Shown piece after piece: positions 1-64,000 of a stretch of 64,000 bases of DNA (position 1 is its first letter; every line of letters starts with the position of its first letter). Both the position numbers and the translations under genes were made by a program. Location: assembly GCF_000010665.1 (NCBI RefSeq), contig NC_012796.1, positions 4,550,001 through 4,614,000 of the forward strand, read 5' to 3'. Source of the stretch: Solidesulfovibrio magneticus RS-1 (GTDB lineage Bacteria > Desulfobacterota > Desulfovibrionia > Desulfovibrionales > Desulfovibrionaceae). The notes beneath the pieces are model-generated. The model ran no database searches. It was given only the letters and a program-made list of their open reading frames with translations, and was not told the origin of the DNA.

Positions 1-1
1 C

Positions 2-139
2 GGGCCGTCCGTCATGGGCTTGGTCAAGGCCCGCACCGGAGGCTTTGGCGAGGCCTTTGGCTGCATCGCCGGACTGATGCTCCTGGCCGCCGTCGCCACC
101 TGGTTCCTGGGCCGCCCGAGACGCCCAACCGGGCGGTAA
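2..139 (+). CDS. MFS transporter, C-terminal fragment
   Basis: This is the last 45 codons of a gene that begins before the window and ends with TAA at 137-139. The translation has a short amphipathic stretch rich in Gly, then one hydrophobic segment (roughly residues 19-34 of the fragment), then a basic tail ending RPRRPTGR. A Met-Gly-Leu-Val-Lys motif before the final membrane helix, followed by a short cytoplasmic basic tail, is typical of the last helix of major facilitator superfamily permeases. The family call rests on this one helix only, and substrate cannot be judged. It converges on the glycosyltransferase that follows. Confidence 0.5.
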   Translation, partial: GPSVMGLVKARTGGFGEAFGCIAGLMLLAAVATWFLGRPRRPTGR

Positions 140-174
140 AAGGAACCGGGGGGGGGAGACGGGCCGGACGTTCG

Positions 175-1164
175 TCAGGCCAGGCCGGCCACGAAGGCTT
201 CGGGCGAAGCAGGATAGCCGTAGAGCTTGTGGACAAAAACCTTGGCGAAGCGTTCGCCGAAATCCTGGGGACGGCCTTCCTTGTCGAGAATGGCGTTGAC
301 CAAGCGGATGAAATCCTCGCGCATTTCCTTGAGTTTCAGCAGGGTGCGCAGCCGCACGAACTGCGGCGGCAGCCGACGCGCGGCCAGCTCGGCCACGGCC
401 TCGGCCACGGCCCGGCTGTCGTCGTCCACCACCCGGCTGATCTCGGCGTCGAAAAACGCCTCCCGCCCGCCCTTGCTCCTGGTCGACACCACGGGCAACC
501 CGGAGAGCATGTATTCCGCGGCGGCGTAGTTGCCGCCTTCCACGGCGGACAGGCACAACCCGACCCGGGCCATGTTGTAGGCCCGGCACATCTGCTCCGG
601 GGCAAACAGCCGGTACTCCCCGGTCTCGGGATCGCCGTTAAGCAGCTCCATGCCGGGCATCTGGCGGCGCAGGTAGCGCAAATACGACAGTTCCTTGCGC
701 CTGTCGTTGGGGCTGAGGCCGTGGAGCAGGCCCCAGGACGGAATCTCCCGGGCCAGGACATGCCGTTTGAGCCGCACCAGCCGGGCGGTGTAGACGGCAT
801 CCAGACGTTTTTCCACCCGAGGCAGAGGCTTAAAAAGGTTCTCGTCGATAAAGGCGTTGTGGTGGCAATAAAAATGCGGCAGGCCGACCTTGTCCAGCAG
901 GCCGCCCTCCTCGGGATCGTTGGTCAAAAACACGTGCTGGTGCTCGGGATGGGCAGCCTGAAAGCCCTTGTAGACCTGGACGGTCTGGTACAGCAGCTTG
1001 AGATCGAGATAGGACCACCAGGCTCCGGCCAGGAAATAGACCCGGCGGCCGGCCAGGAGCGGGGCCAGCTTGGCCGGCCCGGCCATGGGATTGCCGTAGG
1101 TGACGATAATCAGCGGATCGTGGTTGATGCAGCAGCAGCGCAGGGTGTCCTGGGGAACCAACAT
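175..1164 (-). CDS. Glycosyltransferase (GT-B fold, group 1 type)
   Basis: A 329-residue protein, probably a cytoplasmic sugar transferase building a surface glycan. The C-terminal half has the group-1 nucleotide-sugar binding pattern: a Cys-Leu-Ser-Ala-Val-Glu-Gly-Gly loop, a conserved Glu (AAAEYMLSGLPVVST) and the following Gly-Gly-Arg-Glu. The N-terminal half has alternating hydrophobic strands as in a Rossmann domain. I chose the ATG at 1164, which has an AGAAGGAA ribosome-binding site about 9 nt upstream. The open frame extends to 1248, but the extra 28 residues look non-coding. It is divergent from pseB across a 665-bp gap and may add sugars made by the neighbouring pathway. Substrate is unknown. 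Confidence 0.8.
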   Translation of the reverse strand: MLVPQDTLRCCCINHDPLIIVTYGNPMAGPAKLAPLLAGRRVYFLAGAWWSYLDLKLLYQTVQVYKGFQAAHPEHQHVFLTNDPEEGGLLDKVGLPHFYCHHNAFIDENLFKPLPRVEKRLDAVYTARLVRLKRHVLAREIPSWGLLHGLSPNDRRKELSYLRYLRRQMPGMELLNGDPETGEYRLFAPEQMCRAYNMARVGLCLSAVEGGNYAAAEYMLSGLPVVSTRSKGGREAFFDAEISRVVDDDSRAVAEAVAELAARRLPPQFVRLRTLLKLKEMREDFIRLVNAILDKEGRPQDFGERFAKVFVHKLYGYPASPEAFVAGLA

Positions 1165-1829
1165 CAAAAGTGTTCCTTCTCCCGGGTAACGCGTTCGGCC
1201 GCAGGCTGGCGGCCTGATGTCGCGCCCCTTAAAAAATACAAGGGCCACGGCGTTTCATCGAACGGCATGAAAAAACCACGCCGAGGCTGGCCGCCAGCTC
1301 CGGCAGCCGCTCCCAAGACGTGGGCGCCTCGCGGGAGAGCGCATAGCGTTATCGGCCGTCCCGGCCCCACAGCCCTGCCGCTGATGTGCATTTCCCTGGC
1401 CCGGGTGTTCACAGCCGCCGCCTCGCAAGCCTCGACGCGCAAAGCTTTTATCGCAGGATTCGAGACATGAACGCAAGCAGACGCGCACCGTCTGCTTGCG
1501 CCCGGGACATCGAACAGGCTCAAGCTTGATGTCGGCGTTCAAGTTAACTACCGTCTTGAGGTACGAGGCGCGGCACGGCCTGGACTTTGTGCCGCGCCCA
1601 GGGCCGCCTGGTCGCTTTTGCCTCGTTCTCCGCGCCTCCAGAGCGGCAGCTTCACGCCCTCAAGTTCGTGTCCACGAAAATCCGAACCGATCCGCCTTTC
1701 CCTGGGACTGCAAAAGCCGCGCAATGCGCCTTGGCCGGCCACTGGCTTGCAACGGACTACTTTTTGCATTAGCATTCCTTCGTTTCTCGCCAAAATACAC
1801 CGCAGCCCTCCAGTAAAAGGTATCCGCAA
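1165..1829. other. Intergenic region with strong hairpin, no gene
   Basis: No convincing coding sequence is seen on either strand, since the open frames here are extensions or shadows. It separates the divergent glycosyltransferase and pseB and so should hold both promoters. The one clear structure is the perfect hairpin at 1472-1500, listed separately. The last 100 bases before pseB are more AT-rich. A loose sigma70-like pair (TTGCAA around 1748 and TAGCAT 17 nt later) could be the pseB promoter, but it is weak evidence. Confidence 0.5.
1472..1500. other. Perfect 12-bp stem-loop in pseB leader
   Basis: CGCAAGCAGACG at 1472-1483 is exactly complementary to CGTCTGCTTGCG at 1489-1500, with a 5-nt loop CGCAC. 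There is no T-run on either side, so it is not a standard intrinsic terminator. It lies about 330 bp upstream of pseB in the divergent intergenic region. It could be an RNA structure in a long leader, a protein-binding palindrome or a remnant of a mobile element end. Confidence 0.6.
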
Positions 1830-2831
1830 ATGCTCAAGGACAAAGCCATCCTGATCACCGGCGGCACGGGATCGTTCGGCAAAAAGCTTACGGAGATCCT
1901 GCTGCGCGACCACAAGCCTCGCAAGATCATCATTTTTTCCCGCGACGAAATGAAGCAATGGAAAATGCAGCAGACCTACCCTGCCAGCCGTTATCCCTGC
2001 ATGCGCTATTTCGTCGGCGACGTGCGTGACCTGGATCGGCTTTCCCTGGCTTTCATGGGTGTGGATATCGTCATTCACGCCGCCGCGCTCAAGATCGTTC
2101 CCACGGCCGAATACAACCCCTTCGAGGCCGTTCGCACCAATATCACCGGCTCTCAGAACGTGATCACGGCGGCCATCGCCCGCGACGTCGAAAAAGTGCT
2201 CGCCCTGTCCACCGACAAGGCCGTCAGTCCCGCCAACCTCTACGGCGCCACCAAGTTGTGCATGGAAAAGCTTTTCATCGCCGGCAACTCCTATGTGGGC
2301 AGTCAAAGGCTGCGTCTGGCCGTGGTGCGCTATGGCAACGTGGTGGGCAGCCGTGGCAGCGTGGTGCCGCTGTTTCTCAAGATGCGTCGCAAGGGCGTGC
2401 TGACCATCACCGATCCCCGCATGACCCGCTTCTGGATCACCTTGGAACAAAGCGTGCGCTTCGTCATTTCCTGTCTGGCGAACATGAGCGGCGGCGAGGT
2501 GTTTGTCCCCAAGCTGCCCAGCATGAACATTCAGGACCTCGCCCAGGGCTTGGCCCCCGAGTGCCGCACCGAGGTGATCGGCATCCGGCCGGGCGAAAAG
2601 CTCCATGAGCTGCTCATCTCCCGCGACGAGGCCCGCAACACCCTGGAACAGGGAGACCGGTTCCTCATCCGGCCGTCGTTCGAATATTTTGCCGGCCCGG
2701 CCGAAACGCCGGCCGGAACGCCCGTGCCAGAGGATTTCGAGTACAGCTCCGGCTCCAACGCCTGGCAACTGCGCCACGAGGATCTGGCCGAACTGGCGCG
2801 CAACCTCGTCCTCGACGACGACGCCCGATGA
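1830..2831 (+). CDS. pseB: UDP-N-acetylglucosamine 4,6-dehydratase (inverting), pseudaminic acid pathway
   Basis: This cytoplasmic short-chain dehydrogenase converts UDP-GlcNAc to UDP-2-acetamido-2,6-dideoxy-beta-L-arabino-hexos-4-ulose, the first step toward CMP-pseudaminic acid. The 333-residue protein has the NAD(P)-binding motif GGTGSFGK at residues 11-18, the Thr-Asp-Lys triad characteristic of PseB/FlaA1 at 128-130, and Tyr138 with Lys142 (YGATK). Length matches characterised PseB proteins (about 330 residues). An AAAGG ribosome-binding site precedes the ATG. pseC follows 34 nt downstream, as in many pse clusters, but the later pathway genes are displaced to about 27-30 kb. FlaA1-type activity leading to another sugar cannot be excluded, but the pseC neighbour makes the pse assignment strong. 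Confidence 0.93.
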   Translation: MLKDKAILITGGTGSFGKKLTEILLRDHKPRKIIIFSRDEMKQWKMQQTYPASRYPCMRYFVGDVRDLDRLSLAFMGVDIVIHAAALKIVPTAEYNPFEAVRTNITGSQNVITAAIARDVEKVLALSTDKAVSPANLYGATKLCMEKLFIAGNSYVGSQRLRLAVVRYGNVVGSRGSVVPLFLKMRRKGVLTITDPRMTRFWITLEQSVRFVISCLANMSGGEVFVPKLPSMNIQDLAQGLAPECRTEVIGIRPGEKLHELLISRDEARNTLEQGDRFLIRPSFEYFAGPAETPAGTPVPEDFEYSSGSNAWQLRHEDLAELARNLVLDDDAR

Positions 2832-2865
2832 ACCCGCCAAACGTCCGCCTTCGGAGGCCTCGCCC

Positions 2866-4026
2866 ATGAGCAGGCCACAGCCCGACGATCACGGCGCGTC
2901 CGCCTCCCTTCCCTACGGACGCCAGGAGATTGACGAAACCGATATTGCGGCCGTGGAGGCCGTGCTGGGCTCCGGCTGGCTGACCACCGGCCCGGCCGTG
3001 GCCCGCTTCGAGGCGGCCGTGGCCCGCTTCACCGGAGCGGCCCGGGCCGTGGCCGTCAACAGCGGCACGGCGGCCCTGCATGTCGCGGCGGCGGCCCTGG
3101 GTCTTGGCCCGGGCGACGAGGCAGTGACCTCGCCCCTGACCTTCGCGGCCACGGCCAACTGCGTTGTTTACTGCGGGGCCGTCCCGGTCTTCGCCGACGT
3201 GCTGCCCGAAAGCCTGCTGCTCGATCCCGCCGCCGCCGAGCGGGCCATCACCCCACGGACCAAGGCGATCATCGCCGTGGATTACGCCGGCCAGCCCTGC
3301 GATTGGGACGCCCTGCGCCGGCTGGCCGACCGGCACGGCCTGGCGCTTGTCGCCGACGCCTGCCACGCCCTGGGGGGCCGCTACAAAGGCCGCGACGTGG
3401 GCCGGCTGGCCGACGTCACGGCGCTGAGCTTCCACCCGGTCAAGCACATCACCACCGGCGAGGGCGGCATGGCCCTGACCGACGACCCGGATCTGGACCG
3501 CAGGATGCGCGCTCTGCGCAACCACGGCATCGACCAGGATTTCCGCCAACGCGAACAGGCCGGCTCCTGGCGCTACGCCATGACCATGCTCGGCTTCAAT
3601 TACCGCCTCTCCGACATGGCCTGCGCCCTGGGCGAAAGCCAGCTGGCCCGGCTGCCCGGATGGCTTGAAACCCGGCGCGAACTGGCCGGGCTGTACGACC
3701 GCCTGCTGGCCGGCACGCCCGCCCGCCCCCTGGAAACCGCGGCAGACCGCGAGCACGCCCGCCATCTCTACGTGGTCCGGGTCCCACGCCGCGACGCTGT
3801 GTTCCGGGCCATGCGGGCCCAAGGCATCGGGGTCAACGTCCACTATCTCCCAGTGCATCTGCACCCCTATTACCGGGAACGCTTCGGCCTTGGGCCCGGG
3901 CTGTGCCCCGTCGCCGAGGCCGCGGCCGAGGAAATCCTCACGCTGCCGCTGTTCCCGGCCATGACCCCGGACGACGTCCGCCGCGTGGCCGACGCCCTGG
4001 CCCGGGCCCTGGCCAGCAGGGACTGA
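2866..4026 (+). CDS. pseC: UDP-4-amino-4,6-dideoxy-N-acetyl-beta-L-altrosamine transaminase
   Basis: This PLP-dependent aminotransferase of the DegT/DnrJ/EryC1 family puts an amino group on C4 of the PseB product, using glutamate as donor. The 386-residue protein has the nucleotide-sugar entry motif near residues 36-42 (SGWLTTG), the PLP ring-stacking region VADACHALG with Asp164, and the Schiff-base Lys193 in SFHPVKHITTGEGG. The last is the arrangement typical of PseC rather than of generic DegT enzymes. I chose the ATG at 2866 because a GGAGG lies 8-12 nt upstream; the frame is open to 2605 but that part overlaps pseB. It probably shares an operon with pseB. Confidence 0.93.
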   Translation: MSRPQPDDHGASASLPYGRQEIDETDIAAVEAVLGSGWLTTGPAVARFEAAVARFTGAARAVAVNSGTAALHVAAAALGLGPGDEAVTSPLTFAATANCVVYCGAVPVFADVLPESLLLDPAAAERAITPRTKAIIAVDYAGQPCDWDALRRLADRHGLALVADACHALGGRYKGRDVGRLADVTALSFHPVKHITTGEGGMALTDDPDLDRRMRALRNHGIDQDFRQREQAGSWRYAMTMLGFNYRLSDMACALGESQLARLPGWLETRRELAGLYDRLLAGTPARPLETAADREHARHLYVVRVPRRDAVFRAMRAQGIGVNVHYLPVHLHPYYRERFGLGPGLCPVAEAAAEEILTLPLFPAMTPDDVRRVADALARALASRD

Positions 4027-4049
4027 TCGGACGCAAGGGGACACGGCCT

Positions 4050-4287
4050 GGATAAACATCGGGCAAGGCGGAGGCCAGTTGCTGTGGCGCGACGGCCACG
4101 ACAACCGGCACGGCATCCCGCTTGCCCTGCTCGCAAGCCAGCCGTGTTCCAGGACGTTTGCTGAAATGGCTTCTCGACGGCAATACGCCGCTTGACTCAA
4201 CCCACTCTCGCGCCACGCGGCCACCTGTTTCTGCCAATAAGCCAGCGTCCCCGCGGGTGTTCGACGCTTCCTGTTGCTCTCCGACAT
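4050..4287 (-). pseudogene. IS66 accessory gene tnpA remnant, frameshifted
   Basis: Reading leftward from an ATG at 4287, the first 47 codons match the start of the intact IS66 TnpA at 57396-57746 in this same window. The shared pattern is AYW, then AWxxSGLSQxAYCRR, spaced identically. After about position 4147 the similarity moves to another frame (RDAVPVVVAVAPQQLASALPDV, resembling the Val/Pro/Ala-rich middle of TnpA), so the gene is frameshifted and incomplete. No tnpB or tnpC is nearby. This is a fossil left by an old IS66 insertion between pseC and the next glycosyltransferase. Confidence 0.7.
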
Positions 4288-4626
4288 CCTCGCTCCTACT
4301 TGCTTGGCACAAGAATGCCAGATACAACGGGAGCACGATAGAAGGGCCGGAATCTGCGCTTACAAAGATCGGCGTAGGATTGGGATGGACCGGCCTTCTG
4401 TTTTCGGGCGGCTGCAGGCAAATGCAGGAGCATCCGGAGCGCCGTTTCGAGGGAGACCCCAAACGACTCCGAAAGTGAACAACCGGCCGCGAAGCCTGCC
4501 GCCTGACAGCAGGCTTTCAGTCCGCTGGCGCAACGAGCCCGCCGCAGCTGGCGGTTGTCTTAACGTGACGTAGGCGTGGCAGACCGAGAAGACGTTTAAA
4601 ATTGTTTCTATAAGGTGTTGACGCTT
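4288..4626. other. Intergenic region with hairpin, no gene seen
   Basis: There is no supported coding sequence between the IS66 remnant and the next gene. An 8-bp inverted repeat with a 9-nt loop (AAGCCTGC at 4492-4499 and GCAGGCTT at 4509-4516) lies about 110 bp upstream of the glycosyltransferase start. It is followed by TCAG rather than a T-run. The final 60 bp are AT-rich and could hold a promoter, but I see no strong match. Confidence 0.4.
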
Positions 4627-7203
4627 ATGACAGCGGTTACAGTCGTTGTTCCTGTCTATAATGCTGAAATGTGGATACCTCGATTCATAGACTGCATGCA
4701 GCGCCAAGTGTTCAAAGATTTTGAAGTGCTCATGATCGACGACGGCTCAACGGACAACAGCGTCGCTTTAATGTTAAATATTGCTTCAATTGATTCACGC
4801 TTCAAGATTATTCAACTTCCTGACAATCGCGGCTGCGGCGAGGCGCGCAATATTGGCATTGCTTCGGCAAAGGGAGAAACTCTCTGTTTCGCCGACCCTG
4901 ACGATTTTTTGCCGGAAAACTCCCTTGAAGTTCGCTATGCCGCTTACAAAAAACATCGCGCCGTAGTCCGCGCCTGCCATCACGAGGTCATGGACGACGG
5001 AACCATCCGCAATATGGAGACAAGGCCATCTGCACTTCCGGAAATCTGCTCGCCGGTTGAAGTGGCTTCACGCGTGGGCGTCAACCCGTTTCTTTGCGCG
5101 CACTGGACATGGCTGTGGCCAACCAGTTTGCTGCGAAAAAATGGAATTCTAAACGGCGAAAACATGCGCACCGGCGAGGATATTTATCTGCTCGCGCGGG
5201 TCTTTTTTCTGATAAATCGGGTGGTATGGATAGACGATGTCGTCTATTACTGGATAAAACGCACCGATTCACTTTCGACAACGATGTATACCCCGGAACA
5301 CTACGGGAACTACTTTGCTATTTGCGATATATTTTACAAAGAAGCTACCAAGCGGGATCAAGTTGCCCTCGCAGACATGTTTTTCAATGAATATCTACTT
5401 ACCTACCCAGGCCATCTGCTTATGCAGATAAGCCAGGGCAAGAGCACCGAGCAGGACGCGCGCGAAGTGATCAGACAGATGGCTCAGGTCGCTCATGATC
5501 ATGGGGTCTTTGCCCGTTGCTTGGAAGTCATCAAGAAAAATCCGCTGCGCTATCCGGGAATACATCGCCTGCATCATATCCTGACCAGCAACGCCCCTTC
5601 AGCCATTCAACGACTCGCCGACTCCCAAGCGTCGCTTGCTCCGCTTATGCGTGAAGTCCAATACCGCGCAATACGGGCCCAGGGATGGAGTCAAGAGTTG
5701 GTGATCGACAAGTTCGACACGGAAAGCGAGTTGTTGCGGGTACGTTATATGTTCTGCGACAACCGCCCGACAGAAGTCATCCTTTGGGGCGATGACGAGC
5801 GTACGCCGGCATACGCCAAAAACCGCACAGTGCATGTGGATAACCATTTTACCATTTTTGAGCGGATCCTCTGGCTTGCCCTGCCCTCGGAGGCTGGCGC
5901 GCAACTCCGCCTTCTCATTGCCGGGCAGGAAACGTCCTTGCACCACACCGGGCCGGAAATCCGCGCGGCCTTCGCGCCACGGCCTCTGGACGATACGCAT
6001 TTCCCCCCTGACGTCCGCGCGCTTCGTCGTCTTGTGACGTCTCCTGTCATTCAGCGGAAGTTCAAGGACGCGTGGCTGTTCATTGACAGGGATACAGAAG
6101 CCGACGACAATGCCGAGCATCTGTATCGTTGGGTCCGCCGAGAGCATCCGGAGGTCAATGCCTGGTTCGTTCTCAACCAGGATTCCCATGACTGGGAGCG
6201 CCTGGAACAAGAAGGATTCCGTCTCATCGCCCATGGCAGCGTTGAGCATGGCGCGTTGTTTCTCTTGAGCCGCAAACTCATTTCCAGTCAGAGGGATCGC
6301 TATATTTTCGCGCCGCTTGAGGAACAATATTTCAGAGATTTCCCAAAGCCGCAATTTATTTGCCTAGCCCATGGCGTGATCAAGGACGATATGTCGCCAT
6401 GGTTGAATACCGTCCCCTGCGACATATTTATCAGCTCAACGCATGATGAAGCGCGATCCATCAGCGGCGACGGCTCGCCTTACCTTATTACCGCGAAAGA
6501 ACAGCGCGTAACGGGCTTGGCGCGTCACGACCGGTTGCTGCAGCCATGCAAAAAGGAAAACATCCTTTTTGTCATGCCGACATGGCGAGCGGACCTGGTG
6601 GGCAAATGGGACGGCAAAGGGCAACGTCGAGAAAGAAATCCAAACTTTCTATCGTCCAGCTATATCGCAACCTGGAAAGATGTTTTGGAAGATCCACGTC
6701 TGAAAAGTCTTCTTGAACGTTATGGCTACCAAGTCGTTTTTTTCTCCCACCCTGGGTTTTCGGATTATCTCGAGGAAATGCCCTTCCCTTCTTTTGTGCA
6801 AAAGCTCTCCAAGAGCCACGGTTCCGTGGGCGAAACCCTACGCATCAGCAAGATCATGATCACAGACTTTTCTTCCGTGGCCTTTGACATGGCGTATATG
6901 CACAAACCGGTCATCTATTATCAACACGAGGAGAAGGCCGCCTACATTAAAAGCCAGGCCTGGGCCAGCGGATATTTTAACTATCACGAGATGGGTTTTG
7001 GGCCGGTTTGTCATGACAAACAAACGCTTTTTGCGCATCTGGAAGAAGCTCTTAAAGCGGATGGGCAGATGCAGCCCCCCTACCTTCAGCGGGCGGAGAA
7101 AACATTTGCCTATCATGACGCCGGCTGCTGCCAACGTATATTTGAAGCGATCACGGTGAAAGTTCCTCCGCAAGGCAGGCCAGACGCGGCCATGAGCCTG
7201 TGA
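4627..7203 (+). CDS. Bifunctional GT2 glycosyltransferase / CDP-glycerol glycerophosphotransferase-like protein
   Basis: An 858-residue fusion. Residues 1-250 are a GT-A family 2 transferase: VVPVYNAE at 7-14, IDDGSTDN near 37-44, and an Asp-Pro-Asp-Asp metal site near 90-93. From about residue 570 the protein resembles the TagB/TagF CDP-glycerol transferase family, with CLAHGVIKDD near 578, MPTWR near 649, a His-Pro motif (SHPGFSDYL) near 707 and ITDFSSVAFDMAY near 744. It could transfer a sugar and then a polyol phosphate onto a surface glycan. I prefer the ATG at 4627 (AAGGTG upstream) to the GTG at 4615. The gene is less GC-rich than pseC. It is followed by another giant glycosyltransferase on the same strand. 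Confidence 0.85.
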   Translation: MTAVTVVVPVYNAEMWIPRFIDCMQRQVFKDFEVLMIDDGSTDNSVALMLNIASIDSRFKIIQLPDNRGCGEARNIGIASAKGETLCFADPDDFLPENSLEVRYAAYKKHRAVVRACHHEVMDDGTIRNMETRPSALPEICSPVEVASRVGVNPFLCAHWTWLWPTSLLRKNGILNGENMRTGEDIYLLARVFFLINRVVWIDDVVYYWIKRTDSLSTTMYTPEHYGNYFAICDIFYKEATKRDQVALADMFFNEYLLTYPGHLLMQISQGKSTEQDAREVIRQMAQVAHDHGVFARCLEVIKKNPLRYPGIHRLHHILTSNAPSAIQRLADSQASLAPLMREVQYRAIRAQGWSQELVIDKFDTESELLRVRYMFCDNRPTEVILWGDDERTPAYAKNRTVHVDNHFTIFERILWLALPSEAGAQLRLLIAGQETSLHHTGPEIRAAFAPRPLDDTHFPPDVRALRRLVTSPVIQRKFKDAWLFIDRDTEADDNAEHLYRWVRREHPEVNAWFVLNQDSHDWERLEQEGFRLIAHGSVEHGALFLLSRKLISSQRDRYIFAPLEEQYFRDFPKPQFICLAHGVIKDDMSPWLNTVPCDIFISSTHDEARSISGDGSPYLITAKEQRVTGLARHDRLLQPCKKENILFVMPTWRADLVGKWDGKGQRRERNPNFLSSSYIATWKDVLEDPRLKSLLERYGYQVVFFSHPGFSDYLEEMPFPSFVQKLSKSHGSVGETLRISKIMITDFSSVAFDMAYMHKPVIYYQHEEKAAYIKSQAWASGYFNYHEMGFGPVCHDKQTLFAHLEEALKADGQMQPPYLQRAEKTFAYHDAGCCQRIFEAITVKVPPQGRPDAAMSL

Positions 7204-7308
7204 CAAACTCGCTATTTCTCCCTGCAGAGGCGAAAAGTAGCGCTTGACGATCAGCGCCTGCCTTCGGTTTGCCATCCCGAAGCACGGGAGATCGGGCTCT
7301 CAACCACA

Positions 7309-10300
7309 ATGGGAAATAGCGCCATGCCTCAAAAGAACGTCCTCCAGGGGTTGTTCTCCCTTTTGCGCGAACTCAATTTGAGCCTTTTGACCCTTCGCTT
7401 GGAACCGCTTCCCCAGCCTGTTTTTCTCATGTTGCGGGAAAGAACCGCGGAACTCTACGCGTCCATGCGCCGTAGCGCGCAAAAAACGCACAAGCGCAAA
7501 CGCCAGGCTAAAGCCAGGGGATGGCAAGAACCACTGGAGAGCCTGAAACAAACCCTCGCGGCGACACATGTCCTCTTGAGACAACTTCGCGATCTTCGGC
7601 GCGACATTGACCTGGATCTGTCCAACGCCGAGGGATGCATTCGGTATAATGATTTTCCAGGGATGATGCAGACTATCAAGCAACGTTTGCGGACCATCGG
7701 TGCAGACGTTGAAAAAAAAATGAGCACGGCGCCGCCTGCCCACGTCTTTAAACACAAAGCGGATGCGCTCAAAGACGTTACGCGCCACATGGGGCAACTG
7801 ACAAAGGTCGTGGCCGAGTTGAACCGATGGGCCGACAAAAAAACAGCTGTCCATTGCACAGCTCTTGACGCCATATTTACACGCCTCGAAACAGACTCGA
7901 CCTTGATCAGCGTCAATAAAGACGTTACACTGGAATTGCGCGGCATCGCCTATAACAGTATTCTCGCATCTGGACTTTTTGACGAATCTTTTTATTTGTC
8001 GCAACTACCTGAATACGCCAAAGACATTCGGGACGGTCTCAAAAATTACCTGACGCAGGAGCTCGACGCGTCGCCATGTCGTTTTTTCAGCAATACATAC
8101 TATAGAGAAAAATCAAACTTTGTTCAAATGCTTCGTTATAATCCCCTTGAACACTTTGCTCGATACGGCGAATCCATGCGACTGAGTCCTGGCCCGGAGT
8201 TGGACGTCATTTTCTACTTGAAAAACAATGAAGACATTCTCAATGCGGGAATCTCGCCCTACCGGCACTTTGCGCACCATGGGGTGAACGAAGGCCGCCA
8301 GCCTTCCGCTCATGCCGGCGGTTTTCTCAGCCGAGAATACATGAACACCGCCGGCGGCCGGCTGGCCTTTGTCGGCGAACCTGAAGACGGCGAGCGATTG
8401 GCCTGGGAGGCGCTGCGTAGACAGTGCCTCAAAAGAGACCACGGACACGCCGTATCCATTCCTGTTGCAGAATGGTGTGCCCTTGAGGAAGACGTTGACG
8501 GCTTTGTGGTGGGGGCTGCCGCCCTTGCCGTTCTCGATGAAAAGCGATTGTCCGCCCTTGCCCGGAGCGGAGCATCGCTTGTCTACCTTGGCGGAAACCC
8601 TCAAGACGATTTGCAGGGACTCCTTGGCCAAAGCATTTTGCCCCTGACCAGGATTTGCGCCGTCACGAATGCTTATGAGCGTTTTTTGCGTTGGCAGGAA
8701 GGCGAGGCGCCAATCAGGCTCCTCTATTACCCGTTTGAAAATATGGAAGACTCCTTGCCTCTGGCCAATGCCATGCTTTCAAAGCTTGCCCGCCGTGAAG
8801 CATTTTCCTTGCGCCGTTTTGTGCAGCCGGCCCCAAACGACGACGGCACGCCCAAGCCCGTCATCAGCGTGGTGAGCATCATTTATAAAAAGCCCGACGA
8901 AATGTTGGCTTTTTTGGAATCCATCAACAGACAAGACCTCGTGCGTCCCTATGAAGTTGTTCTCGTGGACGACGCTTCCCCTGACGACACGGTGGATCGA
9001 GTCCAAGCCTGGCTCACGGAAAAAAAAGCCTCCGGCTTGCTCAATTGCCGTATGGATGTCCGCATCCTGCGCAACACGGCCAACTCCGGCAACTGCATTT
9101 CACGAAATAAAGGCATCGAGGCGGCGCGCTCCGACATCATACTCGTGGCCGACGGCGACATGGTCTTTGGCGTATCCAATCTGAGCGAGCATGTCTGGGC
9201 GTATCGATTTGGCGATTGCGACGCCGTGCTTGGATTTTTCCGGTTTGATTTGAACAAGGCGTTTGTTTTTGATTGGCTCGCCGCATGTGAAATCGACGAA
9301 GAGATTGTCAAAACAAAGTTAGTCAATCTTGAGGGGCTGATATCAGCTCACGGAAGAATGCAATTTATTAGTCATAGTATTTTTAATTTTATAACTAAGA
9401 ACGTTTCTTTCAAGAAAAGCTTGTTTAAGAATGAGTACTTTGATCCTGCATTTAGTTACTCGGCCAAACCAGATTCTGGATATGGCGTAGAGGATCAGGA
9501 GTTTGGCGCAAAAATATATTTCGCCGGGGGAAAAATCCGCTTTGTCGAGCGCGCCATCGCCATGCATATTCTCCATGCCGACAATTCTTATAATGACAGT
9601 AGGGCGATGGCCATGTTGCGCAATTGGGAGAAGCTTCTCGTCAAGCATCCTGATCTCGTCCTCGTGGACCGTCAGTACTACCAACAAAAAACCGTGGAAT
9701 TTTTGCATCGGACCGCGTCCAGACAAGAAACGCCGGAGCATGTCGCCGCTCGTGCTCGGTATGCGGCCCCGGACAGGGCCAACGTGACGGTTCATGTTTC
9801 TCGACCGCTGCGCATCTTGACGTATGCTTGGGACGCCGACTCCCAGTACGATTTGTTTAAAATGGGGAGGTCCGCGTTTGTTCTGGCGACCAACATCGGC
9901 ACGCGGCATTGCGATCAATGGGACTACGACCAGCGGCCTTTGCCCCGAAACGTCCGTCTCGCGCCGCTTGAGGCCGTCAAACCGGACGAATACGATTTGG
10001 CGATCCTCCCCTTTGACGGGCACGTGCTGCAGCCTGCGCCGGGCAAGGCCCCCGCGGACTGGGGCAACGCCTTTTTCACCATGTTGGAAGTCACAAAAGA
10101 TATCCCCAGGGTCGCGTTGTGTCATGGCGCGCCGCCAAGAGCTGCCGGCGATTTGGCGGACGCCGATCGCGCCATGGACGAGGCGGTCCCGGGCAGCCGA
10201 GAAGCGTTGCGGGACCTGCTGGGCGATATCCACGTGGTCTGCGCCTCGCATCAGGCCCAAAGGGAATGGGGCTTCGCCAGGTCGTCCGTCATCTGGCACG

Positions 10301-10848
10301 GCTTTTGGCCCGTGGAATTTCCGCCGGGCAAGCACAGTCGGGATTGTCTCACCTTGCCGCGTCAGGCCTTTGAGGACAGTCCCCTTGTCCATGGCGAGGC
10401 GGTACGTCGGCGCGTGGCGGAGCTTTTGGGCAATAAGCATGTTTTGGAATACGCCGCGCCGCCGCCGCCGCATCCAGGCTATGCGGTTGGATCCCAAGAG
10501 CTGGCCATGGCGCAATTTCAAAACGATGTCGAATATCTTGGCGACTTCGCCCTATATTTTAATCCTACGCGCCATTGCCCCATGCCCCGCGTGCGAGGCG
10601 AGGCCATGATGACCGGGACCATTCCGGTTTCGCTGCGAAATCACGATGTGGACATGTTCATCCAAAACGGGGTGAACGGATTTTATGGCGACAGCCCCGA
10701 AGAGTTGGCGGAGCAACTGCGGTGGCTTTGGGAGCATGAGAAGGAACGGCGCGAAATCAGCCGCAAGGCTCGGCTCACGGCACTGGATGTCTTTAACATC
10801 GATCGATATCTCGCGGCCTGGAGCGAGTTGCTCAGGCAAGTGACGTGA
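7309..10848 (+). CDS. Multidomain glycosyltransferase (GT2 plus C-terminal GT-B domain)
   Basis: An 1179-residue cytoplasmic protein. Residues 1-230 are helical and charged, with no recognised domain. Around 270-345 two copies of a short motif (NPLEHFARYGES; a second ending HHGVNEGRQPS) match the repeat often found next to GT2 domains in rhamnan and O-chain synthases. A GT-A family 2 domain covers about 517-740, with VVSIIYKK, VDDASPDDT and a DGD metal site near 612. The C-terminal 350 residues resemble a GT-B transferase, with PRVRGEAMMTGTIPVSL near 1092 and a final FNIDRYLAAW helix. The start is ATG 7309; ATG 7324 is an alternative. It probably acts with the preceding fusion on the same glycan. 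Confidence 0.85.
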   Translation: MGNSAMPQKNVLQGLFSLLRELNLSLLTLRLEPLPQPVFLMLRERTAELYASMRRSAQKTHKRKRQAKARGWQEPLESLKQTLAATHVLLRQLRDLRRDIDLDLSNAEGCIRYNDFPGMMQTIKQRLRTIGADVEKKMSTAPPAHVFKHKADALKDVTRHMGQLTKVVAELNRWADKKTAVHCTALDAIFTRLETDSTLISVNKDVTLELRGIAYNSILASGLFDESFYLSQLPEYAKDIRDGLKNYLTQELDASPCRFFSNTYYREKSNFVQMLRYNPLEHFARYGESMRLSPGPELDVIFYLKNNEDILNAGISPYRHFAHHGVNEGRQPSAHAGGFLSREYMNTAGGRLAFVGEPEDGERLAWEALRRQCLKRDHGHAVSIPVAEWCALEEDVDGFVVGAAALAVLDEKRLSALARSGASLVYLGGNPQDDLQGLLGQSILPLTRICAVTNAYERFLRWQEGEAPIRLLYYPFENMEDSLPLANAMLSKLARREAFSLRRFVQPAPNDDGTPKPVISVVSIIYKKPDEMLAFLESINRQDLVRPYEVVLVDDASPDDTVDRVQAWLTEKKASGLLNCRMDVRILRNTANSGNCISRNKGIEAARSDIILVADGDMVFGVSNLSEHVWAYRFGDCDAVLGFFRFDLNKAFVFDWLAACEIDEEIVKTKLVNLEGLISAHGRMQFISHSIFNFITKNVSFKKSLFKNEYFDPAFSYSAKPDSGYGVEDQEFGAKIYFAGGKIRFVERAIAMHILHADNSYNDSRAMAMLRNWEKLLVKHPDLVLVDRQYYQQKTVEFLHRTASRQETPEHVAARARYAAPDRANVTVHVSRPLRILTYAWDADSQYDLFKMGRSAFVLATNIGTRHCDQWDYDQRPLPRNVRLAPLEAVKPDEYDLAILPFDGHVLQPAPGKAPADWGNAFFTMLEVTKDIPRVALCHGAPPRAAGDLADADRAMDEAVPGSREALRDLLGDIHVVCASHQAQREWGFARSSVIWHGFWPVEFPPGKHSRDCLTLPRQAFEDSPLVHGEAVRRRVAELLGNKHVLEYAAPPPPHPGYAVGSQELAMAQFQNDVEYLGDFALYFNPTRHCPMPRVRGEAMMTGTIPVSLRNHDVDMFIQNGVNGFYGDSPEELAEQLRWLWEHEKERREISRKARLTALDVFNIDRYLAAWSELLRQVT

Positions 10849-10958
10849 AGGCCGCTACGGCCGCCAGCATTTTGCCGGTCGGAAGGCGTCGCCGTATGGA
10901 ATGCCATCGACGCGCAGGCCGGTCCGTAATGTATTGCCCGGCAGGCTAAACGTCCCGA

Positions 10959-13751
10959 TCAGCCCGCCGCCAGCTCCAAAATTGTTCTGGCCCTGGCGTC
11001 AAAGGTTTCGACCGCGCAGCGCTCGAAGGAGCACGCGGCGATTTCCTTGCGCGCGGCCTCGTTGTGCAAATAATAGTCGATCTTGTGCCGCAAATCCATC
11101 GGGTCGGCATAGGTGACGACCCCGAGCGCTTCGATGCCGGGTACCGCGTTGCTGATCTGAAACAGCCCCAGCGCGCCGAGATCGAAGGTTTGGTGGTTGA
11201 TGAATCCGTCCCGGGCCATGGCTGGAGCATGTTCGTTTAAGTGAATGCGGGCCATGCCGAGCAAACGCGGCAGCCCTTCCAGGGGGAGGCGCTCCTCAAG
11301 CGCCGTGGACTCGGGCAGCCGTCCGGCCCAGCCTTCGCCGACGACCCCAAGGGACGCCCCGTAGCCGGCGTCCAGCACATCCCGCACGATCCGTCGCCGG
11401 TTTGGCCCGGAATTGTCGCCCACAAAAAGCAGGTCCAGGCTTTCCGGCGTCCGCGACGCTCCCCCGCCAACGCAGGCGGAGGAGGCCGCCAAGGGCAGAC
11501 AGCGGCACGGGGTGGCGGTGATCGGCTCGATCTGCCGCATGAACATCATCGAGGCGCACAGGACAAGGTCGTAGCTGTCGAGCTCCTCCTTGGTGATCAA
11601 TTGAGGATGGCTGATGATCCAGAGGAGGTTTTTGGTTCCGGGCCGCGGATAATGGCGGTAGGCGCCCCGGATGTGGATGGCCAGGTCATGCCCGCCACGC
11701 GACCACTCGTCCTTGAACAGCACGTCGGCTCGGTGGCCGAGCCGGGCAAAGGCCCGGGCCAGCTCGTCGCCGCAGGCCGTATCGCCCCAGAAGGCGCTTG
11801 TCCGGGAGGGCGCGCAAACACGAATGGCGATGCGCGCGCCTTGGGGCCGGCAGGGCCGGGCGTCTGGGGCGGGAGAAAACCGTTGGCGATAGCGCTTCCA
11901 CCAGGCCACGATGGCCTCGCCGTAGGCGGCGTCCGGGGCCAGGTCTCCCCCTTCCCGCATCCGGCGCTCCAGCCCTTCAGCCGGCACGACCTGGCCGTCC
12001 ACATCGATCAGGTCCGGCGCGATCAGCCCTTCCCAGCGGCTGCGCAGCCGCGCGTTGTTGGTGTGAATGCCCACGGAGCGTTCCCGGCCGCTTTTGCCTT
12101 CGTGATGGATCACCACGCTTGCCGGTTCATAAACGACTTTCTTGTCGAGCTGGGCCAGCTTGAAGCACAAATCCACGTCCTCGCAGCCGTTCCAATAGGC
12201 CGTGTCGAATCCGCCCGCATCCCAAAAGCAAGCCGCGTTGACCAACATGCAGGCCCCGGTGACGACCTGCATGAGCGTGGCCTGACGGGGAACGGCCAAT
12301 TCCGGGGCTTCGCCCATGAAGGCATGCCGGGGCAGCAAGGAGACGTGTCCACGACGTTCCACGACGACCACGCCGGCGTGTTGGATGGAGCCGTCGGGAA
12401 ACAGCAGACGGCCCCCCACGGCGCCGACAGACGGCCGGGCCGCCATGGCCAGCAGCGGCGGCAGCCAGCCGGGCTGCACCTCGGTGTCGTTGTTGAGAAA
12501 CAGCAGATAGGGCGCGCTCGCGACCGCCGCGCCCCAGTTGCAGGCGCGGGCGAAGCCTTGGTTTGTCGCATTGCGAAGGACCCGCACGCGCCCCTGCCAG
12601 CGTTCGAGCAGCCGGGCCGTGTCGTCCGTCGAGCCGTTGTCCACCACGATGACTTCGCAGACATCGGGCGTGTTGTGAAACAGGGCTCTGAGACAAGGCT
12701 CCGTGAAATGCGCCTGATTGAAGACCGGGATGATAATGGAGACAAGCAGGGACCGTCGTCTAGCCGGCTCGTCCTGGGACGCCCTGGGACCTGGGACGCT
12801 ATGGGGCTGGGGCGGACCTTGGCCAGCCCGTAGCCGGCCAAGGATGATCTTGGCCAGTTCCTGGGCGCGGATGGCGTAGGTGTGGCGCGCAAGCACGCCC
12901 TGGCGCAAGGCGTCCAGGGTTTGCGCGTAAAGGCGGTCGTCGCCCAGGTATTGCGTGAGCTTTTCGCGCAGATCTTCGGGGGAATCGTAGACCGGCAACC
13001 GGCCCTCGAACGCCTCGGCGGAAGCGGTGGCGCTGTTGGTGATGACCAGGGTTCCCGAGGCCAGGGCATCGAACACCCGGCTGTTGACCGAACCCCACTG
13101 CTTGGTCACGCTGTTGGCGTCGTCCACCAGCAGCAGGGATTGGTTGTAGATCCGGGGCATGGCGTGGTAAGGGGCGAACCCCTTATAATACTTCTTGAAC
13201 TGGGGATGATTCTCCCAGTTCTTGCCGAACAGGGCGAAGCGCAGGCCGATGGCTTCCGGGTCAATCCGCTCAATGTCCCTGGGCGCGTCCCAGTAGCTGC
13301 CGGTGAAGACGTAGTCGTACAGCTTTTCCTCGGGCCGGGGACGAAAACGAACGTGGTTGGCGGCGATACGAAGGACCTGACACGCGAACCCGTAGGTGCG
13401 TTCGATGTGGTCAGCCGCCTGTTGGGAGGAGCACAGCCGGATGTCCCACAGGTTGAAGTGCGGCTTGCCGGCCCAGCGGTCGAACCAATTGCGCATCCAG
13501 CAAATCTTGACCAGATTCGCCGCCTTTGCGCCAAGCCGGGTCGGATCGTAATGGTCGGTCATGGCGATCAGGGCGTTGGCGTCCCCGGTCTCGTACCACT
13601 GGTCGCGGGGCAGCCAGACCACTTCCCAGCGCATAAGCTTGCGCAGGGCCGCCCCCAGTTCCAAGGCGGTGAAATAGTCCCCGGCCGCCACGTCGGGACC
13701 GACCTCGGTGACGGCAAAGGCCAGCTTGAATGTCGGCGTGTGAGGATTCAT
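10959..13751 (-). CDS. Three-domain glycosyltransferase (CgeB-like, GT2, CgeB-like)
   Basis: A 930-residue protein. Residues 1-320 resemble the CgeB/GT-B group, including a FDALASGTLVITNSATAS loop that is the usual sugar-donor site. Residues about 335-600 form a GT2 domain (SIIIPVFNQA, VDNGSTDDT, FLNNDTEV metal site near 419, GCEDVDLCFKL acceptor loop). Residues about 660-930 are again CgeB-like (LLWIISHPQLITKEEL, FVGDNSGPNRRR, FDLGALGLFQISNAVPGIEAL). Such triple proteins usually assemble or decorate O-antigen or flagellin glycans. It is transcribed away from the pse genes and follows the 1235-residue gene by 11 nt, so the two form one operon. Confidence 0.88.
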   Translation of the reverse strand: MNPHTPTFKLAFAVTEVGPDVAAGDYFTALELGAALRKLMRWEVVWLPRDQWYETGDANALIAMTDHYDPTRLGAKAANLVKICWMRNWFDRWAGKPHFNLWDIRLCSSQQAADHIERTYGFACQVLRIAANHVRFRPRPEEKLYDYVFTGSYWDAPRDIERIDPEAIGLRFALFGKNWENHPQFKKYYKGFAPYHAMPRIYNQSLLLVDDANSVTKQWGSVNSRVFDALASGTLVITNSATASAEAFEGRLPVYDSPEDLREKLTQYLGDDRLYAQTLDALRQGVLARHTYAIRAQELAKIILGRLRAGQGPPQPHSVPGPRASQDEPARRRSLLVSIIIPVFNQAHFTEPCLRALFHNTPDVCEVIVVDNGSTDDTARLLERWQGRVRVLRNATNQGFARACNWGAAVASAPYLLFLNNDTEVQPGWLPPLLAMAARPSVGAVGGRLLFPDGSIQHAGVVVVERRGHVSLLPRHAFMGEAPELAVPRQATLMQVVTGACMLVNAACFWDAGGFDTAYWNGCEDVDLCFKLAQLDKKVVYEPASVVIHHEGKSGRERSVGIHTNNARLRSRWEGLIAPDLIDVDGQVVPAEGLERRMREGGDLAPDAAYGEAIVAWWKRYRQRFSPAPDARPCRPQGARIAIRVCAPSRTSAFWGDTACGDELARAFARLGHRADVLFKDEWSRGGHDLAIHIRGAYRHYPRPGTKNLLWIISHPQLITKEELDSYDLVLCASMMFMRQIEPITATPCRCLPLAASSACVGGGASRTPESLDLLFVGDNSGPNRRRIVRDVLDAGYGASLGVVGEGWAGRLPESTALEERLPLEGLPRLLGMARIHLNEHAPAMARDGFINHQTFDLGALGLFQISNAVPGIEALGVVTYADPMDLRHKIDYYLHNEAARKEIAACSFERCAVETFDARARTILELAAG

Positions 13752-13762
13752 GGCGGCTTCCG

Positions 13763-16700
13763 TTAGCCTGGCGCGCCCGAGGCGGCCTGCTTGCGGGCAA
13801 AGGCGCAGGCGTAGAGGGTCTGTCCCTGGACCGCCAGCGCGGCGTCGTATTCGAGCAGTTCCTGGAGCAGCGCCGCGTCCTTGACGTCGTCAAAATTGGC
13901 GATGACATCCTGGAGCGCCAGGCTGTACACCACCCCGCCGGTGAAAAGGGTCTGGGCCCCGGGAAACGCTTCCATCAAGGCAGGGAGGATGTTGTCGCTG
14001 TCGGCGGCCTCTGTGGGGTCGGTCGCCAGCATCCTGGCCAAGGGCGGTCGCGTCACCGCGACAGCGCACGACCGCTGGGGATGCGCTGGATCGCGCAGCA
14101 ACCGCTCCGGCAAGGAACCGCGTATCCGGCTGGCGATCTCCAGCTGGGCGTCCGGCCATTGAAAACGCGTCGCCCCGACATAATCGTCCATCACCAGCCA
14201 ACCGCCGGGGCGCAAGCGGTCCTTGCTCCAAAAAAGCGCCTCGCGCGCGTCAAGCATGTGATGCAGGGCGTTGTTCCAATAGACGAGGTCGTAGCGGTCG
14301 CCCAGGTCTAGGGCGAAAGCGTCCCCGGCATGAAACGTCGCCCGGTCGGCCAGGCCTTGCCGTGCGGCCTCGGCTTTTCCCGCGGCCAGGCGTTCCTGGC
14401 TGATTTCGAAAAGATCGAAAGTCCCGACGATGCCTTTTTGCAGCAAGCGCAATTCCTTGGACGCGTTGCCGCAGGCCACGGACAGGCCGCGCGCAAAGCC
14501 GCGTCCGTCCGACAGGCCGTGCATCCGTCGCTCAAGGCCGGCCCAAGGGCCGTCCTCGGCCTGGCCGCCGACCAGGGCGTTGAGATGGCGCAAGATGGCC
14601 GGGTGCATCCACCAGCGCGTACGCGGCTTGGCCCTGGTTGTGGACCAATGGTCGGCCGCGGCGCGAAGGGCCTGGGCCTTTTGGGCGGCGGCGCGCCCCT
14701 CGGGGTGCGGTTCCGTACCCTCCCCCTGCCTGGCTTTGCCCCGTTTGCGGCACAGGAAAATCCAATCGCGGCTCAGCCGCATCAGCGCCATCTCGTCCGG
14801 GGTGAACGCCTTGGCCGTTTCCACGGCTTGCACGGCAAACCCCGCCTCCTCAAGCCGGTCAACGACATCCAGGCCGTAATAACGAACGTGGTCCCACTGG
14901 CCATAGCGCCGGGTCCGCTCCTCGGGGGCGGTGACGGAAAGGTCCTCGTCCGTGACCTGGCCTCGCAGCGGCACCATGACGATGGCGAGGCCGTCCTTGG
15001 CCAGCACGCGATGGAGTTCCCGCATGGCTTTGCGGTCATCCGGCACGTGTTCCAGCACATGGGAACAGTAAACGGCGTCGAAGGAGGCGTCGGGGAACTG
15101 CAGATTCGTGATGTCGGCCTGGACGTCGGCGCGCGGGTCCAGCAGATCCGCCGTGACATAGCCATTCTTGAACAGTTCCCTGAAGCGGCCTTCCAGGCAG
15201 GCTTCCGGCGCGAAGTGCAGCAGACGCAGGCCAGGGGAAGCGAAAAAGTCGGTGCGCCGTTCCAGAAATGCCCATAACGCGCGATGCCGCTCCAGGGAGC
15301 TGCAGGTCGGACACAGGGCGCTGGGACGGGGGGGCTTGCCAAAGGGCAGGAATTGCTGGAACCGCCCCCGGCAGATAGGGCAATAGACCCTGTTGGGCAT
15401 CGCCGGCCGGGCCTTGGCGGCGCTGACGGCGGCCTTGGGGCAAGCGTCCTGGGTCTTTGGCCGAAGCAGGAGCTCGGCCAGGGCGTCATGGAGCGTGGCC
15501 GCGTCGAACTCGCACAATATCCGCGCCCGGGCGTTGACGGAGAAGGCCTCGCGAAGCTTGGAATTCTTGATGAGCGCCCGCATATAGCCGGCAATCTCCT
15601 CCACGTTGCCTTCCTCGGCCAAGAATCCCGTCTCGTTGTGCACGACCAGTTCCGGGATGCCGGCGTGCCGGGAGCTCACCACAGGCAGCCCGACGGCCTG
15701 GGCCTCGATGAGGCTGACCGGCACGCCCTCTTCGTCGCCGTTGGCCGCGGTCACGCTCGTCAGGACAAAAACATCCGCGGCGTGCATTTCGCGCAGCACC
15801 GCATCGCCGGGGAGCTGTCCGAGAAAGACGACCTTGCCGGCCAGGCCCAGGGATCGCGTCAGCTCCGCCAATTCGCCTTCGAGAGGGCCGTAGCCGATGA
15901 TGCGGTATTGGGCGTCGAATCCAACCTGAGCCTTGGCGAAGGCGGACAGGGCGTAGGCCAGCCCCTTTTTTTCGACGAAGCGGGCCACGCTGAGCAGCGT
16001 GACCGTTTTGCGGCCTTTCTCGCGGGAGACCGGCGCAAACTGCCGCGTGTCCTTGCCGTAATGATGCACGACGATCTTGTCCACGGGACAGCCGTGCCGC
16101 GCCAAGGTCTCTTTCATGAACTGGCTTGGGGTGGTGATGACGTTCGACCTGGCGAAGAGATTCTCGTAGATGTCGGCGCTTTTGACCTTGAAGGTGGCGG
16201 ACCCGTCGTAGCCGTGAAAAGAGGTCAGGGTGAACAGCTCGGGATAGGCCGCGAACAACGGCGCGAGCTTGTTGAAGTTTGGCCCGAAATGCACCTGGAC
16301 GGCCACGACGTCGTCCAGGGGGGCGATGGCGTTGGCCCGCAAGAAGTCTTCCGTCCACCGCCGGGGATCGGCCCGAAGCGCGTCGTCCGGCAACGTGATG
16401 TAGCGCGTGGCTTCAAGCAAGCCGTAGGCATCGACGCTTGGATGCCGCACCGGTTCGTTCATGCGCTGCATGGACCAGTGCTCCACCGCCACGCCGCGAT
16501 CGATGAGCCCGGTTATCTGGTCCAGGATGAACGTTTGCGACAGGACCGGGAACTGATCGGTAACCACGATCACCCGTGGACCGCCGGCATTCGGGGCCTT
16601 ATCGGCCCGGGGAGCGGCGGCTCGGGCCGTGCCGGCCAGGCCGGTGATCATGGGATTTTTGGAAAAATCCGTGGGGACGACGTCGGTGCGGACCAATTCG

Positions 16701-17470
16701 GTGAAAAAGGGGTGCAGATCCCTGGACAGCCGGGCCCGGCTTTCGGCGTCCATGGGGGCCCGGCGCAGCCACAGGCCAAGCATCTGGGCCAGGGCCGCGT
16801 TCCAGCCGCCCAGGGCCTCCACGCGCGCGTCGGCAAAGCCGGCCTCGGCGAGCAGGCGCTCCAGGGCATAGGGCGTGTAGCGATAGTGATCGTGGGGCGC
16901 GTCATGGATGGGCCACAAAAAAGGCGTGGTGAAAAAGAGGCTGCCGCCGGGCGCGAGGACGCGGCGGATCTCCTTGAGCACGGGCAGGGGGGCTGGGCAG
17001 TGTTCCAGCACTTCCGTAGCCATGGCGCAATCCACGCTGGCATCGGCCAGGGGAATGGCGACGCCATCCCAGGTCAGATCCGGTTGCCGGCGCTCGGCGT
17101 ACTTGCCCGAGGCGAAATCGAGGCCGATATAGCGTGTGATGTTCGGGTTTCGGGCCAGGATGTGGTCCCGGTAAGGCATCTGGCCGCAGCCGACGTCGAG
17201 CAGGACGCCGCGAAACAAAGCCATGGCCTGATCAAGGCGTTCCAATATCCCTTTGCGGACAAGATAAAGATCAGCAAATTCGGGAGAAAGCTGCGGAGAG
17301 AGAAAGGGGTCGTCTCGGGCGGCGGGCGGAGGCGTCAACGCCTTGCCACCAAGTTTTTCAACCATGCTGAACGCCTGTGGATTGGTTGGAAAATGCGTGA
17401 AGACTTCCAGAGCGGCCTTTGCCTCGCTAACACTCCCAGTAACACCCGTCAACGTGGCTTGCGAGGCCAT
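13763..17470 (-). CDS. Four-domain methyltransferase / GT4 glycosyltransferase / two methyltransferases
   Basis: A 1235-residue protein. Residues about 60-280 are a class I SAM methyltransferase (LLDVGCGQMPYRDHIL, ATEVLEHCP). Residues about 300-650 are a GT4 transferase (QFPVLSQTFILDQI, HGYDGSATF, LSVARFVEKKGL, EGVPVSLIEAQAVGLPVVSS). Residues about 695-900 begin with a Cys-x2-Cys ... Cys-x2-Cys knuckle (YCPICRGRF, LCPTCSS) leading into a second methyltransferase (YCSHVLEHVPDD). Residues about 960-1200 are a third (VACGNASKELRLL, YWNNALHHM). The N-terminal 280 residues are closely related to the C-terminus of the gene at 32371-34371. The homology begins almost at the start codon, so the 5' part of an ancestral gene may have been lost. 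A serine recombinase lies just upstream. Confidence 0.85.
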   Translation of the reverse strand: MASQATLTGVTGSVSEAKAALEVFTHFPTNPQAFSMVEKLGGKALTPPPAARDDPFLSPQLSPEFADLYLVRKGILERLDQAMALFRGVLLDVGCGQMPYRDHILARNPNITRYIGLDFASGKYAERRQPDLTWDGVAIPLADASVDCAMATEVLEHCPAPLPVLKEIRRVLAPGGSLFFTTPFLWPIHDAPHDHYRYTPYALERLLAEAGFADARVEALGGWNAALAQMLGLWLRRAPMDAESRARLSRDLHPFFTELVRTDVVPTDFSKNPMITGLAGTARAAAPRADKAPNAGGPRVIVVTDQFPVLSQTFILDQITGLIDRGVAVEHWSMQRMNEPVRHPSVDAYGLLEATRYITLPDDALRADPRRWTEDFLRANAIAPLDDVVAVQVHFGPNFNKLAPLFAAYPELFTLTSFHGYDGSATFKVKSADIYENLFARSNVITTPSQFMKETLARHGCPVDKIVVHHYGKDTRQFAPVSREKGRKTVTLLSVARFVEKKGLAYALSAFAKAQVGFDAQYRIIGYGPLEGELAELTRSLGLAGKVVFLGQLPGDAVLREMHAADVFVLTSVTAANGDEEGVPVSLIEAQAVGLPVVSSRHAGIPELVVHNETGFLAEEGNVEEIAGYMRALIKNSKLREAFSVNARARILCEFDAATLHDALAELLLRPKTQDACPKAAVSAAKARPAMPNRVYCPICRGRFQQFLPFGKPPRPSALCPTCSSLERHRALWAFLERRTDFFASPGLRLLHFAPEACLEGRFRELFKNGYVTADLLDPRADVQADITNLQFPDASFDAVYCSHVLEHVPDDRKAMRELHRVLAKDGLAIVMVPLRGQVTDEDLSVTAPEERTRRYGQWDHVRYYGLDVVDRLEEAGFAVQAVETAKAFTPDEMALMRLSRDWIFLCRKRGKARQGEGTEPHPEGRAAAQKAQALRAAADHWSTTRAKPRTRWWMHPAILRHLNALVGGQAEDGPWAGLERRMHGLSDGRGFARGLSVACGNASKELRLLQKGIVGTFDLFEISQERLAAGKAEAARQGLADRATFHAGDAFALDLGDRYDLVYWNNALHHMLDAREALFWSKDRLRPGGWLVMDDYVGATRFQWPDAQLEIASRIRGSLPERLLRDPAHPQRSCAVAVTRPPLARMLATDPTEAADSDNILPALMEAFPGAQTLFTGGVVYSLALQDVIANFDDVKDAALLQELLEYDAALAVQGQTLYACAFARKQAASGAPG

Positions 17471-17774
17471 CGTCTCCAGGTCTCCAGCCGTCTTGCCGCC
17501 TGCTGGACTTGCACCTCAGGCCGTCAAGGCCATGTTCTTCGACCTCGCCCACGGCGGGCCAAGGGGTTTCCGCGCGCGGCCAAGGACGGGCTCGAACGGC
17601 CAGCCAAGCGGCTTTCGTCTTCTTGAAAACGGAGATTTGCGAAATGAGCGGCGTGTTCGATCGCGCGGCAAGGGCGTCAAGGCGTGGTTTTTCTCAAAAA
17701 TAGCTCTTGAAATAACATTCTCGATTCTCTACCATTTAAATGAGTTTCAAGAAGAAACAACGGGGGATGGGCTT
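17471..17774. other. Divergent intergenic region upstream of recombinase
   Basis: About 300 bp between the 1235-residue glycan gene and the serine recombinase. The left two thirds are GC-rich and hold only shadow open frames. The right third is AT-rich and holds the recombinase promoter. A 19-codon open frame starting at about 17644 is too short to support. Confidence 0.5.
17707..17735 (+). promoter_or_regulatory. Sigma70-type promoter of the recombinase gene
   Basis: TTGAAA at 17707-17712 (five of six to the -35 consensus) is followed after exactly 17 nt by TACCAT at 17730-17735 (four of six to the -10 consensus). It sits in a short AT-rich patch 40 nt upstream of the recombinase start. There is no competing start codon in between. 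Confidence 0.6.
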
Positions 17775-18332
17775 GTGCTTATCGGCTACGCACGTGTTTC
17801 GACGCTAGACCAGAACCTTGAGTTCCAGCGCGAGGCCTTGATCGAGACGGGTTGTCGGAAGGTTTTTGAAGACAAAGGGAACGGCAGCCGAACCGAGCGG
17901 CCTGGCCTGGCGACAGCGCTGGAAGTGTTGCGCGAGGGGGATACCCTCGTTGTTTGGAAGTTGGATCGCCTCGGCCGGAGCGTCAAACAGCTCATCGATC
18001 TTGTTGATGTGCTGTCCAAGAAGGGCGTGCAATTTAAAAGCCTGACGGATTCCATCGACACGGGCACGCCGTCGGGTCGGTTCTTCTTTCATGTCATGGC
18101 CAGCCTCGCTGAAATGGAGCGCGGACTGATCGTCGAGCGCACCCGGGCCGGACTGGAAGTCGCCCGTCAGCTTGGCCGAAAGGGCGGTAGAAAACCCAAG
18201 ATGACCGTCAGCAAGATCGAGTCGGCCAAGAAGCTCCTCGCCAGCGGCGTGCCGCCCAAGGACGTGGCCAAGAATCTCGGCGTATCCATCCCGACGCTCT
18301 ATCGCTGGGTGCCGGCTTCGTCGAGCGTTTAG
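17775..18332 (+). CDS. Serine site-specific recombinase (resolvase/invertase family)
   Basis: A 185-residue DNA recombinase that would cut and rejoin short DNA sites, by inversion or resolution. The N-terminal catalytic domain has LIGYARVSTLDQN with the nucleophilic Ser, then WKLDRLGRS and the SLAEMERGLIVERTRAGL segment at the start of the long helix. The C-terminus is a helix-turn-helix (LASGVPPKDVAKNLGVSIPTLYRW) as in Hin, Gin and Tn3 resolvases. Length is that of standard resolvases/invertases (180-200). I chose the GTG at 17775, with GGGGG 8-12 nt upstream, because upstream codons do not align with the family. No transposase accompanies it. It sits beside a glycan gene with an abrupt 5' end and just inside a segment bounded by inverted duplicate domains. 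Confidence 0.9.
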   Translation: MLIGYARVSTLDQNLEFQREALIETGCRKVFEDKGNGSRTERPGLATALEVLREGDTLVVWKLDRLGRSVKQLIDLVDVLSKKGVQFKSLTDSIDTGTPSGRFFFHVMASLAEMERGLIVERTRAGLEVARQLGRKGGRKPKMTVSKIESAKKLLASGVPPKDVAKNLGVSIPTLYRWVPASSSV

Positions 18333-18596
18333 CGGTCGTGGTCTGCCGTTTCTCGGAGCGCGCCCCATCCCGATTCCGGCGGCGAAAGCCGGTCGCTCTG
18401 ACGACTGTCGGCTTGGTCCCGGGCGGCGTTGGAGCGTGGCCCCAGGATTTTGCATTTTTAGGATCGATTTTTGCAAAGCAATATTGCGCAGGCGCACAGG
18501 CGCTCCTGCACCCGACAGCCACGAGAGACTCCGGGCCTCGTGGCCAAAAGGCGCGCTTTCATAGGCCACTCAACAGAGAAATTTGGATCAACACGC

Positions 18597-19598
18597 ATGA
18601 ATCGCAAAGTCATGGTCACAGGCGCAGACGGTTTTATAGGATCGCACTTGGCGGAGGCGCTGCTTCAGGCTGGGTGCGACGTGCGCGCCATGGTGCAGTA
18701 CAATTCGTTTAATAGCTGGGGATGGCTGGACTGCTCGCCCGGGGCGACGTCCGGCGACATGGAGATTCTTGCCGGCGATGTGCGCGACAGCGGCTTTGTG
18801 CGCCGGGCCGTGGCCGGCTGCGAGGTGGTCTTCCATCTGGCGGCGCTCATTTCCATCCCTTTTTCCTATGTTGCTCCGGAAAGTTACATCGATACGAACA
18901 TTCGCGGTTCACTCAACGTTGTGCAGGCCTGTCGGGATCTTGGCGTTTCTCGTCTTGTGCACACCTCCACCAGCGAGGTCTACGGCACCGCGCTTTTTAC
19001 GCCCATCACCGAGGCGCACCCCCTGCAGCCGCAGTCGCCCTATTCGGCGAGCAAGATCGGGGCGGATCAGATCGTGCTGTCCTACCATCATGCCTTTGAG
19101 ACGCCGGTTGCCGTCATGCGTCCATTTAACACCTACGGCCCCCGGCAATCGGCCAGAGCCGTCATTCCCACCATCATCGGCCAGTTGGCCGCGGGGCAGC
19201 GGCGCATCAGGCTCGGCGCCCTGACCCCTACGCGGGATTTCAATTACGTGGCGGACACCGTCCGCGGCTTCATGGCCATGGCCGAGTCCCCCCATGTGCT
19301 GGGCAAGACGGTGAATTTTGGCAGCAATTTTGAGATTTCCATCGCCGACATCGCCGCGCTCATCGGTGAGGTCATGGGCGTTGAATTTGAAATAGCCTGC
19401 GACGCGGAGCGGTTGCGTCCTGCCGGCAGCGAGGTGGATCGGCTGTGGTGCGACCACTCCCTGGCCAGGGAGCTGACCGGCTGGACGCCGGACTTCGCCG
19501 GCCGCGACGGCCTGCGCCGCGGCCTGGCCCTCACGGCCCAGTGGTTCCAGGAAGGCGAAAATTTGCAGCGCTACAAAACGGGAGCCTACAATGTCTAA
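18597..19598 (+). CDS. legB: NAD-dependent 4,6-dehydratase of nucleotide-activated GlcNAc (LegB-like)
   Basis: This extended short-chain dehydrogenase makes a 4-keto-6-deoxy intermediate with retained C5 configuration, the entry step to legionaminic acid or bacillosamine-type sugars. The 333-residue protein has GADGFIGSHL at 9-18, the YNSFNSWGWLD block at 35-45 that is characteristic of LegB, the Thr-Ser-Glu catalytic group at 125-127, and Tyr149/Lys153 (YSASK). I chose ATG 18597; the frame is open further upstream but the fold begins here. It overlaps the following nucleotidyltransferase by 8 nt, the first of a run of about 14 closely spaced genes. Whether its substrate is UDP- or GDP-linked depends on that next gene. 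Confidence 0.88.
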   Translation: MNRKVMVTGADGFIGSHLAEALLQAGCDVRAMVQYNSFNSWGWLDCSPGATSGDMEILAGDVRDSGFVRRAVAGCEVVFHLAALISIPFSYVAPESYIDTNIRGSLNVVQACRDLGVSRLVHTSTSEVYGTALFTPITEAHPLQPQSPYSASKIGADQIVLSYHHAFETPVAVMRPFNTYGPRQSARAVIPTIIGQLAAGQRRIRLGALTPTRDFNYVADTVRGFMAMAESPHVLGKTVNFGSNFEISIADIAALIGEVMGVEFEIACDAERLRPAGSEVDRLWCDHSLARELTGWTPDFAGRDGLRRGLALTAQWFQEGENLQRYKTGAYNV

Positions 19599-20334
19599 AC
19601 ATGCCGTCATCCTGGCGGGTGGTCTCGGCAGCCGGCTGCGACCGTACACCGTGGTGTTGCCCAAGCCCCTGATGCCCATAGGCCCGTATCCCATCCTGGA
19701 AGTGGTCATCCGCCAGCTGGCGGCGGCCGGCTTCACCGTCGTCACCCTGGCCGTGAACCATCAGGCGGAAATCATCAAGGCCTATTGCAACTCCGGCCAA
19801 CGTTGGGGCGTGCACATCAACTATTCCATGGAAAAAAAACCCCTGGGCACCATGGGTCCCCTCAAGCTCCTTGACGATCTGCCGGACAATTTCTTGATCA
19901 TGAACGGCGACGTGCTGACGGATCTGAATTTCGAGACGTTTTATGCCCACCACACGTCGCGCGCCAACGCCTTCACCGTGGCCACATGCCAGCGGGAGGT
20001 GCGCTCCGAGTTCGGCGTGCTGGACTTTGACGAAAGCGACACGCTGCACGGCTTCCGCGAAAAACCCGTGGTGCATTACCATGTCAGCATGGGCATATAC
20101 ATGGCCTCCAGGAAGATCCTGGAGTTCATCCCCGACGACGTCGCCTATGGCTTTGACAACCTGGTGCTGGACATGATGGCCGCCGGCAAGCCCGTGCACG
20201 TCTGCCGGCACAACGGCTATTGGCTGGATATCGGCCGTCCCGACGACTACATGACCGCCATCGACATGTTCGAAGCCAATTCGTCCATGTTCCTCAAGCA
20301 GGAATCCCAAGATGTGGCGCGTGCCGCTGTTTGA
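19591..20334 (+). CDS. Sugar-1-phosphate nucleotidyltransferase (PtmE/RmlA-type)
   Basis: A 247-residue nucleotidyltransferase with the signature LAGGLGSRLRPYT at residues 8-20, KPLMPIG, the IMNGDVLTDLNF metal-binding strand and FREKP. These place it with mannose-1-phosphate guanylyltransferase and glucose-1-phosphate thymidylyltransferase proteins. In Campylobacter legionaminic acid loci a protein of this family (PtmE) charges GlcN-1-phosphate with GMP. The same role is plausible here because the gene lies between legB-like and legC-like genes, overlapping them by 8 and 23 nt. PtmE normally carries extra CBS domains that are absent here. Nucleotide specificity is not readable from the sequence. 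Confidence 0.85.
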   Translation: MSKHAVILAGGLGSRLRPYTVVLPKPLMPIGPYPILEVVIRQLAAAGFTVVTLAVNHQAEIIKAYCNSGQRWGVHINYSMEKKPLGTMGPLKLLDDLPDNFLIMNGDVLTDLNFETFYAHHTSRANAFTVATCQREVRSEFGVLDFDESDTLHGFREKPVVHYHVSMGIYMASRKILEFIPDDVAYGFDNLVLDMMAAGKPVHVCRHNGYWLDIGRPDDYMTAIDMFEANSSMFLKQESQDVARAAV

Positions 20335-21457
20335 TCTGGACTTCGACTCCAGGGAGGAGGACGCCGTGCTGGCCGTGCTGCGCCGGCGCTGGCTGACCAT
20401 GGGCGAGGAAACCCAGGCCTTTGAGCAGGAATTTGCCGCCATGCTCGGCCAGGGGGCGTCCTGCCTGGCCGTCTCCAGCTGCACCGCGGCCCTGCACGCC
20501 GCCATGGACCAGCTTGGCCTGCGGCCGGGCGACGAAGTGGTCGTGCCGGCGTTGACCTTCGTGGCGGACGCCAACGTCGTGGCCATGTGCCGGGCCACGC
20601 CCGTGCTGGCGGACTGCGCCTCGCCGCAAGACTGGAACATGAACGCGCGGACCATCGCCCGGGCCGTGACCTCGCGCACCAAGGCGGTGCTGGTGGTGCA
20701 TTACGCTGGCCAGCCCTGCGACATGGACCCCATCGTCGCCCTTTGCCGGGAACGGGGGCTGGTTTTGGTGGAAGACGCGGCCCACGCCGTGGGGGCCACC
20801 TACCGGGGCCGGCAATGCGGCACTTTCGGCGACATGGCCTGCTTCAGTTTCTTTAGCAACAAGAATCTCTCCTGCGGCGAAGGCGGCATGTTCGTGACGC
20901 GCGACCCGGATCGCCTGGCCCGAGCCCGCCTGTTCCGCTCCCATGGCATGACCTCCCTGACCCTGGATCGGCACAAGGGGCGCGTGGACAGCTATGACGT
21001 GCTGGCGCCGGGGCTCAACTATCGCATGACGGAGATGAGCGCCGCTCTTGGCCGCGTGCAGCTGGCCAAGCTGGAAGGCAACAACGCCCGACGGGAACGG
21101 CTGGCGGCGGCGTACGCAACGCAGCTGGATGCGATGCCCGGCGTCGTCCGTCCCTGGCCGGGCGGCGTGGCCGGCTGCCGGTCCGCCTGCCATATCATGC
21201 CGGTGCTGCTCCCCAAGCGCGTGGATCGCGCCGCGCTCATGGCCGGCCTGCGGGGGCAGGGCATCCAAAGTTCCATTCATTATCCGGATATGCAGCAATT
21301 CACCGCATACAAGGACCTCTTGCGCGGCGCCCCGGTGGCCGCGGAAATTTGCGCGAGAGAGTTGACGCTGCCGTTGTTTCCCTCCATGTCCATGGAGATG
21401 GTCCATGAGGTCGTCGCTCTTTTGCGGGCCCTTCTTCGGCAACAGGAGTGCAAATGA
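20312..21457 (+). CDS. legC: DegT/DnrJ/EryC1 aminotransferase (LegC-like)
   Basis: A 381-residue PLP-dependent aminotransferase expected to convert the 4-keto sugar from the LegB-like enzyme to a 4-amino-4,6-dideoxy sugar. It shows RRWLTMGEET near residues 25-33, SSCTAALHAA near 55-64, VEDAAHAVGA with Asp155, and the Schiff-base Lys184 in FSNKNLSCGEGG. The Asn-Lys-Asn context is typical of 4-aminotransferases of the LegC/PglE/DesI type and differs from the His-Pro-Val-Lys context of pseC in this window, so the two are not recent duplicates. An AGGA ribosome-binding site lies inside the upstream gene, indicating translational coupling. Confidence 0.87.
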   Translation: MWRVPLFDLDFDSREEDAVLAVLRRRWLTMGEETQAFEQEFAAMLGQGASCLAVSSCTAALHAAMDQLGLRPGDEVVVPALTFVADANVVAMCRATPVLADCASPQDWNMNARTIARAVTSRTKAVLVVHYAGQPCDMDPIVALCRERGLVLVEDAAHAVGATYRGRQCGTFGDMACFSFFSNKNLSCGEGGMFVTRDPDRLARARLFRSHGMTSLTLDRHKGRVDSYDVLAPGLNYRMTEMSAALGRVQLAKLEGNNARRERLAAAYATQLDAMPGVVRPWPGGVAGCRSACHIMPVLLPKRVDRAALMAGLRGQGIQSSIHYPDMQQFTAYKDLLRGAPVAAEICARELTLPLFPSMSMEMVHEVVALLRALLRQQECK

Positions 21458-22080
21458 ATATTCTGGCGGTTGGCGCGCACTTTGATGACGTTGAGCTTGG
21501 CTGCAGCGGCTCCCTCATTAATCATGTTCGCAAGGGCGACAACGTAACGGTTTTGGTGCTGACGAACTCAGGATACGCGGATCCAAACGGGGCCGTGGTG
21601 CGCACGGACGACGAAGCCTTGGCCGAGGGTCGGGCTGCCTCCGACATCATGGGCGTCGAACTGCTGACATTGAACCACAGAACTTTCTATCTGCAATTCA
21701 ATGAAGAAACAACGCTACATCTAAACAAATTGATTAATGAACGTAATATCGATACGGTGTATTGCCATTGGATTCATGACCTGCACCGTGACCACCAAGC
21801 TGCTGCGCAAAGCACCATCATGGCATCTCGTCGCGTGCCACGCGTACTCATGTATCGCAGCAATCACTACGACACGCCGCACACCTTTGCTGGAAACGTC
21901 TACTCCGACATCTCCGAGGCCATGGCGACAAAGATCGAGGTCATCAAGGCCCACCGCTCGGAGTTGGAACGGGTGCGCTACAAATGGATCGATTTCTTTA
22001 CCCGCCTCAACGCCAACGACGGGCAAAAAATCGGCGTGGACTACGCGGAATGCTTCGAGATCGTCCGCTACCGCATTTGA
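21454..22080 (+). CDS. PIG-L/LmbE family N-deacetylase
   Basis: A 208-residue zinc-dependent deacetylase of the PIG-L family, which removes N-acetyl groups from GlcNAc-type sugars. Visible motifs are VGAHFDDVELGCSG near residues 6-19 (His and Asp-Asp metal ligands) and HDLHRDHQAAAQ near 110-120 (third ligand). The start is ATG 21454, preceded by AGGAG, and overlaps the stop of the aminotransferase by 4 nt. In this operon it would free the C2 amine of the sugar built by the legB-legC enzymes, so that a different acyl group could be installed. That role is inferred from position. Confidence 0.87.
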   Translation: MNILAVGAHFDDVELGCSGSLINHVRKGDNVTVLVLTNSGYADPNGAVVRTDDEALAEGRAASDIMGVELLTLNHRTFYLQFNEETTLHLNKLINERNIDTVYCHWIHDLHRDHQAAAQSTIMASRRVPRVLMYRSNHYDTPHTFAGNVYSDISEAMATKIEVIKAHRSELERVRYKWIDFFTRLNANDGQKIGVDYAECFEIVRYRI

Positions 22081-22084
22081 CGCC

Positions 22085-22795
22085 ATGATCGTCACCATCC
22101 ACCAGCCCGATTTCCTGCCCTGGCTGGGTTTTTTTGACCGTTGGCAGGCAAGCGGCCTGTTGGTGTTTTTGGACGACGTGCAGTTCCTGCGCCGGGGCTG
22201 GCATCACCGCGACCGCATCAAGACGGCCGCCGGGCCGGCCTGGCTCACCGTGCCGGTCAAAAACAAAGGCCGCTATCTGCAGACCATTCGTGAAGTGGAA
22301 CTGGAGGACGGCCCCTGGCGGCGCAAGCATTTGGCCATGATCCGCGCGGCCTACGCCAAGGCCCCAGGCTTCGGGCAGGTCTTCCCGTTGCTGGAGGCCG
22401 TCTACGCCAAGCGCCACTCCCGGCTTGTGGATCTGAACCTGGAACTGCTGGCCCTGGCCGCCCGGTTACTGGGCATTGCCACCCCCACGACCCTGGCCTC
22501 GGATCACGACTTGCCGGGCCGTGAAGGTCCGGACTGCACGGGCACGCTGCGCCTGGTGCGCCTGTGTCAAATTTATGGCGCACGCGGCTACCTCACGGGC
22601 AGCGGCTCGCGCGGCTACCTTGACGAAGCACTCTTTCTGCAGCATGGCATCCGCGTGGAATGGCAGGAATTCGTCCATCCCGTGCACCCCCAATTGCACG
22701 GCGGATTCGCGGCGAATCTGTCGGTGCTGGACTGGCTGATGCTGCGCCCGGCCCAGTCGCCTTTCATGCCTGTGCCGCCTCGGGACGCGGCATGA
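22085..22795 (+). CDS. WbqC-like family protein
   Basis: A 236-residue protein of the WbqC family, recognised by the N-terminus (IHQPDFLPWLGFFDRW), the following FLDDVQF and WHHRDRIKT blocks, and the LTGSGSRGYLDEALF segment near residue 175. Members occur in O-antigen and amino-sugar clusters and are thought to act on nucleotide-linked amino sugars, but I know of no firm reaction to assign. It starts 5 nt after the deacetylase stop and overlaps the next gene by 4 nt. This ties it to the same amino-sugar module, where it could modify an amine exposed by the deacetylase. Confidence 0.82.
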   Translation: MIVTIHQPDFLPWLGFFDRWQASGLLVFLDDVQFLRRGWHHRDRIKTAAGPAWLTVPVKNKGRYLQTIREVELEDGPWRRKHLAMIRAAYAKAPGFGQVFPLLEAVYAKRHSRLVDLNLELLALAARLLGIATPTTLASDHDLPGREGPDCTGTLRLVRLCQIYGARGYLTGSGSRGYLDEALFLQHGIRVEWQEFVHPVHPQLHGGFAANLSVLDWLMLRPAQSPFMPVPPRDAA

Positions 22796-23538
22796 AAGTC
22801 GTCCTCACTCCGTTGTCCTGGGATTCCGAGAAGCTGGGCCTGCCGTGCGCCAGCCTGCGCGGCCCATGGCCGACGCGACCCGAGGCCATGACGGCCGCCG
22901 TTGTCGAGGCGCTGTCCGCCGCCGCGTCGGCGGCGCTGGTTGTCGCCAAGACGCCCGTCGGCATCTGCGACCCGGCGGCGTTGCAGGGGGCGTTGCCCAG
23001 CTGGACGGTGCAGGCGCTGGGAGTCGAGGTGGTGCATGTCCGGCCGCCCGGCGAGCCGACGGCGGACAGCCCGGACGAGACGACGTTTTTTTCCAACGCC
23101 TTGGATCCCACGCCGTTTCTGGAACTGGCATGGGACATGCATTTTAGCCGCTACCATCTGGACGCGGCCATAGGCTCCGCCCGCGCCGTTTCCCTCTGGC
23201 GGGCCTCCATCACCGAGCATTGCCTCGGTTTTGCCCAGGAAGTGGCCGTGGCGAAGCATCATGGCCGGCCGGCCGGCTTGGCTACGTTGCACCTGGAGGC
23301 CGAGGCCGTCCGGCTGCACATCGTGGGCGTGCTGGCCTGGGCCAGGGGACAAGGCGTCGGCCGCAGGCTGCTGGAAGCCGTCATCGCGCGCCATGGCCGC
23401 GCGCGCGCACTGCTGGTTGAGGCTCACGCCGGAAATCGGGCGGCCGCGGCCCTCTACGGAGCCGTGGGCTGCCGGCCGACAAGCCGGCATGACGTGCTGC
23501 ATTTCTGGAACAAACGCGGCTTGAATGGAGACGGATAG
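22792..23538 (+). CDS. GNAT N-acetyltransferase (WecD/RffC-like)
   Basis: A 248-residue protein whose C-terminal 120 residues form a GNAT acyltransferase: VGVLAWARGQGVGRRLLEAVI carries the acetyl-CoA pyrophosphate loop, followed by LVEAHAGNRAAAALYGAVG. The N-terminal half (LTPLSWDSEKLGLP, then FSRYHLD) is arranged like dTDP-fucosamine acetyltransferase WecD, which acetylates the 4-amino group of a 4-amino-4,6-dideoxy sugar. The same role on the LegC-type product is likely. ATG at 22792 overlaps the upstream stop (ATGA). It competes with the formyltransferase 1.3 kb downstream for the role of acylating the new amine. Confidence 0.82.
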   Translation: MKVVLTPLSWDSEKLGLPCASLRGPWPTRPEAMTAAVVEALSAAASAALVVAKTPVGICDPAALQGALPSWTVQALGVEVVHVRPPGEPTADSPDETTFFSNALDPTPFLELAWDMHFSRYHLDAAIGSARAVSLWRASITEHCLGFAQEVAVAKHHGRPAGLATLHLEAEAVRLHIVGVLAWARGQGVGRRLLEAVIARHGRARALLVEAHAGNRAAAALYGAVGCRPTSRHDVLHFWNKRGLNGDG

Positions 23539-23543
23539 TAGCT

Positions 23544-24821
23544 ATGCTGCGCTGTACGCATACCGGCCCTTCCGGCGAACTGCGGGTTGTGTGGGAGACG
23601 CCGCCTTCCGCGGCGATTTTGCAGCATCCCGAGCTGGCGTCGTTTTTGTCCCGTATGGAAACGGTTCCCGGCCTGCGCGCCGGGGCCGAGGGACTCCACG
23701 TCGCCTTCCGCGTGCCGTACCACGCCCTGGTGGACGCCTTCGCGCCGACGCTGCCGCCAGGGGTGGCGGCCTGCCATCGCCACTGCGCCGAGGTTCTGGC
23801 CGGACGGCCGGACGCGCCCAGGACCGAGGACGGGCTGGAAGTCAATTTCCACCAGCATCCCTTCGACACCCCGGACAGGGCCTGGCTGTTCACCTTGCGC
23901 CAGGGCCGGTTCGCGGAATACTTCTTCAACCGGCTGGCCTGGCATCTGGCGCCCACCTACCACATCGTCACGCCGTTCCCCTTGCACGTGGACCTGGAGT
24001 CCGCCAGCACCTGCAACATGAACTGCCCCATGTGCTACCGCGATATGCTCCCCGACGCCGGGCAAATGGATTTCGACCTGTTTTGCCGCCTCATCGACGA
24101 GTGCGCCGCCAGCGACCTGTATTCCGTGCGCCTTTCCTGGCGCGGCGAGACCCTGACCCACCCGCGCATCACGGAAATGATCGCCTACGCCGCCGCGCGC
24201 ATCCCCAACGTCTCGTTTCTCACCAACGCCTTTTACCTGGACGAGCGCATCTGCGCCTGCCTTGTGGAGAACCGGGTTAGCTACGTGGCCGTGTCCTTCG
24301 ACGGTATCGGGCAGGTGTACGAAACCATCCGGGCCCCGGCCAAGTTCCAGGAAAGCATGGATCGTTTGCGGATGCTGCGCCGCCTGCGCCAGGAGGCCGG
24401 TTCCCTGTTGCCGCAGATCCGCACCTGCACCATCTGGCCCGCCGTCCGCCACGATCCCCAGGCCTACCAGCGCGCCATGGGCGAAGTTGCCGACTACATG
24501 GTGAAAAATCCCTACATCAATTTCAAGGGGGCCATGACGCTGAAAGAAGGCTTCGTGTGCCAGTATCCCTGGGAGCGCATCGTGGTGGGCTGGAATGGCG
24601 TGGGCCAGTGCTGCACCGGCTGGAACGCCGGGGACATCGCCCTGGGCGACGCCCGGGCCGTCTCCATCGCCGAGATGTGGCGTTCGCCGCGACAGGAAGA
24701 GGTGCGCCGCATGCACCTCCAGGGTCGGCGTCTGGAGATTCCCTGTTGCCGCGACTGCCGCCACGGCGCGGCGGGCGATCCCGACGCCTCCATTGAAGAT
24801 ATTGTGCAGAGGCGCTGGTGA
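23544..24821 (+). CDS. Radical SAM protein with SPASM-like C-terminus (first of three)
   Basis: A 425-residue enzyme. Residues 1-140 form an extra N-terminal domain without a recognised family. The radical SAM 4Fe-4S motif Cys157-x3-Cys161-x2-Cys164 sits in ESASTCNMNCPMCYRD, followed by RLSWRGETLTHP (Gly-Glu SAM-binding region) and SFDGIGQVYE. Further cysteines near 355-375 (CQYP, QCCTGWN) and at the end (CCRDC) fit a SPASM or twitch domain binding auxiliary clusters. It lies 5 nt after the GNAT gene and overlaps the formyltransferase by 4 nt (GTGA). Radical SAM enzymes in glycan clusters epimerise, deoxygenate or alkylate sugars; the substrate is unknown. Confidence 0.85.
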   Translation: MLRCTHTGPSGELRVVWETPPSAAILQHPELASFLSRMETVPGLRAGAEGLHVAFRVPYHALVDAFAPTLPPGVAACHRHCAEVLAGRPDAPRTEDGLEVNFHQHPFDTPDRAWLFTLRQGRFAEYFFNRLAWHLAPTYHIVTPFPLHVDLESASTCNMNCPMCYRDMLPDAGQMDFDLFCRLIDECAASDLYSVRLSWRGETLTHPRITEMIAYAAARIPNVSFLTNAFYLDERICACLVENRVSYVAVSFDGIGQVYETIRAPAKFQESMDRLRMLRRLRQEAGSLLPQIRTCTIWPAVRHDPQAYQRAMGEVADYMVKNPYINFKGAMTLKEGFVCQYPWERIVVGWNGVGQCCTGWNAGDIALGDARAVSIAEMWRSPRQEEVRRMHLQGRRLEIPCCRDCRHGAAGDPDASIEDIVQRRW

Positions 24822-25447
24822 GCAGCCCGTTGCGCGTGTTGGCGGCCCTGCATTGGGGCCTTGGGGAGCGGCTGCTGGACGCCTTGCTGGGTTGTCCCGG
24901 GCTGCGGCTGTTGGGGGTGGTGTGCCGCGGGCCAGCCCTCCAGCCCGATCCCTACGCCATGGCCGTGCGCCGTCGCGCCCAGCGGGCCGGATTGCCCGTC
25001 TGGGAAGAGGACGAGCAGGACCTGGGCCGGTTGGCCCGCCAGACCGGGGCCGACCTGCTCTGGCTGCACGCCTACATGCGCCGCCTGCCTCCGGAGGTCT
25101 TGGCCGCCGCGCCGCTGGGAGCGCTCAACGTCCACGCTTCCCTGCTGCCCGCCCACCGAGGCCCCGATCCCCTGCATGGGGCGTTGGTCCGCAAGGACAC
25201 CCGCACCGGGCTTACCGCCCATCTGATGGACCAGGGCCTGGACACCGGCCCCATCGTCCATCAGGTCGCTTTCGCGGTGCGCCCCGGCGACACCCGGGAG
25301 ACGCTTTTGGAAAAATGCAAGCAGGCCGCCCGGCCCCTGGTGGAGGAAACCGTCCGCCGGCTGCTGGATCCGGACTTTTCACCGCTTCCCCAGGACGAAG
25401 CCCTGGCCAGCCATGCGCCGCGGCCAGAAAAAAAGGAACAGGCATGA
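24818..25447 (+). CDS. Formyltransferase family protein (likely sugar N-formyltransferase)
   Basis: A 209-residue enzyme with the formyltransferase catalytic set: Asn104 and His106 in NVHASLLPAHRG, and Asp142 in DQGLDTGPI. These are the Asn-His-Asp residues of methionyl-tRNA formyltransferase and of sugar formyltransferases such as VioF and FdtF. It lacks the C-terminal tRNA-binding domain (Fmt is over 300 residues), so a small substrate such as a dTDP-, UDP- or GDP-linked amino sugar fits. Formyl donor would be N10-formyltetrahydrofolate. It begins with GTG overlapping the radical SAM stop and ends in an ATGA overlap with the second radical SAM gene. Confidence 0.85.
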   Translation: MSSPLRVLAALHWGLGERLLDALLGCPGLRLLGVVCRGPALQPDPYAMAVRRRAQRAGLPVWEEDEQDLGRLARQTGADLLWLHAYMRRLPPEVLAAAPLGALNVHASLLPAHRGPDPLHGALVRKDTRTGLTAHLMDQGLDTGPIVHQVAFAVRPGDTRETLLEKCKQAARPLVEETVRRLLDPDFSPLPQDEALASHAPRPEKKEQA

Positions 25448-26481
25448 GACGCTCTGAAACCAAGGTCCAGTTCAGCTGCGAATCGCGTTGGGAATACCTG
25501 TGCAACGAATGGCGCCGGGGCAAGGGCAAGCCCCTGGCCTACCTGGCCAACCGCTACGCCTGGAATTACTGGCCCGCCCGGCGCAAGACGGCGTCCTTTC
25601 CCCTCAATGTGGACATCGAGGCCTCCAGCGTCTGCCAGCTCAAATGCACCCACTGCTTCCGCCAGTGCCTGGACATCGGCGAGAACAGGTTCATGGACAT
25701 GGACCTGTACCGCTCCATCGTGGAGGAATGCGGCCGCCACGGCCTGTTCACCCTCAAGTTCAGCATGCGCGGCGAGCCCCTGCTGCATCCCGAGATCGTG
25801 GAGATGGTTCGCCTGGCCAAGGCCAGCGGCGTCAAGGAGGTCTGGATCAACACCAACGGCGGCCCCGTCACGGAGGAGCTGGCCCGGGGGCTCATGCGGG
25901 CCGGGGTGGATTGGATCACCATGAGCTTCGACGGCCTGGGCGCGCACTACGAAGCCGTGCGCATCCCCCTGCGCTACGAGGAGTCCCTGGAGAAGCTGCG
26001 GACCCTGCGCCGGGTGCGCGACGCCCTCAACGCCAACACCCTGCTCAACGTCCAGGCCATCTGGTCCTCCATCGCCCACGATCCCCAGGCCTACATCTCC
26101 CTCATGAAGAGCATCGTGGACCGCGTGGCCTACAATCCGGACATGCATTTCGACGCCGGCACCCATGTGCCGGATCCGGCCTTTGTCTGCCCCCGGCTCT
26201 GGCAACGCCTGTGCATCACCAGCTCGGGCGCGTATCTGAAATGCCCTTCGGATTTCACCATGGCCGAAGTCCTGGGCAACGCCCGCGACACCGGCGTCAA
26301 GCAGGCCTGGGATCAGCTCCAGGGACGGCAACGGGAACTGCACCTGGCTGGCCGGAGGCTGGAAAGCCCGGTCTGCGCCGCCTGCCACCACGGCGCCCTC
26401 AAGCAGGCGGTGGAGCTGGTGCTCGACGGACAGCCCCACCAAGACTACACCTACGTGCGCCGCCCCAAGGAGCAGCCGTGA
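25444..26481 (+). CDS. Radical SAM protein with SPASM-like C-terminus (second of three)
   Basis: A 345-residue enzyme with the 4Fe-4S motif Cys64-x3-Cys68-x2-Cys71 (EASSVCQLKCTHCFRQC), the FSMRGEPLLHPE SAM-binding strand, ITMSFDGLGAHYEAVR, and C-terminal cysteines (FVCPRL, LKCPSDF, SPVCAACHHG) fitting a SPASM-type auxiliary cluster domain. It resembles the radical SAM protein 1.9 kb upstream along its whole core, so the two are probably ancient paralogues acting on related substrates. It overlaps the formyltransferase by 4 nt (ATGA) and the methyltransferase by 4 nt (GTGA). Reaction unknown. Confidence 0.85.
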   Translation: MRRSETKVQFSCESRWEYLCNEWRRGKGKPLAYLANRYAWNYWPARRKTASFPLNVDIEASSVCQLKCTHCFRQCLDIGENRFMDMDLYRSIVEECGRHGLFTLKFSMRGEPLLHPEIVEMVRLAKASGVKEVWINTNGGPVTEELARGLMRAGVDWITMSFDGLGAHYEAVRIPLRYEESLEKLRTLRRVRDALNANTLLNVQAIWSSIAHDPQAYISLMKSIVDRVAYNPDMHFDAGTHVPDPAFVCPRLWQRLCITSSGAYLKCPSDFTMAEVLGNARDTGVKQAWDQLQGRQRELHLAGRRLESPVCAACHHGALKQAVELVLDGQPHQDYTYVRRPKEQP

Positions 26482-27263
26482 ACGCCCCCAAACCGCATTG
26501 GAAAACCTGCTGCGGCGTGGAGCTGTACAAGGTCGAATACCGCATCAAGGAATGGCTGTACAAGCGCCTGGGCATCGCGCTGCCCAAACTGCGCGAACAG
26601 CAATCCTACTGGGCCTATCGCGGCCAAGCCTATCGCGACGAGATCCTGGCCTCGGGCTACCTGGACCGCGAAGTGTTCTTTCAGGATCTCATCCTCCAAG
26701 AGCTGGAGGCCGTCCCCTTTGCCTCGGCCTTCGAAGCCGGCTGCGGCTTTGGCTGGAACGTAAAGCGCGTCAAGGAGCGCCATCCCCAGGCCTTGATCGG
26801 CGGGCTGGATTTCAGCCTGCCCCAACTGCGCAACATGCAGGGCTACAAGCCCGACGTGCCCATCGCCGCCGCCCAGGCCGACGCTTGCCGCATGCCCTTG
26901 CGCGACGGCGCGTTTGACGTCGGCTTCAGCCTGGGCGTGTTTATGAACATCCACCCCAGCAAGATCATGGACGCCCTGGCCGAGATGGCTCGCGTGTGCC
27001 GCAAGCGCATCATCCATGTGGAATGGTGCGCCAGCCACGCCACCCGGGAATTGGTGGAAAAACGCGCCTTCAAGACCAACATCGTCTCCCACGACTACGA
27101 CGCCCTCTACGCCCGCCTGGGCCTCAAGCCCGCCAAGGTGCTCACCCACCTGGATTTCGGCGAGGCCTTTCGCCGGCACGAACGTGAGGCCGCAGGCCGT
27201 CTGGACCGCTGGGAAGGCTTTGAAGGCCCGGACAAATACACCCTTTACGTCTTCGATCGCTAA
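26478..27263 (+). CDS. Class I SAM-dependent methyltransferase
   Basis: A 261-residue protein with a class I methyltransferase core: FEAGCGFGWNVKRVKE (motif I) near residues 80-95, then GGLDFSLPQLRNM and AQADACRMPLRDGAFDVGFSLG (motifs II to IV). The first 70 residues include two adjacent Cys (KTCCGVE) and an aromatic helical segment. GTG start at 26478 overlaps the preceding radical SAM stop. The gene closes the block of modifying enzymes before the nonulosonic acid synthase, so a sugar O- or N-methylation or methylation of a radical SAM product is plausible. It is distinct from the methyltransferase domains in the large fusion proteins. Confidence 0.83.
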   Translation: MNAPKPHWKTCCGVELYKVEYRIKEWLYKRLGIALPKLREQQSYWAYRGQAYRDEILASGYLDREVFFQDLILQELEAVPFASAFEAGCGFGWNVKRVKERHPQALIGGLDFSLPQLRNMQGYKPDVPIAAAQADACRMPLRDGAFDVGFSLGVFMNIHPSKIMDALAEMARVCRKRIIHVEWCASHATRELVEKRAFKTNIVSHDYDALYARLGLKPAKVLTHLDFGEAFRRHEREAAGRLDRWEGFEGPDKYTLYVFDR

Positions 27264-27281
27264 CCCAGGGAGCACCCGACC

Positions 27282-28280
27282 ATGGACCTGCGCACACGCC
27301 AACGCACCGGCCTGCCCCTGCTGGTGGCGGAAGTGGGATTCAATCACGAAGGCGACCGCGAAACCGCCGCCGCCCTCATCCACGCCGCCGCCCAGGCCGG
27401 GGCCCAGGCCGTCAAGTTCCAGACCTTCCGCGCCGACGACTTGGCCTTGCCCCAGGCGCCGCATTTCGAGCTCATCCGCCAAGGCGAGATGTCCCGGGAG
27501 GACGTCCGGTTCCTGGCGGACCAGGCCCGCGAGGCCGGCATCGCCTTTTTCTCCACCCCCTTTAGCGTGCAGGCCGTGGAGATGTTGGAAGAGGCGGACG
27601 CGCCGGCCTACAAGATCGCCTCCATGGATCTGGCCACGCCCTATTTGCTGGACGCCGTGGCCGCCACGGGAAAGCCGGTGATCCTCTCCACCGGCATGGC
27701 CACCCTGCCGGAAATCGCCGCCGCCGTGGAGCGTCTGCGGCGCCAGGGGGCGGGGGATCTGGGCCTGCTGCATTGCCTGTCCCTGTATCCGGCCCGGGCC
27801 GAGGATTGCCATCTCCAGGTCATGGCGCTGTTGCGGCGGGAATTCGGCTTGCCCACGGGCTGGTCCGACCATTTTCCCGGCGTGGGCGCCTGCCTGGCGG
27901 CCTTCGGGGCGGGAGCCGAGATCATCGAGACCCACTTCACCCTGGACGTCGCCACGCCCGGCGGGGACCACGCCCACTCCGCCGATCCGGCCATGCTGCG
28001 CGGCTTGGTGGAGACCATGGCCCTGCACGCGGCCATGCTGGCCCCGGCCGAGGACTTCTTTGACCGGCGGCCCGACCGGGAGTTCGCTCCCCTGTATCGC
28101 CGGGGCCTGTACGCCGCCCGTGATCTCGCGCCAGGACAGACGCTGACCATGGCCGATCTGCGCTTTTGTCGGCCCCAAAGCGCCATGACGCCCGAAGATC
28201 TTAACGCCGCGCTGGGACGAAAGCTCGCCCGGGCGGTGCCGGCCATGACGGCCCTGACCCCCGAGGATCTGGCGGAGTAG
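27282..28280 (+). CDS. pseI: Nonulosonic acid synthase (NeuB/PseI/SpsE family)
   Basis: A 332-residue enzyme that condenses a 6-deoxy N-acylated hexose with phosphoenolpyruvate to make a nine-carbon acidic sugar. The NeuB barrel shows AEVGFNHEGD near 15-24, AVKFQTF, KIASMDL, CLSLYPA and WSDHFPGVGA. The final 60 residues form a short SAF (antifreeze-like) domain (RRGLYAARDLAPGQTLTMADLRF). The usual Glu-Lys-His motif reads Glu-Thr-His (IIETHFTLD), keeping the metal-binding His. The length is typical (330-350). With pseB, pseC, pseG- and pseH-like genes present, pseudaminic acid synthase is the best reading; legionaminic acid synthase is the alternative. It has its own ribosome-binding site (AGGGAG). 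Confidence 0.85.
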   Translation: MDLRTRQRTGLPLLVAEVGFNHEGDRETAAALIHAAAQAGAQAVKFQTFRADDLALPQAPHFELIRQGEMSREDVRFLADQAREAGIAFFSTPFSVQAVEMLEEADAPAYKIASMDLATPYLLDAVAATGKPVILSTGMATLPEIAAAVERLRRQGAGDLGLLHCLSLYPARAEDCHLQVMALLRREFGLPTGWSDHFPGVGACLAAFGAGAEIIETHFTLDVATPGGDHAHSADPAMLRGLVETMALHAAMLAPAEDFFDRRPDREFAPLYRRGLYAARDLAPGQTLTMADLRFCRPQSAMTPEDLNAALGRKLARAVPAMTALTPEDLAE

Positions 28281-28283
28281 GCC

Positions 28284-28964
28284 ATGCAGACCCTGGTGGT
28301 GATCCAGGCCCGTCTGGCTTCCACCCGTCTGCCAGGCAAGGCGCTGCTGCCCCTGGCCGGGACGCCCATGCTGGTTTTTTTGCTGGAACGATTGCGCGGC
28401 CTGCCGGGCCGGCTCTGTCTGGCCACCACCTGTCGTCCGGAGGATCTGGCCCTGGCGTCCCTGGCCCGCGATTTGGGCGTGGAGGCCGTGCAAGGCGAGG
28501 AAGACGACGTCCTGGCCCGATTCCTGCAATGCCTGGACCGCTTCCCCGCCCAAGCCGTGGCGCGGGTGACGGCCGACAATCCCCTGACCTGCCCCGAACT
28601 GGTGGAGGCCGCCCTCCGGCTGGTCCTGGACGGGGCCGAACATGCCGGCCTTCCCCGGGACTGCCCGGTGGGCCTGGGGGCAGACGCCTTTTGTGCCCAG
28701 GCCTTGCGCCGCATGGCCCTGCAGGCCAGCTCCCCCGACGAGCGCGAACACATCAATCTGCACGCCCTGCGCCATCCTTCGCAATACCGGACTCTGCGGC
28801 CAACCCTGCCCCCTGCGGCGCGCCGGCCCGACGTCCGTCTTACCGTGGACACTCCCGAGGATTTGGATCGGGTGCGGCGATTGGTGGCGCATTGCCCCGC
28901 CGGCACGCCGCCCCTTGGCCCCGAAGAGCTGGTCGCCGCCCATGATCAATGCTTTCCGGGCTGA
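28284..28964 (+). CDS. SpsF-type cytidylyltransferase
   Basis: A 226-residue nucleotidyltransferase of the SpsF/KdsB-like group: IQARLASTRLPGKALLPLAGTPM at the N-terminus, VQGEEDDVLARFLQCLD near 70, RVTADNPLTCPEL near 95, and a terminal DTPEDLDRVRRLV. In Bacillus sps and many nonulosonic acid loci this gene sits between the synthase and the hydrolase and is taken to activate the acid sugar with CMP, in place of NeuA/PseF. The same order is found here. It starts 4 nt after pseI and overlaps the next gene by 23 nt. It is a distant paralogue of the gene at 34415-35260. Confidence 0.83.
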   Translation: MQTLVVIQARLASTRLPGKALLPLAGTPMLVFLLERLRGLPGRLCLATTCRPEDLALASLARDLGVEAVQGEEDDVLARFLQCLDRFPAQAVARVTADNPLTCPELVEAALRLVLDGAEHAGLPRDCPVGLGADAFCAQALRRMALQASSPDEREHINLHALRHPSQYRTLRPTLPPAARRPDVRLTVDTPEDLDRVRRLVAHCPAGTPPLGPEELVAAHDQCFPG

Positions 28965-29907
28965 CATCCCCCGCCTGGGCCGGGTGCTCTTTCGGGTGGA
29001 CGCCGGCAAGGTGGCCGGGCTTTCCTTCGGGCATCTGGAACGCTGCGCCGTGTTGTCCCGCCAGCTGCTGCGCGCCGGGGCGGCGGCGACGACGTTTCTC
29101 ATGCGTCCCCTGCCCGACGGCCTCGCCCGGGCCCGGGCCCTGGGCCTGGAGGTGGCCCTGCCGGAGCTATGGCTTAAGGCCCTGGCCGACGGGGACGTGC
29201 TCATCGTCGATCTGCCCTTCCCGCCCGAGGACCAGGTGATACGGGCGGCCCGCCAGGCCGGCGCCTATCTGGCGCTGTTGGACGACACGGGACGCGACTT
29301 GCTCCCTTGCGATCTGGTGCTCAATTCTTCCGTGCTGGCCGAGCCATCGATGTATCCCAGGGCGAAAAAGACGCTGTTGGGACCGGCCTATTGCATCCTG
29401 GAGGAGCGTTACGCCGCCGCCCGGCATCATGGCTCCGGCGATGCAGGCCTCCCCGTCGTGCTGTTGACGCTCGGCGGTTCCGATCCCACGGGCCTGACCG
29501 TCCGGGTGCTGCGGGCCTTGGGAGCGCTTGGCGGCGCAGCGCCCGCCTGCCGGCTGCAGGTGGTCCTTGGCCCTGGCTTCGGGGAAGCCTCGGCAGTGGA
29601 GCAGGCCAGGGAAAAATTATCCTTGGCCTCACAATTGCATGTATCTCCGGCAGATATGTTGCCCCTGTTCACGGGATGCGACCTGGCGGTCTGCGCCGGC
29701 GGGCGCACCTTGTATGAACTGCGCGCCCTGGGAACCCCGACCCTGGCCCTGGCCAGCGCCCCCCACGAGGCCCGGCAAATTGACGCCTTCTTGCGGCTCG
29801 GGCTGTTGCAGTGCGGCGTGACAAGCTGGTCAGAGGATGCATTTTTACATAAATTGCGGTTGATGCTTTCAAGGCAGACCCGGCGGCCAACAGGCGAGGA
29901 CACATGA
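28942..29907 (+). CDS. pseG: UDP-sugar hydrolase of nonulosonic acid biosynthesis (PseG/SpsG family)
   Basis: A 321-residue GT-B-fold hydrolase that removes UDP from UDP-2,4-diacetamido-2,4,6-trideoxy-altropyranose before the synthase step. The N-terminal strand (LFRVDAGKVAGLSFGHLERC) keeps the Gly-His expected to be the catalytic His of PseG. The C-terminal half has LTLGGSDPTGLTVRVL and CAGGRTLYELRALGTP, the nucleotide-binding loops of the family. Start ATG 28942 lies inside the cytidylyltransferase gene (23-nt overlap), and its stop overlaps the following acetyltransferase (ATGA). Confidence 0.86.
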   Translation: MINAFRADIPRLGRVLFRVDAGKVAGLSFGHLERCAVLSRQLLRAGAAATTFLMRPLPDGLARARALGLEVALPELWLKALADGDVLIVDLPFPPEDQVIRAARQAGAYLALLDDTGRDLLPCDLVLNSSVLAEPSMYPRAKKTLLGPAYCILEERYAAARHHGSGDAGLPVVLLTLGGSDPTGLTVRVLRALGALGGAAPACRLQVVLGPGFGEASAVEQAREKLSLASQLHVSPADMLPLFTGCDLAVCAGGRTLYELRALGTPTLALASAPHEARQIDAFLRLGLLQCGVTSWSEDAFLHKLRLMLSRQTRRPTGEDT

Positions 29908-30482
29908 CACAGACCCTGTGCTTTCTGGAAGGGGCCCGATTGCGGCTGCGGCCAGTGCTTGAGGAAGACTACACCGACGAGTATCTCCGCTGGCTCAACG
30001 ATCCCGAGGTCAATCGCTGGTCCCAGCGACGCGCCTTTCCCTCGGACAGGGAGCAGATGCGACAGTACGCCCAGGCCCTGGCGGCCAGGCCGGGGCAAGG
30101 CTTTGTCCTGGCCATGATCAACAAGGCCGACGGGGTCCACATCGGCAATATTTCCCTGGTGAACATCCAGTTGGTGCATCGCTGCGCGGAGATCGCCATC
30201 CTCATCGGCCGCGACGAGCACCGGGGACAGGGGCTGGGGGGCGAGGCCGTCCATCTGCTGGCCGGACACGCTTTCGCCGCCATGAACATGCATCGCGTCT
30301 TCGCCGGCACCTTCAATCCCGCCTTCGCGCGCTGCGTGGAAAAAATCGGCTGGAAGCGCGAGGGCGTCTTTCGGGAGCGCATCTGGAGCCATGGCCGTTA
30401 TCACGATCAGATCTGGCTGGCCCAGCTGCGCAGCGAACATGCGCCCATCGCGGCGCTGGAACGCCAGGAGGGCTATGCGTAA
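29904..30482 (+). CDS. pseH: GNAT acetyltransferase (PseH-like)
   Basis: A 192-residue RimJ/RimL-like GNAT protein: GARLRLRPVLEEDYTDEYLRWLNDPEV at the start, then AILIGRDEHRGQGLGGEAVHLLAGHAF with the acetyl-CoA loop, and VEKIGWKREGVFRERIWSHGRYHDQIWLA at the C-terminus. PseH is of this type and length (about 180) and acetylates the 4-amino group made by PseC. It overlaps pseG by 4 nt, completing a pseI-cytidylyltransferase-pseG-pseH operon end. SpsD in Bacillus is an equivalent. Because a second GNAT lies in the same region, which enzyme serves which pathway is inferred from neighbours. Confidence 0.8.
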   Translation: MTQTLCFLEGARLRLRPVLEEDYTDEYLRWLNDPEVNRWSQRRAFPSDREQMRQYAQALAARPGQGFVLAMINKADGVHIGNISLVNIQLVHRCAEIAILIGRDEHRGQGLGGEAVHLLAGHAFAAMNMHRVFAGTFNPAFARCVEKIGWKREGVFRERIWSHGRYHDQIWLAQLRSEHAPIAALERQEGYA

Positions 30483-30730
30483 TGGCCCAAGGGCTCTATC
30501 CTCTGGCTGCCTGGATCAGCCCACTGACCGACCTGCCCAGAGGCCCTTCGAGACACGCTGTGGGCCGCGCGGCGCCTTCATACCGCCACCGACACCGATG
30601 AGGCTTCCGTTCCCGGTTCCTGGCTCGGCCGCATCAACCGAACTGTAACGCCCCAAACACGATTCCAGATTTCTTGCAAGAGATCCCAACGACCAGCCTG
30701 AACCCCGGATCATCACACGAGGAAGACGCC

Positions 30731-32251
30731 ATGCAATACTTCGATCAATATCCTGTCTACAGGCAATGGCCTCTTGGCTCCAGGCGCATGCACCTTGCCG
30801 GCGAGCCTCTCGTCGACCACGACACCCCGGTGGTTCACTTCGGCAGCTGTTTTGGAGAAAATATACAGCTTTTTCTGGACATGTACCATTTCAATCTCCT
30901 TGAGACCCAGGCTGGCTACAAGTATTCGTGTCATTCCATCTTGCGAGAAGTGCGCAACGCCTTCGAAGGCCGCCTCACCAAACTGGACCAAATCTACCCC
31001 GGGATAAAGGGGTACACGGATCTCAACCATCACCGGATCTTCGACCAGGACCAGGAACAGTGCCAGCGTAAAATCAATGCCATCGAGCGCAATGTTCAGA
31101 CCGCCTTGTCGCAAGCCGAAGTCGTCATCCTGACTCCCAGTGTCAATGAAGTCTGGTTCAACCGCCGTACCCAGGATTATATCCTGCATCCCTATCCCGG
31201 CGCCCTCGGCGCTGATGACGATTTGCACGTCCATTCCATGACGACTCACGAGAACCTGGTCCAGCTCGAACAGACCCGAGAGATTCTCCTTCAGTACAAT
31301 CCCAACATGCAGATCATCATCGGCGTCTGTCCCATATCCCTTCGCCTCACCTATCAGGAGATGGACGCCGTTCAGGGCAACAACATCTCGAAGTTCACCA
31401 TCTATGCGGCGGTGAACGAATTTTGCCAGGCACATGCCAACGTCCATTATTTTCCCGGCTTCGACATCGTTTTTTCCGAACTGGCGGGAAAGGGACATTA
31501 CCGGGAAGACAATCGGCACCTCACCCAACCGGCCGTACGCCATTACCTGCGCCGGTTTGGCTCCATGTTCTTTTCGCCGCGCGCCCGTCGCATCGCCGCC
31601 CTGCTCGAGCAGTACGCCGCCAGCCCTGAGCGGGAGCGCTGGACCTGCCTAGAGAACCTCGCGGACCTGGGCTACGACCCGGACCTGATCGCCATCAAAG
31701 CGGCCAACACCCACCTTCTTGCCGGGCAAACCAAAGAGGCCTTCGACCGCTTGTGTCGAGTTTCCGTCATCCCGGAATCCCCGGCCCTGGGGCTCAACCT
31801 TGGCCTGCTGCTGTTGGACCTCGGACTGCCCTCCAAGGCCGCCCCGTTCCTGAAGCGGTCCGTGGATCTCCTCGGGGACCTGCCCGGGTTGGCCTTCGGC
31901 ATGGCCGACCGCGCCCACCGCAAGTCCCTGGGAGACAACCACATGCGGGAGTGCGGCAATACCAGCGACCAGCGTCTTGGAGCCCTTGGACGGATGCTGA
32001 AACTGGCCACGGCGGCGTTGGAGACGCTTCCCGTCGGGCTGAAACCCGGCCTGCGGTCCCTGCAGTTCATGGACATCCTGGACCGTACGCTGTTTCCCGT
32101 CGGCATGTCCCAGCCCGGCGCGGCCAGCGAGTCCCCTCCCAGGGTTGCGGCTCATCCGGCGCTTTTCAGCCACGCTCCGGAAACTGCGGCTTTCGACCAT
32201 TGCGGCGACCTTCCCGCCGCGTTGGGCGCTCTTGCGCGGCAAGAGGGCTGA
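30731..32251 (+). CDS. GSCFA-domain protein
   Basis: A 506-residue protein whose N-terminal 300 residues form a GSCFA domain, named for the motif seen here as HFGSCFGENIQLFLD near residues 33-47. The TPSVNEVWFNRR and NRHLTQPAVRHYL blocks are also of this SGNH-hydrolase-like family, which is found in polysaccharide loci and may remove or transfer O-acyl groups. The C-terminal 200 residues are helical, TPR-like, with no catalytic motif. I chose ATG 30731 because AGGAAG precedes it. The 248 bp before it hold no other gene. It may tailor the glycan built by the neighbouring enzymes; a substrate cannot be given. Confidence 0.8.
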   Translation: MQYFDQYPVYRQWPLGSRRMHLAGEPLVDHDTPVVHFGSCFGENIQLFLDMYHFNLLETQAGYKYSCHSILREVRNAFEGRLTKLDQIYPGIKGYTDLNHHRIFDQDQEQCQRKINAIERNVQTALSQAEVVILTPSVNEVWFNRRTQDYILHPYPGALGADDDLHVHSMTTHENLVQLEQTREILLQYNPNMQIIIGVCPISLRLTYQEMDAVQGNNISKFTIYAAVNEFCQAHANVHYFPGFDIVFSELAGKGHYREDNRHLTQPAVRHYLRRFGSMFFSPRARRIAALLEQYAASPERERWTCLENLADLGYDPDLIAIKAANTHLLAGQTKEAFDRLCRVSVIPESPALGLNLGLLLLDLGLPSKAAPFLKRSVDLLGDLPGLAFGMADRAHRKSLGDNHMRECGNTSDQRLGALGRMLKLATAALETLPVGLKPGLRSLQFMDILDRTLFPVGMSQPGAASESPPRVAAHPALFSHAPETAAFDHCGDLPAALGALARQEG

Positions 32252-32370
32252 CAAGCCCGCCCCCTCCCGGACAACGAGGCGCATCAAGCAAGCCTCGCAG
32301 GCAGCCGGATAGGACGGTGTGTTAACCAGGCAAATCCGCGTCTGGATCGGGCGAACCTCCGGAGTTAATC

Positions 32371-34371
32371 ATGTCAGATACGAAAATACCGCAACAAGCC
32401 ACGGAAATATCCGAACTGCGACACCAAGTACAACCCATTTTGCGACATCTGCCTTCTATAAAGTATCAGCCGCGTGACAATGGAGAACTTGATTACTACG
32501 GAGCCAGATCCTGCATTTCAGACCTGCTTGGCTTGCCAAAGCCGTTGTTTGGTCGGGCGACATGGCTGCACGGATGGGGGTGGTTTGAACCCAATGAGCC
32601 TGAACAACTCGCCGAGGCGCAGTATAAAGACGTCAACAATCTCGTTCGTTCCAAAGCTCACGAAGCCTTTTTGAAAGCCCATGGCTACGCCAAGGCCATC
32701 GCCGTGGGCGTTCCTTTCCTCTATCCCGACACTGTCGAAGTTCCCAGGATTCCGGACAGCCTCCTTGTGTTTCCGATGCACACCACACAATGTACAGACC
32801 TTGCCTTTCACGAGGAAACGCATCCCTACATTGAATATATCAAACAAATTCGCGACCAATTCTCTCTGGTCGTCGTCTGTATCGGCTGCGAGGACGTCCG
32901 CCGCGGCAACTGGATCACCGCTGTTGAAAAGGCCGGCATCCCCTGGATCACCGGCGCCTGGACCTATGACAGGCATGCGCTGGTGCGGGTGCAGTCGCTT
33001 ATGCGCCAGTTCGAGTTCGCAACGACCAACTCTTCGGGTTCGCATCTCGCCTATGCGGCCTACTGCGGATGCAAGGTATCCTTCGACGGCCCCAAGAACG
33101 ATCTCACACTGGTGGAGGTAGACACCCACCCCTTCTACAGGAACCATCCCAAGGTCGCCCGGCAGATGAAAAAACGTGACTTCAACGCGGAGTTCAAGGA
33201 AGCGTTCCCCTTTTTCTACGTGCCCCCTCGGGAGGCGACCGCGCGGGTCGACTGGGCTTTCCAGGCTCTTGGCGGAAACAACAAAAAACAGCCCGAGGAA
33301 ATCGCCGAGCTGTTCGAATGGAAATTGCGCAAGCTGCCGTCCGGCCGTTGGGCGCCCATCAATCCCCACGACGTCCTGACCAACGAGGAACTGTTCGCCA
33401 AGGCCATGGCCAAATCCCTGGTGGGCCAGCACGACGCGGCCTTCAAATTGACCAATATCCTGAAACACCGCCATGCGCGCCTCAGGAACCTGGAAATTCT
33501 CCGTGCTCGGTACTTTCTGAGCATCAACAACGCCCATGCTGCGCAAGAAGCCCTCAAGGAAGAATTAACGCATTTTCCAAACAATACAGAGGCGCTGAGC
33601 ATGGTTGAGAAACTTGGGGGAAAGTTGCTCACGCAACCGCCCGACGCCAGTGGTGATGCCTTCCTCTTTCCCCAGCTTTTGCCCAAGTTTGCCGATCGGT
33701 ATCTGGTGCGCAAGGGCATCCTGGATCGCCTCAACCAGGCCATTCCCCTTTTTCGCGGCGCCCTGCTCGACGTCGGCTGCGGCCAGATGCCCTACCGGGA
33801 GCATATCCTGGCCCAAAATCCGCAAATCACGCGCTACATCGGCCTTGATTTCGCCACGGGCAAATACGCCGACCGCCGCCAGCCCGACCTAGCCTGGGAC
33901 GGCGTCTCCATCCCCCTGCCCGACGGCGGCGCGGATTGCGCCATGGCCACCGAGGTCCTGGAGCATTGTCCCGATCCCGCATCCGTGCTCCGGGAGATCC
34001 GGCGCGTGCTGGTCCCGGGGGGAACCCTGTTTTTCACCACGCCCTTTTTGTGGCCCATTCACGACGCGCCCCATGACCATTACCGCTACACGCCCTATGC
34101 CCTCCGGCGTCTGCTTGAGGAAGCCGAATTCACGGACGTGCGCGTCGAGGCCTTGGGGGGGTGGAACGCCTCCCTGGCCCAGATGCTTGGCCTGTGGCTG
34201 CGCCGGGCCCCCATGGACCCCGAAAGCCGTGACCGGCTGACCAGGGACCTGCATCCTTTTTTCACCGAACTGGTCCGCACTGACGTCATTCCCACGGATT
34301 TTTCCAAAAATCCCATGATTACAGGCCTATCCGGCACGGCCAGGGCCGCCGGCCCCCAGGCCCAGGCCTAG
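32371..34371 (+). CDS. Glycan-biosynthesis protein with C-terminal SAM methyltransferase
   Basis: A 666-residue two-part protein. Residues 1-390 have no family I can name with confidence. They contain conserved-looking blocks (WLHGWGWF, LLVFPMHTTQC, TTNSSGSHLAYAAYCGCKVSF) that suggest a capsule-type GT-B domain. Residues about 345-410 are TPR-like helices. Residues about 420-660 are a class I methyltransferase (LLDVGCGQMPYREHIL, ATEVLEHCPDP, GGTLFFTTPFLWPIHD). This last part is a clear duplicate of the first domain of the 1235-residue protein at 13763-17470, on the opposite strand; a 130-bp stretch I aligned by eye is about 83% identical at DNA level. A ribosome-binding site (CCGGAG) precedes the ATG. 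Confidence 0.78.
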   Translation: MSDTKIPQQATEISELRHQVQPILRHLPSIKYQPRDNGELDYYGARSCISDLLGLPKPLFGRATWLHGWGWFEPNEPEQLAEAQYKDVNNLVRSKAHEAFLKAHGYAKAIAVGVPFLYPDTVEVPRIPDSLLVFPMHTTQCTDLAFHEETHPYIEYIKQIRDQFSLVVVCIGCEDVRRGNWITAVEKAGIPWITGAWTYDRHALVRVQSLMRQFEFATTNSSGSHLAYAAYCGCKVSFDGPKNDLTLVEVDTHPFYRNHPKVARQMKKRDFNAEFKEAFPFFYVPPREATARVDWAFQALGGNNKKQPEEIAELFEWKLRKLPSGRWAPINPHDVLTNEELFAKAMAKSLVGQHDAAFKLTNILKHRHARLRNLEILRARYFLSINNAHAAQEALKEELTHFPNNTEALSMVEKLGGKLLTQPPDASGDAFLFPQLLPKFADRYLVRKGILDRLNQAIPLFRGALLDVGCGQMPYREHILAQNPQITRYIGLDFATGKYADRRQPDLAWDGVSIPLPDGGADCAMATEVLEHCPDPASVLREIRRVLVPGGTLFFTTPFLWPIHDAPHDHYRYTPYALRRLLEEAEFTDVRVEALGGWNASLAQMLGLWLRRAPMDPESRDRLTRDLHPFFTELVRTDVIPTDFSKNPMITGLSGTARAAGPQAQA

Positions 34372-34414
34372 CCCATTTCATGCAACAGACCCGATGTGAA
34401 GGAGGCCCCCTTCC

Positions 34415-35260
34415 ATGACCATGACGAGCGGCATCATCATCCTGGCCCGCATGGGCTCCACCCGGCTGCCCGGCAAGGTGCTGCATCCCATCTGCGGCCT
34501 GCCCGTGCTGGAGCACATGGCCCGCCGCCTTGCCCCCGTGCCCACGGATCGCGGCGTGGTGGTGGCCACCACCGCCGCTCCGGCCGACGACGCCGTGGAA
34601 GCGTGCTGCCGGCGGCTGGGGATCGGGTGCTTTCGTGGGGACGAGGAGAACGTGCTGCAGCGCTGCATCGACGCGGCGCAGCGGTTCGGCATGGAGGCCG
34701 TGGTGCGGCTGGGGGGCGATTCCCCCTTGTGCGACCACCGCGAGATCGCCTCGCTGCTGCGCTGTTTCATGGAACTGCGGGCCGCGGGACGCAACGTGGA
34801 CTACGTCAGCAACACCATGGATCGCCGCCTGCCCTTGGGGCTGGACGCCGAGGTGTACCACATCGAGACCTTCCGCCGCATCGCCCGCGCCATCAAAACC
34901 CTGGACGCGGATCAACGCCGGCTCAACGAGGTCAACGTGGTTCCGTATCTGCACACGCATCCGGAGGAATTCGATCTGTTCCAGCCCGAAACGGACCAGG
35001 AACAGGACCTTTCCTGGCACCGCTGGACCCTGGACACGCCCGAGGACCTGGAGCTCATCCGCCGCGTGTACGAAGCGTTGTGGCCGGCCATGCCGGACTT
35101 CGGCCTGGCCGAGGTGCTGCGGCTGCTGGAGGCGCACCCGGACTGGCCGCGCCTTAACGCCGCCGTGCGGCCCGTAAGCGGCTTCTGGACCCCCCAAGAG
35201 CGCGACAAGTACCGCCAACGCCACCAGCGCCCGGCCCCCGGCGAGGCGTCCAAGCCATGA
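34415..35260 (+). CDS. SpsF/KdsB-like cytidylyltransferase (second copy)
   Basis: A 281-residue nucleotidyltransferase with IILARMGSTRLPGKVLHPICGLPVLEHM at the N-terminus, CFRGDEENVLQRCIDAA near 73, RLGGDSPLCD near 97 and DTPEDLELIRRVYEAL near 210. It is longer than the SpsF-type enzyme at 28284 by a C-terminal extension and belongs to the same broad family. AAGGAGG lies 9 nt upstream of ATG 34415. It overlaps the following oxidoreductase by 4 nt (ATGA), so the two and the next aminotransferase form one module. The likely role is activating an acidic or amino sugar as a CMP derivative, or as another nucleotide. Confidence 0.82.
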   Translation: MTMTSGIIILARMGSTRLPGKVLHPICGLPVLEHMARRLAPVPTDRGVVVATTAAPADDAVEACCRRLGIGCFRGDEENVLQRCIDAAQRFGMEAVVRLGGDSPLCDHREIASLLRCFMELRAAGRNVDYVSNTMDRRLPLGLDAEVYHIETFRRIARAIKTLDADQRRLNEVNVVPYLHTHPEEFDLFQPETDQEQDLSWHRWTLDTPEDLELIRRVYEALWPAMPDFGLAEVLRLLEAHPDWPRLNAAVRPVSGFWTPQERDKYRQRHQRPAPGEASKP

Positions 35261-36303
35261 ACCGTCCCCCCTGGCGCGCCGGCCTGCTGGGTTGCGGGGC
35301 CATAGGCTCGGCCTACGACGAACGCCGTGCCCCGGACGGCCCCGTGTTCACCCAGGCGGGCATGTTCAGCACTTCCGACGCCTTTGAACTCGCCTGCGTC
35401 GCCGAGCCCGACCCCCGACGACGCCAGGCCTGCGCCCAGGTCTGGGGCGTCGAAAAGGCCTACGCCTCGCATCGGGAACTGCTGCGCCACGAGCAGCCCC
35501 AGGTGCTTGGCGTGGCCACCCCCGACGACACCCACGAAATACTTCTGGAAGACATCCTGGACCTGGCTCGGCCCCGGGCGGTGTTTCTCGAAAAACCCCT
35601 GGCGCGCAGCGCCGCCAAGGCCCTGGAAATCGGCCAGCGCTACGAGGCCGCCGGCGTCGCCCTGGTGGTGAACTACGTACGCCGCTACGACGAGACCCAT
35701 CGCCGCGTGCGGGACTTCGTGGCCCGGGGCGGCCTTGGCCGCGTGCACGGCGTTTGCGCGCAGTACGTACGCGGCCTGCGCCACAACGGCTGCCACGCGG
35801 TGAATCTTCTGCGGTTTGTCCTTGGCGAACCCCTGCGCGTGCGGGCCGTGGGCCTGGAGCAGGGGTCCATGCCCCAGGATCCCAGTCTGGACGTGCGGCT
35901 GGAGTTTCCCGGCGGTTTGGTGGCCCAGCTTGTCGCCATGGACCGCCTGGGCTATTGCTATAGCGTCTTTGAACTGGAAATATCCGGGGATGCCGGCCGG
36001 CTGCGTCTGGACGCCACCGCCGAGGAGGTGGCCTTGTTCCGGACGGAGCCGTCTGCCCAGTTTCCGAATTTTTCCCGACTGGTCCCGGCTTCCACGAATA
36101 TGGGCGGGACCTACGGCGACGCCCTGGGCGTCGCCGCCCGAGAGCTGGACAGCCTCGCCACCGATCCGGGCCTTCGGCTGGAAAATCATTGGCGCGAGGC
36201 CTTGCGTGATCTGGAAATCATCGAAGCCGCCATGGCTTCGGCCATGGCTCAAGGCGCCGCGGTGGAGCTGCCGCCGTTCACGCCCCCGCGGCCCATCCCT
36301 TAA
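35257..36303 (+). CDS. Gfo/Idh/MocA family oxidoreductase
   Basis: A 348-residue NAD(P)-dependent oxidoreductase. The N-terminal Rossmann domain begins AGLLGCGAIGSAYDERR (Gly-x-Gly-x2-Gly variant), and the family motif EKPLARS, whose Lys contacts substrate and cofactor, appears near residue 112. A His in RGLRHNGCHAVNLLRFVLGE near 170-178 matches the expected catalytic position. Members in sugar clusters (for example WbpB) oxidise a ring hydroxyl to a ketone for a following aminotransferase, which is the next gene here. It is coupled to the preceding nucleotidyltransferase by ATGA. Sugar position and identity are unknown. Confidence 0.85.
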   Translation: MNRPPWRAGLLGCGAIGSAYDERRAPDGPVFTQAGMFSTSDAFELACVAEPDPRRRQACAQVWGVEKAYASHRELLRHEQPQVLGVATPDDTHEILLEDILDLARPRAVFLEKPLARSAAKALEIGQRYEAAGVALVVNYVRRYDETHRRVRDFVARGGLGRVHGVCAQYVRGLRHNGCHAVNLLRFVLGEPLRVRAVGLEQGSMPQDPSLDVRLEFPGGLVAQLVAMDRLGYCYSVFELEISGDAGRLRLDATAEEVALFRTEPSAQFPNFSRLVPASTNMGGTYGDALGVAARELDSLATDPGLRLENHWREALRDLEIIEAAMASAMAQGAAVELPPFTPPRPIP

Positions 36304-36314
36304 GGAGCAATGCA

Positions 36315-37613
36315 ATGTCCACCCTGGCCATCCACGGCGGCGCGCCCGTCCGCACCAAGGCGTTTCCGCCCTACAGGACCTTTGACCACAACGAGGAACG
36401 CGCGGTGGTGGAGGTGATCCGCCAGGGGATCATCTCCGACTTCATCGGCGCTCCCGGCGACTACTTCCTGGGCGGCCCGCGCGTGCGCCTGCTGGAAGAC
36501 ATGTGGCGCGAACACACCGGAGCGCGGCATGCCGTGGCCATGAATTCGGCCACGTCGGTCATCATCGCCGCCATGGCCGCTTTTGGCGTGGGTCCCGGAG
36601 ACGAAGTCATCGTCACGCCCTACAGCCACGTCATCTCGGCCACGGCCCCCCTGCTCTACGACGCCGTCCCCATATTCGCCGACAGCGAACCGGATTTTCT
36701 GTGCATGTCCCCCGAGAGCATCCGGGCCAAGATCAGCCCCCGCACCAAGGCCATCATCGTGGTGGACCTCTTCGGACAGTCGGCGGACATGGAAGCCATC
36801 ATGGCCATTGCCCGTGAGCACAACCTCCTGGTGCTCTCGGATTCCGCCCACATCACCAAGGCAACCATCAATGGCCGCATGGCCGGCACGATGGCCCACA
36901 TCGGCAGCTACAGCTTCAACGGGCACAAGACCATTCAATGCGGCGAAGGCGGCATGGCCGTGACCGACGACGACGACCTGGCCATGCGGCTGCGGCTGGT
37001 GCGCAACCATGCCGAAAACTGCGTGGACGGCTACGAGGTGCAAAACATCGAGAACATGGTGGGCTACAATTTCCGCCTCACGGAACTGGAAGCCGCCGTG
37101 GCCGTGGAGCAAACGCGCAAACTGCATGGCCTGGTGGATGCCCGCCGCGAGTTGTGCGCCCATCTGAACCGCCGTCTGCAAGGCGTCCCCGGGCTGACGC
37201 CCCCCCAAGTGCGGCCCGGCTGCACCCACGACTACCTGCTCTATCCCATGCTTCTGGACCCGGCCGTGGTGGGCGTCTCCCGCGATGAATTCCTGCGCCG
37301 CCTGGACGCAGAGGGAATCCGAAGCCGCAAAGTGGGGGAAGAGCATGTGCCCCCGGTCACCGGCTTCGTCAAACCCATCCACCTGTTGCCGGTCTTCACC
37401 CGCCGGATCTTCCGGCCCAAAGGCCACCCCTGGCAGGCGTCGTATTACGGCCATCCCACGCAATACGGCCTGGGCGCCTGTCCGGTGGTGGAGAACTTCT
37501 GGCAGGAACGCCTGTTCACCATCAACGCTGTCTATCCGCCTCTGACCACGGCCGACATGGACGACATCGCCGACGCCGTCATCAAGGTCGCGGAGTTGAG
37601 CAGGAAGGGTTGA
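36315..37613 (+). CDS. DegT/DnrJ/EryC1 aminotransferase (third in window)
   Basis: A 432-residue PLP enzyme with AMNSATSVIIAAMAAFGVGPGDEV near 75-97, the ring-stacking region LSDSAHITKA with Asp176, and Schiff-base Lys205 in SFNGHKTIQCGEGG. The Gly-His-Lys-Thr context is shared with the 3-amino sugar or scyllo-inosose aminotransferase branch rather than with PseC or LegC. It is about 45 residues longer than those enzymes, with an insertion near 330-390. A clear AAGGAG precedes the ATG. Following an Idh/MocA oxidoreductase by 11 nt, it probably aminates the ketone that enzyme makes. Confidence 0.86.
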   Translation: MSTLAIHGGAPVRTKAFPPYRTFDHNEERAVVEVIRQGIISDFIGAPGDYFLGGPRVRLLEDMWREHTGARHAVAMNSATSVIIAAMAAFGVGPGDEVIVTPYSHVISATAPLLYDAVPIFADSEPDFLCMSPESIRAKISPRTKAIIVVDLFGQSADMEAIMAIAREHNLLVLSDSAHITKATINGRMAGTMAHIGSYSFNGHKTIQCGEGGMAVTDDDDLAMRLRLVRNHAENCVDGYEVQNIENMVGYNFRLTELEAAVAVEQTRKLHGLVDARRELCAHLNRRLQGVPGLTPPQVRPGCTHDYLLYPMLLDPAVVGVSRDEFLRRLDAEGIRSRKVGEEHVPPVTGFVKPIHLLPVFTRRIFRPKGHPWQASYYGHPTQYGLGACPVVENFWQERLFTINAVYPPLTTADMDDIADAVIKVAELSRKG

Positions 37614-38737
37614 TGCGGCGGCAAAACGACAAAAACGGCGGCAAGGCCATGCGCCTTGCCGCCTGCTTCAGCCAGATGGGCGGGCTTCGCGGCCTGCTCC
37701 CGTTGCTGACGGACGCGGCGGATTTTGACATTCGCTGGCACGGCCGCGAACCGGCCCTTGCGTATATCCGTGCCAGGGGGCACGAGGCCGCGCCTTTGAA
37801 CGCGCTGCGGCTTGCTCCCGAGGCGTGCGACGTGCTCCTGACCGACACCATCAATCTGCGTCGCTCCGACGAGGGCCTGCTCTGCCGCGAGGCTTGGCGC
37901 GCCGCGGCGGAAACCGGGACACCCAGCGTGGCCTTCGTTGACAGCTGGTGGGGCTATCTGGAGCGTTTCACCTTGCCCGGCGAACGCCTCGCCAACGCGC
38001 CCCTGCCCGACGTCATCGCCGTGGTGGACGAGATCGCCCATAAGGACATGCTGGCCCTGGGCTTTCCCGAACAGAAGCTGCATATGCTCGGCAGCCCCTG
38101 GCTGTCCTCGCTGGTCGGCGACAGCCGGGACGGAAAACCGCCCCTTGGCGGCGACCCGGACGAGATCGTCCTGACGTTTGTTTCCCAGCCCCTGGCCCGC
38201 GTCCTCAATGATCGGGATTCCTGGGGATTTACTGAGCGCGACGTGATTCCGGCCTTGGTGCGTGCCTGTACGGCGCTTCCCGTGGAGATCAAAAGCCGCC
38301 TGCGCTTCGTTTGCCTGGCCCATCCAGAGGAAGACGAAGCGGCGCTTGCGGCGCTCTTGAGCGAGACGTCGCCTGACTTCAAGACGGAGGTGCGCAAGGA
38401 GCCCGACCCGCTTGGCGTCGTGCGGTCCAGCCATGCTGTCGTAGGGATGTTTTCGATCCTGCTTGTGGAAGCCGCGCTCTGCCGCCGTCCCGTGCTCAGC
38501 GTTCAACCGGGACTTAAGCGGGAAGACATGCTGGCCACCAACCGTTGCGGCGCAACGGCCGTGGTCAGGGAAATCGCCGAATTGCCCCAAACGATCGAAC
38601 GGCTTTTATGCGACAAAGGTTTTCAAGCCGAGTTGTTGCGGCGGCAGGCGAACTTTCCTGTCATAGCCGAAGCCATCGAACGCTGGCGGCGTATGCTGCA
38701 AGATCTCAGCTCCAGATGTCGAAGGGAGGACCGCTAA
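37613..38737 (+). CDS. GT-B-like glycosyltransferase or capsule-type protein
   Basis: A 374-residue soluble protein of uncertain family. Strands FSQMGGLRGLLPLL near 20, SVAFVDSWWGYL near 105, MLGSPWLSSL near 155, LTFVSQPLA near 190, and a terminal VVGMFSILLVEAALCRRPVLSVQPG near 275-300 are arranged like two Rossmann domains of a GT-B enzyme. The last segment resembles the donor-binding site of UDP-GlcNAc 2-epimerases and polysaccharide transferases. The ATG at 37613 overlaps the aminotransferase stop; ATG 37649 is a possible alternative start. It likely uses or makes the amino sugar of the preceding three genes. Confidence 0.65.
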   Translation: MRRQNDKNGGKAMRLAACFSQMGGLRGLLPLLTDAADFDIRWHGREPALAYIRARGHEAAPLNALRLAPEACDVLLTDTINLRRSDEGLLCREAWRAAAETGTPSVAFVDSWWGYLERFTLPGERLANAPLPDVIAVVDEIAHKDMLALGFPEQKLHMLGSPWLSSLVGDSRDGKPPLGGDPDEIVLTFVSQPLARVLNDRDSWGFTERDVIPALVRACTALPVEIKSRLRFVCLAHPEEDEAALAALLSETSPDFKTEVRKEPDPLGVVRSSHAVVGMFSILLVEAALCRRPVLSVQPGLKREDMLATNRCGATAVVREIAELPQTIERLLCDKGFQAELLRRQANFPVIAEAIERWRRMLQDLSSRCRREDR

Positions 38738-39033
38738 GAGCTTGCCGTTTCGCTGATAAAAGCTCTTGCTAATCTTCGCCTGCTTTTGGAAAAAGCAGAA
38801 TATGCGCTCAAGAACCGCCAGCGGGCTCTGGCGTGTTCAAGGCCTGCGGACGGAAGGTCCGGCGGCATCGCGACGACCACAATGGTCTAAGCGCCGCTTC
38901 GAGGCAAGGCCGCAAAGGGCCTACGTTGCTTCGTTGCTCTTGCGCCCAGGAACATGCGGCGACTCGCAGAAAGCTTCCCGGCTGAAAGCCGGGGATTGTA
39001 ACCCTGAAGACGAACGAACAGCAGGAGAGCTCT
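38738..39033. other. Intergenic region at the boundary of the AT-rich block
   Basis: About 300 bp with no supported gene. The base composition is still high-GC through about 38990 and then falls. The only open frame of note is short and has no family features. Confidence 0.4.
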
Positions 39034-40070
39034 ATGAAGATAATCCATCTCAAGGACGAGTTTAAGGGGAAAAATAGAAATGAAAAATACAAATATATCG
39101 CAAAATATGGGACCAAACCGTTTCCGATATTGTCTTGCCTGACTTCCCATTGAATGTTGATGTTGAATTCTCTGCCATTTGCAATTTAAAATGCGCACGT
39201 TGTCCGCAAAGAGACATCGTGGGCAAAATTCCCCTTGGAGTCATGGAGTACGGCCTTTTTACAGACATTATCAATGAAATAAGTGAGAATGGCGCTTGCG
39301 CCATCAAGTCATGCCTTCGCGGCGAACCGTTTATGCAGCCAAGAATATTTGACATGATTGAGTATGCAAAAGACAAAGGCATTCTTGACATTATATTAAC
39401 AACGAACGCCACATTGCTTGACGAAAAAATGATTGATGACATTCTCAAGTCATCGATCGCAGGATTAGCAATTTCTGTAGACACGCATCACTCAAGCTCT
39501 TTTGAAACGAAAGGGAAAGAGTACTCCGAAGTTGAAAACCATATAAATATGTTGTTAAGCAAAAAGAAGCTGGCAAACAAAAACAATCTCTGGGTTAGAA
39601 TACAAACAAACATAGAGTCGAACGGATCCCGGCAAGAACTTATAAGTTTAAAGGAAACTGTTAAAAAGCAGTTCCCTTTGGCGGACATGTTCATGGTCGG
39701 CAGACTCCTCCATTTCAACCCCGACCTAGATCCCTATCCGGACACAAGGGAAAATTACAAAGATGTTCGTTGCAACGGCATCTTCCACCGGTTCTTCATC
39801 ACATGGGATGGAAAAATATTGCCATGTGCGCTAGACTATCAAGAGCGAATGGTCTTAGGACACGTTGGAAAAGACAGTTTGTCCTCAGTCTGGCTTTCCA
39901 GCACCATGATGCAGCTCAGAGAAAAGCATCTGGCGCATGAAATGGACGAGTACGGCATTTGCCGCCATTGTCATTTTAGATTTACGCCAAAGGAGAAGGA
40001 TATCTTTACGGAGGACGGCGAAGAACACTCAAAAAGTATCACGGGGTACCTCTTGCAGAACAACAAGTAA
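39034..40070 (+). pseudogene. Radical SAM protein (third of three), single-base frameshift near the start
   Basis: From ATG 39034 (AGGAG upstream) the frame reads MKIIHLKDEFKGKNRN and continues to Lys-Tyr-Ile-Ala-Lys at 39091-39105, then would end at a TGA. The rest (IWDQTVSDIVLPDFPLNV, then Cys-x3-Cys-x2-Cys in AICNLKCARC) is in another frame that is open to 40070. One extra A in the AAAA run at 39102-39105 would join the two. The downstream part has FRGEPFMQP-like (CLRGEPFMQP), ISVDTHHSSSF and SPASM-type cysteines (RCNG, LPCALD, CRHC). It resembles the radical SAM proteins at 23.5 and 25.4 kb but is AT-rich. A TTG at 39135 could still start a shortened protein of 311 residues. Confidence 0.75.
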
Positions 40071-40454
40071 GAGACGACGGCCAGGGCTTGCCTCGGCAAA
40101 TTTGGCATGCTCCTCTCCGTTTCCGTGGCATGAGAAACCGCTCTATGCCAATCGTGACCGCATTTCCTCCCCTGGGGCGTTCACTGCAGATACAGCTTTC
40201 CAAGACGTCTTGGCAGGCAGCGGCGGCCTTGATGGCTTCCGCTGCTTGAGAGGCGGCCGCCACGGAACATAGGTCAATGCAACTACAATTTTGAAGCGTT
40301 TCGCGCGCAAGCGTCAAGCGGTCGTTGCTCCGCGCGCATGAAGACGGCCGCTCACTAGCCACTGGGCAGCCATTTTTCGCGGCAGCCCGGAAAAGCGAAG
40401 CCTCTCCAAAGGCATCCGTCCGATCCATGGCAAGCACGGCGCTCCGCACAGGGG
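40071..40454. other. GC-rich patch between AT-rich pseudogenes, no gene recognised
   Basis: About 380 bp of higher GC content interrupt the AT-rich block. A minus-strand open frame of 158 codons (40039-40515) covers it, but it runs into AT-rich DNA at both ends and shows no motif, so I do not call it. The patch may be inserted chromosomal or mobile DNA, which would explain why the ORF to its right lacks a normal 5' end. Confidence 0.35.
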
Positions 40455-40718
40455 ATGATTGGCGAGTCCTTTGGATTAACATGGAAAAAGCACAGCCTGA
40501 CAATTCCAGATGCACAAAGAGAATTCACAACGCTGCATGACAAAGTCTACGGATCTATCAAGCGTTTTTTCTTGCCTAACCGAGCAATTGAACGTTGGAG
40601 CTATCTGAATACGACAAAAAAATGGCAACAATACGTTCACCTTCAGCTAGCTTTTATATCAACATTGCCTAAAATTCAAAAACGTTTGCGTTCATTTCGC
40701 CATAGCGAGGACATATGA
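40455..40718 (+). pseudogene. AT-rich ORF, probable 5'-truncated gene
   Basis: An 87-codon open frame. Its first dozen codons lie in GC-rich DNA and the rest (from about 40480) in AT-rich DNA. The translation is basic and aromatic (KKHSLTIPDAQ, YGSIKRFFLPNRAIERW, KIQKRLRSFRH) and matches nothing I recognise. It overlaps the next ORF by ATGA at 40715, a normal operon junction, so it is probably the intact 3' end of a gene whose 5' part was replaced by the GC-rich patch. No function can be given. Confidence 0.4.
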
Positions 40719-42154
40719 AGCCACACACAGGTGTTGACAATATATTGTCTAATCATAATTTCTTTTTAGAATCTAAAAATTACATCGAAGACAAAACAAA
40801 TCTGTTTATGGTTGATTTTCTAGGATTCCCTTGGTACAAAGTCGCAATTGAAAGAATATTAAATCTAGGAAGTAGCGTCTTACCTAACGAAGACTACGAC
40901 GAACAACAAAAAGCCATAAGACTCAACGACTTCCACAAAAAAAATCATTACTCACGCTCAATTTGAGTATGCTTTTTTCACCAAGTCAAGGCAGTACAGA
41001 AGAGACAAAAGTCAAAAAGAAAACCACATCTTTATAGACATATATAAGTACTTGAAAAAAAATAACACTCCATTTGTTATATTTGACATCCCGGACCGCT
41101 CGAACTCTTACGATACAAGATATTTTAAATCAATTTTTTACAAGCAAACAGTCCCATATGAGTACGTCACCTCACTAGTCTCCCAGCAAGAACTAAAAAC
41201 CGTCCGTGATCTAACGGATGTTTTCTCAAAAAAATATCCATGTTGTTCGCCAAGACTAGAGTCGAAGACAAGTATTTACCATTCTACCACTCACTATTTC
41301 AATCATACAATATCTTGGTGATAAACATTATTCCCAATCTTTATATATACAATAAAATTTTTCACGCCATGAAAATAAAATGCCTTTTCGGGGCAATGGG
41401 CACACACGACCTCACAGGAATTAATAATGATTATTGTATTTGTGAAGTTGGGCATGGCGTTGGAAAAAGAAATAATTACAAAAACTCCCGACTGTTAAGT
41501 TATTATAAACAAAAATTTAATATCGAAAAATTATTTTACCTCGAACTTAATGTTTCGGACAAAATATACAAAGAGAACAACGACACTCAATTTCCTTTTT
41601 TAAAGGAGAATACATTCAACTTTGGAATGCCAGAAATAAAGAACTAGAAAAAAATTAAACACAAGATACAATCGTTAAGAAACAATTACGCCACTGATGA
41701 TAAAAAAATCATATTAATACTGACAGCAGCTGGCACATTTAACGACGACATAATAAATATCATAGGCACGATAACAGACAAAATTCCTAATTCTTTCATA
41801 TTATTAAGACAGCACCCAAGATACGACGTCAAAATCGACATAGGGCACATCGACAACGCTGCTCTCGCCAACGATTTGAATTTATTTGACTGCATTTGCA
41901 TGGCTGACGTGATAATATCACCGCCAAACAACACTAGTCATGAAGCATCTTTTTTTTCAGACAATGTCATCATATATCCTCACAGAAATGATGTAGACGT
42001 TGATTCGCTGCGTCGCGCATACCAGAAGAACCTTCCTTTTATTGACATAAAAAACACAGACAAAGTATTAAATGAAATAAAAAAATGCTCACAAGCCAGC
42101 AAGACAGCAGTTATGAGTCAACACCTATTCATGAAACCACGGACAATTCCCTGA
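40715..42154 (+). pseudogene. GT-B-like glycosyltransferase, broken by two frameshifts and one stop
   Basis: Four pieces read as one protein of about 480 residues. Piece 1 (40715) runs MKPHTGVDN... to a run of eight A at 40937-40944, where seven are needed to continue as KIITHAQFEYAFF. Piece 2 continues to a run of seven A at 41228-41234, where eight are needed to continue ISMLFAKTRVEDKY. Piece 3 ends at an in-frame TAG at 41645-41647, and piece 4 (KKIKHKIQSL...) goes on to TGA at 42152-42154. Piece 4 has ILILTAAGTFNDD, LLRQHPRYDV and CMADVIISPPNNTSHEASFF, resembling the donor domain of CDP-glycerol-type or capsule transferases. The gene is strongly AT-rich compared with its surroundings. Confidence 0.65.
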
Positions 42155-42209
42155 ATATGCTGTTTTCAAAAACAGAAAAAGCATGAGCAACAAGGGGCCA
42201 TCTCGGGAG

Positions 42210-42258
42210 TGTCTCAAAAACTGTTTAAACCACCCTGGTTGATGGTTTAGCAGAGACA
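42210..42258. other. Nested inverted repeats at the edge of the AT-rich block
   Basis: TGTCTC at 42210-42215 pairs with GAGACA at 42253-42258. Inside it TAAACCA at 42226-42232 pairs with TGGTTTA at 42243-42249 around a 10-nt loop. The position, where base composition returns to high GC, suggests either a transcript end or the terminal repeat of an inserted element. Confidence 0.4.
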
Positions 42259-42367
42259 TGGCCGGCGCAGCCGGGCCAGCCATGATCTGTTTTTGCGCCC
42301 TCGCCGCCTTGCGCTAAAGCCCCCGGAGACGTTACGGACAATGCAGAATAAACGGCAAGGAGGGGAT

Positions 42368-42988
42368 ATGCGCGGGTGGATCGTTTTCATGGTGCTGGCG
42401 GCCTGTGTTGCGACGGGGTCCGAAGCCTTGGCCGGCAAGGCCGACGGATTTTCGGGAACGGCGTTCGGCACGCCTTTGACGTCGCTTCCGGCGTTCATGA
42501 TTCTCAAATCCGACGGCGACGCGACCTATGCCGTCAATCTTCAGGAAGGCTACCGCATCGGCGGCAAGTCGCCGGTGGTCGTTTACGGTTTCGCCGGCGG
42601 CCGGCTGTTCGCCGCTTACGTGCGCCTGGACGGCCTGACCAGCCGGGACGCCATGGCCAAGGAACTCTCGGCCCGCCACGGCAAGCCGTCCACGTCGACC
42701 GAGGGCGGCGTGGAAACCCTGCGCTGGCGCGCCGGCAAGACCAAGATCAAGCTTAAGTCCAATCCGGCGGCTGGCTCGCTCAAGCTCGGTTATTATTCCA
42801 CCGAGCAGGCCGGCCCGGCGGCTAGGCTCCTGGAATCCGACAGCCTGGACATCGACGCCCTGGCACGGCTCTATGACAAGGACAAGCTGACCAAGGGCGT
42901 CTCCCTGCCGGGCAAGCCCGTGCCCAAGGGCTATTCGCCCTACGACGACGGCGTGTCCCAGTCACCCGGCCGTTCTCCCGGCCAGTAA
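42368..42988 (+). CDS. Small exported protein of unknown function
   Basis: A 206-residue protein with an N-terminal signal peptide (MRGWIVFMVLAACVATGSEALAGK; likely cleavage after the Ala-Leu-Ala at about residue 22). The mature part has a FSGTAFGTPLTSLPAFM block and YAVNLQEGYRIGG, a pattern seen in periplasmic proteins of unknown role that carry a 'G-x-x-FG' repeat. A Pro/Gly/Ser-rich tail ends the protein. AAGGAGG precedes ATG 42368, better than the upstream in-frame starts. It is monocistronic with an intrinsic terminator directly after it. Confidence 0.75.
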   Translation: MRGWIVFMVLAACVATGSEALAGKADGFSGTAFGTPLTSLPAFMILKSDGDATYAVNLQEGYRIGGKSPVVVYGFAGGRLFAAYVRLDGLTSRDAMAKELSARHGKPSTSTEGGVETLRWRAGKTKIKLKSNPAAGSLKLGYYSTEQAGPAARLLESDSLDIDALARLYDKDKLTKGVSLPGKPVPKGYSPYDDGVSQSPGRSPGQ

Positions 42989-43011
42989 GACCCGGCTCCG
43001 AAATCATGAAG

Positions 43012-43041
43012 CCCCCCGAGCCGACGCCCGGGGGGTTTTTT
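43012..43041 (+). terminator. Rho-independent terminator
   Basis: CCCCCCG at 43012-43018 pairs with CGGGGGG at 43029-43035 and is followed by six T at 43036-43041. It lies 24 bp after the exported-protein stop and just before the convergent MFS gene. Confidence 0.9.
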
Positions 43042-43074
43042 ACGGCCGCCGTCCACTTTCCGGTCGCCCGGAGG

Positions 43075-44274
43075 TCAGGCCGGGCATCGGCCAAACCGCT
43101 CCACGGCTAGGGCGGCCAGGCCGCAGGCCAAGCCAAGCCCCCATACCCCGTTCCAGCCCAGGGCGGCAAACGCTTGCGCCCCCAGGGCCGAACCCAGCCC
43201 GCCGCCCAGGAACATGACGGCCATGAACACCGTGTTGATCCGGCTGCGGGCGGCCGGGTCCAGGCCGTAGATGCGGGCCTGGTTGGCCACCAGCGCCGAC
43301 TGCAGCCCCACGTCCACGAGCACGATGCCGGCCACAAGGCCGATCCAGGAGCCCGGGAAAAGCCCCATGACGGCGAATCCGGCCGCAAGCGCCGCCGCCC
43401 CCAACGTCACCAGCCGGCCCTTGCCGCCCCGGTCGGCCAGCCGTCCGACCAGGGGCGCGGCCACCACGCCCACCGCCCCCACCAGCCCGAGCAAGCCGGC
43501 CATGGCGCTGCCCTGGGAAAAGGGCGGGCGTTCCAGATAAAAGGCCAGCTCGGCCCAGAAGGCCACGAACCCGGCAAAGAGCAGGGCCTGGACCATTCCG
43601 GCCCGACGCAGCGCGGCGTGGCGGCGAAAGAGCCCGGCCAGGGACAGCAGGATGCGGCCATAGGACAGCGTCGTCGTTGGCTCCACCCGGGGAAGCCTGG
43701 CCACCAGCACGACGCTGGCGGCCAGGGCAGCCAGAGCGGCCCCGGCGTAGACGTCGCGCCAGTCGGCATAGGCCGCCACCAGGCCGCTGACCGTGCGCGA
43801 CAGCAATATGCCGGTCAACAGGCCGGCCATGACCGTGCCGACCACGCTTCCCCGCCGTGCTTCGCCGGCCAGATGGGCGGCCATGGGCACCACCTGCTGG
43901 GCCACCGTGGCCAGAACCCCGACGAGCAGGCTGGCCGCCAGCATGGTCCCCAAGCCCGGGGCCAGGGCCGCCCCGAAAAGGGCCAGGGCCAGGCCGGCAA
44001 AGGTCAGGGCGATAAGCCCCCGCCGCTCGAACCGGTCCCCCAGCGGAGCCAGGGCAACAAGCCCCAGGGCGTAGCCGAACTGGGTCAACACGGCCACCCA
44101 GGACACAGAGGACGGCTCGGCAGCGAATTCCCCAGCCAAAATGCCCAGCATGGGCTGGTTGTAATACAAGCTGGCCACGGACAGGCCGGCCGCGCCGGCC
44201 AGAAGGGCGATGGTTCCCCGCCCCAGTTCCGGGGCCGTTTCCTCGCCAAGGCGTATTTGTACGGTGTCTTGCAT
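43075..44274 (-). CDS. MFS transporter, drug/metabolite exporter type
   Basis: A 399-residue inner-membrane permease with about 12 hydrophobic segments. The loop between helices 2 and 3 carries APLGDRFERR, the MFS motif A (Gly-Asp-Arg-x-x-Arg-Arg), and the second half has PLVGRLADRGGKGR as its repeat. The overall pattern (SLYYNQPMLGILAGEF at the first helix) fits the YnfM/NepI-like exporter group of the DHA1 family. A TetR gene lies upstream on the same strand, and a 24-bp operator-like palindrome lies 23 bp before the start, so expression is probably repressed until a substrate binds the regulator. Substrate is unknown. Confidence 0.88.
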   Translation of the reverse strand: MQDTVQIRLGEETAPELGRGTIALLAGAAGLSVASLYYNQPMLGILAGEFAAEPSSVSWVAVLTQFGYALGLVALAPLGDRFERRGLIALTFAGLALALFGAALAPGLGTMLAASLLVGVLATVAQQVVPMAAHLAGEARRGSVVGTVMAGLLTGILLSRTVSGLVAAYADWRDVYAGAALAALAASVVLVARLPRVEPTTTLSYGRILLSLAGLFRRHAALRRAGMVQALLFAGFVAFWAELAFYLERPPFSQGSAMAGLLGLVGAVGVVAAPLVGRLADRGGKGRLVTLGAAALAAGFAVMGLFPGSWIGLVAGIVLVDVGLQSALVANQARIYGLDPAARSRINTVFMAVMFLGGGLGSALGAQAFAALGWNGVWGLGLACGLAALAVERFGRCPA

Positions 44275-44296
44275 GACGGTGCTCCAGCGTTTATTT

Positions 44297-44320
44297 TCTA
44301 TACGATACGTAACGTATAGA
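44297..44320. promoter_or_regulatory. TetR-type operator palindrome upstream of the MFS gene
   Basis: TCTATACG at 44297-44304 and CGTATAGA at 44313-44320 form a perfect 8-bp inverted repeat around an 8-nt centre (ATACGTAA) that itself nearly continues the symmetry. It lies 23 bp upstream of the MFS start, where a repressor would block RNA polymerase. This fits a binding site for the TetR protein encoded at 44633-45226, by position and symmetry. Confidence 0.75.
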
Positions 44321-44632
44321 ATCTGAATTTCCGGCCCGTCAAGAATTCTTTTAAAAGGCTTTTCGATTGGCCTTTATCCTGCTGTTTTACCGCATCAAAT
44401 GCTCTCTGGGCCGGGAACGGCCAAAACGAAATCCCTCTCGAAGGTCATCACCAACGGCCCGAGAGGCTGCCCGGGCAGGCCCCGGCCCGCCCGGGCAAGC
44501 GTGGCTTAGAACGACGCGCTCGTCGCCGGACCAAGCCGGCAGCCGCAACGCCGCGCGCAGGATTTGGAAAACGAATAAAAGGCCTGGGGAAAAGCCCTTG
44601 GCGCGCCCGCAAGAGGCCGGCCGCGACCGGGT
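44321..44632. other. Intergenic region between TetR and MFS genes
   Basis: About 310 bp with no supported gene. It falls after the TetR stop on the minus strand and before the operator of the MFS gene. The AT-rich 60 bp next to the operator (44335-44400) probably hold the MFS promoter. Confidence 0.4.
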
Positions 44633-45226
44633 TCAGCGCGGTCGCAGGCCGGAAAAGACGAGATCGGCGACGTGGCGGATGAAGTCGTCGTCAAGAGGCT
44701 GGTGGCGCAGGAGAATGCGCAGGAAAATCGGCGCGTAGAGCGCATCGACCATAGCGTCGAGATCGGCGTCGGGGCGAATCTGGCCGGCGGCCACGCCCCG
44801 GCGCAGCACCTCCTTGCCCGCCTCGCGACGCGGCAGCAGATAGCCGTCCAGAAAAACGGCCATGGCCTCGGGATCGGCCTGGCCCAGGGCAATGAGTTCG
44901 CACACCACCCGACCGCCGGCTCCCCGGTAGGCCTCGGCCAGGCGCAGCATCTGGGTCACGACGTCGTCCACGGCGCAATCCGTGTGGGGATAGGCGATGC
45001 GGGGAGTGAGCCCGGCCAGGAAGGCCTCCATGGCCACCGCGCCCTTGCTCGGCCACCAGCGGTAGACCGTGGCCTTGCCCACCCCGGCCCGGGCGGCGAT
45101 GCCCTCCATGGTCAGCCCGGCAAAGCCCACCTCGGCCAGCAAGCCGTCGGCGGCTTCGAGGATGGCCTGTCTGGCGGCGTCGCTGCGGGGGCGGCCGGGG
45201 GGACGTTTGGGCGAAGGGGCTGGCAT
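44633..45226 (-). CDS. TetR/AcrR family transcriptional regulator
   Basis: A 197-residue regulator. The N-terminal helix-turn-helix is clear (ARQAILEAADGLLAEVGFAGLTMEGIAARAGVGKATVYRWWPSKGAV, residues about 17-63). The remainder is a helical ligand-binding domain of the TetR C-terminal type (LRLAEAYRGAGGR, IRPDADLDAMVDALYAPIFLR). I chose the ATG at 45226, with GGAG about 8 nt upstream, because the HTH follows at the usual distance. The frame is open to 45301. It lies upstream of and in line with the MFS gene and probably controls it through the palindrome at 44297-44320. A basic Pro-rich N-terminal arm precedes the HTH. Confidence 0.88.
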   Translation of the reverse strand: MPAPSPKRPPGRPRSDAARQAILEAADGLLAEVGFAGLTMEGIAARAGVGKATVYRWWPSKGAVAMEAFLAGLTPRIAYPHTDCAVDDVVTQMLRLAEAYRGAGGRVVCELIALGQADPEAMAVFLDGYLLPRREAGKEVLRRGVAAGQIRPDADLDAMVDALYAPIFLRILLRHQPLDDDFIRHVADLVFSGLRPR

Positions 45227-45377
45227 GGGCGTCTCCAGGGGAACGGCGGCGCAGCGTGTCGTTTCTCGCGCCGAGAGACCAAACAATAAGCTGGGTGACA
45301 CGTCGCGAAAAAATCAGGGCATAGTTCCTGTCCGGCGGCGGCGGACTTCCCAGGGCCAAAGCGCGCCGCCGGCGGTC

Positions 45378-47072
45378 CTACAGCCCGGCGGCCGGGCAAT
45401 AAAACTGCAAATTGTCCGTCTTCGTGAGCGCCGTGCGCTGCACGTACCCCGCCAGCCCCGACAACTCAGCCTCCCGGCCAAGCGGCGAAGCGAGTTCCTG
45501 CCGCCAGGCCCCGACTACGGCGAAGCCGACCACACGCTTCTCCCCATCGGCAATATAGACATAGGGAGGAACTCTTTTCCTCTTATATTCCAAGGCCCAT
45601 CCCGTAACAAAGGCGTACCTTCCCTGGGAGCCGACAGGCTTCACGGCATCAATCCGGCCGGCAATCTGCACGAATCCCGGCGGCACTGTCCAGGCCTCAG
45701 TGGAGATCTCCGCCAGGGCATAGGGATGGGCGGCGACGAATCCGGTCTTTTCCCGTTTCATCAGCGCCACGGCGACTTCGAGTTTGCTCGCGTTGAAGTG
45801 CGGGATGCCGCGCATTTCGGCGTCGTCAATGCCGTAGGCATAGCACAGCCCGGCGACCAGCCTATCCATGGGGCGCATGTCCTGCAACACCGTCAGTTGC
45901 CAGGGCCCAAGCAGTCCCAGGCTGACCAAGGCCGCCCCAGCAAGCAGCGTTCGCCGTGCCCGGTCACTTTCCAGACAGGACAGCACCCCGACCAGACACA
46001 TGACGAAGACCATCAGAGACAAGGTCGAATACCGGGAGACGAAAGGATCAGCCAGGTCGATGCGGGCGACGGTGGCGGCCAGGACGGAAAGGCAAACGTA
46101 GGCCGCCAGGGCCGCCGCCAACACCGTGACATTTTTTCGACGTCGGTTCTTGGCGATGGCGCGAGCGGCCGCGAACACAAGGTAGATGCAACAGGCCAGC
46201 AGGCAGGTCCCCATAATGGTCGCGCCGGTCTGGCCCAACGTCTTTTCGGAAAAATTGCCAAGAGCTGACGGGACATAAAACAAGAATTTTGCGGTTTTGG
46301 CGGAAAAGGCTTCAAGCATGGCATGGACATTCGTGCTGCCTGTGCCGCTGTGCAATTGGTAGACAAGCGCGGCCAAGCAGCAACCCGCCAGCCCCAGCCC
46401 GCCGATGATTCGAAACGCCCAGAGCACCACGATATAGACGCCAAAAAACAGGATCCCGTTGCCCATATTGAGCACACTAAGGACCGCAAGCAGCGCCGAC
46501 GACAACAAATACCCGAAAACGCGGTTAGCGCGAACTTCCCGCCGTTCCAAAAAGCTCAACAGCAATGCGCAGGAAGCCATAGGCAAAAGGGAGACCAGAA
46601 AAAACTGACTCTGGAATTCCCAAACGATGTTCTCTTTTTGGATGAAGGAAAAGGCTGGAAGAACCGAGAGCAAAATATACAACGGCAAATTGGCCCTGCC
46701 CCAACCTCCGGCTTTTCGCAAAAAAAAGAAAAATCCTCCAGCTATGAACGCCATGAGCACGAAATTCATGACGATCAAAAAGACGCCTGCTCCTTGAAAA
46801 AGCACGTAGTCGACCCACAATAAGGCTTTCGTCGCCAGGATTCTATGTTCATTGTGCAAGGCGAACCAGCCGGCCAGGCTGGAGGCGCCGCCGAATATAA
46901 TCGGCAAAACATCGTAGGTATCCAGGTACGGCACGATGGAATAGTTTATCCACCCCCCGTACACGGCCAGGGCCACATAGCCCGCCGCCACCAGGCCTGC
47001 CGCCGCAAGCCCGGCCAGGCTGGAGAGGTGGCTTAGCCAAGCCGCCCTCAAGTACTCCATCACCACGCGCAT
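45378..47072 (-). CDS. Polytopic membrane protein, possible GT-C type
   Basis: A 564-residue inner-membrane protein with about 10-12 hydrophobic segments across residues 15-430, followed by a soluble C-terminal domain of about 130 residues (FVQIAGRIDAVKPVGSQ, FVTGWALEYKRKRVPPYVYIADGEKRVVGFA) that looks like a beta-sandwich. The layout, many helices plus a periplasmic tail, resembles GT-C glycosyltransferases and related surface-polymer proteins, but I see no catalytic Asp motif in the first loop that would prove it (YLDTYD near residue 49 is the only candidate). I chose ATG 47072, before the first helix; ATG 47060 is also possible. It is divergent from the antiporter gene. Confidence 0.6.
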   Translation of the reverse strand: MRVVMEYLRAAWLSHLSSLAGLAAAGLVAAGYVALAVYGGWINYSIVPYLDTYDVLPIIFGGASSLAGWFALHNEHRILATKALLWVDYVLFQGAGVFLIVMNFVLMAFIAGGFFFFLRKAGGWGRANLPLYILLSVLPAFSFIQKENIVWEFQSQFFLVSLLPMASCALLLSFLERREVRANRVFGYLLSSALLAVLSVLNMGNGILFFGVYIVVLWAFRIIGGLGLAGCCLAALVYQLHSGTGSTNVHAMLEAFSAKTAKFLFYVPSALGNFSEKTLGQTGATIMGTCLLACCIYLVFAAARAIAKNRRRKNVTVLAAALAAYVCLSVLAATVARIDLADPFVSRYSTLSLMVFVMCLVGVLSCLESDRARRTLLAGAALVSLGLLGPWQLTVLQDMRPMDRLVAGLCYAYGIDDAEMRGIPHFNASKLEVAVALMKREKTGFVAAHPYALAEISTEAWTVPPGFVQIAGRIDAVKPVGSQGRYAFVTGWALEYKRKRVPPYVYIADGEKRVVGFAVVGAWRQELASPLGREAELSGLAGYVQRTALTKTDNLQFYCPAAGL

Positions 47073-47371
47073 AGCACCACCGAACTCCTGCCCGAGGAAA
47101 ATAAACCCAAACGTTGCATCCGAACAACTCGCCATACCTGGACGGCGACGCCATGCGGTCTTTCCCCGCATCCGTCGGGAGCCTTGTACAGGCTGTCGCG
47201 CTCCAAGCAAAGAGACAAGACATCCTCGAAACGGGGCAGGATACCAGCCTGGGCCAGGGTTGACCTTTTCTTTCAAAAAAGAAAGAAAAGCCCTCCTTCG
47301 CCATGGCGCGCCTCACAGCCAGGGCCCCGCCGCACGCGCCGCCGCAACCGCAGCACACGAGGACGTATCGG

Positions 47372-48949
47372 ATGCTGGTCATTCTCGTAAGCTTCGCCTT
47401 TGCCTTCGGCATGGTCCTGTCCCGGGTCGGCCTACCGCCCATGGTCGGTTTCCTGGCCGCCGGATTCGCCTACAACTTCCTGGGCCTGACCCGCCCGCCC
47501 GGACTCGACGCGGCGGCCGACCTCGGCATCACGTTGCTGCTGTTCTCCATCGGCCTCAAACTCGACGTCCGGGGACTGCTCAAGCCCATCATCTGGGCCA
47601 GCTCCACCGCCCAGATGCTCCTGTCCACAAGCTTCACCTTCGCCATGCTCCTGGCCGTCAAACAGCTCGGCGTCAGCCCGCTTTTCGCCCTGGACTGGCC
47701 CATCCTGCTCATGCTCGGCTTTGCCCTGTCGTTTTCAAGCACCGTCTTCGCGGTCAAGGCCCTGGAAGAAAAAGGCGACATGTCGGCCTTCTACGGCGTG
47801 GTGGCCATCGGCGTCCTCATCATGCAGGACCTGTTCGCCGTGCTCTACCTGGCCATCTCCGAAGGCAAGATCCCGTCGGTCTGGGCCGTGGCCGTGCTGG
47901 CCCTGCCCTTTTTGCGGCCAGTGTTTTTCTGGCTCATGGACAAGTCCGGCCGGGGCGAGCTCTTCATTCTGTGCGGCCTGTTCTACGCCCTGGGCGTGGG
48001 CGCGGAAGGATTTAACCTCGTGCACTTGAAGCCCGACCTCGGCGCGCTGGTCATGGGCGTTTTGGTGGCCGGCCATCCCCGGGCCTCGGAACTGTCCAAG
48101 GCGCTGTTCGGCTTCAAGGAACTCATGCTGGTGGGCTTTTTCCTGTCCGTGGGCATGAAGGGCCTGCCAAGCGGCGAAATGCTGGCCGCCGCCCTGTTCC
48201 TGTGCCTGCTGCTGCCCTTTAAGACCGGCATCTACCATCTGGTCGTCAGCCGCTTCGGCCTGCGGCCGTGTACCAGCCTCTTTACCGCCCTGACCCTGAC
48301 CAACTATTCGGAATTCGGCCTCATCGTCGCGGCCATCGCTTCCCGCAAAGGCGCGCTGTCCCCGGACTGGCTCCTGGTCATCGCCATGGCCGTGAGCCTG
48401 AGCTTCCTTATCGGCGCGCCCCTTAGCGCCCGGTCCGAGGCCGTCTACCGGGCCATGGTCGGCTGGCTGCGCCGCTTCGAACCCCGAAAACCCCATCCCC
48501 ACGAAGTCGCCATCGACCTCGGCACGACCCGGGCCGTCATCCTCGGCATGGGCCGCATCGGCATGGGAGCCTACGACGAACTGCGCCAGAGCTACGGCGA
48601 TTCGGTCCTGGGCGTGGAACACGTGCCGGCTCGGGCCGACCGCAACCGGGAACAAGGGCGCAACGTCATCGTGGGCGACGCCTGCGACACCGAATTCTGG
48701 CTCAAGCTGCGCAACGGCCACGCCTGCGAAATGGTCATCCTGGCCATGCCCAACCACCACGGCAACATGTTCGCCGCCCGCCAACTGCGAAACCTGGGCT
48801 TCACCGGCCATGTGGCCGCCGTGGCCCGCTACCCCGAGGAAGTCGAGGAACTGGCCGCCCTTGGGGTGTGCGCCGTCTTCAACATGTACGAACGCGCCGG
48901 AGCCGGCCTGGCCCGCCACGCCATGGAAGCCTGCACCCTGCCGGGGTGA
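47372..48949 (+). CDS. Monovalent cation:proton antiporter with TrkA-N domain (KefB type)
   Basis: A 525-residue inner-membrane protein. Residues 1-375 form a CPA2 antiporter with about 11-12 helices (GLPPMVGFLAAGFAYNFLG, LLLFSIGLKLD, SFSSTVFAVKALEEKG, GVLIMQDLFAVLYLA; the Gln-Asp pair is the ion-binding region). Residues about 385-520 are a TrkA-N/RCK regulatory domain (VILGMGRIGMGAYDEL, then IVGDACDTEFW) that binds NAD(H). I prefer ATG 47372, with AGGA upstream, over ATG 47303, whose extra 23 residues are Pro/His-rich. It converges on a two-RCK potassium channel, so both neighbours handle K+. Confidence 0.87.
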   Translation: MLVILVSFAFAFGMVLSRVGLPPMVGFLAAGFAYNFLGLTRPPGLDAAADLGITLLLFSIGLKLDVRGLLKPIIWASSTAQMLLSTSFTFAMLLAVKQLGVSPLFALDWPILLMLGFALSFSSTVFAVKALEEKGDMSAFYGVVAIGVLIMQDLFAVLYLAISEGKIPSVWAVAVLALPFLRPVFFWLMDKSGRGELFILCGLFYALGVGAEGFNLVHLKPDLGALVMGVLVAGHPRASELSKALFGFKELMLVGFFLSVGMKGLPSGEMLAAALFLCLLLPFKTGIYHLVVSRFGLRPCTSLFTALTLTNYSEFGLIVAAIASRKGALSPDWLLVIAMAVSLSFLIGAPLSARSEAVYRAMVGWLRRFEPRKPHPHEVAIDLGTTRAVILGMGRIGMGAYDELRQSYGDSVLGVEHVPARADRNREQGRNVIVGDACDTEFWLKLRNGHACEMVILAMPNHHGNMFAARQLRNLGFTGHVAAVARYPEEVEELAALGVCAVFNMYERAGAGLARHAMEACTLPG

Positions 48950-48980
48950 GGCGAGGTGAGGTGAGGTGAAAAGAGGGGGG

Positions 48981-49038
48981 AGGCCTCCGGCGGCTGGGGG
49001 CCTGAGGCCCCCAGACCCCCCAAATGGAGAAAAGTTTA
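48981..49038. repeat. Dispersed hairpin repeat, copy 1
   Basis: The block starts GGCCTCCGGCGGC and contains a perfect 9-bp stem with a 3-nt loop (CTGGGGGCC at 48994-49002, GGCCCCCAG at 49006-49014), then a C-run and AATGGAGAAAAG. The same plan recurs at 50843-50937. It lies between convergent genes and may work as a two-way terminator. Confidence 0.65.
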
Positions 49039-49108
49039 AAGGGGGGGACGACGGAGGTGGTTCTCTGGTCGGGGAGAGCTGGTTTCATGGCCGCGCCGCC
49101 ACGCCCCG

Positions 49109-50812
49109 TCAGGAAGTGGCCGGCCTGGACGGGAAACGCTCCAGGAAACGCTGTTCGGCGGCCGCATTGCCGATGAGCAAAAGCCGCGTCCCGGCCGCGA
49201 GTGGCCGGTCCGGGTCGGGATTGACCTCCAGCCCCTCCCCGGCGCTTACCGCCGCCACGTTGCAGCCGGTGAGTTGTCGGATGCGGCTTTCGGCCAGGCT
49301 CTTGCCCACCAGCTCGGCCGGCACGGCCATGCGGAACATGTTGAGGCCCTCGTTTAACATGAGCACCTTGTCGGGATTGAGCAGATTGATCACCGTGTTG
49401 GCCACCAACGACGCATAGGAAATGACCAGATCGGCCCCGGCCGCATGGAGCACGCCGATGTTGCGGTCCAGGGTGGCCCGGCTGATGATCTGGATGTCCG
49501 GCCGCAGCTTGCGGCAGTAGATGGCCAGATAGATGTTCATGTCGTCGTTGTGGGTGGTGATAAATACCGTCGGGGCCTGGCGGATGCCGGCCTTGACCAG
49601 CACGTCGAGGTCGGCGGCGTTGCCGGCCACCACCCGGTGCGACTCCATGAGCTTGCCGGGATTTTTCTCCACGAGGCGGTAATCGATCCCCCGGCGGCGC
49701 AACTGTCCGGCCGCCGCCCGGCCCACCCGACCGCCGCCAAGGATCACCGCCGGCGCGTCGGTTAGCGGCGCTTCTCCGGCGAATTCCCGAAACTTCTCGA
49801 TCTGCCCTTCGGTGCCGGCCAGCATCAGCACGACGCCAGGCGGCAAGGCCTGGTCCGGGTCGGGCAGCTCGAACCGGCCGCGCTCCCACACCCCGACCAC
49901 GTTGACCCCGGCCACGGACCGCAGGGCGCACTCCCGAAGCGTGCGACCCTCCAGGCGCGAGCCCATGACCGGCCACTCGGCCACCACGATCTCGCCGATG
50001 CGGCCGATGATCCCGGACTGCATGTCCCCGCCCCTGGCCCGCCGGGCCAGGGCCTCGCCCAGCAGATGGGTGAAATGAAACACCTGGGTGCTGCCGGCCA
50101 GCTTCAGGATGTCCAGGGATTCTTCCTGGTCGGCCTTGCTGACAATGGGCGTGGCCGGGCTGACCTCGCGCACGGTGAAGGCCACGTTGGCGTTGCGCAT
50201 GTCGTTGTCCAGGGCCACGACCATGGCCGCGCCGTCCACCCGCAGCCGGCGGTAGGTGCCCGCGTCGTCGTAGTCGCCCACGGCCACGGCGTAGCCCTGG
50301 TCATAGAGGTCGGTGGCCGCCTTGGAGTCCGAGCGCAGCAGCATGCAGGCGTAGCCGTACTGGCGGGCTTTCTTGTTCAGATGCAGCGCCGCCGGATCGT
50401 CGCCGACCACGATAACGTGGTTGCTCGTGCCCACCGGCAGCTCGCGCGGAGCCAGGGCCCGGGCCTGGGCCTCCAGCCAGGGGGCGTAGAAGAACTGGAT
50501 GAAGGTGAACGGCAGCATGACCAGCAAAAAGATGATGCCGGTCAACAGCACGATGATGGAAAACAGTCGCCCCAGGTCGCTGGTGAAGGTGATGTCGCCA
50601 AAACCCAGGGTCGACATGACGGTGAGCGTCCAATAAAAGCCCGTGACCCAGGAATATTCCTGGCCGTCGCGCTGCATGATCCAGTGGAACACCACGGAAT
50701 ACAGCACCACCATGGCCACGAGCGTCAGGACGAAATTGACCAAAAACCGCAGGTTGCGGCGCGAGGAGCTGTTTTGCAGCAGGTAGCCGACCTGGGCGGC
50801 GAGAAACTTCAT
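49109..50812 (-). CDS. Potassium channel with two RCK (TrkA-N/TrkA-C) units
   Basis: A 567-residue protein. Residues 20-110 form a two-helix K+ channel pore: an outer helix (LVNFVLTLVAMVVLYSVVF), the filter TLGFGD at 68-73, and an inner helix (LFSIIVLLTGIIFLLVML). Two tandem RCK units follow: TrkA-N at about 130-245 (HVIVVGDDPAALHLNKKA) with TrkA-C to about 330, and TrkA-N at about 350-465 (AVILGGGRVGRAAAGQL) with TrkA-C to the end (AAGTRLLLIGN). It is built like MthK or GsuK channels gated by nucleotide or Ca2+. The filter reads Gly-Phe-Gly instead of Gly-Tyr-Gly, which still conducts K+ in known channels. It converges on the KefB-type antiporter. Confidence 0.88.
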   Translation of the reverse strand: MKFLAAQVGYLLQNSSSRRNLRFLVNFVLTLVAMVVLYSVVFHWIMQRDGQEYSWVTGFYWTLTVMSTLGFGDITFTSDLGRLFSIIVLLTGIIFLLVMLPFTFIQFFYAPWLEAQARALAPRELPVGTSNHVIVVGDDPAALHLNKKARQYGYACMLLRSDSKAATDLYDQGYAVAVGDYDDAGTYRRLRVDGAAMVVALDNDMRNANVAFTVREVSPATPIVSKADQEESLDILKLAGSTQVFHFTHLLGEALARRARGGDMQSGIIGRIGEIVVAEWPVMGSRLEGRTLRECALRSVAGVNVVGVWERGRFELPDPDQALPPGVVLMLAGTEGQIEKFREFAGEAPLTDAPAVILGGGRVGRAAAGQLRRRGIDYRLVEKNPGKLMESHRVVAGNAADLDVLVKAGIRQAPTVFITTHNDDMNIYLAIYCRKLRPDIQIISRATLDRNIGVLHAAGADLVISYASLVANTVINLLNPDKVLMLNEGLNMFRMAVPAELVGKSLAESRIRQLTGCNVAAVSAGEGLEVNPDPDRPLAAGTRLLLIGNAAAEQRFLERFPSRPATS

Positions 50813-50842
50813 GGGGCGTCCCCGCGTTCACGTTCCTGAATG

Positions 50843-50937
50843 GACGCCTCCGGCGGCCAGGGCTTTGCCCTGGACCCACCGGGGGGATGATCCCCCCGGA
50901 CCCCAACCATGGGAAAAGAGGGCAAAGGGCCTGGGCC
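50843..50937. repeat. Dispersed hairpin repeat, copy 2
   Basis: It begins ACGCCTCCGGCGGCC and holds two hairpins: CCAGGGC at 50857-50863 with GCCCTGG at 50867-50873, and CCGGGGGG at 50879-50886 with CCCCCCGG at 50892-50899. It then has a CATGGGAAAAGAGGGCAAAGGG tail like the end of copy 1. It lies upstream of the potassium channel, between it and the next operon on the same strand. Confidence 0.65.
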
Positions 50938-51029
50938 AATGTTATGGCCCATCATGACAGGCGGTGGCCCTTGGCAAGAACCGCCACGACCCCAGCGGCC
51001 AACGGGCTGCGCCTTTCGGCGAGACGCCA

Positions 51030-51515
51030 CTAGCGCTCGATCTTGAGGGGAACGGCCTGGGAAGTGAAGGAAATGCCCTGCTGGCCGCCGCTGCCGATCA
51101 TCACCGCTTCCACGTGGGGCGCGGTCACGGGTGTGCGCGCGGTCCAGGAAACCAGGAACTTGGCCCCGGCCCCGCCATGTTTCTCGGATTCGGCCACGGT
51201 CAGGCGCATGGAGCCGAAGGGCTCGATGGTCTTGGGCGCGTCGATGTAGCGGTTGAGCAGCGTCCCGTCGGAATCGTAGAAATCCGCCGTCGTCAGGGTC
51301 ATGGGCTCGGTGAGGCTGGTGTTGCGCACGCTCACCGTGATGGCCAAAAGAAACGGCCTGGCCCGGTCGCCGATGTAGATGTGGGAGTAGACGGGCAGAA
51401 AATAGGTGCCCCCGCGCAACAGCTCCGAACCGGCCAGGGCCGGCCGGCCAAAGACTGTCAGCACGGCACAAAACGCCAGCGTCCGAAAAATGCTGCGCCA
51501 CGACAAACGCCCCAT
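51030..51515 (-). CDS. Exported DUF3124-type protein
   Basis: A 161-residue protein with an N-terminal signal peptide (SIFRTLAFCAVLTVFGRPALAG, cleavage near residue 29). The mature domain has YFLPVYSHIYIGDRARPFLLAITVSVRNTS, then LTTADFYDSDGTLLNRYID and AKFLVSWTA. This is the pattern of DUF3124 proteins, a periplasmic immunoglobulin-like fold of unknown function. It is 27 nt downstream of the TerB-like gene and is probably the last gene of an operon that starts with the exported protein at 53036. Confidence 0.75.
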   Translation of the reverse strand: MGRLSWRSIFRTLAFCAVLTVFGRPALAGSELLRGGTYFLPVYSHIYIGDRARPFLLAITVSVRNTSLTEPMTLTTADFYDSDGTLLNRYIDAPKTIEPFGSMRLTVAESEKHGGAGAKFLVSWTARTPVTAPHVEAVMIGSGGQQGISFTSQAVPLKIER

Positions 51516-51542
51516 GATGCGCCCTCCCTGTTTCCGGTCGGC

Positions 51543-52502
51543 CTACTGTCCCCGCACCAGGGCGGCGATTTGATCGACGTCCACGGTCCGGGACTTCTCC
51601 CGGATGGCTTCGGCGTAGTTTGATTGCATGGTTTTGCCCTGCTCCAAAAGCGAGGCGAACATCTGGCGCAGCTGTTCCATGTCCGTGGAACGGCCGCCGG
51701 CATAGTACAGCTTGGCCGCCTGGCCCAGGGCGTAGGTGGTGGCGAAGGAAAAGGCCGCGCCCGTGGCCGCGCTGCCCACGCCGCCGAAAAAGTCGCCCCC
51801 GGCCACCTTGAACAAGCCGCCCAGAAGCTTCCGCCCGATCTGCTCCACGAACTGCCCGGTCAACCCCACGCCCAGGGCGGCCGCGAAATCCTTGATGTGG
51901 CCGCGATCCAGCTCGAAGCCGTAAGCCTTGCCCACGGCGTAGACCATTTTGAGCTGTAGCGGCAGGATGGCCATGGAAGCCAGGGACTGGGGCAAAATCT
52001 CCAGCGCGCCGTTTAAGATGGCGTAATTGAGGATGGTCTTGTCCAGGGCCTGGGCGTCCGCGGCCGGGGCGTTGGCCGGGCCGGCCGGGGCTGCCGTCGC
52101 CGCCGGGTCCGGCCCGGCGTCCAGGGGCGCGTCGGCCACTTCCGCCGCAGCGCGGGCAAACTCCCGGGACGTGGCGGCGTCCAGGGCCAGGGCGGCCCGC
52201 AGGCGCTCCAGGAAATCCCCCTCGGCCGGGCTTTGCGCGCCGTCGGCGTCGCACACGCACACGGCCATTTCATAGGCCAGCTGGCGGACCTGAGGCTCGG
52301 CCAGCGCCGAGGCCGCCGCCGCCAGGGAGGCGCGGCCAAGCAGCACGTTCTGATACAGCCCGGACAGCTCCTGGGCGGCCTCGGCCGACAGGCCCTCGGC
52401 GATGCGCCGGATCTGCTCGCGCTCGGTGACGTCGTTGCCGCCATCGGCAAAGGCGGCCATCAGGCAAAGCGTCAGGATCGCCCGTTGTTCCTGGCTGGTC
52501 AT
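51543..52502 (-). CDS. TerB-like / DUF697 domain protein
   Basis: A 319-residue protein. Residues about 1-130 are helical with acidic pairs and resemble a TerB domain (LCLMAAFADGGNDVTEREQIRRIAEGL and a second DADGAQSPAEGDFLERL). After an Ala/Pro linker, residues about 155-290 resemble DUF697 (YAILNGALEILPQSLASMAILPLQLKMVYAVGKAYG, then IGRKLLGGLFKVAGG), a membrane-associated helical domain also found in YcjF-type GTPase partners. I chose ATG 52502, with GGGAGG upstream, over the in-frame extension to 52562. TerB proteins are linked to envelope stress; no reaction can be named. Confidence 0.78.
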   Translation of the reverse strand: MTSQEQRAILTLCLMAAFADGGNDVTEREQIRRIAEGLSAEAAQELSGLYQNVLLGRASLAAAASALAEPQVRQLAYEMAVCVCDADGAQSPAEGDFLERLRAALALDAATSREFARAAAEVADAPLDAGPDPAATAAPAGPANAPAADAQALDKTILNYAILNGALEILPQSLASMAILPLQLKMVYAVGKAYGFELDRGHIKDFAAALGVGLTGQFVEQIGRKLLGGLFKVAGGDFFGGVGSAATGAAFSFATTYALGQAAKLYYAGGRSTDMEQLRQMFASLLEQGKTMQSNYAEAIREKSRTVDVDQIAALVRGQ

Positions 52503-52571
52503 GGCCCGGCCTCCCGGATCGGCCCTGCCCTGGGCAGGCCGTCCTGGCTCTTTTGGCGTCACTCGGACGCC

Positions 52572-53036
52572 CTACTTGAATTTGATGACCAGGCCGTCGG
52601 CCCCCAGATTGAGGGAGACGCCCTTGGTGACGGTGCGCAACTTGATGACCACGCCGCTGGCGTTTTGCAGCCACTGCACGCCCTGACCCGAGCCCATGGC
52701 GTAGCCGGCCCGGGCCTGGCCGTAGGCCCCGGCGAAGTCCTCCAGCCGCCCCAGGTCATAGACTTCGCCCACGGCGGTGACCTTGGACACGCCGATGCCG
52801 CCAAAGCCCACCGACCCGATGGCAAAGGGATAGCGTCGGCCCTTGTAGGTCAAAACGCCCTTGCCGCCGGAGGTGCTGAGAATGAAGCCGCCCTGACCGA
52901 ATTCCAGGTTCACCCGGCCCGAGGGAGCCGGCGCGGCCTGGGTGGCCTTTTGGGCCGAGACAGCCATTTCCGGGATAGCCACAAGCAGGCACAGCCCCAG
53001 CAGGGCGGCGCGAAGCAGGGAAGGTTTCGTACGCAT
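52572..53036 (-). CDS. Small exported protein of unknown function
   Basis: A 154-residue protein with a signal peptide (LLRAALLGLCLLVAIPEMAVSAQK, cleavage near residue 27). The mature part is Gly-rich and beta-like: GGFILSTSGGKGVLTYKGRRYPFAIGSVGFGGIG, then AVGEVYDLGRLEDFAGAYGQA and a terminal LNLGADGLVIKFK. I have seen this layout in exported proteins of Proteobacteria but cannot name a function. ATG 53036 has AAGGGAG 8 nt upstream; a TTG two codons earlier is the alternative. A sigma70-like promoter lies upstream at 53083-53110. Confidence 0.75.
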   Translation of the reverse strand: MRTKPSLLRAALLGLCLLVAIPEMAVSAQKATQAAPAPSGRVNLEFGQGGFILSTSGGKGVLTYKGRRYPFAIGSVGFGGIGVSKVTAVGEVYDLGRLEDFAGAYGQARAGYAMGSGQGVQWLQNASGVVIKLRTVTKGVSLNLGADGLVIKFK

Positions 53037-53082
53037 CGGCAAGGCTCCCTTGCGGTCCGGCGGTATGGAGACGTTGCCAGAA

Positions 53083-53110
53083 AGGATACCCGAACCCGGA
53101 AACTTGGCAA
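53083..53110 (-). promoter_or_regulatory. Sigma70-type promoter of the 53036 operon
   Basis: On the minus strand TTGCCA (53110-53105) is followed after 16 nt by TATCCT (53088-53083), about 47 nt before the start codon of the exported protein. Each box matches at least four of six consensus bases. Confidence 0.5.
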
Positions 53111-53257
53111 GGGCCGGGGACCGCGCGGTGCAAGCCTCAGGGGAGTCGCCGCCGTCCTCCGGCGACGGTGCAACGCGCTTCAGGACTGCCCGTGCGGACC
53201 GGCGGCCAAGCCGCCTGGCACGGCGCGCGCCCGAACGCCGTCAGACGCGTGCGGCGA

Positions 53258-53467
53258 TCAGCGCGGCGGCGAACCTTGGTCCCGGTCCTTGGACTTTCCC
53301 CTGCCGAACCATTTGGCCAGGATATAGGAGCCGTAACCCGCGACTCCCGATGCGCCCATGGCCACTCAGGGACTGCAACTGCCCGTCCCTACCCCGACCA
53401 CGCCCAGGTAGACCAGAACCGCGCCGCCGACCAGCCAGGCAAAAACGGTGGCGAGTATTTTCTTCAT
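53258..53467 (-). CDS. Small two-helix membrane protein with in-frame TGA (possible selenoprotein or broken gene)
   Basis: From ATG 53467 the frame gives MKKILATVFAWLVGGAVLVY and continues to Cys-Ser-Pro, then TGA at 53368-53366. It resumes in the same frame as VAMGASGVAGYGSYILAKWFG and ends at TGA 53260-53258, 69 codons in all. Both halves look like membrane helices of one small protein, and the second ends in a normal charged tail. The context is Cys-x-x-TGA, as in CxxU redox motifs. A possible stem (GGAGTC / GGCTCC, 9-nt loop) starts 17 nt after the TGA. It is 13 nt after the acidic gene. A plain nonsense mutation, or a 33-residue protein, are alternatives. Confidence 0.4.
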
Positions 53468-53480
53468 ACCGCGCAGTCCA

Positions 53481-53687
53481 TCACTCCACTTCAAACCCTT
53501 CGTCCGCGTCATCGTCCTTGGAGGCGGATTCCACATCCTCAAGAATGTCTTCTATCGCGGCGGCCGCCTCATCCAGCCGGGGGCCGAACTCGTCAAAATC
53601 GTCGCTGCCTTCGGTTTCCAGATCGTCATACACTTCGCGCAAAAAATTGGCGGCTTTTTCCAGCTTCTTCAAATGGGCCTTTTTCAT
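53481..53687 (-). CDS. Small acidic cytoplasmic protein
   Basis: A 68-residue protein with a basic N-terminus (MKKAHLKKLEKAANFLREVYDDLE) and a very acidic C-terminal half (IEDILEDVESASKDDDADEGFEVE). It is probably all-helical. AGGAG precedes ATG 53687 by 8 nt, which decides the start; the frame is open 45 codons further upstream but that part is not protein-like. No family is recognised. It heads a short unit with the possible two-helix membrane protein. Confidence 0.65.
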   Translation of the reverse strand: MKKAHLKKLEKAANFLREVYDDLETEGSDDFDEFGPRLDEAAAAIEDILEDVESASKDDDADEGFEVE

Positions 53688-53838
53688 CGTAAAAGCTCCT
53701 GCGTTATTGTGAATTCCCGGGCCACTCCAACGGTGGCGGCAAGCCCTGGGGGCGAGGAGTTCGCCCCTCGCCGACCGGCCATGCCAGCCTGCGGTAACTC
53801 CTGGGCTGTCACTTCCGAACACCCTAAATTGATGAAAA

Positions 53839-55005
53839 TTATAGCATGTCGTTCCACAAGAGCAGACTTTGTCGCCCTTGACGTTTTATCCTCCATAGCG
53901 CGTCCAGCACGCTGAATCCAAGGGAAAATTCCCAAGTACGCCAGCGGAATTTTGAAAATCGTGTCCAGTCGTGGGTCCCACAAGACAAAAGGATCATCCC
54001 GAAGGATAACCCTTTGATTTGGTGGGCGTCCTCAAGGGGATTTGAGCCCCTGTTACGGGTGCGAAAGACAAGTACCTGCTTGGCACACTCAATGATTTTC
54101 GCTAGTTCTCTCTGCACCTCGCTGTACTCGGTTTTCTGCTTTTCCCTGACCTGAGTCGGCGACCTGTAGCCGTGCCGCCCGATCCGCCACTGGCGGTTGT
54201 AGGTTTCCTTGAAGGCCAAAAGCGCCAACCGGAGTTCCTCGACGGTTCGGAAGCTGCGAATCCAGAGAAGATTCTCCTTAAGGATACGGGCAAAGCGTTC
54301 GACGATGCCGTTGCCCTGAGGCTCGCGCACGTAGGACGCCGAGTCCTTGATGCCGAGAAAGGCGATTTCCTGCTGAAAGTCATCGGCGATAAACTGACTA
54401 CCGTGGTCGTGCCGCAAAGTCAGTCCACGAGCCACGCCCTGGCCGAAAGCACCAAAACTGTGGCGCACACCCTGCCGGATCGGCTCCAAGGCCTCGAACC
54501 GCGTGCCGCGCTTGGCGGCATGGATGCCGACCACTTCCAGTGAGCAATAATCGATAGCAAAGAATATGGCGGCGTTGCCTTCCTCAATGGTCAGCGTTGC
54601 GGTCATGTCCGTGCCCCACATCTCGTCCACCCGCTGGGTCTTGATCGTTCCGTCATGGGCCTTGGGGCCATGGGGGCGGCCAGGTCGCTTGTAGACCGAA
54701 AGCGCGTTTTCGCGCATGAGGCGCAGCGTTCGCGCCGGGGAAGTCCTGATCCCTTTGTCCCGAAGGCCAGCCCAGACCTTGCGATACCCCTCACCGTGAA
54801 AAGGGCTTTCCCCAATCTTGGCCTTGATGTGCTCAACCAGGACCACATCGCTATGCCCGCCTTGAGGGCCACGTCGTTTGGCAGGAACAGCCTCGGCCGC
54901 GCGCCGACGTCGCCAGTATACCGTGGAACGAGGGAGCGCCCAGACACGGCAGACCAGCGCCAGCCCGTAGTTCTTCCCCGTGGAGGCCGAGGCGGCTTGG
55001 CTCAT
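53839..55005 (-). pseudogene. IS3-family transposase (orfB), 3' end truncated at a tRNA-Glu repeat
   Basis: The 388-codon frame has a complete IS3-type DDE catalytic core: GTDMTATL (first Asp), RHDHGSQF (second Asp) and GIVERFARILKENLLW (Glu). Before it are the HTH_21-type region (GEGYRKVWAGLRDKGIRTSPARTLRLMRE) and the linker to orfA. After about codon 300 (EYSEVQRELAKI, near 54095) the reading frame runs into the tRNA-Glu 3'-half repeat at 54025-54067 and on into unrelated DNA. The normal end and the right inverted repeat are therefore missing. It could produce a protein with a foreign 90-residue tail; mobility is unlikely. Confidence 0.8.
54025..54067 (-). other. tRNA-Glu 3'-half repeat (attachment site copy A)
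   Basis: On the minus strand the sequence reads as the 3' half of tRNA-Glu(UUC): anticodon loop with TTC, variable loop GTAAC, T-arm (AGGGG, CTCAAAT, CCCCT) and acceptor strand TGAGGAC. The 5' half is absent, so it is not a gene. It matches copy B at 58786-58828 in 38 of 43 positions and in the same orientation. Integrases often use this part of tRNA genes as attachment sites. Confidence 0.75.
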
Positions 55006-55260
55006 TTCCTCGACCTCCCCCGGCCAAAGGGCGGTTTTGCTCCAGCCGAGCGATCTTTTCGCGAAGCAGCTCGTTTTCCATGGCCTGCTCGCCGATCTTC
55101 TCCCGGAGCCGGCCGACTTCAGTGAATTCCCTTACCGGTTGCAGCTTGAGACCCGATTCCCGGCCTCCAGGAAAGTGTCGTGCCACTGGGACAGCGTCGC
55201 GGCGGTCATACGCTGGACCGGTCCGGCGGCATGCGCCGGGCCTGGATCAGAGGGCAGGAG
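54985..55260 (-). pseudogene. IS3-family orfA remnant, frameshifted
   Basis: Two pieces of the IS3 orfA product are visible in different frames: TLSQWHDTFLEAG at about 55160-55200, and VGRLREKIGEQAMENELLREKIARLEQN (the leucine-zipper end that normally precedes the frameshift into orfB) at about 55020-55105. A single frameshift separates them. The N-terminal HTH is not recognisable, and the left end of the IS is cut by the IS66 boundary at 55372. Confidence 0.6.
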
Positions 55261-55424
55261 AACATCCAGAAACGGTATCTTCTCCATGTGGCCGGTTTCA
55301 ATCTCGGCCTGCTGATGCGGGTCAAGGCCGGCCATAGCACCCCCAGGGGCTGGGCCAGTGCCTGGCTTGCGGTAAGCGCTCAATAAGGCGCGTCTTGTTA
55401 GGGCGAGCAGGAAGCAGGATAAGC

Positions 55425-56996
55425 TCAGGCAGGTATGATGAGGCTTTGAGGATCGCTGTACTGGGGCAGGAGGGCCTTGCGTTGGGCGTCAGTGGTTGCC
55501 GCCGGCAAGTGCTCGAAGAGGTGGCGCAGGTAGCGGTATGGCTCCAGCCCGTTGGCCTTGGCCGTTTCGATGAGGGAGTAGATGGTGGCCGAGGCGTCGG
55601 CTCCGCGCGGATGGCCTGAGAACAGCCAGTTTTTGCGGCCCACGGCAAAGGGGCGGATGGCGTTTTCGGCCAGGTTGTTGTCCGGACGCAGTCGGCCGTC
55701 TTCCAGGTAGACGACCAACCGCTCCCACTGTTTGATAGCATAGCCAATGGCCTTGCCGAGCAGACTCTTGGGCGGGGTGGTGGCGGCGCGTGCATCGAGC
55801 AGCGCCTTAAGCTTGTCCAGGATCGGCCTGGATTTTTCGGCTCGCAGGACCTTGATCTGCTCCGGATTGAGCTGTTGCCTTTCGGCTTGGTGCTCCACGC
55901 CGTAGAGTTTGCCGATCAGATCGAGGACGGCATGGGCCGTGCCGCCTTTGGCCTTCTTGCCAGCGGACTTCTCGACCTCGACGAACTTGCGCCGGACATG
56001 GGCCAAACAGCCGAGATGGCGCAGGCCTTCCCGTTCGCCCAGGGCCTCATAGCCGCTGTAGCCGTCGGTCTGCAGATAGCCTTTGAAATCGCCAAGAATT
56101 TCCGCAGCCACGCTGCCGGCCCGGGTCGGATGATAGCGAAACAGGACGACCGGTTTTCCCGGTGTTCCGCCCCGGGCGACCCACATAAATGATTTCGTGG
56201 TGTTGGCCCGGCCTGGTTCGGCAAGCACCTGGACCGTGGTTTCGTCCATGTTGACGATGGGGCCGGAACGAATTTCAGCGATGATCATGTCGATGAGCGG
56301 ATCGCAGGACTTGGCTACGCGGATCATCCAGCCAGCCAGGGTTCCCCGGGAGATGTCCAGCCCCAGGCGAGCGAACTGATCCTCCTGGCGGTACAGGGGC
56401 AGCGCGTCGGCATACTTGGCCACGGCGACATGGGCCAAAAGGCCCTGAGTCACGATGCCCTGGGGGATGATTTGGGGTGGCATGGGCGCGGTTTTCACCG
56501 TCGGCCCATCGTCCTCCACACCTTCGCAGGTACGGCAGGCGTATTTTGGCCGGATGTGGCGGATGACCTGGATTTTGGCCGGCACGATGTCGAGCTTTTC
56601 GCTGACTTCCTCACCGATGCGGACCAGCTCAGCGCCGCAGGGGCAGGTCTTCTCCGATTCCGGCAGGTCGTGGATGATCTCCACCCGGGGCAGATCCGCA
56701 GGGATGGGGCGACGGCCGCGTTTGCGGCGGGTGCTCGCCGGGGCGCAGGCCTCCTCGAAGGTCTGCGGTTTGTGCTCCTCCGCAGTCTGCTCGGCCTCGT
56801 CGAACAGGGAGAGCTGCTGCTCCTGGCCGGTACGGGGCTTTTTCTCGGACTTCGGGCCGTAAATGATCAGGTTCAGGAGCTGAAGGCGCTGCTCAAGTTG
56901 GACGATGTGCTCTTGCTGGTCAGCCTGACTGGCAGCCATGTTGACAATGAGAGCTTTCAGTGCGGCAGGGTCGTCAGGGAGGGAATTGATGTCCAC
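55425..56996 (-). CDS. tnpC: IS66 family transposase TnpC
   Basis: A 523-residue DDE transposase. The N-terminus has a leucine-rich coil (EHIVQLEQRLQLLNLIIYGPKSEK), the following zinc-finger-like region has KTCPCGAEL and KYACRTCEG, and the core carries VNMDETTVQVL (first Asp), LQTDGYSGYEAL (second Asp) and RPDNNLAENAIRPFAVGRKNW (Glu). The final IS66 C-terminal domain runs to residue 523. The length is full, and no frameshift is seen. It is the last gene of the IS66 operon, and it is complete enough that the element could still be active if its ends are intact. Confidence 0.92.
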   Translation of the reverse strand: MDINSLPDDPAALKALIVNMAASQADQQEHIVQLEQRLQLLNLIIYGPKSEKKPRTGQEQQLSLFDEAEQTAEEHKPQTFEEACAPASTRRKRGRRPIPADLPRVEIIHDLPESEKTCPCGAELVRIGEEVSEKLDIVPAKIQVIRHIRPKYACRTCEGVEDDGPTVKTAPMPPQIIPQGIVTQGLLAHVAVAKYADALPLYRQEDQFARLGLDISRGTLAGWMIRVAKSCDPLIDMIIAEIRSGPIVNMDETTVQVLAEPGRANTTKSFMWVARGGTPGKPVVLFRYHPTRAGSVAAEILGDFKGYLQTDGYSGYEALGEREGLRHLGCLAHVRRKFVEVEKSAGKKAKGGTAHAVLDLIGKLYGVEHQAERQQLNPEQIKVLRAEKSRPILDKLKALLDARAATTPPKSLLGKAIGYAIKQWERLVVYLEDGRLRPDNNLAENAIRPFAVGRKNWLFSGHPRGADASATIYSLIETAKANGLEPYRYLRHLFEHLPAATTDAQRKALLPQYSDPQSLIIPA

Positions 56997-57045
56997 GGCC
57001 CGAACAATCTCTCATTATTATTCAATTTAATCAAGGCAATACTGT

Positions 57046-57399
57046 CTAAAAGAGCGTCGAATACTCCAGACGGGAGTGTCCCGTCACGGCCAGGGGATCG
57101 AGACCATCAAGCAGCCAGGCCAGTTGCCGGGAGTCAATGGCAAGCACCTCCGCCTCGCGGGTTGGCCAGCGAAACACATGCCGCTCCAGACGCTTGTGCC
57201 ACAGACAAAAGCCGTTGCGATCCCAGTAGAGCAGCTTGATGATCGTCCGGCTGCGGTTGCAAAAGCCGAAAAGGTGACCGGCAAACGGATCGAGTTGCAG
57301 CTGCCGTGAAACCAGGATGGACAGCCCGTCGATGGACTTGCGCATGTCTGTGGCTCCCAGAGCCAAATAAACCCGGACGCCGCTTACCGGCGACATCAT
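57046..57399 (-). CDS. tnpB: IS66 accessory protein TnpB
   Basis: A 117-residue protein of the IS66 Orf2-like family. The hallmark is VYLALGATDMRKSIDGLSILV near residues 9-29, then FCNRSRTIIKLLYWDRNGFCLWHKRLE. The start is ATG 57399, overlapping the tnpA stop by 4 nt (ATGA). The frame is open 70 codons further upstream, but that is the shadow of tnpA. It is required with TnpA for IS66 transposition, though its biochemical role is unknown. Confidence 0.9.
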   Translation of the reverse strand: MMSPVSGVRVYLALGATDMRKSIDGLSILVSRQLQLDPFAGHLFGFCNRSRTIIKLLYWDRNGFCLWHKRLERHVFRWPTREAEVLAIDSRQLAWLLDGLDPLAVTGHSRLEYSTLF

Positions 57400-57746
57400 A
57401 GCCGTGTCAGCGTGCGGACAAGCTTTTCCAGCACCGGCGCGGCGAAGTTGCCTCTGATCTCGATGCGAAAGGCGTTGCCCACGTGCACTAGGATCGGTGC
57501 CGGCACGGTTGCCATGTCCGCCTGGGCCGACGCCGGCAGAGGCACGGGAACGAGGGTGACGCAGGACGCGCCCTCCTTGCCAGTCGCTGCCTCCAAACGC
57601 TTCCGCCAATAGCCCATGGAACTTTGGGAAAGACCCTGCCGCCGGCAGTAAGCCCCCTGGCTCAGGCCGCTACGATGCCAAGCCTCAATATGTTCAGACC
57701 AGTACGCCGCCTTCTCGAAACTGAGCTCTGCTGATGACGCTGCCAT
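57396..57746 (-). CDS. tnpA: IS66 accessory protein TnpA
   Basis: A 116-residue protein of the IS66 TnpA type, with the HTH-like segment YWSEHIEAWHRSGLSQGAYCRRQGLSQSSMGYWRKRLE at residues 12-49 and a Val/Pro/Ala-rich second half. It is the first gene of the IS66 operon. A frameshifted relative lies at 4050-4287. The start is ATG 57746. Confidence 0.88.
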   Translation of the reverse strand: MAASSAELSFEKAAYWSEHIEAWHRSGLSQGAYCRRQGLSQSSMGYWRKRLEAATGKEGASCVTLVPVPLPASAQADMATVPAPILVHVGNAFRIEIRGNFAAPVLEKLVRTLTRL

Positions 57747-57806
57747 GGTCGCCCTCCTGTGGGATAAACCATGACAGAAAACTCAAGCGGCGTAAGAAGG
57801 GGTTGA

Positions 57807-58706
57807 TTGACCGGTTACGCAATTGACTGGGCAACCCAATATCTGGATTTTGCGCAGAAATTCGCAAGCCGGACAATTTGGGAGAAAAAAGCCGCCTTCA
57901 AGGCCTTATTCAAGGTAGTCGATCCCGGAAGTGACCCCATCGCCTTGCAGCCAGGCAAAGTGCTCAACGCTCTCCAGCCCGTTTCGAAATCCCAAAGCGG
58001 CCACGCAGCCAACAAGATGCGAAAAAATCTGGTGGCGGCCTGGTACTGGGGTGTCAAATATCTAAGTTTCCCTGAGAAAAATCCCTGCCAAATTGACAGG
58101 TTCCCGGAAACTAAGAGCCCCCGCTACGTGCCTTCGGAACAAGACTTCTGGGCGGCGTACGATGCAGCCAATCCTTATGACCAGAGGATGCTGCTCGCGT
58201 ACTTAAATACGGCCGCCAGAAAACGGGAGTTGTTTGGGATGACGTGGGCGGATGTCGACTTCGATAACCGGCGGGTACGGTTGTGGACGGCCAAGCGCGA
58301 GGGTGGAGCCAAGGAATTCGACTGGATTCCGATGACGGACGACCTTTTCGCGACCATGGTCGAGCAACGCAAACACGCCAGAGGGGATCTGGTCTTCCCT
58401 GACCCGGAGACTGGCGAAGCGTTCACCTCGCGGCAGCACTATCTGGAACGATTGTGTAAGCGGGCCAAGGTTAGAACGTTTTGCTGGCATGCGATTCGTC
58501 ACCTGTCGGCGAGCATTCTCATCCAGAACCAGGTTCCCTTGCCCACGATCCAAAAAATCCTCCGGCATAAGAACCTCACCACCACCCAGGGCTACATCCA
58601 CGAGTTGGATAATGCCCGGGATCTCATGGCAGCGCTGTCCCGCACAAACAAAAGCCCCCGGACGAGGTCGAGTCGTCCGAGGGCTGATTTAGTGGCGGTG
58701 AAGTAA
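57807..58706 (+). pseudogene. Tyrosine recombinase/integrase, N-terminus truncated by IS66
   Basis: The catalytic domain is complete: Arg in NTAARKRELFGMTWADVDF, His-x-x-Arg in CWHAIRHLSA, and His/Tyr in LRHKNLTTTQGYIH. The core-binding domain is present from about TQYLDFAQKF. The open frame starts inside the IS66 end (57807-57818), and integrases of this group are usually 330-400 residues, so about 50-100 N-terminal residues are missing. The gene runs toward the tRNA-Glu repeat 80 bp beyond its stop, the standard arrangement for an integrase next to its attachment site. A functional protein from an internal start is possible but unlikely to bind arm sites. Confidence 0.82.
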
Positions 58707-58785
58707 GCTAGAAGCGTTTTACTTCTCGGATTTACTTCTCCACCTTATGCTGATCGACTTGCTTTCACAAGTCCTTGGAATGCTT

Positions 58786-58828
58786 GGCGTCCCCAAGGGG
58801 ATTTGAACCCCTGTTACCGGCGTGAAAG
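58786..58828 (-). other. tRNA-Glu 3'-half repeat (attachment site copy B)
   Basis: On the minus strand this reads CTTTCAC (anticodon loop with TTC), GCCGG, TAAC, AGGGG TTCAAAT CCCCT, TGGGGAC and then GCC, followed by A. This is the canonical 3' half of tRNA-Glu(UUC), including the encoded CCA. The 5' side diverges right at the anticodon stem. It lies 80 bp after the integrase gene. Confidence 0.85.
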
Positions 58829-59079
58829 AGCGACCGTAAGCCCGCATAAGACCGAATTCTACCGAGTTTTCCCTAGTTATGCCGGGTTATCCTGGCTAAA
58901 CCGTTTCCATAACCGTTTCCGTTTGCATGACGGCCAGACCCGGGCTCATCGGACGTTTGGACAATCCAAAACTGCCTTCCCAATAAAATCGCTCTGGGTC
59001 GGCGGCCTGAGAGGGGCTTCCTCCTCCAAAGACGTTTGGGCTTTTCAATACTGCCCGCAGAAAAATATCACTCCTGCGT

Positions 59080-59243
59080 GAAGGGGAAAAACTTTTTCCC
59101 GACGGAGATCGCCCTATTCAAGGCGCTGTATCTGGCGGTTGCCAAAACCGAGAAGTGGTGAACGATGAAGACAAGGAACTGTCGGAGATCATGGCTCAGC
59201 TCTCGATCTTCTTCCAGGACAGGCTTCAGGGCGATCTCTGCTG
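59080..59243 (+). pseudogene. IS256-family transposase 3' remnant
   Basis: The plus-strand translation NFFPTEIALFKALYLAVAKTEKW, then TMKTRN, and in a second frame EIMAQLSIFFQDRL before TGA, follows the C-terminus of IS256-type transposases (Phe-Pro-x-Asp ... LYLA ... EKKWTM-x-x-RNW ... QFAIxFEDR). At least one frameshift and a stop interrupt it. Only the last 55 residues or so remain. Confidence 0.6.
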
Positions 59244-59476
59244 AACCGTCAACCATCAAGGCCAAGTACCTGAAATCGTTTGCGCCATTTGAGGCAGATA
59301 TTGTAGCCAAGATCGGTTCTTTCGGCGATAGTTTTCATGGGCATCCCTTCGACTGTGGCCAGAACGACCCGTGCCCCGATGGCAAGACATTGCTCAGTCT
59401 TGCCCGACGCTTCTCATAATTGCAGGGTTGCCAAGTCTTCCAGGGTCAACTCTACTTGTTTGGTTGGAGCTCCCAT
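59240..59476 (-). pseudogene. IS630-family transposase 5' remnant
   Basis: From ATG 59476, preceded by a strong AGGAGGAG, the minus strand reads VELTLEDLATLQL, stop, EASGKTEQCLAIGARVVLATVEGMPMKTIAERTDLG, then ICLKWRKRFQVLGLDG and another stop. This is the helix-turn-helix start of IS630 transposases (LTxEDRATLExLxRSGKTEQRLxxRARIVLAAAEG). The catalytic part is absent. The 3' end of the remnant abuts the IS256 fossil. Confidence 0.65.
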
Positions 59477-59835
59477 TCCGCTCCTCCTGGAGCGAATTGC
59501 ACACATCTATTTGAGGAACGTAACACTGTTGATTTCTAAGATAGCCCACACGCACCCCCTCAAGCACCTCGCAGGAAAATCGCCGGTCGGCCATCCTTTG
59601 GAAGCGAGAAGCGTTCAAGCCGTTCTTCGACGTGCCCCGCTTCCGCCTTGACCTCCTTTTGTGTATCTGCAATAATTAAAGAGATATTTTCAGTTTAAAC
59701 CTCATAGTCTACCATGAAGAATCCACTTCGATTCTGGTCTCTCAGGCTCAAAGCGTAAGCCCGGACTGCGGATTGCCCGCAGCATTTTCAATACTCGGTT
59801 ATCTAGTTCATGACTTCGCCAGAGGACACAGACCC
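59477..59835. other. Intergenic region, no gene seen
   Basis: About 360 bp between the IS630 remnant and the transporter gene. It is moderately AT-rich around 59660-59720 and may hold the transporter promoter, but no clear -35/-10 pair or hairpin stands out. Confidence 0.35.
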
Positions 59836-61269
59836 ATGCCCCTTGACCGCGAAAAATCTGACAAATCAACAGAGAAAGAAGCCGATTCGACTGCCATCAC
59901 GAAGGCAATGGATCTGATGACAAGTATCATCCTTCTTCGTCAGAACCGAATCGTGCGGGGCAGGCCCAATGGACGAGATAACCGGCCAAGTACCCTGAAC
60001 AAAAATCTGTTTGGCGGCGTCATCGGCAACATGCTTGAATGGTACGACTTTGCAGTTTTTGGTTTCCTGGCCCCGGTGATCGGGAACAATTTCTTCCCCT
60101 CGGACAATCCACTGGACTCGCTTTTAAGCGCGTTTGGCGTATTTGCGGCGGCTTTCATCGCCCGGCCGCTGGGGGGAATCTTTTTCGGTTATGTCGGCGA
60201 CCACTTTGGCCGTAAAAAAGCCCTGCAATTTTCCGTGCTGCTGATGGCCGTCCCCACGGTCCTGATGGGTTTGCTGCCTACCCACGCTGCAATCGGAACC
60301 CTCGCCCCGATCCTCCTGGTGTTGCTGCGCCTGATCCAGGGACTGTCCGTTGGCGGCGAACTGATCGGTTCGATCGCCTTTGTGGCTGAAACTGCGCCGT
60401 TGAAGCAGCGCGGCTATTACAGCAGTTGGACCTTTGCCAGCAGTTACACGGGCATGACGCTGGGGTCGCTTAGCGCGGTTGGTCTGTACGCAGCGCTTGG
60501 AACCCAGGCCATGCAGGACTGGGGTTGGCGCATCCCCTTTCTTTCCGGCATCGTCATTGCCCTTGCCGCGTACTGGATTCGTCGGGAATTGACGGAAACG
60601 CCGATTTTTAAACGCATGCAGCACGGCGGGCAGGTTGACGCCAACCCCCTGCACGAAGCCCTGCAACTGGTGCCTGGGGATATTTTCCACGCCTTTGCGC
60701 TGGTGGCGCTGGTCGGCGGCGGATTCTACACGCTCTTTATATGGTGGCCCACCTTCCTGACGGACTATCTCCACCCCGGCATTCCCCATGCGGCGGCGCT
60801 GAATACGGTGTCCCTGATCGTCCTCATCATTCTTATTCCCATCGCGGGCCGGCTCTCCGACATCTACGGGCGCAGGCCCCTGCTTGTCTGGAGTTCGGCC
60901 GGGTTGACCCTCTTGTCCTGGCCGCTTTTTCTGCTGGCGACCCAGGGTGGCTTACTCCCGGCACTGGTGTCGCAACTTTGCTTCAGCGCGCTTATGGGTC
61001 TTTTTCTCGGCCCGATTCCCGCGACGTTGGTTGAAATGTTCCCGGCGCGCTATCGCTATAGCGCCATCGGGCTGAGCTACAACATCTCCTTATGTTGCTT
61101 CGGCGGCACAGCGCCACTCCTGGCCACCTGGCTGGTCAAACACTACCAGACCATTAGTGCGCCAGCGCTCTATGTGGTCGCCCTTTCCGGCCTGAACCTC
61201 ATCGCCGCCCTGGCCTTGCCTCAGGGCCAACCCCACAGGCCACAACGTGACCTTCTTCAAGAACTTTAA
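59836..61269 (+). CDS. MHS-family MFS transporter (ProP/shikimate type)
   Basis: A 477-residue inner-membrane symporter. The MHS signature is clear: NMLEWYDFAVFGFLAPVIG at the first helix, then ARPLGGIFFGYVGDHFGRKKAL (motif A), RLIQGLSVGGELIGSIAFVAETAPLKQRGYYSSW, and GRLSDIYGRRPLLVW in the second half. About 12 helices are present. Members carry metabolites such as proline, betaine, citrate or alpha-ketoglutarate with protons; the substrate is not readable. ATG 59836 is the best start by weak ribosome-binding site, but the first 50 residues are unusual for the family and a start at 59908 or 59917 is possible. Confidence 0.83.
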   Translation: MPLDREKSDKSTEKEADSTAITKAMDLMTSIILLRQNRIVRGRPNGRDNRPSTLNKNLFGGVIGNMLEWYDFAVFGFLAPVIGNNFFPSDNPLDSLLSAFGVFAAAFIARPLGGIFFGYVGDHFGRKKALQFSVLLMAVPTVLMGLLPTHAAIGTLAPILLVLLRLIQGLSVGGELIGSIAFVAETAPLKQRGYYSSWTFASSYTGMTLGSLSAVGLYAALGTQAMQDWGWRIPFLSGIVIALAAYWIRRELTETPIFKRMQHGGQVDANPLHEALQLVPGDIFHAFALVALVGGGFYTLFIWWPTFLTDYLHPGIPHAAALNTVSLIVLIILIPIAGRLSDIYGRRPLLVWSSAGLTLLSWPLFLLATQGGLLPALVSQLCFSALMGLFLGPIPATLVEMFPARYRYSAIGLSYNISLCCFGGTAPLLATWLVKHYQTISAPALYVVALSGLNLIAALALPQGQPHRPQRDLLQEL

Positions 61270-61466
61270 CTTCTTGTAACAACAGCGCCATGCGTTCTTT
61301 GGAACATTCTCCAGCAGGGACAGGGATCAGCGCAACAGGTCCAAACCACCGTCCGTCCTGCGGCGCAACGGAATTCGAATTTTTGACTGGCGCTGAAAAC
61401 AGTTTCTTACGAGTGCGTAATTGACATCCTTTTTCGACAACGCTGATTTTTCCGAGCGAGGCGTTC

Positions 61467-62417
61467 ATGCCGACACCTGATCCCCAAAAGGCAGAACAAA
61501 AGAGACACATCCTTGTTGTTGAGGATGACAAAACCACTGCGAAAATCATGCAGCGCATTCTTTCGACTTCGGATTTCATTGTCACTATCGCCAGCGACGG
61601 GGAATCGGCCATAGATCTGCTTAGCCAGGGGACTCAAAAATTTGCCTGCATTCTACTTGACTGCATACTTCCCGGCATGACCGGCCTGGATGTCTTGCGG
61701 CGCATTAAGGAAGATATTGCGCTGCGAAACATTCCAGTCATCATATGCACAGCACTCACTGATGCAAACAACATCCGCAATGCCTTTAAAAACGAAGCTT
61801 TCTCGTATTTAATAAAGCCGTTTCCTGCAAATTTATTGAACAGCGTCGCGCATGCAGCCGTGGACAGACATCTTGCCCATGCGCCGGACCAGGTAGACGG
61901 GCAGCAGCCTGCCTGCGCACTGGAGCTCCTCGACAGCGGAAAATTCCATTGCCGCACCCTGGAGGACGCTCGAAAACTCGCCATGATGCTTGCTGCGATC
62001 TGCCCAAACCCTGACCGGGTGACTTCCGGCCTGCTGGAGCTGTTCATAAACGGAATTGAGCACGGGATGCTCGGCATCGCCTATGCGGAAAAAACCCAGC
62101 TTATCCTCAGCGAAAGCTGGCTCGCGGAAGTGGAACGCCGGCTGGAGATGGATTGCTACCGCGACCGAAAGGTCGTTGTCGCGTTTGAACGCCGCCCTGA
62201 CGAACTCGAGCTGACCATCAGCGACGACGGCCCTGGCTTTTCGTATCAATGTTATCTGGATTTTGACCCTGAACGGGCGTTGCATCCGCATGGCCGGGGC
62301 ATTGCCATGACCTGCCTGTTCAACCTGGAGCATGTCGAATTCCTGGGGTGCGGCAATACAGTTCGCGTCAGAATCCGGCTGACTGAAAACGCTGATGAGA
62401 ACGCTGCCGGCAAATAG
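61467..62417 (+). CDS. Response regulator with C-terminal anti-sigma-type ATPase domain
   Basis: A 316-residue cytoplasmic protein. Residues 12-125 are a receiver domain with acidic pair Asp20-Asp21, phosphoacceptor Asp65, Thr96 and Lys117. Residues about 155-305 are a HATPase_c domain of the RsbW/SpoIIAB type: ELFINGIEHGMLG (N box), ISDDGPGF (G1), and HGRGIAMTCLF (G2). Such proteins are phosphorylation-controlled serine kinases or anti-sigma factors that act on STAS-domain antagonists. It converges, with a 32-bp gap, on a receiver-PP2C phosphatase, the natural opposing enzyme. No STAS protein is in the window. Confidence 0.87.
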   Translation: MPTPDPQKAEQKRHILVVEDDKTTAKIMQRILSTSDFIVTIASDGESAIDLLSQGTQKFACILLDCILPGMTGLDVLRRIKEDIALRNIPVIICTALTDANNIRNAFKNEAFSYLIKPFPANLLNSVAHAAVDRHLAHAPDQVDGQQPACALELLDSGKFHCRTLEDARKLAMMLAAICPNPDRVTSGLLELFINGIEHGMLGIAYAEKTQLILSESWLAEVERRLEMDCYRDRKVVVAFERRPDELELTISDDGPGFSYQCYLDFDPERALHPHGRGIAMTCLFNLEHVEFLGCGNTVRVRIRLTENADENAAGK

Positions 62418-62449
62418 TTCCCGGCAGACCCACCCTGGCTATTTTCCAC

Positions 62450-63619
62450 TCAGGACGATTCCGGCAGAACCCCTTTGTATTCAAAAGCCAAGATGCTCAA
62501 ATCATCGCCTGGGGGATGCCCGCCCGCAAAACCCATGGCCGCATCATACAAGCCCTGCACCAAGGCGGCGACGGGCTCTTTCTGCAGCGCCAACAACGTA
62601 CCCTTGGTCCCTTCCTCCCCAAAGAATGCATTCGATGCGTCGGCAATTTCCTCCACGCCGTCGCTGCAAAACACGACTTTGTAGCCTGGAGAAAGCGCAA
62701 CAGACTCCTGCCCGAAAGGCATAGCGCCAACCCCGATGACGGTTCCGGCGGTCGTCAACGCCGTCACGCCGGCATTCGGATCAACGACCATAGGGGAACA
62801 GTGCCCGGCATTGCTGTAGGTCAACACGCCTGTCGCATGATTGAAAACAGCATAGACAATGGTAAAATGCCGTTTGAAACGCATGAGCGGAAATTCTCCG
62901 TCAAGGATCCGCAACACTTCTTCCGGTTCCAGTATTCGCGGCGGCTTCACCGTATGGTCAGCTAGGATGCCGGTCGTCGCGTTCAACAATTGGTAGACAA
63001 GAACCGATACCATCGCCGCCGCCGGCCCGTGGCCGGCCACGTCGACCATGTAAAGACCAACTCGCTGCGCGTCCAACGGGACAATGTTAAAGACGTCTCC
63101 ACCGATTGCGTCGCAAGGAACAAACTGCCAGGCAAACTCCAGAGACCCTACTCCTATGAAATGCTTTGGCAAAAGGCTTTTTTGAATTTCCCCGGCCGCC
63201 AGTAGCGACGCCTCGATAGTTTCCATCGACTGCCGAAGACGTGCCTGCATCTCGAGTAATCGGACACCGACCTTAATTCTTGCCTGAAGCTCCAGGACGT
63301 TGAAGGGCTTTGTCAAATAGTCATCGGCACCGGCGTCCAGTCCCTTGGCAATGTCTTCCTTTGTTCCCAACGCGCTCAACAAAATCAGATAGGGTTGCTG
63401 CCTGGCATTGATGGCCCGTAAGCGGCGGCAGACTTCAACGCCGTCAATCTCGGGCATCATCCAATCCAGAATAGCCAGCTTGGGGGCGTCGGCTTGTTGC
63501 ATCGCCTGCCAGGCTTCGAGTCCATTCGTTGTCGCAACAACTTGGTAGCCCAGCTTTTCCAGACACACTGTCAGGATTTTGCGCGATGCCGGGTCGTCCT
63601 CTGCGATCAATATACGCAT
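62450..63619 (-). CDS. Response regulator with C-terminal PP2C (RsbU/SpoIIE-type) phosphatase
   Basis: A 389-residue protein. Residues 1-120 are a receiver (Asp8-Asp9, phosphoacceptor Asp52 in ILDWMMP, Lys104 in LTKPF). A short helical linker leads to a SpoIIE-type phosphatase from about 150: DAIGGDVFNI, MVDVAGHGPAAAMVS, NAGHCSPMVV, FCSDGVEEI and GDDLSILAFEY supply the metal ligands. It would dephosphorylate a STAS protein when its receiver is phosphorylated, the RsbU role. ATG 63619 has AGGAGGC upstream. The two-component partner kinase is not in the window. Confidence 0.9.
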   Translation of the reverse strand: MRILIAEDDPASRKILTVCLEKLGYQVVATTNGLEAWQAMQQADAPKLAILDWMMPEIDGVEVCRRLRAINARQQPYLILLSALGTKEDIAKGLDAGADDYLTKPFNVLELQARIKVGVRLLEMQARLRQSMETIEASLLAAGEIQKSLLPKHFIGVGSLEFAWQFVPCDAIGGDVFNIVPLDAQRVGLYMVDVAGHGPAAAMVSVLVYQLLNATTGILADHTVKPPRILEPEEVLRILDGEFPLMRFKRHFTIVYAVFNHATGVLTYSNAGHCSPMVVDPNAGVTALTTAGTVIGVGAMPFGQESVALSPGYKVVFCSDGVEEIADASNAFFGEEGTKGTLLALQKEPVAALVQGLYDAAMGFAGGHPPGDDLSILAFEYKGVLPESS

Positions 63620-63788
63620 GGAGCCTCCTGACTGAAAAGCCTTTGGTCGTGCGCCTGTTCGCAGCAACAAGTCAGTATCACCGGCTCGTGTTGCAACGCG
63701 GAGGCGCTCCATGCGGCAACTCCGCCAATTTTCATCAAAGCACACCCGGCCGCCAGGGGGCGCGGCAGACGCCATCCCCTGCGCAGCA

Positions 63789-64000
63789 TTACCAGGCGAT
63801 AATTTCGACCCGACGGTTCTTTTCCCGATTAAACGGCGTATCGTTGGGGGATACCGGCATGGCCGAACCGAATCCATGGATTTGCACCTTCCCGGCGTCA
63901 ATGCCGTTTTTGACAAGGCCCTCGGCCACCGAAGCGGCCCGGGCTTGGGAAAGGACGGCGTTGGTGCCATATTGCCGCAGCAGGGCGCGACGCAGACGGG
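63789..64000 (-). CDS. OmpA-family protein, C-terminal fragment
   Basis: The last 69 codons of a gene that begins beyond the window. The translation has LSQARAASVAEGLVKNGIDAGKVQIHGFG and then the OmpA/MotB peptidoglycan-binding signature (SPNDTPFNREKNRRVEI), whose Asp and Arg contact diaminopimelate. It ends in a Trp. The domain anchors outer-membrane or stator proteins to peptidoglycan; which of these this is cannot be decided from the fragment. Confidence 0.85.
   Translation of the reverse strand, partial: RLRRALLRQYGTNAVLSQARAASVAEGLVKNGIDAGKVQIHGFGSAMPVSPNDTPFNREKNRRVEIIAW

Follow-up and report, generated by a model that had tools for sequence, protein, structure and literature searches.

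What does an amino-sugar operon make when two radical SAM enzymes are encoded within it? The question is raised by positions 18597-27263 (+ strand) of the window, a 64,000-nucleotide stretch of the genome of the sulfate-reducing bacterium Solidesulfovibrio magneticus RS-1 (NC_012796.1, positions 4,550,001 to 4,614,000), where a sequence-only reading had described a ten-gene operon for an undescribed sugar pathway. All ten genes were found to be present, and their families were assigned from Pfam and NCBIfam profiles. The operon itself extends further, to 30482, and holds 14 genes, the additional four (neuB, a CMP-sugar synthetase, a PseG-like hydrolase and a second GNAT) lying directly 3' of 27263. 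The largest intergenic gap from legB to GNAT2 is 18 nt. The genes, with profile scores and model cut-offs, are:

18597..19598, + strand, legB, NDP-GlcNAc 4,6-dehydratase (TIGR04180, 509 bits, cut-off 475)
19591..20334, + strand, sugar-1-phosphate nucleotidyltransferase, perhaps guanylyl (PF00483; best NCBIfam match mannose-1-phosphate guanylyltransferase, 135 bits, cut-off 440)
20312..21457, + strand, DegT/DnrJ/EryC1 sugar aminotransferase (PF01041, 372 bits; PseC 306, cut-off 423.5; LegC, TIGR04181, 212, cut-off 420)
21454..22080, + strand, PIG-L de-N-acetylase (PF02585; best NCBIfam match BshB1, TIGR04001, 77.7 bits, cut-off 182.5)
22085..22795, + strand, WbqC-family protein of 236 aa, proposed amine ligase with predicted BshC-like fold (PF08889, 218 bits, gathering score 21.3)
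22792..23538, + strand, GNAT acyltransferase 1 (PF00583, weak, 33 bits)
23544..24821, + strand, radical SAM/twitch enzyme 1 (rSAM1), with an extra N-terminal domain (PF04055 and PF13186)
24818..25447, + strand, formyltransferase (FMT; PF00551, Formyl_trans_N)
25444..26481, + strand, radical SAM/twitch enzyme 2 (rSAM2), paralogue of rSAM1 (PF04055 and PF13186)
26478..27263, + strand, SAM-dependent methyltransferase (MT; PF08241; best NCBIfam match pseudaminic-acid-associated methylase, 34 bits, cut-off 112)
27282..28280, + strand, neuB, nonulosonic acid synthase (PF03102, 240 bits, plus SAF; solved relatives NeuB, PseI, SpsE)
28284..28964, + strand, CMP-sugar synthetase (SpsF/NeuA-like, CTP_transf_3; PF02348, 69 bits)
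28942..29907, + strand, PseG/SpsG-like nucleotide-sugar hydrolase, start codon uncertain (TIGR03590, 99 bits, cut-off 153.6; no Pfam family)
29904..30482, + strand, GNAT acyltransferase 2 (GNAT2), PseH-like (PF13302, 83 bits; PseH 36 bits, cut-off 93)

With the start codons chosen for each gene, on which such counts depend, the described 4-nt overlap of nearly all genes holds at 5/9 junctions among the first ten; at the other four, neighbouring genes overlap by 8 or 23 nt or stand 4 or 5 nt apart. The operon lies in a large glycan island, with multi-domain glycosyltransferases upstream and a second CMP synthetase, a Gfo/Idh enzyme and a DegT aminotransferase downstream.

Judged by its gene content, the operon is a pathway for a nonulosonic acid (NulO), a nine-carbon, sialic-acid-like sugar. 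It encodes a NeuB-family synthase. Of eight aligned proteins, seven retain the NeuB motifs; the exception, L070, is a different NeuB of its genome and not an orthologue. The PF02348 match points to a CMP-sugar synthetase whose NulO substrate is putative, the closest NCBIfam models being of KdsB type and reached only at scores under their cut-offs. The PseG-like hydrolase retains FRVDAG in 5/5 and GH in 6/6 of the aligned sequences that reach those sites. LegB passes its cut-off, in agreement with the sequence-only reading, but the LegC assignment was not upheld, the aminotransferase being closer to PseC than to LegC and below both cut-offs. The same reading had missed any legG/legI/legF companions and proposed a 4-amino-4,6-dideoxy-HexNAc nucleotide as the product. 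NeuB, a cytidylyltransferase, the PseG-like hydrolase and the PseH-like GNAT in fact follow directly, and that product is too simple because neuB, the CMP-sugar synthetase and the PseG-like hydrolase share the operon. We consider it probable that the product is a NulO with an N-formyl and possibly an aminoacyl group, and that the radical SAM pair would oxidise or epimerise either its sugar or its acyl part.

Two known routes were compared with the operon, and neither fits in full. For the pseudaminic acid pathway, the PseB inverting dehydratase reached only 58 bits against a cut-off of 408, and PseC (306/423.5), PseG (99/153.6), PseH (36/93) and PseI (251/340 bits) all fell below the curated cut-offs. 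The C. jejuni-type legionaminic pathway failed at LegC (212 bits, TIGR04181 cut-off 420).

The operon resembles the GDP-linked CMP-legionaminic pathway of C. jejuni (LegB, LegC, LegH, LegG, LegI, LegF) in its LegB above cut-off, a nucleotidyltransferase nearest guanylyltransferases, a NeuB-family synthase and a CMP synthetase. It differs in its PseG-like hydrolase, in an aminotransferase nearer PseC, and in adding PIG-L, WbqC, formyltransferase, two radical SAM enzymes and a methyltransferase; a LegG hydrolysing 2-epimerase was not found within the operon, and the gene at that place matches PseG, below cut-off. The available excerpts on the B. subtilis sps pathway (SpsM, C, D, G, E, F), which makes legionaminic acid, describe a set that shares with the operon an aminotransferase, an acetyltransferase, SpsG, SpsE (NeuB-like; 1vli was matched), a CMP synthetase (SpsF) and the lack of LegG (PMC7439481). 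The first enzyme of the operon is LegB-like, whereas SpsM is close to CapE/WbjB/PseB, and no radical SAM enzyme was found in those excerpts (PMC7439481). 5-N-formyl-legionaminic acid is known from Halorubrum sp. PV6, whose NulO cluster, like the operon, includes a predicted formyltransferase gene (PMC6137143). Unlike the operon, as far as the excerpted account goes, Halorubrum sp. PV6 uses a NeuC-type LegG and has no radical SAM enzyme, "radical" giving 0 matches in that text (PMC6137143).

The order legB-NTase-degT-PIG-L-WbqC-GNAT-rSAM1-FMT-rSAM2-MT-neuB is common to the window, G145, G430, G409 and G482, with MT only a fragment in one of the last four, and FMT sits between rSAM1 and rSAM2 in 9/9 loci. 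The co-occurrence across genomes that the sequence-only reading had offered as a check was thus found, and chance alone does not explain the grouping: four other genomes share the arrangement of the first eleven genes. The front genes of G370 (L084) show 44-54% identity to those of the window, versus 51-79% from WbqC to pseG; on these identities, the front end is swapped for genes of the same families. A relative of GNAT2 (61% identical) is placed after rSAM2 in L086 and L088.

A phylogeny built from 62 radical SAM rows groups rSAM1 and rSAM2 with single-copy relatives in one clade of 28 rows (support 100/99). neuB lies within 4.5 kb of 22 of them, and the remaining 6 are on contigs of 4.0-7.1 kb, so that every row with enough flanking DNA (22/22) has neuB nearby. 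The sequence-only reading had said that radical SAM genes tied, in relatives, to the modification of peptides or cofactors would count against the sugar pathway; in this clade, no such tie appeared. In Omnitrophota, 15 of 26 matches (12 from listed NeuB genes and 3 seen in loci) fall within 10 kb of NeuB, with about 0.8 expected; NeuB is adjoining or one gene away in all of the top seven, one of which (G593) is L089 of the query alignment. Two of these seven (L275, L276) hold PIG-L, CMP synthetase, rSAM, WbqC and NeuB within 4 kb. In the home phylum, 108 NeuB regions were divided into the 16 with radical SAM genes and the 92 without: PIG-L occurs in 6/16 versus 9/92 (p 0.009), WbqC in 4/16 versus 2/92 (p 0.004) and FMT in 6/16 versus 9/92 (p 0.009).

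This linkage bears on the possibility that an ordinary legionaminic- or pseudaminic-like NulO operon is accompanied by radical SAM, formyltransferase, PIG-L and WbqC genes that make a separate sugar or substituent of the same glycan. A glycan island with glycosyltransferases upstream and sugar genes (CMP synthetase, Gfo/Idh, DegT) downstream would accommodate both, WbqC-PIG-L pairs are also seen without NeuB (3.6-kb view), and 92 of the 108 NeuB regions have no such radical SAM gene. We regard this division as unlikely, given that neuB accompanies all 22 clade rows with enough flank, that the pattern recurs in a second phylum, and that FMT, MT and neuB belong to one run with no gap above 18 nt.

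A SPASM Pfam domain was detected above cut-off in both radical SAM enzymes. In rSAM1, CX3CX2C at 157/161/164 and C339, C356, C357, C402 and C405 are invariant (8/8 aligned), as are, in rSAM2, CX3CX2C at 64/68/71 and C249, C257, C267, C311 and C314 (7/7). By comparison with the ligand spacing of BtrN, four cysteines per enzyme (rSAM1 C339, C356/357, C402, C405; rSAM2 C249, C267, C311, C314) would hold one auxiliary cluster. The pair resembles BtrN, a twitch radical SAM dehydrogenase, in these cysteines, at low sequence identity, although rSAM1 carries the extra N-terminal domain. By sequence, the nearest solved structures are BtrN, BlsE and two others for rSAM2, and 8wm2 (AbmM), SkfB and BtrN for rSAM1. 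Radical C-methylation, one of the changes proposed earlier, is not favoured, because Pfam gave only Radical_SAM and SPASM and no B12-binding domain in either enzyme.

Given that the best fold matches of rSAM1 are SkfB and SuiB, the former matched also by sequence, and that its N-terminal domain spans about 90 residues, the substrate of the pair might instead be a peptide or protein, RiPP-like or surface-located, that is glycosylated afterwards. That domain is absent from rSAM2 and from the Omnitrophota copy L089, its predicted strand order (bb-a-bb-aa, model only) is not the bbb-aaa described for the SkfB RRE, and rSAM1 has no RRE family match in Pfam. With no same-strand gap above 18 nt from legB to GNAT2, the operon also leaves no space for a precursor gene between its members. 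We consider modification of a peptide or protein distinctly improbable.

Motifs are also intact in two other enzymes: in the aligned sequences, PIG-L keeps AHxDDxxLG (7/7) and HRDH (8/8), and the formyltransferase keeps N-x-H-x-SLLP and D-T-G (9/9). PIG-L is closest to BshB1 among NCBIfam models, and structure prediction places WbqC in the same fold as BshC. Together, these suggest that PIG-L, WbqC and the acyltransferases form a module that would deacetylate, ligate an acid and acylate. Kinship of WbqC with BshC is unsupported by sequence (hhalign probability 0.3-1.5% versus four BshC; no BshC Pfam match), WbqC has 236 aa versus about 540 for BshC, and the operon, unlike the bacillithiol BshB/BshC system, has no BshA-type step. 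The WbqC family occurs in 29/148 genomes of the phylum, and we found no function for it in the published literature. Mycothiol is synthesised by MshB, MshC and MshD, a GNAT being among its enzymes. A bacillithiol- or mycothiol-like low-molecular-weight thiol, to which the BshB1-like PIG-L, the predicted fold of WbqC and the GNAT beside them could point, is scarcely credible as the product, since such a pathway would have no use for NeuB, a CMP synthetase or a PseG-like hydrolase, and a BshC family search found no BshC in this genome.

For the formylated NulO, we infer the following reactions, order and product from the observed gene content, intact motifs and conserved linkage. The nucleotidyltransferase would charge a glucosamine derivative, LegB would yield the 4-keto-6-deoxy sugar, and the aminotransferase the 4-amino sugar. 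PIG-L would free the C2 amine, and WbqC (proposed to be class-I-ligase-like), the formyltransferase and the GNATs would add new acyl groups. The PseG-like hydrolase would release the hexose, NeuB would condense it with phosphoenolpyruvate, and the cytidylyltransferase would form the CMP sugar. Both twitch-type paralogues may act on this pathway, the 5'-deoxyadenosyl radical of each taking hydrogen either from a carbon of the sugar or from the new acyl or aminoacyl group and, in line with the proposal for BtrN, the auxiliary [4Fe-4S] cluster accepting the second electron. The end product, destined for a surface glycan, would be a NulO that is N-formylated and either oxidised or epimerised. A more specific version is put forward only tentatively: in a distinct NulO branch of Desulfobacterota and Omnitrophota, WbqC, as an unrecognised BshC-like ligase family, might couple the freed amine to an amino acid or other acid, after which the twitch radical SAM clade would oxidise or epimerise a carbon of the aminoacyl sugar.

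Flagella, capsules and LPS carry nonulosonic acids as a coat, and to our knowledge the known diversity of these sugars is due to acylation and to the stereochemistry that non-radical enzymes impose. The combination of a NulO pathway with two radical enzymes seems undescribed, as had been suspected: in a literature search made mostly at the level of records, no publication was found that joins the two. A radical SAM step, if true, would be a new way to diversify nonulosonic acids and would give a function to a radical SAM clade linked to neuB in two phyla. If the BshC-like fold of WbqC means amide ligation, it suggests an activity for this Pfam family; were WbqC such a ligase, the family would gain a function and the radical SAM enzymes would be tailoring enzymes of sialic-acid-like sugars. 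Related sets occur elsewhere: L179 brings together two rSAMs, WbqC, formyltransferase, NeuB, a PseG-like gene and a CMP synthetase, and a second tandem set in the window's own genome (L121) consists of a CMP synthetase, PIG-L, rSAM/SPASM and NeuB.

The ten genes that a sequence-only reading had placed at 18597-27263 were found as described, and the same run continues behind them with four more genes, no intergenic gap from legB to the last of them (GNAT2) being longer than 18 nt:

27282-28280, neuB
28284-28964, CMP-sugar synthetase
28942-29907, PseG-like hydrolase
29904-30482, second GNAT (GNAT2)

The earlier assignment of the pathway thus ended four genes short, the very next gene, neuB, being the one that names it, and the claim that no legG/legI/legF companions follow was rejected, since neuB, the CMP-sugar synthetase, the PseG-like hydrolase and the GNAT lie directly downstream. 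We conclude that this is a real and conserved nonulosonic acid (NulO) operon, a variant within the known NulO pathways that carries an unusual tailoring set. LegB scored above its NCBIfam cut-off (509 of 475 bits). The matches of the aminotransferase, NeuB, the PseG-like protein and GNAT2 all fell below the curated cut-offs; therefore neither the legionaminic nor the pseudaminic label fits, and an ordinary operon of either kind was rejected. A bacillithiol operon was also rejected, as a family search found BshC to be absent from the genome (5.3 Mb, three contigs). Gene content, intact motifs and linkage are matters of observation. The motifs compared were those of the formyltransferase (FMT), the de-N-acetylase PIG-L, PseG and NeuB; the BtrN four-cysteine spacing and mycothiol synthesis served as further points of comparison. 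The product would be an N-formylated NulO, possibly also aminoacylated, in CMP-activated form. With a PseG-like hydrolase where the 2-epimerase LegG would be, the operon resembles the sps set of B. subtilis, which leads to legionaminic acid (PMC7439481). A formylated NulO has a precedent in the 5-N-formyl-legionaminic acid of Halorubrum (PMC6137143).

When the co-occurrence in order of the ten families was checked, as the sequence-only reading had proposed, the order recurred in four other genomes. The order legB, nucleotidyltransferase, degT, PIG-L, WbqC, GNAT, rSAM1, FMT, rSAM2, methyltransferase, neuB, in which rSAM1 and rSAM2 are the two paralogous radical SAM genes, is shared by the window, G145, G430, G409 and G482. 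All eleven genes keep their order in G145 (locus L069); G430 (L085) keeps the order with only a fragment of the methyltransferase gene; G409 (L125) has genes 1 to 13 of the run complete, with no GNAT2 seen; and G482 (L127) has one additional gene ahead of neuB, with no CMP synthetase or pseG seen within the stretch. In G370 (L084), the order from WbqC to pseG is kept at 51-79% identity to the window, whereas identity is 44-54% for legB, the nucleotidyltransferase, degT and PIG-L, some of which lie elsewhere, indicating that the front end was swapped for members of the same gene families. In L087 the gene order is different, and L086 and L088 are short contigs; L090 (3.4 kb, 32% identity) was left out of the comparison. 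FMT lies between rSAM1 and rSAM2 in all nine loci with a full-length rSAM1, accompanied in L087 by a hexapeptide transferase. Among the matches listed, full-length rSAM1 was seen in none of 10 other genomes of the same genus, a distant relative being present in G498; the operon thus has a patchy distribution.

Genomic linkage was the more telling evidence. The relationships of the radical SAM proteins were assessed in a 62-row tree, built from the window and from loci selected by radical SAM similarity and not by NeuB (L121 excepted). These loci were sampled from 14 of the 34 other genomes with radical SAM matches in one search and 13 of the 24 (plus 2 further) in another; L123, L124 and L126, duplicates of L084, L085 and L086, were omitted, as were radical SAM rows with E >1e-15 or fewer than 200 aligned residues. 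rSAM1, rSAM2 and their single-copy relatives formed a 28-row clade (support 100/99), in which neuB lies within 4.5 kb in 22 rows; the other six come from contigs 4.0 to 7.1 kb long. The adjoining clades were mixed for NeuB proximity. Over the whole tree the NeuB label changed 13 times, against 18.3 in shuffles (as low in 4 of 500), so the label is clustered, yet spread beyond one clade. In L179, rSAM, WbqC, rSAM, FMT, an asparagine-synthase-like protein, NeuB, a methyltransferase, a PseG-like protein and a CMP synthetase are found together, and the window's own genome has a second NulO set (L121 8588-12307; C2:2744587-2748306), a tandem array of CMP synthetase, PIG-L, radical SAM/SPASM and NeuB genes. 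The third radical SAM/SPASM gene of the window (39135-40070) belongs to a separate five-row clade, in all rows of which a NeuB is found at a distance of 0.06 to about 11 kb. The NulO clusters L128, L129, L131 and L086 contain another radical SAM type, which scores 151-162 bits against the profile, and L128 and L129 have three radical SAM kinds each.

The same linkage was seen in Omnitrophota, where 21 of 237 genomes had a radical SAM match at 1e-40 (one of them, G593, being the genome of L089). NeuB positions came from a search over the same number of genomes in the same draw, with only the listed NeuB matches used. Of the 26 radical SAM matches, at least 12 had a listed NeuB no more than 10 kb away and another three had NeuB in the locus, compared with about 0.8 expected. 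NeuB adjoined the radical SAM gene or was one gene away in all seven of the best matches, two of which had PIG-L, CMP synthetase, rSAM, WbqC and NeuB within 4 kb.

The earlier suggestion of radical chemistry on a sugar was judged sound; we infer that the rSAM1/rSAM2 pair may oxidise or epimerise the NulO. C-methylation, also raised in that reading, is not favoured as a cobalamin radical SAM reaction, the domains reported being Radical_SAM and SPASM only. The operon leaves no space for a precursor gene and rSAM2 lacks an N-terminal domain of the rSAM1 kind, which makes a peptide substrate unlikely. Fold matches, for the families listed, did not tell peptide from sugar substrates, and in the predicted rSAM1 model the SAM-cluster loop (157-166) and the last 29 residues have pLDDT <50.

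Viewed from NeuB, the radical SAM link is a minority variant. In a survey of 100 NeuB regions, taken roughly in rank order among the NeuB matches listed, with neighbours merged and the NeuB loci already compared left out, radical SAM of this type was found in 9, PIG-L in 10, WbqC in 3 and FMT in 12. FMT accompanied radical SAM in 3/9 regions versus 9/91 without it (p = 0.07), and no pair was significant; these figures are biased low, because the omitted loci are rich in radical SAM genes. A second count added the window, L069, L072, L073, L077, L082, L121 and L122, giving 108 regions, 16 of them with radical SAM; the G040 region near base 245,000 and 20 further regions are outside these NeuB counts. 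Here PIG-L and FMT were each present in 6/16 regions with radical SAM versus 9/92 without (p 0.009 for each), and WbqC in 4/16 versus 2/92 (p 0.004). Radical SAM was not associated with PseG or LegB in the 108 regions. This count leans the opposite way, since the window itself, one of its orthologues and the second NulO set of the same genome are among the eight additions; the true association lies between the two counts, and the odds of the readings are unchanged by the second.

For WbqC, no relative was found among the sequences of solved structures, Foldseek gave no match at E 0.001, and hhalign of 42 WbqC against 4 BshC sequences detected no kinship. No title among the open-access papers listed for WbqC points to its function. 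In L237, L239-L244, L246 and L247, WbqC adjoins PIG-L with no NeuB in the 3.6-kb view, and five of these loci have a DegT aminotransferase as the third gene; such loci are perhaps a separate recurring module.

No open-access publication was found that combines 'nonulosonic acid' with 'radical SAM', and among the matches listed for the open-access NulO and flagellin glycosylation literature 'radical SAM' did not occur. Co-mentions of 'radical SAM' and 'pseudaminic' exist in open access, and the portions of text examined draw no connection. One of these papers includes two radical SAM genes of Campylobacter fetus in its list of phase-variable genes (locus tags CFT03427).

Several features surround the operon. 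The stretch 34415-38737 encodes a second CMP synthetase, a Gfo/Idh oxidoreductase, a DegT aminotransferase and an unknown protein, the relatives of which are four consecutive genes in L084 (120-4428), beside NulO genes. At 13763-17470 lies the gene for a very long protein with apparent methyltransferase and glycosyltransferase parts, judged by reading the sequence. A resolvase-type serine recombinase (17733-18332) is immediately upstream of legB and possibly marks an inversion or insertion site. The glycan island is followed downstream by transposase-like (rve) genes and integrase genes of the phage type (53839-58706).
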